Source: a virus
Length of the DNA stretch: 25,143 nucleotides
Virus record (IMG/VR): IMGVR_UViG_3300029319_000470
Coordinates: 1-25,143 of that record
Strand: one strand, 5' to 3'
The stretch's first letter is position 1. The number at the start of each line of letters is the position of its first letter. This document shows positions 1 through 25,143 of this stretch, piece after piece. Made by a program: the position numbers and the translations under genes. The notes under the pieces were generated by a model. That model was not told where the DNA came from and searched no databases. It was given only the letters and a program-made list of their open reading frames with translations.

Positions 1-31
1 AATCGAATCTTATAACGCTAACGATTCATAA
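1..31 (+). CDS. 3' end of an upstream gene (partial)
   Basis: The frame ending in the TAA at 29-31 is open back to base 2 and reads I-E-S-Y-N-A-N-D-S-stop. The TAA shares one base with the ATG of the next gene, the same TAATG arrangement used at 781-785 and 16798-16802, which suggests a translationally coupled upstream structural gene. Only nine codons are visible, so its product cannot be named. Confidence 0.5.
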   Translation, partial: IESYNANDS

Positions 32-783
32 TGACAATAAAAAATCTCTCTATCGAAACAATTGGTCTTCATGTTGGAGCAAGAGATTACTCTAAAATGA
101 CCATCTCCAAACAAATTCCTTACAAAAAAACTGGTGTATTAACTTGTTCTGGTATATCAATATTTGGTGATTGTTCTAAAATTAGTGGAAGGGCAGCAGT
201 CACAATAGGTACAGTAGATTCAGGATCTAAACTCCCTTTCTCTGACTCTCTTTATGTCTTAGGAACCAGTAAATTCTTTGCTGATATGTTAGTGTCAGCA
301 AACGTTAGAATCACTGGTAACGCTACGATTAGTGGCACAACGTATTCAACTTTTAGAGGAAGTATAAATGTTCAAGGTTGGAAAGGATTTGACATCAAAC
401 ACCCAACCAAAGAAAACTATAGATTAAGATATGTTTGTTTGGAAGGCCCAGAGGGTGGTGTCTACCATAGAGGTGTTTTAAAAAACAGTGAATTTATTGA
501 ACTCCCTGATTACTGGAAAGATTTAGTTGATACTAAAACAATTACAGTGCATCTAACTCCGATTGGAACATATCAATACTTATATTATACAGTTGCAAAG
601 AATAGAATTATAGTTAAGAACCACAGTAATCTTTCAACTCACTGTAGTTACATAGTTTATGGTGAGAGAAAAGATGGTGAACCTTTGATTCCAGAGTATG
701 AAGGAAACTCACCCGAAGATTATCCAGGTAAGAATGATCAGTATTCAATTGCTGGATATCATTATGATAGGAGGACACTCTAA
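31..783 (+). CDS. Tail-fibre-like structural protein with HPTKE...CLEGPE domain
   Basis: This 250-aa protein is probably a small fibre or fibre-tip component of the virion. Residues about 30-115 consist of short beta-strand turns (for example NVRITGNATISGT), like the shaft of many phage fibres. From about residue 116 comes a domain I recognise from tail-fibre C-termini of T4-like marine phages: FDIKHPTKENYRLRYVCLEGPE at 120-141, then GGVYHRG, ELPDYWKDLVD and LTPIGTYQ, ending with EYEGNSPEDYPGKNDQYS. There is no signal peptide or membrane segment. An in-frame TAA at 19-21 leaves the ATG at 31 as the only start nearby. The gene overlaps its neighbours on both sides by one base in TAATG, so translation is probably coupled. 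The domain assignment is from recall; the receptor or attachment role is inferred. Confidence 0.88.
   Translation: MTIKNLSIETIGLHVGARDYSKMTISKQIPYKKTGVLTCSGISIFGDCSKISGRAAVTIGTVDSGSKLPFSDSLYVLGTSKFFADMLVSANVRITGNATISGTTYSTFRGSINVQGWKGFDIKHPTKENYRLRYVCLEGPEGGVYHRGVLKNSEFIELPDYWKDLVDTKTITVHLTPIGTYQYLYYTVAKNRIIVKNHSNLSTHCSYIVYGERKDGEPLIPEYEGNSPEDYPGKNDQYSIAGYHYDRRTL
769..774 (+). promoter_or_regulatory. Strong Shine-Dalgarno AGGAGG for the gene at 783
   Basis: AGGAGG ends 8 bases before the ATG at 783. It lies inside the last codons of the preceding gene, so it both fixes the start at 783 and fits independent or re-initiated translation across the TAATG overlap. It is the best ribosome binding site in the window. 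Confidence 0.85.
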
Positions 784-1370
784 TGGCAAAGTATTATTCA
801 GGCATTTCAGAAGGTGAAACTTTAGATAGTATGTTGGCTAACGGTAGTACCTATGGTATATCTCCAAGTAAAACTATAGACTGTAGTAGTGTTATTGCAG
901 ACACTAACATCGGTATCGGAATCACAAATCCAACTGCCCCTCTTGAAGTTCATACAGATGGCAGTAAAATATTTGATGTTGCATCAAATGGTTTGGTAAA
1001 GGGGACATTACACACTCTAATCGGTGAACATAGTGGTGCTACTACTGCTGATCAATTGTTTTCATTTGGAAATGGTGCAACCGATAATCAAGGGCCTGCA
1101 ATGCCTTTTGCTGGTGAAGTTGTTGTCGTCACCATATCAAAGTCTGGTGGAACTAATGCTGGAATTTTCCAACCATCAAAGAATGGAGTAACACAAGGAG
1201 GTGCCAGTGATCAAATTACAACTACCACTGGTTCAGGGACAGTCACAAAAAACAATGCGAATTACACATCATTAATGGATTTCGCAGCAGGTGATAGAAT
1301 AAATTATGTAACTATAGATGATACCGACACTACAACTTGTTTGACCATGGTTGTCAGATTCAACCCATAA
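783..1370 (+). CDS. Small tail-fibre-like protein with beta-sandwich-like C-terminus
   Basis: This 195-aa protein has one copy of the fibre motif GIGITNPTAPLEVHTDG at about residues 42-58, the same GIGTxNPxxxLDV pattern that recurs in the minus-strand fibre of this window. The C-terminal half (about 108-195) alternates hydrophobic strands with Gly/Thr/Asn turns (FAGEVVVVTISKSGG, then FAAGDRINYVTIDDTDT and LTMVVRF at the end). This resembles the strand layout of C1q/TNF-like jelly-roll fibre tips, but I cannot confirm the fold. The gene follows its neighbour with a one-base overlap and has a strong AGGAGG site, so the pair is probably made together, perhaps as a two-part fibre. Its stop codon lies inside a late-promoter-like box for the next gene. 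Confidence 0.85.
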   Translation: MAKYYSGISEGETLDSMLANGSTYGISPSKTIDCSSVIADTNIGIGITNPTAPLEVHTDGSKIFDVASNGLVKGTLHTLIGEHSGATTADQLFSFGNGATDNQGPAMPFAGEVVVVTISKSGGTNAGIFQPSKNGVTQGGASDQITTTTGSGTVTKNNANYTSLMDFAAGDRINYVTIDDTDTTTCLTMVVRFNP

Positions 1371-1373
1371 ATA
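1366..1373 (+). promoter_or_regulatory. Putative T4-like late promoter CATAAATA
   Basis: CATAAATA matches the T4 late-promoter box TATAAATA at seven of eight positions. It sits 23 bases before the ATG at 1397, leaving a leader of roughly 18 bases if initiation follows T4 spacing. The TAA stop of the upstream gene (1368-1370) is part of the box. No -35 element is needed for T4-type late promoters. Recognition by a phage late sigma factor is inferred. Confidence 0.55.
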
Positions 1374-1396
1374 AAAAGAACTCATCAGTATAAATT

Positions 1397-1627
1397 ATGG
1401 AAATTCAGAGAGAGACATTAAGAGAACTACAATACCTTCAAGAGGATATTGCAGCATATTTTACTGATGAACATGTTGTAAGTGGAGAAACATACTGGAC
1501 TTGTGTTGAATCTGTTGCGATTGCAAAACTTGCTGAGTTACGTGGTGAACCACTTTACTATGAAAAATTAAAAGAGGTTCTTGATTCTTTGGAGGATGAA
1601 GATGAATCACCCCAAAACCAAAATTGA
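1397..1627 (+). CDS. Small acidic protein of unknown function
   Basis: This 76-aa protein is rich in Glu and Asp, especially in its last 20 residues (LDSLEDEDESPQNQN), and looks mainly helical. The middle contains EHVVSGETYWTCVESVAIA, with a single Cys next to Trp. I have a vague recollection of similar short proteins in marine T4-like phages but no function to assign. The start is poorly supported by its ribosome site (only AAGAA, about 18 bases upstream), but the ATG follows a late-promoter-like box at 1366-1373. It lies between fibre genes on the same strand, so it could be a small chaperone or accessory factor for fibre assembly; that is a guess from position alone. The 68-aa antisense frame covering it is a shadow. 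Confidence 0.72.
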   Translation: MEIQRETLRELQYLQEDIAAYFTDEHVVSGETYWTCVESVAIAKLAELRGEPLYYEKLKEVLDSLEDEDESPQNQN

Positions 1628-1671
1628 CTTTTAATTTCAAAAAAGGTGGAAAAAAAATTCGGGCCAAAAAT
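1627..1671 (+). repeat. Intergenic A-tract repeat, copy 1
   Basis: This 45-base stretch starts at the stop codon of the 76-aa gene and matches 21005-21048 at roughly 85 percent by hand alignment. Both copies begin ACTTTTAATT and carry runs of six, eight and five A in the same order with nearly equal spacing (here 1639-1644, 1650-1657, 1666-1670). It precedes the late-promoter-like box at 1690. The A-runs are spaced 11-16 bases apart, which could bend the DNA. The function is unknown. Confidence 0.75.
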
Positions 1672-1689
1672 CAGTCCCAAACCTTTTGT

Positions 1690-1697
1690 GATAAATA
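1690..1697 (+). promoter_or_regulatory. Putative T4-like late promoter GATAAATA for the five-gene unit
   Basis: GATAAATA matches the T4 late box TATAAATA except at the first base. It ends 32 bases before the ATG at 1730, giving a leader of about 27 bases if T4 spacing applies. It lies in the only sizeable gap upstream of the 1730-20994 gene block, so it is the best candidate for driving the whole block. No clear Shine-Dalgarno follows, only GAAGAAAA at 1703-1710, too far from the ATG. Confidence 0.6.
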
Positions 1698-1729
1698 AGA
1701 CAGAAGAAAAAATTTAGTGTGCTAATACG

Positions 1730-4700
1730 ATGCCCCTTTCAAGGTTAGAAAATTTTTTAGTTAATACTGATGGTAATATATTGTATGTAAACCCATCTGA
1801 CTTAGATGCTACAGATAGTTTTGATAATAAAGGAAACTCTTTGACAAGACCTTTTGTTACAATACAAAGAGCATTGATAGAGGCAGCTAGATTTACATAC
1901 CAATCAGGATTTAATAACGATAGATTTGATAGAACCACAGTTTTAGTATATCCAGGTGAGCATACCATTGATAATAGACCAGGATTAGGTATCAAAGATA
2001 AACCCACTGAAGGTTTAAAATATGTTCAAGCAAACGGGCAAGAGATAAATGCAGTAACAGCTAATATAGAACTTAATAACAGTTCAATATTTGACTTAAA
2101 TAATGTAGATAATGTTTTACATAAGTTTAATTCAGTTTATGGTGGTGCAATTGTTCCAAAAGGAACTTCAATTATTGGATTAGACTTAAGAAAAACAAAA
2201 ATAAGACCATTATATGTTCCAAATCCAGATGTTTTAGACAGTGTAATTCCAAGATCAGCACTATTTCGTGTCACAGGTGGTTGCTATTTCTGGCAATTTA
2301 GTTTATTTGATGCAAATAGATCAGTATATTATAGTACAGATTTTACAGAAAAAAGAAACCCAAACATATCACACCATAAATTAACATGTTTTGAATATGC
2401 TGATGGGCAAAATATTGTGCCTGGATTTAGTACAACTGATTTGCAGCAATATTATTTTAAATTAATGAACGCTTATGGAACTGATACTGGAAGTAGAATA
2501 ATCCCACCTTTCCCAACTAATAAAGACTTCGAACCAAACACACCAGAAACTAAAATTGTTGGTGATCTTTCCTCAGACGATAATGCAATTAAAGAGTTAA
2601 CCTCTAGTGGGTTAAATGCAACTGCTTTAACAGAAAATGCACATGGTCTAACTGTTGATGATCAAATTTTAATTACTGGTGTTGGGTCTACTGATCTTTA
2701 TAACGGAACATATCGAGTCAGTGGTGTTGGAAGTGATAGACAGTTTTCATATCAATTAAACTCAGATGCTATTGATAATAGTGTAAGTGATACAGATCTT
2801 GATGGTGCAAGAGTTATAATTGAAGCAGATACAGTCACTGGTGCTTCTCCTTATATCTTCAACTGCTCACTCAGATCTGTTTTTGGTATGTGTGGTTTGC
2901 ATGCTGATGGATCAAAATCAACTGGATTTAAATCCATGGTTGTTGCTCAGTTTACTGGCATCGGTCTTCAAAAAGATGATAATGCATTTGTGATTTATAG
3001 TAAAGATACTGGTGATTATTTAAATAGTGTCAATGCCCGTGCATCAGGTTTATCTAAAACCCCCTTATACTTAAATCCAAACTCACAGTATAGAAAAAGA
3101 TACGATAACTTCCATGTTAAAGTATCAAATGATGCTTTCATTCAGGCAGTTTCTGTTTTTGCGATTGGTTTTTCAAATCATTTCCTAGCAGAATCTGGTG
3201 GAGAACAATCAATCACAAACTCAAACTCTAACTTTGGTAACAAAGCTTTGGTGTCAAAAGGATTCAAACCAAATGCTTTTAATCGTGATGACACAGGCTA
3301 CGTTACACACATTGTTCCACCAAAAGATTTACAGAAAGAGGAAACAAATATTGTCTGGAGAGTTTTAGACCCAATTAAAACAAAAAATGTTGGTATTTCA
3401 AGTCATCTTTATATTGCTGGAGAGAACGATGTAACTAATCCACCCACCAGCATCATTAATGGTTATAGAATTGGTGCAAGAAAAGATGATAAGTTATATC
3501 TAAACGTAAATATTGATGGAACTCTTACGACATTTTCATCTCCAATATTGATGGACGTTGGTGAGGGTAATGGTGATGGCCCAGTATCTGAAAAAAAATT
3601 TACTGTAGGTAGAGTTGGAGTTGCAAATAGTATAACTTCAAATGTAATTTCTTTGACTACGAATCATAACTTCCTTAATGGTGAGTCAGTTCGAGTTTTT
3701 GCTGATGATGGTAGAACTCCTGATGGAATTGAACTAGGAAGAAAATATTTTGTAATTACAACAGGATTGGCTGCTGATAGAATAAAATTAGCAAACACAG
3801 TCAATGATGCTCTCTCTGGAAAAGAAATTGTAGAAAGTATTAATACAAAAGGTGGTGTTCTTACTGTTCAAAGTATAGTTAATGATAAAATACCAGGTGA
3901 AATTGGACATCCAATTCAATACGATGAGAGTCAAAAAAATTGGTACATTCTTGGATCTGCTGGTGCAACCAATACAATTTTTACTGGATTTAATACTGGA
4001 GATAATGCAACTAAAATTTCAGAAAATAATTCCTCAACTTATGTATTAAGAAAATCAGAAACTCGTGCGTTAAATGATCGTATCTATAGATTACGTTATG
4101 TAATTCCGAAAGATTTTAGTGGTGCAAACACTGCAAAAAAACCAGAAAAAAATTACGTTTTACAAGAATCTAAAAGTGTTGGGGTCGATGCTACATTTAC
4201 AAATGTAATTACTAATCGAAATCCAAAAGTTATTGCAGGTGTTACAAGTTCCACTAGTGTAGTCACTGTAACATCATCACTACCTCATAAGTTAAGTGTA
4301 AATGATGTTGTTAATATTAAAAATGTAAAAAGTTCAGCAAACACAACTGGAGTTGGTAACTCTGGATTCAACGGAAAGTTTACAGTCACTGGAACTCCAA
4401 CAGCAACAACCTTTACTTTTGCAAATTCTACTCTCGCAGGAACATTTACAGATACCCAAATATCTGATGCTTTTGGTGGAGAACTTTCAGATTTACCAGT
4501 ATTTGAGAGAAGTGAATATGATACAACTTATACAGTACAGGAAGTTGAAACAATTCAAGATTATATTTCTAATGAACAAGATGGTATTTACTATCTGACT
4601 TGTTTGATTGGTAATGTATCACCAACTGTTTCTGAATTTTCTGATCTAAGATATAAACAAAGTTTCCTTAATTTATATCCAACTGTTGATAAAGATAATC

Positions 4701-7700
4701 CAAATAATGATCCAGTTCAATGTGTCACTGCTGCCTCAAATGAAAATTTAGGTAAAGTAATTCTTAATAACCCATTGAATAGTATTACAAAAGAAGCAAC
4801 AATTAACTATGTAAGAGACAATCGTGTTGGATTTGCAGTCACTGGTGCTACTAGTAATAACTCAGGTACCACAACTTTGACAACTGATGTGGAACATGAT
4901 TTAAATGCGATTACAGATCTTAGCATCACCAGTCCTACAGGAACTGGCTATGGAAGTGCAGGAACAAAGTATAATGTTTCTTTAACTGATGAAGATGGTG
5001 GTTCTTCTGGACAAGGTGCAACTGCGAATATAACTGTGAATGGAAGTGGTAAAGTTACCGCAATTCAAATTGTAAATGGTGGATCTGCATATGGTGTCGG
5101 AACAACTTTAGCTATAGGTGGAGGAACAGGTGGCGTTGCAACAGTAGCATCAATTAACAATTGCGTTGGTAATGCAATGCAGGTGATAGGTGTTGGTTCA
5201 GTGGATGATAGAACAAATGGTGGATTTAATGGATTGTATAAGATCACAGGTGTTCCAAGCACAAAATCAGTTACTTATACACACGTAGCAAAAGGTCAAA
5301 CAACAGGAACATCCGCAGGTATCTACACAGGGCCTGTTAGTGCAACGAGTGGTATATTTACTTTACTTGATGAAGCAGTTGGATTTAGCACTATGGTTGG
5401 TGTTGCTGGAACGACTTTAACTGGTATTGTTACTGTTACAACGAGTTCAAATCATAATTTAGCAGTTGGAAATAAAATTAAGATTGCAGGTTTGACAGGA
5501 AATAATGCTTCAGTATATAACGGATCTGACTTCATTGTAAGAGAGATAGTTGGAGTTACTACATTTACAATGAAAGCACCAATTGGTATTTCAACAGATG
5601 AATCTGGTGAAATTTACAAGTATAGTTTGAATTCATTTGGTCAAGATACTTCATTAGCATCAGAGAAAATAGCAGGTACTTTATCACCATTGTTAACTGG
5701 TATTTCATCAAAAATTACTAACACTAATGGAATTGATGTTCCTAGCACAGTTTCAACGGGAGACTTATATGGAGTTACTACTATAAGATTGGAAAGCACA
5801 ATAGGATTTAATGTTGGAGACTTTGTGCAAATCGGAAATGAAATTGTAAGAATCAAGAGTAAGAACTCTGATGATATAAGATTTGATGGATATAGAGGCG
5901 TATTAGGAACCCAATCTGTTGCTCATAGTAAGGGTGAGTTAGTTCGAAAAATAAATGTAATCCCATCTGAGTTACATAGATTCTCTAGTATTCGTGCTTC
6001 TGGACATACTTTTGAATATATTGGATATGGGCCAGGTAATTATTCAACTTCACTTCCTCAAAAAATTCAAAAACAAATTGAACCAGATAAAGAACTTCTT
6101 GCAATTTCAAGAGAGGAAAAAGGTGGAGTTACGTTCTTCTCTGGCATGAATGATCGTGGTGATTTCTTCAGTGGTCAAAAAGAAGAACCAAAAGAATTAT
6201 TCTTAGGAGATGCTGGTGATACAAACTTTGCTATATTTGATGATGTATTCATTCGAAATACATTACGTGTTGGAGGTGGCCCAAATCAAAACTTACCATC
6301 TGAATTTAATGGCCCCGTAAACTTTACAAAAAAAGTAACTTCTACAGATATTGAAGATGGTATTGAGGCAATTAAATTATTAGTTAAAGGAACTGGAACT
6401 ATTGACCCACTATTCCAAGTTGGAGATGATACAAGTCCTTCATTGATAGTCAATCAAGACAGTCAGAATGTTGGTATTAACACTCTCAATCCTCATAATA
6501 ATATTGAATTGGATGTAAATGGAACGATTCGTGCAAATGTATATGAAAACTTCAAACTAACAGACTTACCTGACGAAACTGAAGAACCAACATATGCAAG
6601 AAACCGTATCATCAAAGTTAAGGATGATGGTAGTGGGTATGAAATGATTGATCCACATGAGTTATCTGCATATGAATTGAGAAGTTTAGGTGTAAGTAAT
6701 GATGGGACAATATATGTGGGAACTGGAGCCAATGTATCGGGGCAAAATAAATTTAAAATATCTGGAATCTCAACTTCTAGATTCTTTGTTGGTGAAAGAG
6801 TCAAAATATTTGGTGTAACTGCAGATGGCGATAATGCTACGGTTCCAACTCCTGTCTTAACTGTAGGAACTGATAAAGTTGAAATTGTAAGAGTTCCATC
6901 AGATATAAGCACTGGATCAACTGCGAGAACTTATTACTATTGGCAAGCACAATATCATTTGAGAAATGGTAAAGTTGGTATAGCAACACAGATTGCCAAA
7001 GAAGGTGAATCCTACTCTGGATCAGATCCTAGAAAAGGAGTTATGAATGCAGAACTTGATAGTTTTAATGACGCTAATCACAATGTTTTAAAATTAAGTA
7101 GAACAAATACTGATCATGGTATTTTAATTTATCGTCAAATTTTTACTCACCCTGATGGTAATGCTGCTACTAAAGATGCAAAAGAATCTGAAGATAATGC
7201 AGATCCATCTGCAGCAAAATTGATTGCTGTTTTAGGACAAAAAGAATTGAAAAATGCTACTGCAGGAATTAGTTGGATTGATTATGGAGTTTATGAGCAA
7301 CCATTCTGGTCTGCAAAAGGAACTGTGAATGAATTTAAGGAACTTCATATTGGAGACACTACAGAAACTCATCAAATTCATTTTCCAACAACTGTTGGTG
7401 TTGGTACTAATGTTGGAAGAAGGGGATGGGATATTGCTGAAATAACTAATGTTGGAAGTGGAAATATTAGAGTTGCTGGTAAATTCTCAACAAACGGAGT
7501 GGCTGGATTTGGAACTGACAATAGTGTTAAGGTAGTTCATGATAATACAAAAGCACTTTCAGATGCGGTATCTAATACAGTTGCAAGTGGTGGTAACTAT
7601 TTGAGTCTACCAAGTGGAACATACCTTACAAACAAACTTCTCATTCCAGATAAATTTACTTTAAAAGGAGTTGGAAAAAATAGTAAAATTAAGATGCAAT

Positions 7701-9085
7701 ATTATGCGACAGATGCTACTGATCAAGGTGTAAGTGGTGGAACTGCCTTAGCCTTTGATGGAAACTTAATCGGTAATCCTACGTCAGTCAGTAATCCAAG
7801 TGACATCACTATTGCAGATATAACATTTGATGGAAACAGTTCAAATAATTTAATGTTTGAACTTGATGATGAAGATAATCTAATGTCATTTGAGAATGGA
7901 ACTTCAATGTTATTTAAAGATATGGAGATTCGAAATAGTTCTGGTGGTGGATTATATGCAAGAAATTCAAGACGTATCTCAGTAGAAAATTGCACTATTG
8001 TTGATGGTGGACAAACAGATCGATATCCTATTCGACCACTCGATGTTCAAAATTCTGAAACTGTTCGAGTAAATGATTGTTTGTTTGAAAACTTTGCAGG
8101 CCCACTAGACGTATCAGCAACAACAGTGGTATCAACTGGTGGAAATATCATTCGAAATTGTGGTAGTGGTATTGATGCTTATGCAACTGGAAAGATTACT
8201 ACAACAAGTAACGTAATTCTTGGCCCTGCAGATGAGTTTATTGCTTCTCCTGATATTTACGATACAGACTTTGATTCAATCAATATAAGTATTGAGGCTG
8301 GTAAAACATTCGAAGGCCCAGAGTTACTTTATCTTGAGAATGGTGAAGGTAAAAATCTTACAGATGTTGATATTGTCACAGGAATTGGAACGATGGTTGG
8401 GTTGTACAGTACAAATCGTATTGCAACCCTTGGTACTTCTTTCTATGATCTTGATATTATTACACAAGGCACTGCTACAGATCCAGCAACATCACCTGCA
8501 ACCACTAAAGAGGATGGTTACATTCGACTTTATTCGAATCCCACTAATACTGCTAAACTTGCACAATACAAACATCCATTGGGTGCAGGAGTTACAAATT
8601 CAGATCTTGGATATGAAATAATCGGAACTGAATATAAACAAATACCAACTGGATTCACGACTTCTGTTGGTATTTCATCTGGATACTGGGCTGGACAAGT
8701 TGGTGGAACAACTAAGGAATATGTAAATATACCAACTGGTGGTGCTGGTATTGCAGTTACACAATACATAATTAGACTTTCTGATGCTAATCAAGCGGAT
8801 CGAATTACAATTGGGGATATTGTGAAATTACCTGCACATAGTTTTAGTCCTGATATTAGTGATGGATTAAAGATAGCAAGTCCTGGTATTAATAAGGATG
8901 AAAACAATACCACCATCGATGCGGATATTGGTCTTCGAGTTGATGAAAAAATTGGTTCAGATCGTTTTGTATTGTCTGGATTCAGAGTGACTGCTCAATC
9001 TCATGGAGCAGAGTCAAATGATCAAGACTATATATCTATAAGGAGAGTATTCACTATCGCTAAAGGAAGAGTCGGAGTTTATTAA
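1730..9085 (+). CDS. Giant virion structural protein with two beta-helix-like regions
   Basis: This 2451-aa protein is probably a baseplate- or fibre-associated structural protein. Residues 1-230 resemble a pectate-lyase-like beta-helix (SLTRPFVTIQRALIEAA, VLVYPGEHTI, GTSIIGLDLRKTKIRP). Residues about 295-1750 hold a string of small beta modules of the type HGLxxxDxxxIxGVG...NGxYxVxGV, near 297-350, 637-700, 840-902, 1047-1194 (interrupted), 1217-1292, 1336-1407 and 1662-1750. A fibre motif VGINTLNPHNNIELDVNG lies near 1580-1598. Residues about 1934-2184 form a second, clearer beta-helix (TKALSDAVSNTVASGGNYLS, LPSGTYLTNKLLIPDKFTLK, then strand-turn repeats with ENCTIVDGG and VNDCLFENF). No catalytic residues can be asserted. 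The start is fixed by an in-frame TAG at 1715-1717. The next gene begins two bases after the stop. I recall the N-terminus from marine T4-like phages as an unnamed structural protein. Confidence 0.93.
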   Translation: MPLSRLENFLVNTDGNILYVNPSDLDATDSFDNKGNSLTRPFVTIQRALIEAARFTYQSGFNNDRFDRTTVLVYPGEHTIDNRPGLGIKDKPTEGLKYVQANGQEINAVTANIELNNSSIFDLNNVDNVLHKFNSVYGGAIVPKGTSIIGLDLRKTKIRPLYVPNPDVLDSVIPRSALFRVTGGCYFWQFSLFDANRSVYYSTDFTEKRNPNISHHKLTCFEYADGQNIVPGFSTTDLQQYYFKLMNAYGTDTGSRIIPPFPTNKDFEPNTPETKIVGDLSSDDNAIKELTSSGLNATALTENAHGLTVDDQILITGVGSTDLYNGTYRVSGVGSDRQFSYQLNSDAIDNSVSDTDLDGARVIIEADTVTGASPYIFNCSLRSVFGMCGLHADGSKSTGFKSMVVAQFTGIGLQKDDNAFVIYSKDTGDYLNSVNARASGLSKTPLYLNPNSQYRKRYDNFHVKVSNDAFIQAVSVFAIGFSNHFLAESGGEQSITNSNSNFGNKALVSKGFKPNAFNRDDTGYVTHIVPPKDLQKEETNIVWRVLDPIKTKNVGISSHLYIAGENDVTNPPTSIINGYRIGARKDDKLYLNVNIDGTLTTFSSPILMDVGEGNGDGPVSEKKFTVGRVGVANSITSNVISLTTNHNFLNGESVRVFADDGRTPDGIELGRKYFVITTGLAADRIKLANTVNDALSGKEIVESINTKGGVLTVQSIVNDKIPGEIGHPIQYDESQKNWYILGSAGATNTIFTGFNTGDNATKISENNSSTYVLRKSETRALNDRIYRLRYVIPKDFSGANTAKKPEKNYVLQESKSVGVDATFTNVITNRNPKVIAGVTSSTSVVTVTSSLPHKLSVNDVVNIKNVKSSANTTGVGNSGFNGKFTVTGTPTATTFTFANSTLAGTFTDTQISDAFGGELSDLPVFERSEYDTTYTVQEVETIQDYISNEQDGIYYLTCLIGNVSPTVSEFSDLRYKQSFLNLYPTVDKDNPNNDPVQCVTAASNENLGKVILNNPLNSITKEATINYVRDNRVGFAVTGATSNNSGTTTLTTDVEHDLNAITDLSITSPTGTGYGSAGTKYNVSLTDEDGGSSGQGATANITVNGSGKVTAIQIVNGGSAYGVGTTLAIGGGTGGVATVASINNCVGNAMQVIGVGSVDDRTNGGFNGLYKITGVPSTKSVTYTHVAKGQTTGTSAGIYTGPVSATSGIFTLLDEAVGFSTMVGVAGTTLTGIVTVTTSSNHNLAVGNKIKIAGLTGNNASVYNGSDFIVREIVGVTTFTMKAPIGISTDESGEIYKYSLNSFGQDTSLASEKIAGTLSPLLTGISSKITNTNGIDVPSTVSTGDLYGVTTIRLESTIGFNVGDFVQIGNEIVRIKSKNSDDIRFDGYRGVLGTQSVAHSKGELVRKINVIPSELHRFSSIRASGHTFEYIGYGPGNYSTSLPQKIQKQIEPDKELLAISREEKGGVTFFSGMNDRGDFFSGQKEEPKELFLGDAGDTNFAIFDDVFIRNTLRVGGGPNQNLPSEFNGPVNFTKKVTSTDIEDGIEAIKLLVKGTGTIDPLFQVGDDTSPSLIVNQDSQNVGINTLNPHNNIELDVNGTIRANVYENFKLTDLPDETEEPTYARNRIIKVKDDGSGYEMIDPHELSAYELRSLGVSNDGTIYVGTGANVSGQNKFKISGISTSRFFVGERVKIFGVTADGDNATVPTPVLTVGTDKVEIVRVPSDISTGSTARTYYYWQAQYHLRNGKVGIATQIAKEGESYSGSDPRKGVMNAELDSFNDANHNVLKLSRTNTDHGILIYRQIFTHPDGNAATKDAKESEDNADPSAAKLIAVLGQKELKNATAGISWIDYGVYEQPFWSAKGTVNEFKELHIGDTTETHQIHFPTTVGVGTNVGRRGWDIAEITNVGSGNIRVAGKFSTNGVAGFGTDNSVKVVHDNTKALSDAVSNTVASGGNYLSLPSGTYLTNKLLIPDKFTLKGVGKNSKIKMQYYATDATDQGVSGGTALAFDGNLIGNPTSVSNPSDITIADITFDGNSSNNLMFELDDEDNLMSFENGTSMLFKDMEIRNSSGGGLYARNSRRISVENCTIVDGGQTDRYPIRPLDVQNSETVRVNDCLFENFAGPLDVSATTVVSTGGNIIRNCGSGIDAYATGKITTTSNVILGPADEFIASPDIYDTDFDSINISIEAGKTFEGPELLYLENGEGKNLTDVDIVTGIGTMVGLYSTNRIATLGTSFYDLDIITQGTATDPATSPATTKEDGYIRLYSNPTNTAKLAQYKHPLGAGVTNSDLGYEIIGTEYKQIPTGFTTSVGISSGYWAGQVGGTTKEYVNIPTGGAGIAVTQYIIRLSDANQADRITIGDIVKLPAHSFSPDISDGLKIASPGINKDENNTTIDADIGLRVDEKIGSDRFVLSGFRVTAQSHGAESNDQDYISIRRVFTIAKGRVGVY

Positions 9086-9087
9086 AA

Positions 9088-12000
9088 ATGCCTGATAACA
9101 CTAATGTTAATAATAATGCGTCTGTGGTCGTTGTAGGAAGGACTGCTCCAGTCCCTCCAGGTCAACAAAAAGCTGATAAATCTGTTCCAGTCGTTATTGC
9201 AAGTGATCAATCAACGATTCCTGTTGCAGAACAAAATAAGGTACAGTCAGAAGTTGCACTTTCACTTTTAGGAATACCAAGATCGGAAGTTGCACTTGGT
9301 ATATTTGCAGACGTTAACACCTATGATGTAAACCCCACAGAATGGGCAGCAGAACCTGAAAATAGAGAAACATTATTACTTTCTGATTATCCTGAATATG
9401 TTAATTCTGCGACAAATTTCAACCATGGATTAAGTCATATTCCTGAAGAATCTGGTGCATTAGTTGAAGCACCTCCTGATCGAACTGCTGTTCTGACATC
9501 AAAAAGATTTTTTAGATATCAACCAGGTCGTGTATCTGCTGCTACATTTGGTGTAAAAACCACAATAATGGACATTAGTTCAACAGATAAGGAAGAGGAT
9601 GGTAATGCACCATCAGATGATCAAGACATAGGTAGTGTAGTACATAATCCAGCTATTCGTAAGTATGGAATATTTGATAACTTTGATGGGTATTATTGGG
9701 AGACAAGAAATAATGGACAAGGAGATAACTTTAGTGTAGTAAGAAGAACTCAGTCTCTATTATTTAATAATCCACTTGATTTTTCAGGATCTGATGGACA
9801 AACACAAGATTTTGGTGCAACAAATCCTTTAGACATTAGAGAACCAAGAGGAAACGAAACTAATGATGGTCTTGATGATGGAGACAATCTTCAGTCAAAT
9901 AACGCAATAGTAAGTTATAATCCTGGTGCAGGTGGTAATACTAATAGATATCCTGTTGGTCATGATTCAACTCCTGCAGGATACAAAAATATAAAACTGG
10001 GTGATCTTGTCATCTATCGTGACAATTTGATGATGACACATGCTGGTGTTTATGATCCATCTCTTCTTCAGGACGAGATGGAGTATGCTTTTAGTACAAT
10101 ACCTGGTAATAATCAACTCGTTTTTAGCATAGCTGAAAATTCTGGTGCAAGTGGATTAGGGAAAACCATAACAGGTGCAGTTTATGATATTGATACTGGT
10201 CTGATGACTGTCACAACTGCAGGAGATCATGGATTCCAACCTGGTAAATTTGTGACTCTTGCTGGAATTGGAATGACATGTAAGTATAGTTACACTAATT
10301 TTGATGGAACTGGTACTTTGATGGATGGTACTGGAGGAATGGTTGATGCAAGAGAAGTATATCCAAACAGAACACATGGTTATAATATAATTTCTGTTCC
10401 ATCGGGCAATACTTTTGAAGTAAATGTCGGTGTTTCAACAGTCCCTACATTCTTTAATGCTGAAAAATCAGCAGAAGTTGGTGCTCGTGTTGTTGGATTA
10501 ACCACAGGTCAATACGTGTCCTTCAAAAAAGGGTCTCCCTCTGGAGGAACTTCAACCTTAACAGATCATAAAATTTATAAAATCAAAAATATTAGTTTTA
10601 GTAGAACAGGAGATAAAAATGGTGAACAAATAAAAATAAAACTTAAGGATTTGACTGATGGAATGGGTACAACTGAGGGGGCATCTTATAATCCTACTGA
10701 TAATACAGGAACTAATATTACGTTCACTGGAACTGCAACTACTGAAGCATCTGGAAACAGATTAATTACTCCTGTTCCATTTGTGCAACCAGTTGCAAAC
10801 GATATTATATACAGTGATGGTAAATCTAGAAAAATATATGGTACTAATGATATTAAACATTCTGGCATGTTCCCTTACATGTATAAGAATACCAATGATA
10901 CAGAACAAGTAGGTTACATTGATACAACTTTGGACACACAAGTTTCAAATGTTTCATCATTGAGAAAACAGATAGAAAGTATTAATAAGTTTTACCAAAA
11001 TTGGATAAATCAGAGCATTAAAAAAGAATTTTGGAACGTTTATGAGTATCGTGTTCCAAGATCAAGATTTAGTGGTGATCGTTTAGATAAGTTAACCGAT
11101 AATTTATTATACAGTGATGTGACTGCAGAAAATCGTGCTGGTACAATTGTTAGAGACTCTGTAGCCGCACCAGTTACAGATACAAGTATATGGGATCTTG
11201 AATTTGATAAAGTTACTATGTACAAGATTGAGTTCTCATGGTACGGTGCTGTTGGTGCTTTATTCTTGGCATATGTTCCAGTAGGTGCGGGTGAAGCCAG
11301 ATGGGTACGTGTTCACCATTTAAGAGCATCTAACCAGTTAAAGGGTTCATCATTAGGTAATGCAACTTTACCGATCACATACCTCGTTTACGGTGGTGGA
11401 GGAGGAGCAAATCGAACTGATCGTTATGGTTATGACAATACTAAAAGAAAACTTCTTCCGTTTGCATACGGATCAGCATCAGAACATATTGTTAAGTATG
11501 GTGCTTCATACTATATTGATGGTGGAGATCGTGGAACTGTTAAATTATTCAGTCATGGAACACAAACAGCACAACCTATTTTTGGATCAAAGAGAACTTT
11601 TAGTCAAGGAGGTAACAATAATCAAATATCAATTACACAAGCAGATGCAGTTAATAATGCGGCTGATCCGTTTATCACTGGTGGTCAGAATATTACAGGT
11701 ATTAATTCCTCATATTATGTTGGTGCAAAGGTAATTACTGGAAATCCATTAGATCAAAATGTTGAGATCGTGTATGTGGATAATCGAAAGTTTCATTTAA
11801 ATGTCCCTCTCAATATGCCAATACCAAGTAGCGTAGATATAATTGTGAATCGTCCGACCACTTTAATTGGACTAAAGTGTAGAGATTTTATCACCAGTAG
11901 TCAAGGAAAGGATGTTCGAAACCGTACTCAGGTATATCCAACAAGACTATCAACAGGATCTGAAGGTTCTGTGATTAAAGTTGACCTACTTAAAACACCT

Positions 12001-12630
12001 ATATTCCAAACATCATCTGTTACAAGTGGAAACTTTCAAATTTCAACTTCAGATGTTAATATTGGTAAGAGAGGAACACCAACTAATCTACCAAATGTAA
12101 GTAACCCTACTTACTTGGAAGAGGGGAAGGGTACTTATGGCTACATGAGAGGAAAATTAGAAGGTGACGCATCAAGTAAAGTAGTGACAATTCTTGGTTA
12201 TCTTGAAAGAAGACCAAGCACTAGTACGACACCAGGATATTATTTTAATGCTTTGAAATCTACGACATTAAATGTAGTCCTAAGTAAAGATGTTAAGTTC
12301 TTACATGAGGGACAAATTGGCCCAACTGGTATTGCTGCGACTTCAACTCAAGCAGACTTTACATTAGATCCATTATCATCAATCAAGGTAAGTCCTCAAG
12401 ATAGAGCACCGATTCCTAAGACGGGGACGATTGTTGCAAGTTTATTCATACCTGCATCTGGTGAGGAGTTTGACTTATCTTCATACTTTGATTATAATAA
12501 AGAATATCTATCATTCCCACTTACAAATGTGGTAGAGAGTTTATTTGTTGTTGGATCATCAGATAAATTATACGATCCTTCTGCTGGAATATCAACAACA
12601 TCTGCGAGTATCACTTGGGAGGAACAGTGA
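9088..12630 (+). CDS. Large structural protein, paralogue of the next gene
   Basis: This 1180-aa protein opens with a phage motif DKSVPVVIASDQSTIPV (about residues 30-46) and then LLGIPRSEVALGIFADVNTY (60-79). It shares an ordered set of blocks with the next protein: FRYQPGRVSAATFG near 142-155, VTMYKIEFSWYGAVGALF near 709-726, VPVGAGEARWVRVH near 730-743, and YGASYYIDGGDRGT near 804-817. Between the first two blocks sits a beta module (MTVTTAGDHGFQPGKFVTLA, near 372-391) like those in the giant upstream protein. No enzyme motif, signal peptide or membrane segment is visible. A GGAG at 9074-9077 lies 10 bases before the ATG. The tight spacing places it in one transcript with its neighbours. 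It is probably a baseplate or tail-fibre component; the exact position in the virion is unknown. Confidence 0.92.
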   Translation: MPDNTNVNNNASVVVVGRTAPVPPGQQKADKSVPVVIASDQSTIPVAEQNKVQSEVALSLLGIPRSEVALGIFADVNTYDVNPTEWAAEPENRETLLLSDYPEYVNSATNFNHGLSHIPEESGALVEAPPDRTAVLTSKRFFRYQPGRVSAATFGVKTTIMDISSTDKEEDGNAPSDDQDIGSVVHNPAIRKYGIFDNFDGYYWETRNNGQGDNFSVVRRTQSLLFNNPLDFSGSDGQTQDFGATNPLDIREPRGNETNDGLDDGDNLQSNNAIVSYNPGAGGNTNRYPVGHDSTPAGYKNIKLGDLVIYRDNLMMTHAGVYDPSLLQDEMEYAFSTIPGNNQLVFSIAENSGASGLGKTITGAVYDIDTGLMTVTTAGDHGFQPGKFVTLAGIGMTCKYSYTNFDGTGTLMDGTGGMVDAREVYPNRTHGYNIISVPSGNTFEVNVGVSTVPTFFNAEKSAEVGARVVGLTTGQYVSFKKGSPSGGTSTLTDHKIYKIKNISFSRTGDKNGEQIKIKLKDLTDGMGTTEGASYNPTDNTGTNITFTGTATTEASGNRLITPVPFVQPVANDIIYSDGKSRKIYGTNDIKHSGMFPYMYKNTNDTEQVGYIDTTLDTQVSNVSSLRKQIESINKFYQNWINQSIKKEFWNVYEYRVPRSRFSGDRLDKLTDNLLYSDVTAENRAGTIVRDSVAAPVTDTSIWDLEFDKVTMYKIEFSWYGAVGALFLAYVPVGAGEARWVRVHHLRASNQLKGSSLGNATLPITYLVYGGGGGANRTDRYGYDNTKRKLLPFAYGSASEHIVKYGASYYIDGGDRGTVKLFSHGTQTAQPIFGSKRTFSQGGNNNQISITQADAVNNAADPFITGGQNITGINSSYYVGAKVITGNPLDQNVEIVYVDNRKFHLNVPLNMPIPSSVDIIVNRPTTLIGLKCRDFITSSQGKDVRNRTQVYPTRLSTGSEGSVIKVDLLKTPIFQTSSVTSGNFQISTSDVNIGKRGTPTNLPNVSNPTYLEEGKGTYGYMRGKLEGDASSKVVTILGYLERRPSTSTTPGYYFNALKSTTLNVVLSKDVKFLHEGQIGPTGIAATSTQADFTLDPLSSIKVSPQDRAPIPKTGTIVASLFIPASGEEFDLSSYFDYNKEYLSFPLTNVVESLFVVGSSDKLYDPSAGISTTSASITWEEQ

Positions 12631-12633
12631 TCT

Positions 12634-15600
12634 ATGAATGGAGGAAAGGATGTTAAAATTGGGCACGATAAACGCCCAGTATCTGTAGTACCTAATGATG
12701 AACAACCGTTATTTAATATTTCGAATGGTGTTCGTCTAACTGATGAGTTTGGCAATCCACTTGTAACTAAGGTAGATCAATTTTTTGTTGCAGATACATC
12801 ATCAGAAAGATCAACTTCAATCGTATTTCCAGAAAAACCAAATGACAAATATAAAATTCTAAAAAAATCACAAGTTGGAGTAACAACTGTAACTTATGGT
12901 AATGTAATTCATGTTGATACCACAGTTACTCAAGTTGGGTTCACTACCTATTCAATTCCCGTTCTTCGAGTTGGTGGGAGTGTAGTTGGAGCAGCAGGAA
13001 CGGTAAAGAAGGCCAATGATTCAATAGTTTCTCTTGATGAGTTCCCAAATAAACATGAAGTGGGACTCGTTAATCCAATATCTGGAGATCCAAAATATTT
13101 ACATTTTACTACAGAAAATGAAGACTTTATTGATAAATTAAGATTAAATGATATCGTTTTAGATTTAAATGCAAAATCTAATAGTGGTGCTTTTATTACA
13201 AAAATAAAAAAACATCAAAAAAAGGTTCAAATTTCTGGATCAATAAAACCCGAAATAATAACTGACAGTATTAGATTTATACGTGCAAGTGATTTCATTT
13301 TTGAATCAGACAATGTTCTGAAAGTTGAAGAACAATTCAAAGAAACAAGTGAAGTAAGTAGCACTTTACTTGGTGTCAATCGTGCAGAAGTTCAGTTGAG
13401 TTTGTTTTCAAATGTATCCTCTTACGGAATACAAAAAGATGATTGGGAAACATATAATTATAATTCTGGAACTAGTAAATCATCTTGGGAGACAAGAGTT
13501 AATCAGATTTATGGTAGAAAATATCTAGCAAGAATTGAAGAAGAGACACAAGAATCTGCGATTAAATTATCTGCATTTCCTGTTCCATTCTCATTTCCAT
13601 ACGGAGAAGATTATAAAAAAATTGGATTGTATAGACCAAATACATGGGAACAGTATAAAAGATTTATAAATTTAGGAAATGCTGCTTACTTTTATTATTC
13701 TAATCCTACAAAATACGGTCACAGTTATGGTGCTGCACACGCAAATAAATTTTTAAATCCTGGTGATTCAAGGGTTGATGGTAACGATATAATCTATGCT
13801 AAATTAGATGGAAAACCAGATGATTTTACATATGCTTTTTCAAAAATAGACATTTGGACAGATACTTGGAGACTTTTGGATAGAAGAGAGTTTCTTGATC
13901 CTATGACTAATCAGAGGATAGGGATAACAGACTTGATAAGTCAATTAAACGCAGCAAAAGTAACTGAATACACTGTTCCAGGCGAACTCGAAGCTACTAG
14001 ACCTGGATATAGTGATAACTATCAAAGATACAGTGCGATTCAATCAAGAAGAGTTTTTAGATACCAACCAGGAAGAATAAGTGGATTTACATTCGGACTC
14101 AGATCCTCAAAAGAAAGCATAGGAGGATGTGCATTAGAATGGGGAATTTCTAATGAAACAGATCAATATATGTTTAATGTATATGCTGGAAGACTCTCAA
14201 TTATTCGTAGAAGCACTGTTCCCTTAAGTGATTCTGTTCTAAGAAGAAACAATTTAGATCCAACTACAACACCATCAGTTCGTATAAATGGAGTTCAGTA
14301 TGATGGGCAAGTTCAACCAGAAATTCCTAGTGGTGATCCTTTTGATGTAATAGATGAATTTGGGCCATATAATACTCCTGCTAGTGCAGAAGAAAGAGCA
14401 AGAAAATACTACACTATTAGAATAGATAGAGATGATTTTAACGGTGACTCTCTGGACGAAAATGGCCCATCTGGATATAATCTACAATTAGATAATGTTA
14501 CTATGTGGAAAATTGAATTTGGTTGGTATGGTGCGATTGGTGCAAGATTTTATGCTTATATCCCAGTAGGAGCAGGTGAAGCCCGATGGGTTGTTATACA
14601 TACTCTTGTAATTGAAAACCAGTTAGGAGAACCTTGTCTACGAGATTCTTACTTTAGATTTAAGTATAGTTTGAGAAGTGTTTCAAATAGAACTCTATTC
14701 GAACCTCAATTTTTATATAAGTATGGTGCTTCTTACTACATTGATGGTGGTGATGAAGGAACAAGTCAAGTCTATTCTGTGAACACTGGACTATCTCCAA
14801 AAGCGATTACTTCAAATGAAAGAACCCTCTTTGGAATAAGACCAAGAGAAATATTTACTAGTATATCAGGATCAGGTCAAAATGAAAAAATTGACGAAAT
14901 TGCAAATCGAAAATTAATTCTTCCAACTAAAATAAATTTATCATCTGATATATTGTCAGAGGTGAAAATTAGAACTTGTGTGGGTTGTCAAGGACACGCA
15001 CATGTGTTTACACCTGGTGTTCAATCTGGAGTGGGTGGTTCAGGATTTAAATTTACAAATACAAGTGGTAACGGAGTATTATCAAGAGAAATTAAAATTC
15101 ATTTTGTTTCAGCTGCAGATGGGGATGCAAATACAATTGAAATCGTATCAGATGATGGTGTGCTTGAAAATCAATTTACTGAGGACGACATTGATTCAAA
15201 AATAATTGCTCCATCTATTTTCAATGCTTACATTGCAAAATTAAGTAGTGGTGAAGTTTCTCCAATCAATGGTAAAACCTATTACAAATATGCAACAATA
15301 TATGGGTGGGGAAGTGGTTTAGATGGATATCCAAATTACAATGAATCATTAGATGAAGATGCAGGTGGAAGAAAAATTGGAGGGGCAAAAGTAAAAGATT
15401 ACGGTCAAGCAGGAATTACAACAAACATAGGTATTGGAGTAAGTTACCCACACACAGTTCGTTTAAGTAGTTATGATGATGTTCATTTTACTTCAGATCA
15501 AGAATTATCAGGATCTGAAATTAAAATACAATTTTTGAATCCAAGACCAAAGGATGGTATTTCTTCATATAGAAGCAATACGCATTGGTCAGATTTTATG

Positions 15601-16800
15601 ATTGGTGTAACTAATCAAAAACCAGTCATAACTGGCGGTGGAGAATTAGAGGGATGGAATATTTCTCATACAAATTATACATCAAGTGGGCCAAGTCCTT
15701 CACAACCTGGAATAACAACAACTGTTTTACCAAAAACAAATATATTATATGGTGAAAGTACTCATACTTGGGCTGGAATGAATGAGGATGGCGTTGAGGT
15801 TGAAGAGCGTTGGGCACCCGTTTCATTTAGAGCTAGAATGGGAGAGGATGTTAGAACTCCGATAGTTCCAAATCCATCTGGAGGAGTCTGCTCATCAGTA
15901 AAAGTTGAAGTTAGTGAAGCAGTAGATTTAGGTTCAAACTTAAAATTTGTTATTAGAAGAGATGGAACTGACCCAAATGGAGACACTCAAATAGATGGTG
16001 CACCAGATAATGAAAATTATTATTTGATTCATAAATCAGAGGATGCTGGCACGTTTGCTAATATCAGTGATTGGTTAAATGGTCAGGTAGTTTTTGAGGA
16101 TTCAACTGGAGAACCAGCTTTTGGTGGTGCTGCTAGTGCGGTTTACTTACAATCACAACCACTTCCCATTGGCACCGTTAATGATTACTTTTCTGGAAAA
16201 GTAGGTAAATTTATTAGAATTAGTGGGACTATGGGTTTTGCTGAAAATAAAGAAGGTATAAAAATTTTAGGTAAAACGGTCACATTATCAGGAAATAAAT
16301 TAAACGGAACTCCATTAAATGTTAAAACAAAACTTTTCACATATGCAGTTTACCCTCTATATCTTGTCGGTAAATTAAGAGACAATTCAAAAATAAATAA
16401 CATTATGATTACAGAAAAATCTGCAAATGGATTTGAAAAAACAACCTCTCCAAGATTATCCGTTTCGACAAATTCAAATGGATCTATAGATAATGCAGGT
16501 GGAAATGCTTTAAACGATAGAGAACCACCACCAAACTTTACGCTTGTTGATAGGTTGTCATCTGCAAAAGTTGATATTCAAAATTTGAGAACATTAAGAA
16601 ATTCAGTCATCAGGGATACTTTCTATGTTGGTGAAAATGAAACAAAAGAAGTTGATATGACTAGAATTTTTGGTGCAGATAGAAATGTAATCACACCAGA
16701 TAATCAAAATATTGAAGCAACTTTCATTACCGTAAAGGAAATATCCTCTGGTAAAACCAGTGGTGAAATTCAAAGCAGTTTAAATTTCAAGGAACAATAA
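12634..16800 (+). CDS. Large structural protein, paralogue of the previous gene, with CxxCxxHxH
   Basis: This 1388-aa protein carries the same block order as the preceding one: DKRPVSVVPNDEQ near residues 10-22, LLGVNRAEVQLSLFSNVSSY near 244-263, FRYQPGRISGFTFG near 474-487, VTMWKIEFGWYGAIGARF near 622-639, VPVGAGEARW-like IPVGAGEARWVVIH, and YGASYYIDGGDEGT near 697-710. It has about 180 more residues before the second block and a long unique C-terminal half. That half begins near a Cys782-x2-Cys785-x2-His788-x-His790 cluster, a possible metal site. The rest is beta-rich, ending in TRIFGADRNVITPDNQN and a short acidic/polar tail. A GGGAGGA at 12618-12624 lies just upstream of the ATG. The stop overlaps the next start by one base. 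The role is inferred as a baseplate or fibre protein. Confidence 0.92.
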   Translation: MNGGKDVKIGHDKRPVSVVPNDEQPLFNISNGVRLTDEFGNPLVTKVDQFFVADTSSERSTSIVFPEKPNDKYKILKKSQVGVTTVTYGNVIHVDTTVTQVGFTTYSIPVLRVGGSVVGAAGTVKKANDSIVSLDEFPNKHEVGLVNPISGDPKYLHFTTENEDFIDKLRLNDIVLDLNAKSNSGAFITKIKKHQKKVQISGSIKPEIITDSIRFIRASDFIFESDNVLKVEEQFKETSEVSSTLLGVNRAEVQLSLFSNVSSYGIQKDDWETYNYNSGTSKSSWETRVNQIYGRKYLARIEEETQESAIKLSAFPVPFSFPYGEDYKKIGLYRPNTWEQYKRFINLGNAAYFYYSNPTKYGHSYGAAHANKFLNPGDSRVDGNDIIYAKLDGKPDDFTYAFSKIDIWTDTWRLLDRREFLDPMTNQRIGITDLISQLNAAKVTEYTVPGELEATRPGYSDNYQRYSAIQSRRVFRYQPGRISGFTFGLRSSKESIGGCALEWGISNETDQYMFNVYAGRLSIIRRSTVPLSDSVLRRNNLDPTTTPSVRINGVQYDGQVQPEIPSGDPFDVIDEFGPYNTPASAEERARKYYTIRIDRDDFNGDSLDENGPSGYNLQLDNVTMWKIEFGWYGAIGARFYAYIPVGAGEARWVVIHTLVIENQLGEPCLRDSYFRFKYSLRSVSNRTLFEPQFLYKYGASYYIDGGDEGTSQVYSVNTGLSPKAITSNERTLFGIRPREIFTSISGSGQNEKIDEIANRKLILPTKINLSSDILSEVKIRTCVGCQGHAHVFTPGVQSGVGGSGFKFTNTSGNGVLSREIKIHFVSAADGDANTIEIVSDDGVLENQFTEDDIDSKIIAPSIFNAYIAKLSSGEVSPINGKTYYKYATIYGWGSGLDGYPNYNESLDEDAGGRKIGGAKVKDYGQAGITTNIGIGVSYPHTVRLSSYDDVHFTSDQELSGSEIKIQFLNPRPKDGISSYRSNTHWSDFMIGVTNQKPVITGGGELEGWNISHTNYTSSGPSPSQPGITTTVLPKTNILYGESTHTWAGMNEDGVEVEERWAPVSFRARMGEDVRTPIVPNPSGGVCSSVKVEVSEAVDLGSNLKFVIRRDGTDPNGDTQIDGAPDNENYYLIHKSEDAGTFANISDWLNGQVVFEDSTGEPAFGGAASAVYLQSQPLPIGTVNDYFSGKVGKFIRISGTMGFAENKEGIKILGKTVTLSGNKLNGTPLNVKTKLFTYAVYPLYLVGKLRDNSKINNIMITEKSANGFEKTTSPRLSVSTNSNGSIDNAGGNALNDREPPPNFTLVDRLSSAKVDIQNLRTLRNSVIRDTFYVGENETKEVDMTRIFGADRNVITPDNQNIEATFITVKEISSGKTSGEIQSSLNFKEQ

Positions 16801-19691
16801 TGGCACTCACTAACCCTAAACTTTTCGGTTTGAATGTTAAAAGCAATTTAAACGATCTACAAAATCCATCTACAGCTTTACAAAATCTTGGAGTAAATCC
16901 TCTAGATTTATCTGTAATTAGAGGTTCCGCATCTGCTAATATGGAAATTGTTGATTGGGTTAGTTTTTCTCGCTTAAAATCTCCAATTTATAAAATTTTA
17001 GATCGTTTTAATAAAGAATCTAACTCTTTTACTAATATTTTAGAAGAACGTGCAGGAATAGATCAAACTTTATTTGGTAATTTAAGTATTAATGGATCAG
17101 TAAGTGGTAGTGCAATTCGTTATCGTTATCTAGATGGGAATGGTTCAACCGCAGCTATAAGATTTGGAGATATATCAACATCAAGGGCAAGTGCATGGAG
17201 TTCTGCAGATCCAAGGGCAAATGATTCTAATCCTGATACTTCAAAATTAGCAAGGATTTCATTCGGTGCAAGGGTCGGCATTACTACTGGAAAAACTATA
17301 AGTGGTACTTATCAACCTAGTAGATTAATTTTCGGAACACAATCAACGGTTGAAAATTTTAACTATAATAATGTTACATATACTGGCCCATCAGGACAAC
17401 CAAGATTACAGACGACCATCATACCCGAACCAGTTGAATTTGAATCTGAGGAAGTAACATCAATAATTAAATGTAAAATTGGAACTGAAACTGTATTTTT
17501 ATATGCAATGAAAGGAATACCTATAGTATTTAAAGGTAGATTTTCAAGATTATCTGCTACTGTCACAGTCAGCAACGCTAATCCTCCAGTGAGTTGGAAA
17601 ATAGTACAAGTTGGAAATGAAAATCTCTATTCTAATTATGCAAATAAAGGTGACACCACTTCTAGTATTTACTACAGATCTCCAGTATCAAGAGATAGAT
17701 TTATTAAAATATATAAAAATCCAGATCAAATAAAATCAATCACAATAACAAGAGCCCTCATTGAAGATTTACCTACTGTACAGTTACAAGTTTGTAATGC
17801 CCTAGATTTTGCATTCAACAATATTAAAACACTTCCTGATTTTACTTTTCTTACACCAAATTTAAAGAATATAAATTTGAGACGTAATCCTTTACGTTTA
17901 TCTGATATAAAAACTGAAGATAGATTAAATGCAGCTGTATTGCAGAAATTTCCCCAAAACTTAACTGTGTTAAGACTTGGTGGATGTTTTTCTGGTTCGG
18001 TGGTTCCTAATACTGTGATAGCGGATAGATTTAAAAAGTTGACTACTATGGATTTGGATAGAAGACAAGGAGGTTCAACACTCCATCGAGATGATGATGA
18101 TACTGATGGATTTTGTCCATTAGTTTCAGATACTGTTACAGAATATAACATTGCTCGAAATAGTTTTCAGAACGTCCCTAGTACAAGCGGAGACGCTAAA
18201 AATTTTTATGATTTACCAAAACTAGTTACACTCGATTGTTACGCTAATGCTAATCTAAAATCTGAAGAATCACCACTGGCAAGTGCAGCTGCAAATCCTC
18301 CTAAGATTCGAAGCATAAATTTTAGTGCAAATGATTTACCTTTCCCGACTAATTTGAATGGTGTATCTAGTTTAGTAACATATAGAGCTCATGATAATGA
18401 CGGAGGAATAAATCAATTAGTTAATTCTGCTACTGGTGCTTACATATTCGATAATTGCAATGCTCTTGAAGAACTTATCCTTTTTAGATCTAACTTGGGA
18501 AAAATTAACTTTCCTGCTTCATTTAATAATTTGGCATTAACAACCATCAATATGTCAAGTACTAATGTCAAAGGTGGTAAACCAGGCGTTGCTGGAGTTC
18601 AAACATTAACTGTTTCTAGCATTGATTTGAATGCTAATACAATTACATTTACTGGTAATCACGGTATGAATACTTGTGATGATATACAAGCATTGAACGC
18701 TGCTGCTCAAGCAATAACTTATTTTGAAAATGCCACCTCTTCTCCTTCTCTTGGCACCACAAAATATTTTGGAATTAGAGTTGATGACACTACAATAAAA
18801 CTTGCTCTCTCTCGGAGAAATGCCCATTTTAATAATCCAATGGACTTGGATGGTGCAGGATCTGGTACAAGAACATTTCAAACTCAAGGAATATCTATTA
18901 AAGATGAAGATCAAGCTAGAGTGATCTATGAGGAAACATTTGAGAAAGCTGTTTCACTTAAAAGTCTCCAAATTACTTCCAATAATTTATTAACAAAACC
19001 AATAGATGAAAAAGCATTTAGAAAAAATTTAAATCTTGAATTGATTAGATATCAATCTGGTAGAAGAACAGGTGGCGAAATCACTAATTTATTTGATAAT
19101 AATGATAAATTAAAATTTGTATACCTTGCTAATAATGCATTTACAGGAACTCCTCCAAATTTTGCTGGAAAGGGTAACATTAGACGCATTGAATTGCAAA
19201 GTAATCAATTTGATGGAAACATACCTGCATTTTCTAACTTAAATCTTCTCTTTAGAGTTTATTTAAATAATAATAAATTAACTTCAATTTCTGAACCAGG
19301 ATCACTTGCAAGTTTACAATATTATTATGCACATAACAACGAAATTGCTGGTCAAATACCAGATTTTTCCTTATGTCCTAACTTACGAAATTTAACGTTA
19401 AACAATAATCAACTTTCAGGTTATAAATTAGGTGCGTTTAAGAAACTTTATAAAATAAAATTTATAGACTTATCATTTAATAGTTTAAGTGCAACAGCTT
19501 TAAATCAAATTCTAATAGATTTAAAAGATAATTGGCAAGCAGTAAAACGTGGAGGAGTTACGATTAATTTAAAGAATCAAGCAAATGGTGTGATTCCAAC
19601 TCCATTTGGAGACGGTATGAATGCAGCTCAAAAATTGGTAAATAATGGCTGGAGCATAGGAATCACTGGTGGGATTCAATCTGAAGATTAA
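16800..19691 (+). CDS. Leucine-rich-repeat virion protein with interrupted repeat array
   Basis: This 963-aa protein starts with a short helical segment MALTNPKLFGLN, followed by NDLQNPSTALQNLGVNPLDL (to about residue 36), which I recall from marine T4-like phage structural proteins. Residues 45-310 are beta-rich with a fibre-like section (GNLSINGSVSGSAIRYRYLD). Residues about 313-600 and 714-907 are leucine-rich repeats, with units such as IRRIELQSNQFDGNIPAFSN, LRNLTLNNNQLSG and KIKFIDLSFNSLS repeating about every 23 residues and including plant-like GxIP turns. The array is split by a beta module at about 600-700 (ANTITFTGNHGMNTCDDI ... TIKLALSRRNA). LRRs usually form protein- or glycan-binding arcs, so host recognition is a reasonable inference. 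AAGGA at 16789-16793 sets the start, which overlaps the upstream stop in TAATG. Confidence 0.93.
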   Translation: MALTNPKLFGLNVKSNLNDLQNPSTALQNLGVNPLDLSVIRGSASANMEIVDWVSFSRLKSPIYKILDRFNKESNSFTNILEERAGIDQTLFGNLSINGSVSGSAIRYRYLDGNGSTAAIRFGDISTSRASAWSSADPRANDSNPDTSKLARISFGARVGITTGKTISGTYQPSRLIFGTQSTVENFNYNNVTYTGPSGQPRLQTTIIPEPVEFESEEVTSIIKCKIGTETVFLYAMKGIPIVFKGRFSRLSATVTVSNANPPVSWKIVQVGNENLYSNYANKGDTTSSIYYRSPVSRDRFIKIYKNPDQIKSITITRALIEDLPTVQLQVCNALDFAFNNIKTLPDFTFLTPNLKNINLRRNPLRLSDIKTEDRLNAAVLQKFPQNLTVLRLGGCFSGSVVPNTVIADRFKKLTTMDLDRRQGGSTLHRDDDDTDGFCPLVSDTVTEYNIARNSFQNVPSTSGDAKNFYDLPKLVTLDCYANANLKSEESPLASAAANPPKIRSINFSANDLPFPTNLNGVSSLVTYRAHDNDGGINQLVNSATGAYIFDNCNALEELILFRSNLGKINFPASFNNLALTTINMSSTNVKGGKPGVAGVQTLTVSSIDLNANTITFTGNHGMNTCDDIQALNAAAQAITYFENATSSPSLGTTKYFGIRVDDTTIKLALSRRNAHFNNPMDLDGAGSGTRTFQTQGISIKDEDQARVIYEETFEKAVSLKSLQITSNNLLTKPIDEKAFRKNLNLELIRYQSGRRTGGEITNLFDNNDKLKFVYLANNAFTGTPPNFAGKGNIRRIELQSNQFDGNIPAFSNLNLLFRVYLNNNKLTSISEPGSLASLQYYYAHNNEIAGQIPDFSLCPNLRNLTLNNNQLSGYKLGAFKKLYKIKFIDLSFNSLSATALNQILIDLKDNWQAVKRGGVTINLKNQANGVIPTPFGDGMNAAQKLVNNGWSIGITGGIQSED

Positions 19692-19710
19692 TTAAACTGG
19701 AGAAAATTAA

Positions 19711-20994
19711 ATGGCAATACCAAATCAGGGATTTAGAAAAGATTTAAATTTAAAAGAAACAGAAGTTTCAGAGGACTCAATAAACGCACTTGGAGGTGCA
19801 GGAATTTCTCAAGATATAATATTACTTCAAAATAATCTAAGAAACACATCAAGAATTGGTTTTAACAGTGTCGATGCACTTCAATTTTTTTCATTTGCAG
19901 AAGACTTAACAATACCAGTTTCAAAAATTGATATAACTAATACCAATATAATTATTAATTTAACTAACCCTTATGATGTAAAGGTGGGGGACATTGTAGA
20001 TCTTGATGGGATGACTGGTGGTGCAGCTTCCTTAAATGGTTTTTATCCAGTCAAAATTGTATCAACAGATTTAAAGGAAGTTACTCTAGCGAAGAGTTCA
20101 AATTACACTGAACAAGATGTCACTCTGACTTCGGTATCTTTTACAATTAAACCTCAAAATATATTTACTTTTACAAATGGTGATGAAATTACATTAAGTT
20201 CTGATGTAACCTTTACTGATGGCACTACCCCAGTAACACTTTCTCAAAGTAAGACCTACTACGTGGTTAATTCAAACGCAGTAAATAAATTTAAGTTATC
20301 AGAAACTTTAGATGGAAGTGCAATTACAATTCCAGCTAATGCGACTGCAACTCCAAACAATTTCTCATTTATTCGAAGCGATGCTGTTTATCAGGAAGAT
20401 TTAATTAATTTTATTGAACCTGAGTATCAAGATCAATCTGGTGAAGATTTTGACAGTTTTTCTTTTTTAGAAGATCACGGTACAATAAACGCTGCTTTTG
20501 ATGATACTAGAGTTAATATTGATGAAGCTGAGTATTTCATGAGTAAGAAATATAGAGGTGATAAAGATATGACCACTTCTGATATGATAAAATTTGAGGG
20601 GAGTCTTGCTTTAAATGATCCAACTGATAATATTACTGCAAGTGGTACAGATTTAACAACTAATCCAAAAGCACCTGGAGTTTATATTGGAAATACTCGT
20701 GCGTTTTCAAGTGACAATAACCCTTGGAAGGCACTAGGAACTAAAGGACAAAGTGATGCGAGACTTGAAACGTCATCTGACGAGGTAAAAATTGGTGAAC
20801 TTGCATTCTTGGATGGTACTGATAGTGGATCAATGGTGATTGAAGGGATTGCTGATGATGTAGAAAATGTGTCTCTAACTAATGGTGCAGTAAGTTCATT
20901 ATCAGGTGGAAACTTTACTCATAAACTACCAGTTACAGTTCAAGATGAACTCGGAAATCAAGAGACATATTTTTTACTTTTATCTGACTCCTAA
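19711..20994 (+). CDS. Virion structural protein with N-terminal docking-like segment and beta modules
   Basis: This 427-aa protein begins FRKDLNLKETEVSEDSINAL, then GGAGISQDIILLQNNLRN, a segment comparable to the N-termini of the 963-aa and 866-aa proteins here. Residues about 75-135 form a beta module (NPYDVKVGDIVDLDGMTG ... LNGFYPVKIV), and about 150-225 a second one (FTNGDEITLSSDVTF ... KTYYVVNSNAVNKFKLS). The C-terminal part includes RAFSSDNNPWKALGTK and ends with THKLPVTVQDELGNQETYFL plus a few residues, a pattern I associate with marine T4-like phage structural proteins. GGAG at 19699-19702 lies 8 bases before the ATG. It is the last gene of the unit, followed by an A-tract repeat and a terminator. 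Its place in the virion is unknown. Confidence 0.9.
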   Translation: MAIPNQGFRKDLNLKETEVSEDSINALGGAGISQDIILLQNNLRNTSRIGFNSVDALQFFSFAEDLTIPVSKIDITNTNIIINLTNPYDVKVGDIVDLDGMTGGAASLNGFYPVKIVSTDLKEVTLAKSSNYTEQDVTLTSVSFTIKPQNIFTFTNGDEITLSSDVTFTDGTTPVTLSQSKTYYVVNSNAVNKFKLSETLDGSAITIPANATATPNNFSFIRSDAVYQEDLINFIEPEYQDQSGEDFDSFSFLEDHGTINAAFDDTRVNIDEAEYFMSKKYRGDKDMTTSDMIKFEGSLALNDPTDNITASGTDLTTNPKAPGVYIGNTRAFSSDNNPWKALGTKGQSDARLETSSDEVKIGELAFLDGTDSGSMVIEGIADDVENVSLTNGAVSSLSGGNFTHKLPVTVQDELGNQETYFLLLSDS

Positions 20995-21004
20995 TCCAAA
21001 ATCA

Positions 21005-21048
21005 ACTTTTAATTCCAAAAAAGTCGGAAAAAAAATTTCGGCAAAAAT
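21005..21048 (+). repeat. Intergenic A-tract repeat, copy 2
   Basis: This 44-base copy of 1627-1671 lies ten bases after the stop of the 427-aa gene. Runs of six, eight and five A occur at 21017-21022, 21028-21035 and 21043-21047, with a further run of five at 21055-21059 that forms the left arm of the terminator. Unlike copy 1 it is followed by a hairpin, not a promoter-like box. The two copies frame the five-gene unit. Confidence 0.75.
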
Positions 21049-21054
21049 TTGATT

Positions 21055-21075
21055 AAAAACCTTTTTAAGGTTTTT
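21055..21075. terminator. Bidirectional terminator between convergent genes
   Basis: AAAAACCTT (21055-21063), a TTT loop and AAGGTTTTT (21067-21075) form a perfect nine-base-pair stem with runs of T on the 3' side in both directions. It has only two G-C pairs per arm, so it is weak as a hairpin but has the right form. It closes the plus-strand unit. On the minus strand it contains the stop codon and last codons of the 866-aa gene. Confidence 0.75.
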
Positions 21076-23665
21076 TTGCTAATATTTTAAATTTTCTTGT
21101 GCTTGTAGATAAAGGTGTTTTAATTTCGATTGTTCGATTTACAGATTTATCGCCTCCAACAGCACTTGCATTTCTTGGACTATTTGATGTGTCATCTTGC
21201 AATATTAATGAATCGAATACTAAATTACCACTGTCAATTTTTAAATTTTCATATTCACTTTCAACAGTGTTTAAACCTTCTGCTGTTGCTCTGAATGGTG
21301 GAGAAGTATCTGTTGGTGGGCAACAAAGTGTACGATCACTGCTTAAGCTAGTGGCAGTAAATTGTGCATCATCAGGTAGAGGTGCTTTAATTCCTGGTGA
21401 CGGGATTGTAATTGTATTACCAGAAATACCACCCGTCGGTATTGTAATTCCAGATTCACCAAAATATATACCTTGAAGTGTCCATCCTTCTTGAACACTG
21501 TTAATATCTTCAACTTCAATTATCGTGCTTTCTTTTGGAAGACCACCTGGTATTGAATTTCCATCACCATCTTCAACTTTTGCAGTCAGACACCTCACTT
21601 GAGGTGTTTGATTAAATCTACTACAAAATTCAAGTAAGGTGTTGTCTCTCAATCCTTTGGAATCGTAGAAAAATAAATCTTGACCTTGAGTTACAGTAAC
21701 AGACACACTCAATTTTAATTGTGTTTTGCTGATTACTTCATCCACCACCGTGTAATCGGGAATACCATCACCAATCGCAATCATACCCTTCTGAACATCT
21801 TTGTGTATAGTTTGACTGCTGGAATTATCAAGTTCAGTTCCTTTAAATGGATTAGTTACTGAAGCACTTGAAATTGTATCGCTATTGGTCACTGCATTTA
21901 CACGAACTCTTCTTACGAGGCCACGATGATCAATAATCTTAACTAGGGCAGCATTTGTTACACCAATACCAGCATTAGCACCAGTCGCAGGTAATGCAGG
22001 AATATCCATCACAAGATAACCATTCAACACAAAATCTTTGACTCTGGCAAAAAACGGAATACTAGGTTCACCATTGTTACCTTGAGATCCTTGTCCACCT
22101 TGACCATCACCTGTTGCCTGAGTTGAAACAATTAAATTACCGACTTCAACATCTTGTGTAAATGATGAATCTCTTAAATTTAGAATAGGACTATCTTTTG
22201 TTACGATGACACCTACAGATCCATCATTTCTATTTGTTGGAGTTTTAACAGAAAATGTTTTTCTCGTAATAGCGGCTAAGTTTTTTGGAGGTGTATATCG
22301 AATATCAACTTTATCACTTGTGCTTAATCTTACATATTCGTTTGAATTAGTTCTACTTCCGATTGCGAAATTATCTTCTGCACCAGTTCCACCAAAAAGA
22401 ACTGAATTATCATAATACCTGTTAAAGTCTCCTTTTACACTATTTGAAAAATCATAATCAAGAGAAAATAATCTATTATATCTCAAATCCTGAAAAACAG
22501 GTTGATCTCTTTCTCTAAAATTAATATCAAACATTCTCTCTATATCTTTAGAATCAAAATTCTTATGATGAAAATATCTTAATCTTATTCGATATTTTTT
22601 ATATGCCTCTAATACATGAGTTTCAATATCATGTTTTATTTCTTCACCTAAACTTCTAGTAAATTTTACATCTTGATCAACAAATGATGCAGTAACTGAA
22701 TTTGCACTTCCCTCTGGAGGTGTAAGACTAATTACCCCCGTTAATTTATCAAAAAAATCAATTTTAGTTCCAGTAGCAATTTTTCCATCTAATACAACAG
22801 TCATACCAATACCAATTGTATTCATTCTCTCCAAATTTGAACTATCTACGAAAAGAGCATTAGAATTAGAATTTATATCTGCACTCATTTTAAATTCTGT
22901 TGATACTCCAACTCGCACATATTCTGTATATGTATCACCAGTACCGACTTTATTGTCATTCTCTAGGTATCCATCTCGGTTAAAGTCCATTGTAAAGTAT
23001 CCAGTGGATATAATATTAAATCTTACTGGGCCAGTTACTATTGGTACAAAATAACCCTCCCATTTTACACCTGTATTAATTTTACTTGATTGTGGGTGAA
23101 CTTTTGCTGAATATTGAAAATCACCCTCTTCCCAGAAGTTATCTGGTGGGATTGCACCGTCTGCGGTTGTCCCACCAAAAACCTCTCCTCTCTCGATTGG
23201 TGTTGTACCTGGATTATGATCATTTACATTAGTAATATTATATTCAAAATTATCATGCTCATCAAATAATATTTGGTCATTTTGAAAATAATTTGCAGTT
23301 AATCCGTTTCCACCTGCAAGTCTGGGATTTCCTGAAAATACTTCAACTTGATCAAGACGATTTTGATATGTGATTCTGGGATCAAAAAATTTATCATTTC
23401 CATCTAAAGTAACAAATCTTGATGCACTATCTACAACATTCAAATATCCTTCATTAGTTAATCCATTCGCAAATATATTTTCAATTGCATTTAAATCCTC
23501 TGCTATGAAAGTATTATCACCAGATAATCCCAATCCATTTAGCAAATTTGTTAGTGAATCTCTGGTGCTCGATAAATCGGATAAATTTAAACTCCTTCTT
23601 ATACCAATTCGATTGAATACTTTTTTTATTGGTATTTTTGCACTTTTGTCGTTATATAATGCCAT
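21065..23665 (-). CDS. PA14-like domain virion protein
   Basis: This 866-aa protein opens with a docking-like segment (RRSLNLSDLSSTRDSLTNLL then NGLGLSGDNTF, residues about 23-53). Residues about 119-385 resemble a PA14 carbohydrate-binding domain: GLTANYFQN, then VKWEGYFVPIVTGPVRFNII (200-219), GYFTMDFNRDGY (222-233) and YKKYRIRLRYFHH (355-367). The domain is interrupted near 262-335 by a small module (IGIGMTVVLDGKIATGTKI ... GVISLTPPEGS). A related unit occurs near 613-660 (KGMIAIGDGIPDYTVVDEV). A four-triplet collagen-like stretch GGQGSQGNNGEP lies at 523-534, and a Cys pair in LCCPPTDTSPPF at 780-791. No Shine-Dalgarno is visible before the ATG, which lies ten bases after the upstream stop. 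A host-surface sugar-binding role is inferred from the PA14 resemblance. Confidence 0.92.
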   Translation of the reverse strand: MALYNDKSAKIPIKKVFNRIGIRRSLNLSDLSSTRDSLTNLLNGLGLSGDNTFIAEDLNAIENIFANGLTNEGYLNVVDSASRFVTLDGNDKFFDPRITYQNRLDQVEVFSGNPRLAGGNGLTANYFQNDQILFDEHDNFEYNITNVNDHNPGTTPIERGEVFGGTTADGAIPPDNFWEEGDFQYSAKVHPQSSKINTGVKWEGYFVPIVTGPVRFNIISTGYFTMDFNRDGYLENDNKVGTGDTYTEYVRVGVSTEFKMSADINSNSNALFVDSSNLERMNTIGIGMTVVLDGKIATGTKIDFFDKLTGVISLTPPEGSANSVTASFVDQDVKFTRSLGEEIKHDIETHVLEAYKKYRIRLRYFHHKNFDSKDIERMFDINFRERDQPVFQDLRYNRLFSLDYDFSNSVKGDFNRYYDNSVLFGGTGAEDNFAIGSRTNSNEYVRLSTSDKVDIRYTPPKNLAAITRKTFSVKTPTNRNDGSVGVIVTKDSPILNLRDSSFTQDVEVGNLIVSTQATGDGQGGQGSQGNNGEPSIPFFARVKDFVLNGYLVMDIPALPATGANAGIGVTNAALVKIIDHRGLVRRVRVNAVTNSDTISSASVTNPFKGTELDNSSSQTIHKDVQKGMIAIGDGIPDYTVVDEVISKTQLKLSVSVTVTQGQDLFFYDSKGLRDNTLLEFCSRFNQTPQVRCLTAKVEDGDGNSIPGGLPKESTIIEVEDINSVQEGWTLQGIYFGESGITIPTGGISGNTITIPSPGIKAPLPDDAQFTATSLSSDRTLCCPPTDTSPPFRATAEGLNTVESEYENLKIDSGNLVFDSLILQDDTSNSPRNASAVGGDKSVNRTIEIKTPLSTSTRKFKILAKKP

Positions 23666-23672
23666 TTTTGAT

Positions 23673-23680
23673 TATTTATG
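23673..23680 (-). promoter_or_regulatory. Late-promoter-like box CATAAATA at a gene junction (doubtful)
   Basis: On the minus strand CATAAATA contains the TAA stop of the upstream fibre gene and ends seven bases before the ATG at 23665. With T4 spacing the transcript would begin within one or two bases of the ATG and be nearly leaderless. The match may be chance in AT-rich sequence, or an internal late promoter for the 866-aa gene. Confidence 0.25.
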
Positions 23681-25143
23681 CTACGAGGTGGAATGTAAGA
23701 GAAGAATGATCTTTCACCAAAACAACAGTTCCAGCTGCTGCTATTTGTTGAGCTGATACAGCAACTGTATCATTTGCTGATAAATTTAGATATGCTGTAA
23801 AGTTTACAGACGATTCATCATGAGCACTATCATGACGAATGTAGTTATTTAATGAAAGATCTGCAGTTTCATCCGTTCCATTAACTTGGAATCTAAATCT
23901 TACATTTGTTCTAGCTGCTCCACTTGTTCCTTCTAAGTATCCATTAAACATAACCATATAAATTCCATCGAAAGGAACAGTTACATCAGTTGCATTATTT
24001 GTAAATCCACCATTTTCAAATATTGTGGTAGTACCAGATGTTTTTAACCATGATACTTTACCAATAGATGAAGTATTAATATTTGCAGTATTACCTGATG
24101 CTCCAGTATATTTTGCGTAAACACCACCTCGAATATGAGCATTATTTGTAGTGTTTAATTGAACAACACCAGAATTTTTAATGGAAAGTTTTGTACTTGC
24201 ATTAATCTGAAAATTTATTTGTCTGTTTGCTACTGGTGTTATTTCATTATCAACATCAACATCTATTTTAAATGCACCATCTGTGGTTTCAATTCTTGTA
24301 TGATGTGTGTCATCTTTAAGTAAAATACCAGCACCACCATCACCACTTTCGAAGGTTGCAATAGTATTGACACTTGCTTCCTTAACATGTAGTTTATAAC
24401 TTGGATTACTTCCTGCTCCAATACCTAATCTTCCAGTATCTCTCCGAACTATCATCATTGGGCCATCACCCAAGTTCTCATCATCATCAATTGCAAATCC
24501 AAGAGCGTCTCCTGCTAATCCAGCAAACATGCTCGATGTGGAGTTTGTATATTCAATGGCAGTATTATTATTATGTGTTCTCTCAAATTTTGCTGCTGTT
24601 GCAGTAGCAGATGTAACAACAACGTGTAGTCTTTTTGAGGGCCCATTAGTTCCGACACCAAAATTACCACCAATTAGGTAACTATCACCACTAGTATCTA
24701 ATTTAATTTTTACTGATCCTGAATTATTTTCTCCAATAAATTGACCATTAGAAGTTTTACCAACTCTAATATTACCACCAACCACATCAAGTTTTTGTCC
24801 TGGATTTCCAGTTCCAATTCCCACATACCCACCTTGAGTCATCGCATGAGTATGAGAAGCACTTCCGACTACAAATTGTAGACCTCCATTTTGTTTATTT
24901 CCAGAACCACCACTGTTACTTGTAAGAAGACCTTTGATTGATGCAAATTCTTCATCAGTATCATATCGGTTTGCACCAAAGAATGCGATTTTTGTACCAG
25001 CATTTGATAAGTTTCGAGTGTCAACTAAACTAACTGATTGATCATTTACTGTGTGTATCAAATTACCATCAGAGTCGATGCGAAGTCTTTCATCTGCTCC
25101 AGTTTCAACAGAAAATATACCATCATCACCATGTAATTTTAGG
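23676..25143 (-). CDS. Tail fibre with C1q-like C-terminal tip (5' end outside window)
   Basis: The frame is open to the right edge, so the gene is partial; the TTG at 25061 is an internal Leu codon, with 27 further in-frame codons (ending RLRIDSDGN) before it. In the 488 visible residues the shaft has three GIGT-type repeats (YVGIGTGNPGQKLDVVGG near 106-123, FGVGTNGPSKRLHVV near 161-175, LGIGAGSNPSYKLHV near 239-253) and a SASHTHAM segment with an HxH pair at residues 97 and 99. Residues about 342-488 look like a C1q/TNF-type jelly roll: KVSWLKTSGTTTIF, then DVTVPFDGIYMVMFNGYL, RFRFQVNG, FTAYLNLSANDTVAVSA and SSLTFHLVA at the end. Such tips are trimeric receptor-binding heads. It is upstream of, and ten bases from, the PA14-like gene on the same strand, so both are probably co-transcribed. 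Confidence 0.92.
   Translation of the reverse strand, partial: LKLHGDDGIFSVETGADERLRIDSDGNLIHTVNDQSVSLVDTRNLSNAGTKIAFFGANRYDTDEEFASIKGLLTSNSGGSGNKQNGGLQFVVGSASHTHAMTQGGYVGIGTGNPGQKLDVVGGNIRVGKTSNGQFIGENNSGSVKIKLDTSGDSYLIGGNFGVGTNGPSKRLHVVVTSATATAAKFERTHNNNTAIEYTNSTSSMFAGLAGDALGFAIDDDENLGDGPMMIVRRDTGRLGIGAGSNPSYKLHVKEASVNTIATFESGDGGAGILLKDDTHHTRIETTDGAFKIDVDVDNEITPVANRQINFQINASTKLSIKNSGVVQLNTTNNAHIRGGVYAKYTGASGNTANINTSSIGKVSWLKTSGTTTIFENGGFTNNATDVTVPFDGIYMVMFNGYLEGTSGAARTNVRFRFQVNGTDETADLSLNNYIRHDSAHDESSVNFTAYLNLSANDTVAVSAQQIAAAGTVVLVKDHSSLTFHLVA

Follow-up and report, generated by a model that had tools for sequence, protein, structure and literature searches.

A conserved leucine-rich repeat protein in a tail-type gene cassette of cyanophages: a candidate virion adhesin

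The window analysed here, a viral contig of 25,143 bases taken at its full length, encodes a 963-aa protein with plant receptor-like leucine-rich repeats (LRRs) among tail fibre and virion structural genes. What would such a protein, hereafter P6, do in a phage particle? An initial annotation, made from the sequence alone, had proposed a host-recognition or virion-interaction surface. The genes of the region are as follows.

1730..9085, + strand: p3, tail fibre of 2451 aa (PHROG 529 tail fiber protein; synteny)
9088..12630, + strand: p4, virion structural protein (PHROG 1645, 2.5e-16)
12634..16800, + strand: p5, virion structural protein immediately upstream of P6 (PHROG 1645, 1.6e-29)
16800..19691, + strand: P6, LRR protein of 963 aa, ATG start
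19711..20994, + strand: p7, 427 aa (N-terminal motif; synteny)
21065..23665, - strand: p8, 866 aa, convergent (N-terminal motif; PA14-type domain)
23676-25142, - strand: incomplete fibre-like protein, its C-terminal stretch weakly TNF jelly roll-like (E 0.028, below cut-off)

The ATG of P6 overlaps the stop codon of p5 (TAATG), which suggests translational coupling of the two genes. A sigma-70 scan gave matches at chance level, and the late-promoter-like motif ATAAATA was rarer than chance. The adjacent p4 and p5 are partial paralogues with several homologous segments (BLASTP 1.5e-24). A PA14 domain was detected in 8/15 p8 orthologues (best E 6.4e-6) and weakly in p8 of this contig (0.022); the domain likely makes p8 a carbohydrate-binding partner.

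The presence of LRRs in the 963-aa protein was confirmed by Pfam profiles, by an AlphaFold solenoid and by Foldseek. LRR_8 (1.6e-13), LRR_4 (2.1e-12) and LRR_5 (1.7e-8) all exceeded their curated cut-offs, and the tandem LxxLxLxxN repeats satisfy the Pfam LRR criterion. The peptide IELQSNQFDGNIPAFSN, quoted earlier as an example of the repeats, is located at residues ~796-812. The best PDB sequence matches were plant LRR receptor kinases (5hyx, 2.8e-26; FLS2, 5.7e-25). LRR_8 matched 16/17 family members, and these E-values together with the conservation of the LRRs among orthologues exclude a chance origin of the signal. By its repeats and its predicted solenoid fold, P6 is a member of the LRR superfamily.

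An AlphaFold model of P6 was built with a 59-sequence alignment. The predicted structure is a capped solenoid with some 18 repeats and short beta-strands, one per 22-33 residues. For residues 211-598 and 700-955 most pLDDT values were >90; the low-confidence parts were residues 1-210 and 599-700. In a Foldseek search of the model against the PDB, plant MIK2 came first (E=8.4e-13). The parts of P6 are listed below.

16800..17024, + strand: putative docking-type motif, about residues 1-75, common to p7, p8 and the S-TIM5 counterpart
17025..17429, + strand: conserved low-confidence region, residues 76-210, pLDDT mostly <60
17430..17747, + strand: beta-rich domain ahead of the solenoid, residues 211-316, with long strands, pLDDT about 78-96
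17748..18593, + strand: LRR solenoid part 1, residues 317-598 (AlphaFold, repeat register), strands at 334, 357, 390, 416, 448, 477, 505, 527, 558 and 582
18594..18902, + strand: inserted "island" domain, residues about 599-701, without counterpart in near orthologues, pLDDT 37-57
18903..19493, + strand: LRR solenoid part 2, residues 702-898, with a concave face rich in aromatic residues and regular repeats that have GxIP turns, strands at 722, 748, 773, 796, 819, 841, 864 and 888
19494..19688, + strand: C-terminal cap, with helix 898-914, strand 921-924 and helix 938-948 (AlphaFold)

The protein had been described as carrying two LRR blocks, and this did not hold. The orthologue L026, which lacks the insert, was predicted to fold as a single unbroken unit over residues ~190-817 (pLDDT mostly 90-98), with the same beta-rich domain before the solenoid; the two "blocks" of P6 are thus one arc interrupted by the insert at 599-701. 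The description of the repeats as plant-like units of ~23 residues with GxIP turns fits half of the protein: GxIP turns and a regular spacing of 22-26 residues are confined to the C-terminal half, whereas the N-terminal repeats are irregular (22-33 residues). Residues 76-210 contain the family signature ADISTSRxSxWSS, with D124-S134 invariant, and are perhaps an oligomeric stalk. We found no known fold in the N-terminal 316 residues, which matched no PDB or PHROG family.

To which viruses does P6 belong? When P6 or its LRR half was used as a direct query in IMG/VR, no relatives were found, because that scan uses short exact patterns only. Relatives were instead reached through the neighbour p5, which gave 17 IMG/VR contigs, and then through the family alignment (128 relatives, 80 kept). 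In each of the 17 p5-derived contigs an LRR gene occupied the corresponding position, and at least 83 distinct IMG/VR contigs carry a P6 gene (the 80 kept and the first 17, merged). The order p4-p5-P6-p7 on one strand with p8 opposed was found in nearly all contigs, and the fibre p3 is also part of the conserved cassette. The exceptions were extra ORFs before P6 (L015/L033, L028, L035, L049 and L050) and contig edges. P6 therefore sits within a fixed fibre and virion-structural cassette, which bears out the context first assigned to it. The p8 gene was the most divergent cassette gene in several contig pairs.

Three of the long cassette contigs have gp23, which is the capsid gene of T4-type phages, together with a gene for a tail sheath, and photosystem reaction-centre genes (psbA/psbD-type) were found in 7/12 cassette-bearing records tested. 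We concluded that the cassette is carried by cyanophages, and by more than a single lineage of them; the contigs with gp23 also support the earlier remark on related proteins in marine T4-like phages. Among 84,980 prokaryote genomes, the P6 gene gave two matches only, both in MAG contigs (L118 and L119) whose MAGs are named Opitutales and Cellulomonadaceae, and L119 has the cyanophage gene order. A bacterial or prophage origin of P6 was rejected on these grounds, and the MAG contigs carrying the LRR gene are probably mis-binned phage DNA.

The N-terminal 75 residues of three families (P6, p7 and p8) were compared as profiles (hhalign), with p4 and p5 as controls. The probability was 97.7% for P6-p8 (E 7.6e-11), 71.8% for p7-p8 (E 2.8e-5) and 31.6% for P6-p7, and about 0 for the controls p4 and p5 against the N-terminal motif. 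When whole contigs were searched with the p8 motif, p8 and, weakly, P6 or p7 were matched, all of them cassette genes. The natural reading is that P6, p7 and p8 would dock on one shared baseplate part, and the suspicion of a docking-like N-terminus gains support from the common motif.

A related cassette is found in cultured cyanophages. Homologues of p4 and p5 occur in S-TIM5 and its relatives, those of p5 in S-TIM5, S-TIM54, S-TIM61 and S-TIM66, and S-TIM5 (genus Aurunvirus) has the same gene order p3-p4-p5-P6-p7 and the same strand flip of p8. Its gene after p5 encodes AEZ65694.1 (H6WFW9; 1193 aa), a homologue of P6 (hhalign 98.9%, E 2e-17; hmmsearch 4e-23) that has LRR_1 above the Pfam cut-off and whose structure, predicted independently, was the top viral match to both models (E 1.1e-16 and 6.1e-20). 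The N-terminus of the S-TIM5 protein matched the P6 family (96.7%, E 8.7e-9, hhalign), and the S-TIM5 p8 counterpart also bears the motif. The counterparts in the four S-TIM phages resemble P6 in cassette position, strand flip, N-terminal motif and full-length profile homology. AEZ65694.1 differs from P6 in its length and in an aligned identity of about 20%, and its annotation does not say LRR. A portal fragment of S-TIM5 had no match among the cassette contigs searched.

The annotation of AEZ65694.1 reads "virion structural protein and packaging", with "hypothetical" kept for some neighbours in the record, and PMC10665884 cites the S-TIM5 source paper (Sabehi 2012) for the identification of a protein in S-TIM5 virions. 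By way of this annotation and citation for the S-TIM5 counterpart, P6 is likely located in the virion.

The concave face of the solenoid was analysed at four exposed positions per strand, in the strand register of P6 from this contig, which brings alignment error into distant comparisons. Tyr and Trp made up 20.7% of the exposed concave positions vs. 3.6% of the other non-scaffold LRR positions (about six-fold). Tyr, Trp, Phe and His together reached 36-54% in strands 748-864 vs. 2-23% in strands 334-527; the low aromatic content of the latter strands serves as an internal control and speaks against plain strand propensity. Alignment entropy was 2.63 bits on the concave and 2.13 bits on the convex side (p=1.4e-5). 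In pairs close to this P6, concave positions differed more often than the rest of the LRR in L002/L003 (64% vs. 39%, p=1e-4), L004/L005 (47% vs. 35%, p=0.04) and L009/L012 (47% vs. 25%, p=3e-4), and the pooled excess had p=6.5e-6. There was no concave excess in four of the eight pairs (L026/L028, L036/L038, L006/L007 and L030/L041), and the concave side was the more conserved one in L055/L066 and L048/L054. The comparison of variable LRR positions suggested at the outset therefore had a divided result: an excess in the clade near this P6, and none in half of the pairs.

In L002/L003, dN/dS was 0.46 for the LRR vs. 0.19 for the N-terminus; over the whole gene, dN/dS of P6 equals that of its neighbours p5, p7 and p8. 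The P6 genes of L059 and L069 are 96-100% identical in DNA up to about P6 position 849 and 89% identical thereafter, with an abrupt fall from 98-100% at that point, which suggests a recombination breakpoint inside the LRR. A diversity-generating retroelement variable protein was also considered and rejected, as no reverse transcriptase was found (RVT_1 was absent in 12 cassette-bearing records, most of them fragments).

The island domain is a second source of variation. Its matches among isolate phages were only the tail fibres of the Prochlorococcus MED4 phages P-HM1, P-HM2 and MED4-213 (35-43% identity to a tail-fibre domain), and it was the only confident match when P6 was searched as a single sequence in isolate phages by tblastn. 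These fibres resemble P6 in the insert only and belong to another phage lineage and another locus. The related contig L011 has a copy of the domain in its p3 fibre. Recent capture at the DNA level was rejected: there was no DNA similarity, and the insert and its copy in the L011 fibre are only about 30% identical as proteins. The GC content is 0.355 in the insert and 0.324 in the P6 gene.

Inserts of other kinds, for the most part unrelated, occur elsewhere in the family at a small number of recurring sites, which by P6 position lie after 402, 597, about 781-787 and 929-938. The site after 402 has several unrelated insert types, and site 597 has a second, unrelated type in L048/L054/L087. Most sites are 8-17 residues past a concave strand, i.e., in inter-repeat loops. 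Foreign domains have been tolerated repeatedly within the solenoid across the family. No insert had a Pfam identity above cut-off. Residues about 67-150 of p7 are absent from the orthologues L006, L007, L009, L012 and L013, so an inserted domain seems to have come or gone in p7 as well.

What P6 does can be approached through the S-TIM phages. Different Synechococcus strains served for isolation, WH8102 for S-TIM5 (L108) and CC9605 for S-TIM66 (L120). The two phages are almost identical: their P6 proteins are 99.7% identical and their cassette genes 98-100%, and the differences lie mainly in three large fibre genes. S-TIM54, isolated on the same host as S-TIM5, shares only 37.7% P6 identity with it, and in this pair few virion genes diverge as much as P6, p7 and p8. 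Near-identical P6 with different fibres indicates that strain-level host choice is probably set outside P6, and the three fibre genes are candidates for the host-range determinant. For this reason we consider it improbable that P6 is the primary determinant of host range, even though the concave divergence in the clade near this P6 and the clade-specific inserts would fit such a role; the S-TIM5/S-TIM66 argument is suggestive, isolation host not being host range. Some bacteria use LRR proteins as effectors. By analogy, P6 might be injected and act inside the bacterial cell, or it might bind seawater particles or other organisms, and giant-virus LRR proteins were the next structure matches after the S-TIM5 counterpart. 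We regard these roles as very improbable: an external part of the virion is indicated by the N-terminal motif that P6 has in common with p7 and p8 and by the constant tail-type gene cassette, and no catalytic domain, whether kinase, ligase or any other, turned up in the Pfam search of P6.

The main rival of an adhesin is a scaffold within the virion, in which the LRR arc would grip p4, p5, p7, p8 or the fibre and hold the adhesion module without host contact. P6 always stands beside the same partners, keeps pace with p5, p7 and p8 in its evolution, has a conserved concave face in some groups and stays 99.7% identical while the fibres change (S-TIM5/S-TIM66). A scaffold is harder to reconcile with a concave face that is aromatic-rich and fast-changing in several clades, with a solenoid that repeatedly tolerates foreign domains, and with the place of P6 among the most divergent virion proteins of S-TIM5 vs. 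S-TIM54. We judge it unlikely, if a serious contender. We consider it somewhat probable that P6 is a cyanophage adhesin attached to the tail or baseplate; this reading best explains the LRR fold, the setting among virion genes, the common N-terminal motif, the aromatic concave side and the pairing with the PA14-type p8. Binding to the host surface is our best guess from fold, surface and context. Of the surface first proposed for P6, the binding part is thus retained, and a dedicated host-range surface is disfavoured by the near-identical P6 of S-TIM5 and S-TIM66 with their different fibres.

As an adhesin, P6 would dock on the virion by the N-terminal motif common to p7 and p8, and the beta-domain is predicted to present the long curved LRR solenoid. 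The Tyr/Trp-rich concave face of the C-terminal repeats may then bind a ligand of the cyanobacterial surface, either glycan or protein, and P6 probably acts with the opposed PA14-type p8. Such a protein would play a secondary part in receptor binding, or would grip some surface feature that is widely shared, and would not set the host range at strain level. Its diversity would come from concave-face substitutions, recombination in the LRR and tail-fibre-type domains plugged into inter-repeat loops; P6 of this contig carries one such island domain.

Known phage tail adhesins are mostly trimeric beta-helices, lectin-like and Ig-like domains. If the adhesin reading is true, a conserved LRR adhesin would be a new recognition scaffold for virions of ecologically important viruses, spanning uncultured psbA-bearing cyanophages of several lineages. 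The label "virion structural protein" of S-TIM5 and its relatives would acquire a testable function, and the S-TIM5/S-TIM66/S-TIM54 trio on laboratory Synechococcus offers a direct test system.

Neither the LRR fold, on which plants and animals build recognition receptors, nor the occurrence of LRR proteins in phages is new. PHROG 6688, PHROG 21719, phage G Gp353, the LRR protein of Leptospira phage LE1 and the BspA-type LRR protein of Vibrio phage pir03 resemble P6 in the LRR part only. In a literature search largely without subscription papers, no description of LRR proteins in cyanophage virions was found, nor one of a conserved LRR virion protein with a fixed cyanophage cassette, a docking motif and plug-in domains. 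Plant LRR receptor ectodomains (MIK2, BRI1, FLS2 and RGFR1) share with P6 an LRR solenoid with GxIP-type repeats. P6 differs from them in that no membrane domain, kinase domain or other receptor-kinase Pfam domain was found in it, its N-terminal repeats are irregular and it bears a phage docking-type motif. It also falls outside the plant-specific LRR subclass (PS-LRR), which has regular ~24-residue LxGxIP repeats throughout, a pattern that P6 shows in its C-terminal half only. The likeness to plant receptors is most likely one of fold only. In BRI1, an island domain is inserted between LRR repeats, and by analogy the P6 insert resembles it in layout. Tentatively, and short of holding it probable, we propose a widespread, unnamed family of cyanophage adhesins built on an LRR arc, which would combine receptor-like change of an aromatic concave face with repeated capture of small tail-fibre modules as island domains in a limited set of fixed solenoid loops, an arrangement convergent with that of plant receptors such as BRI1.
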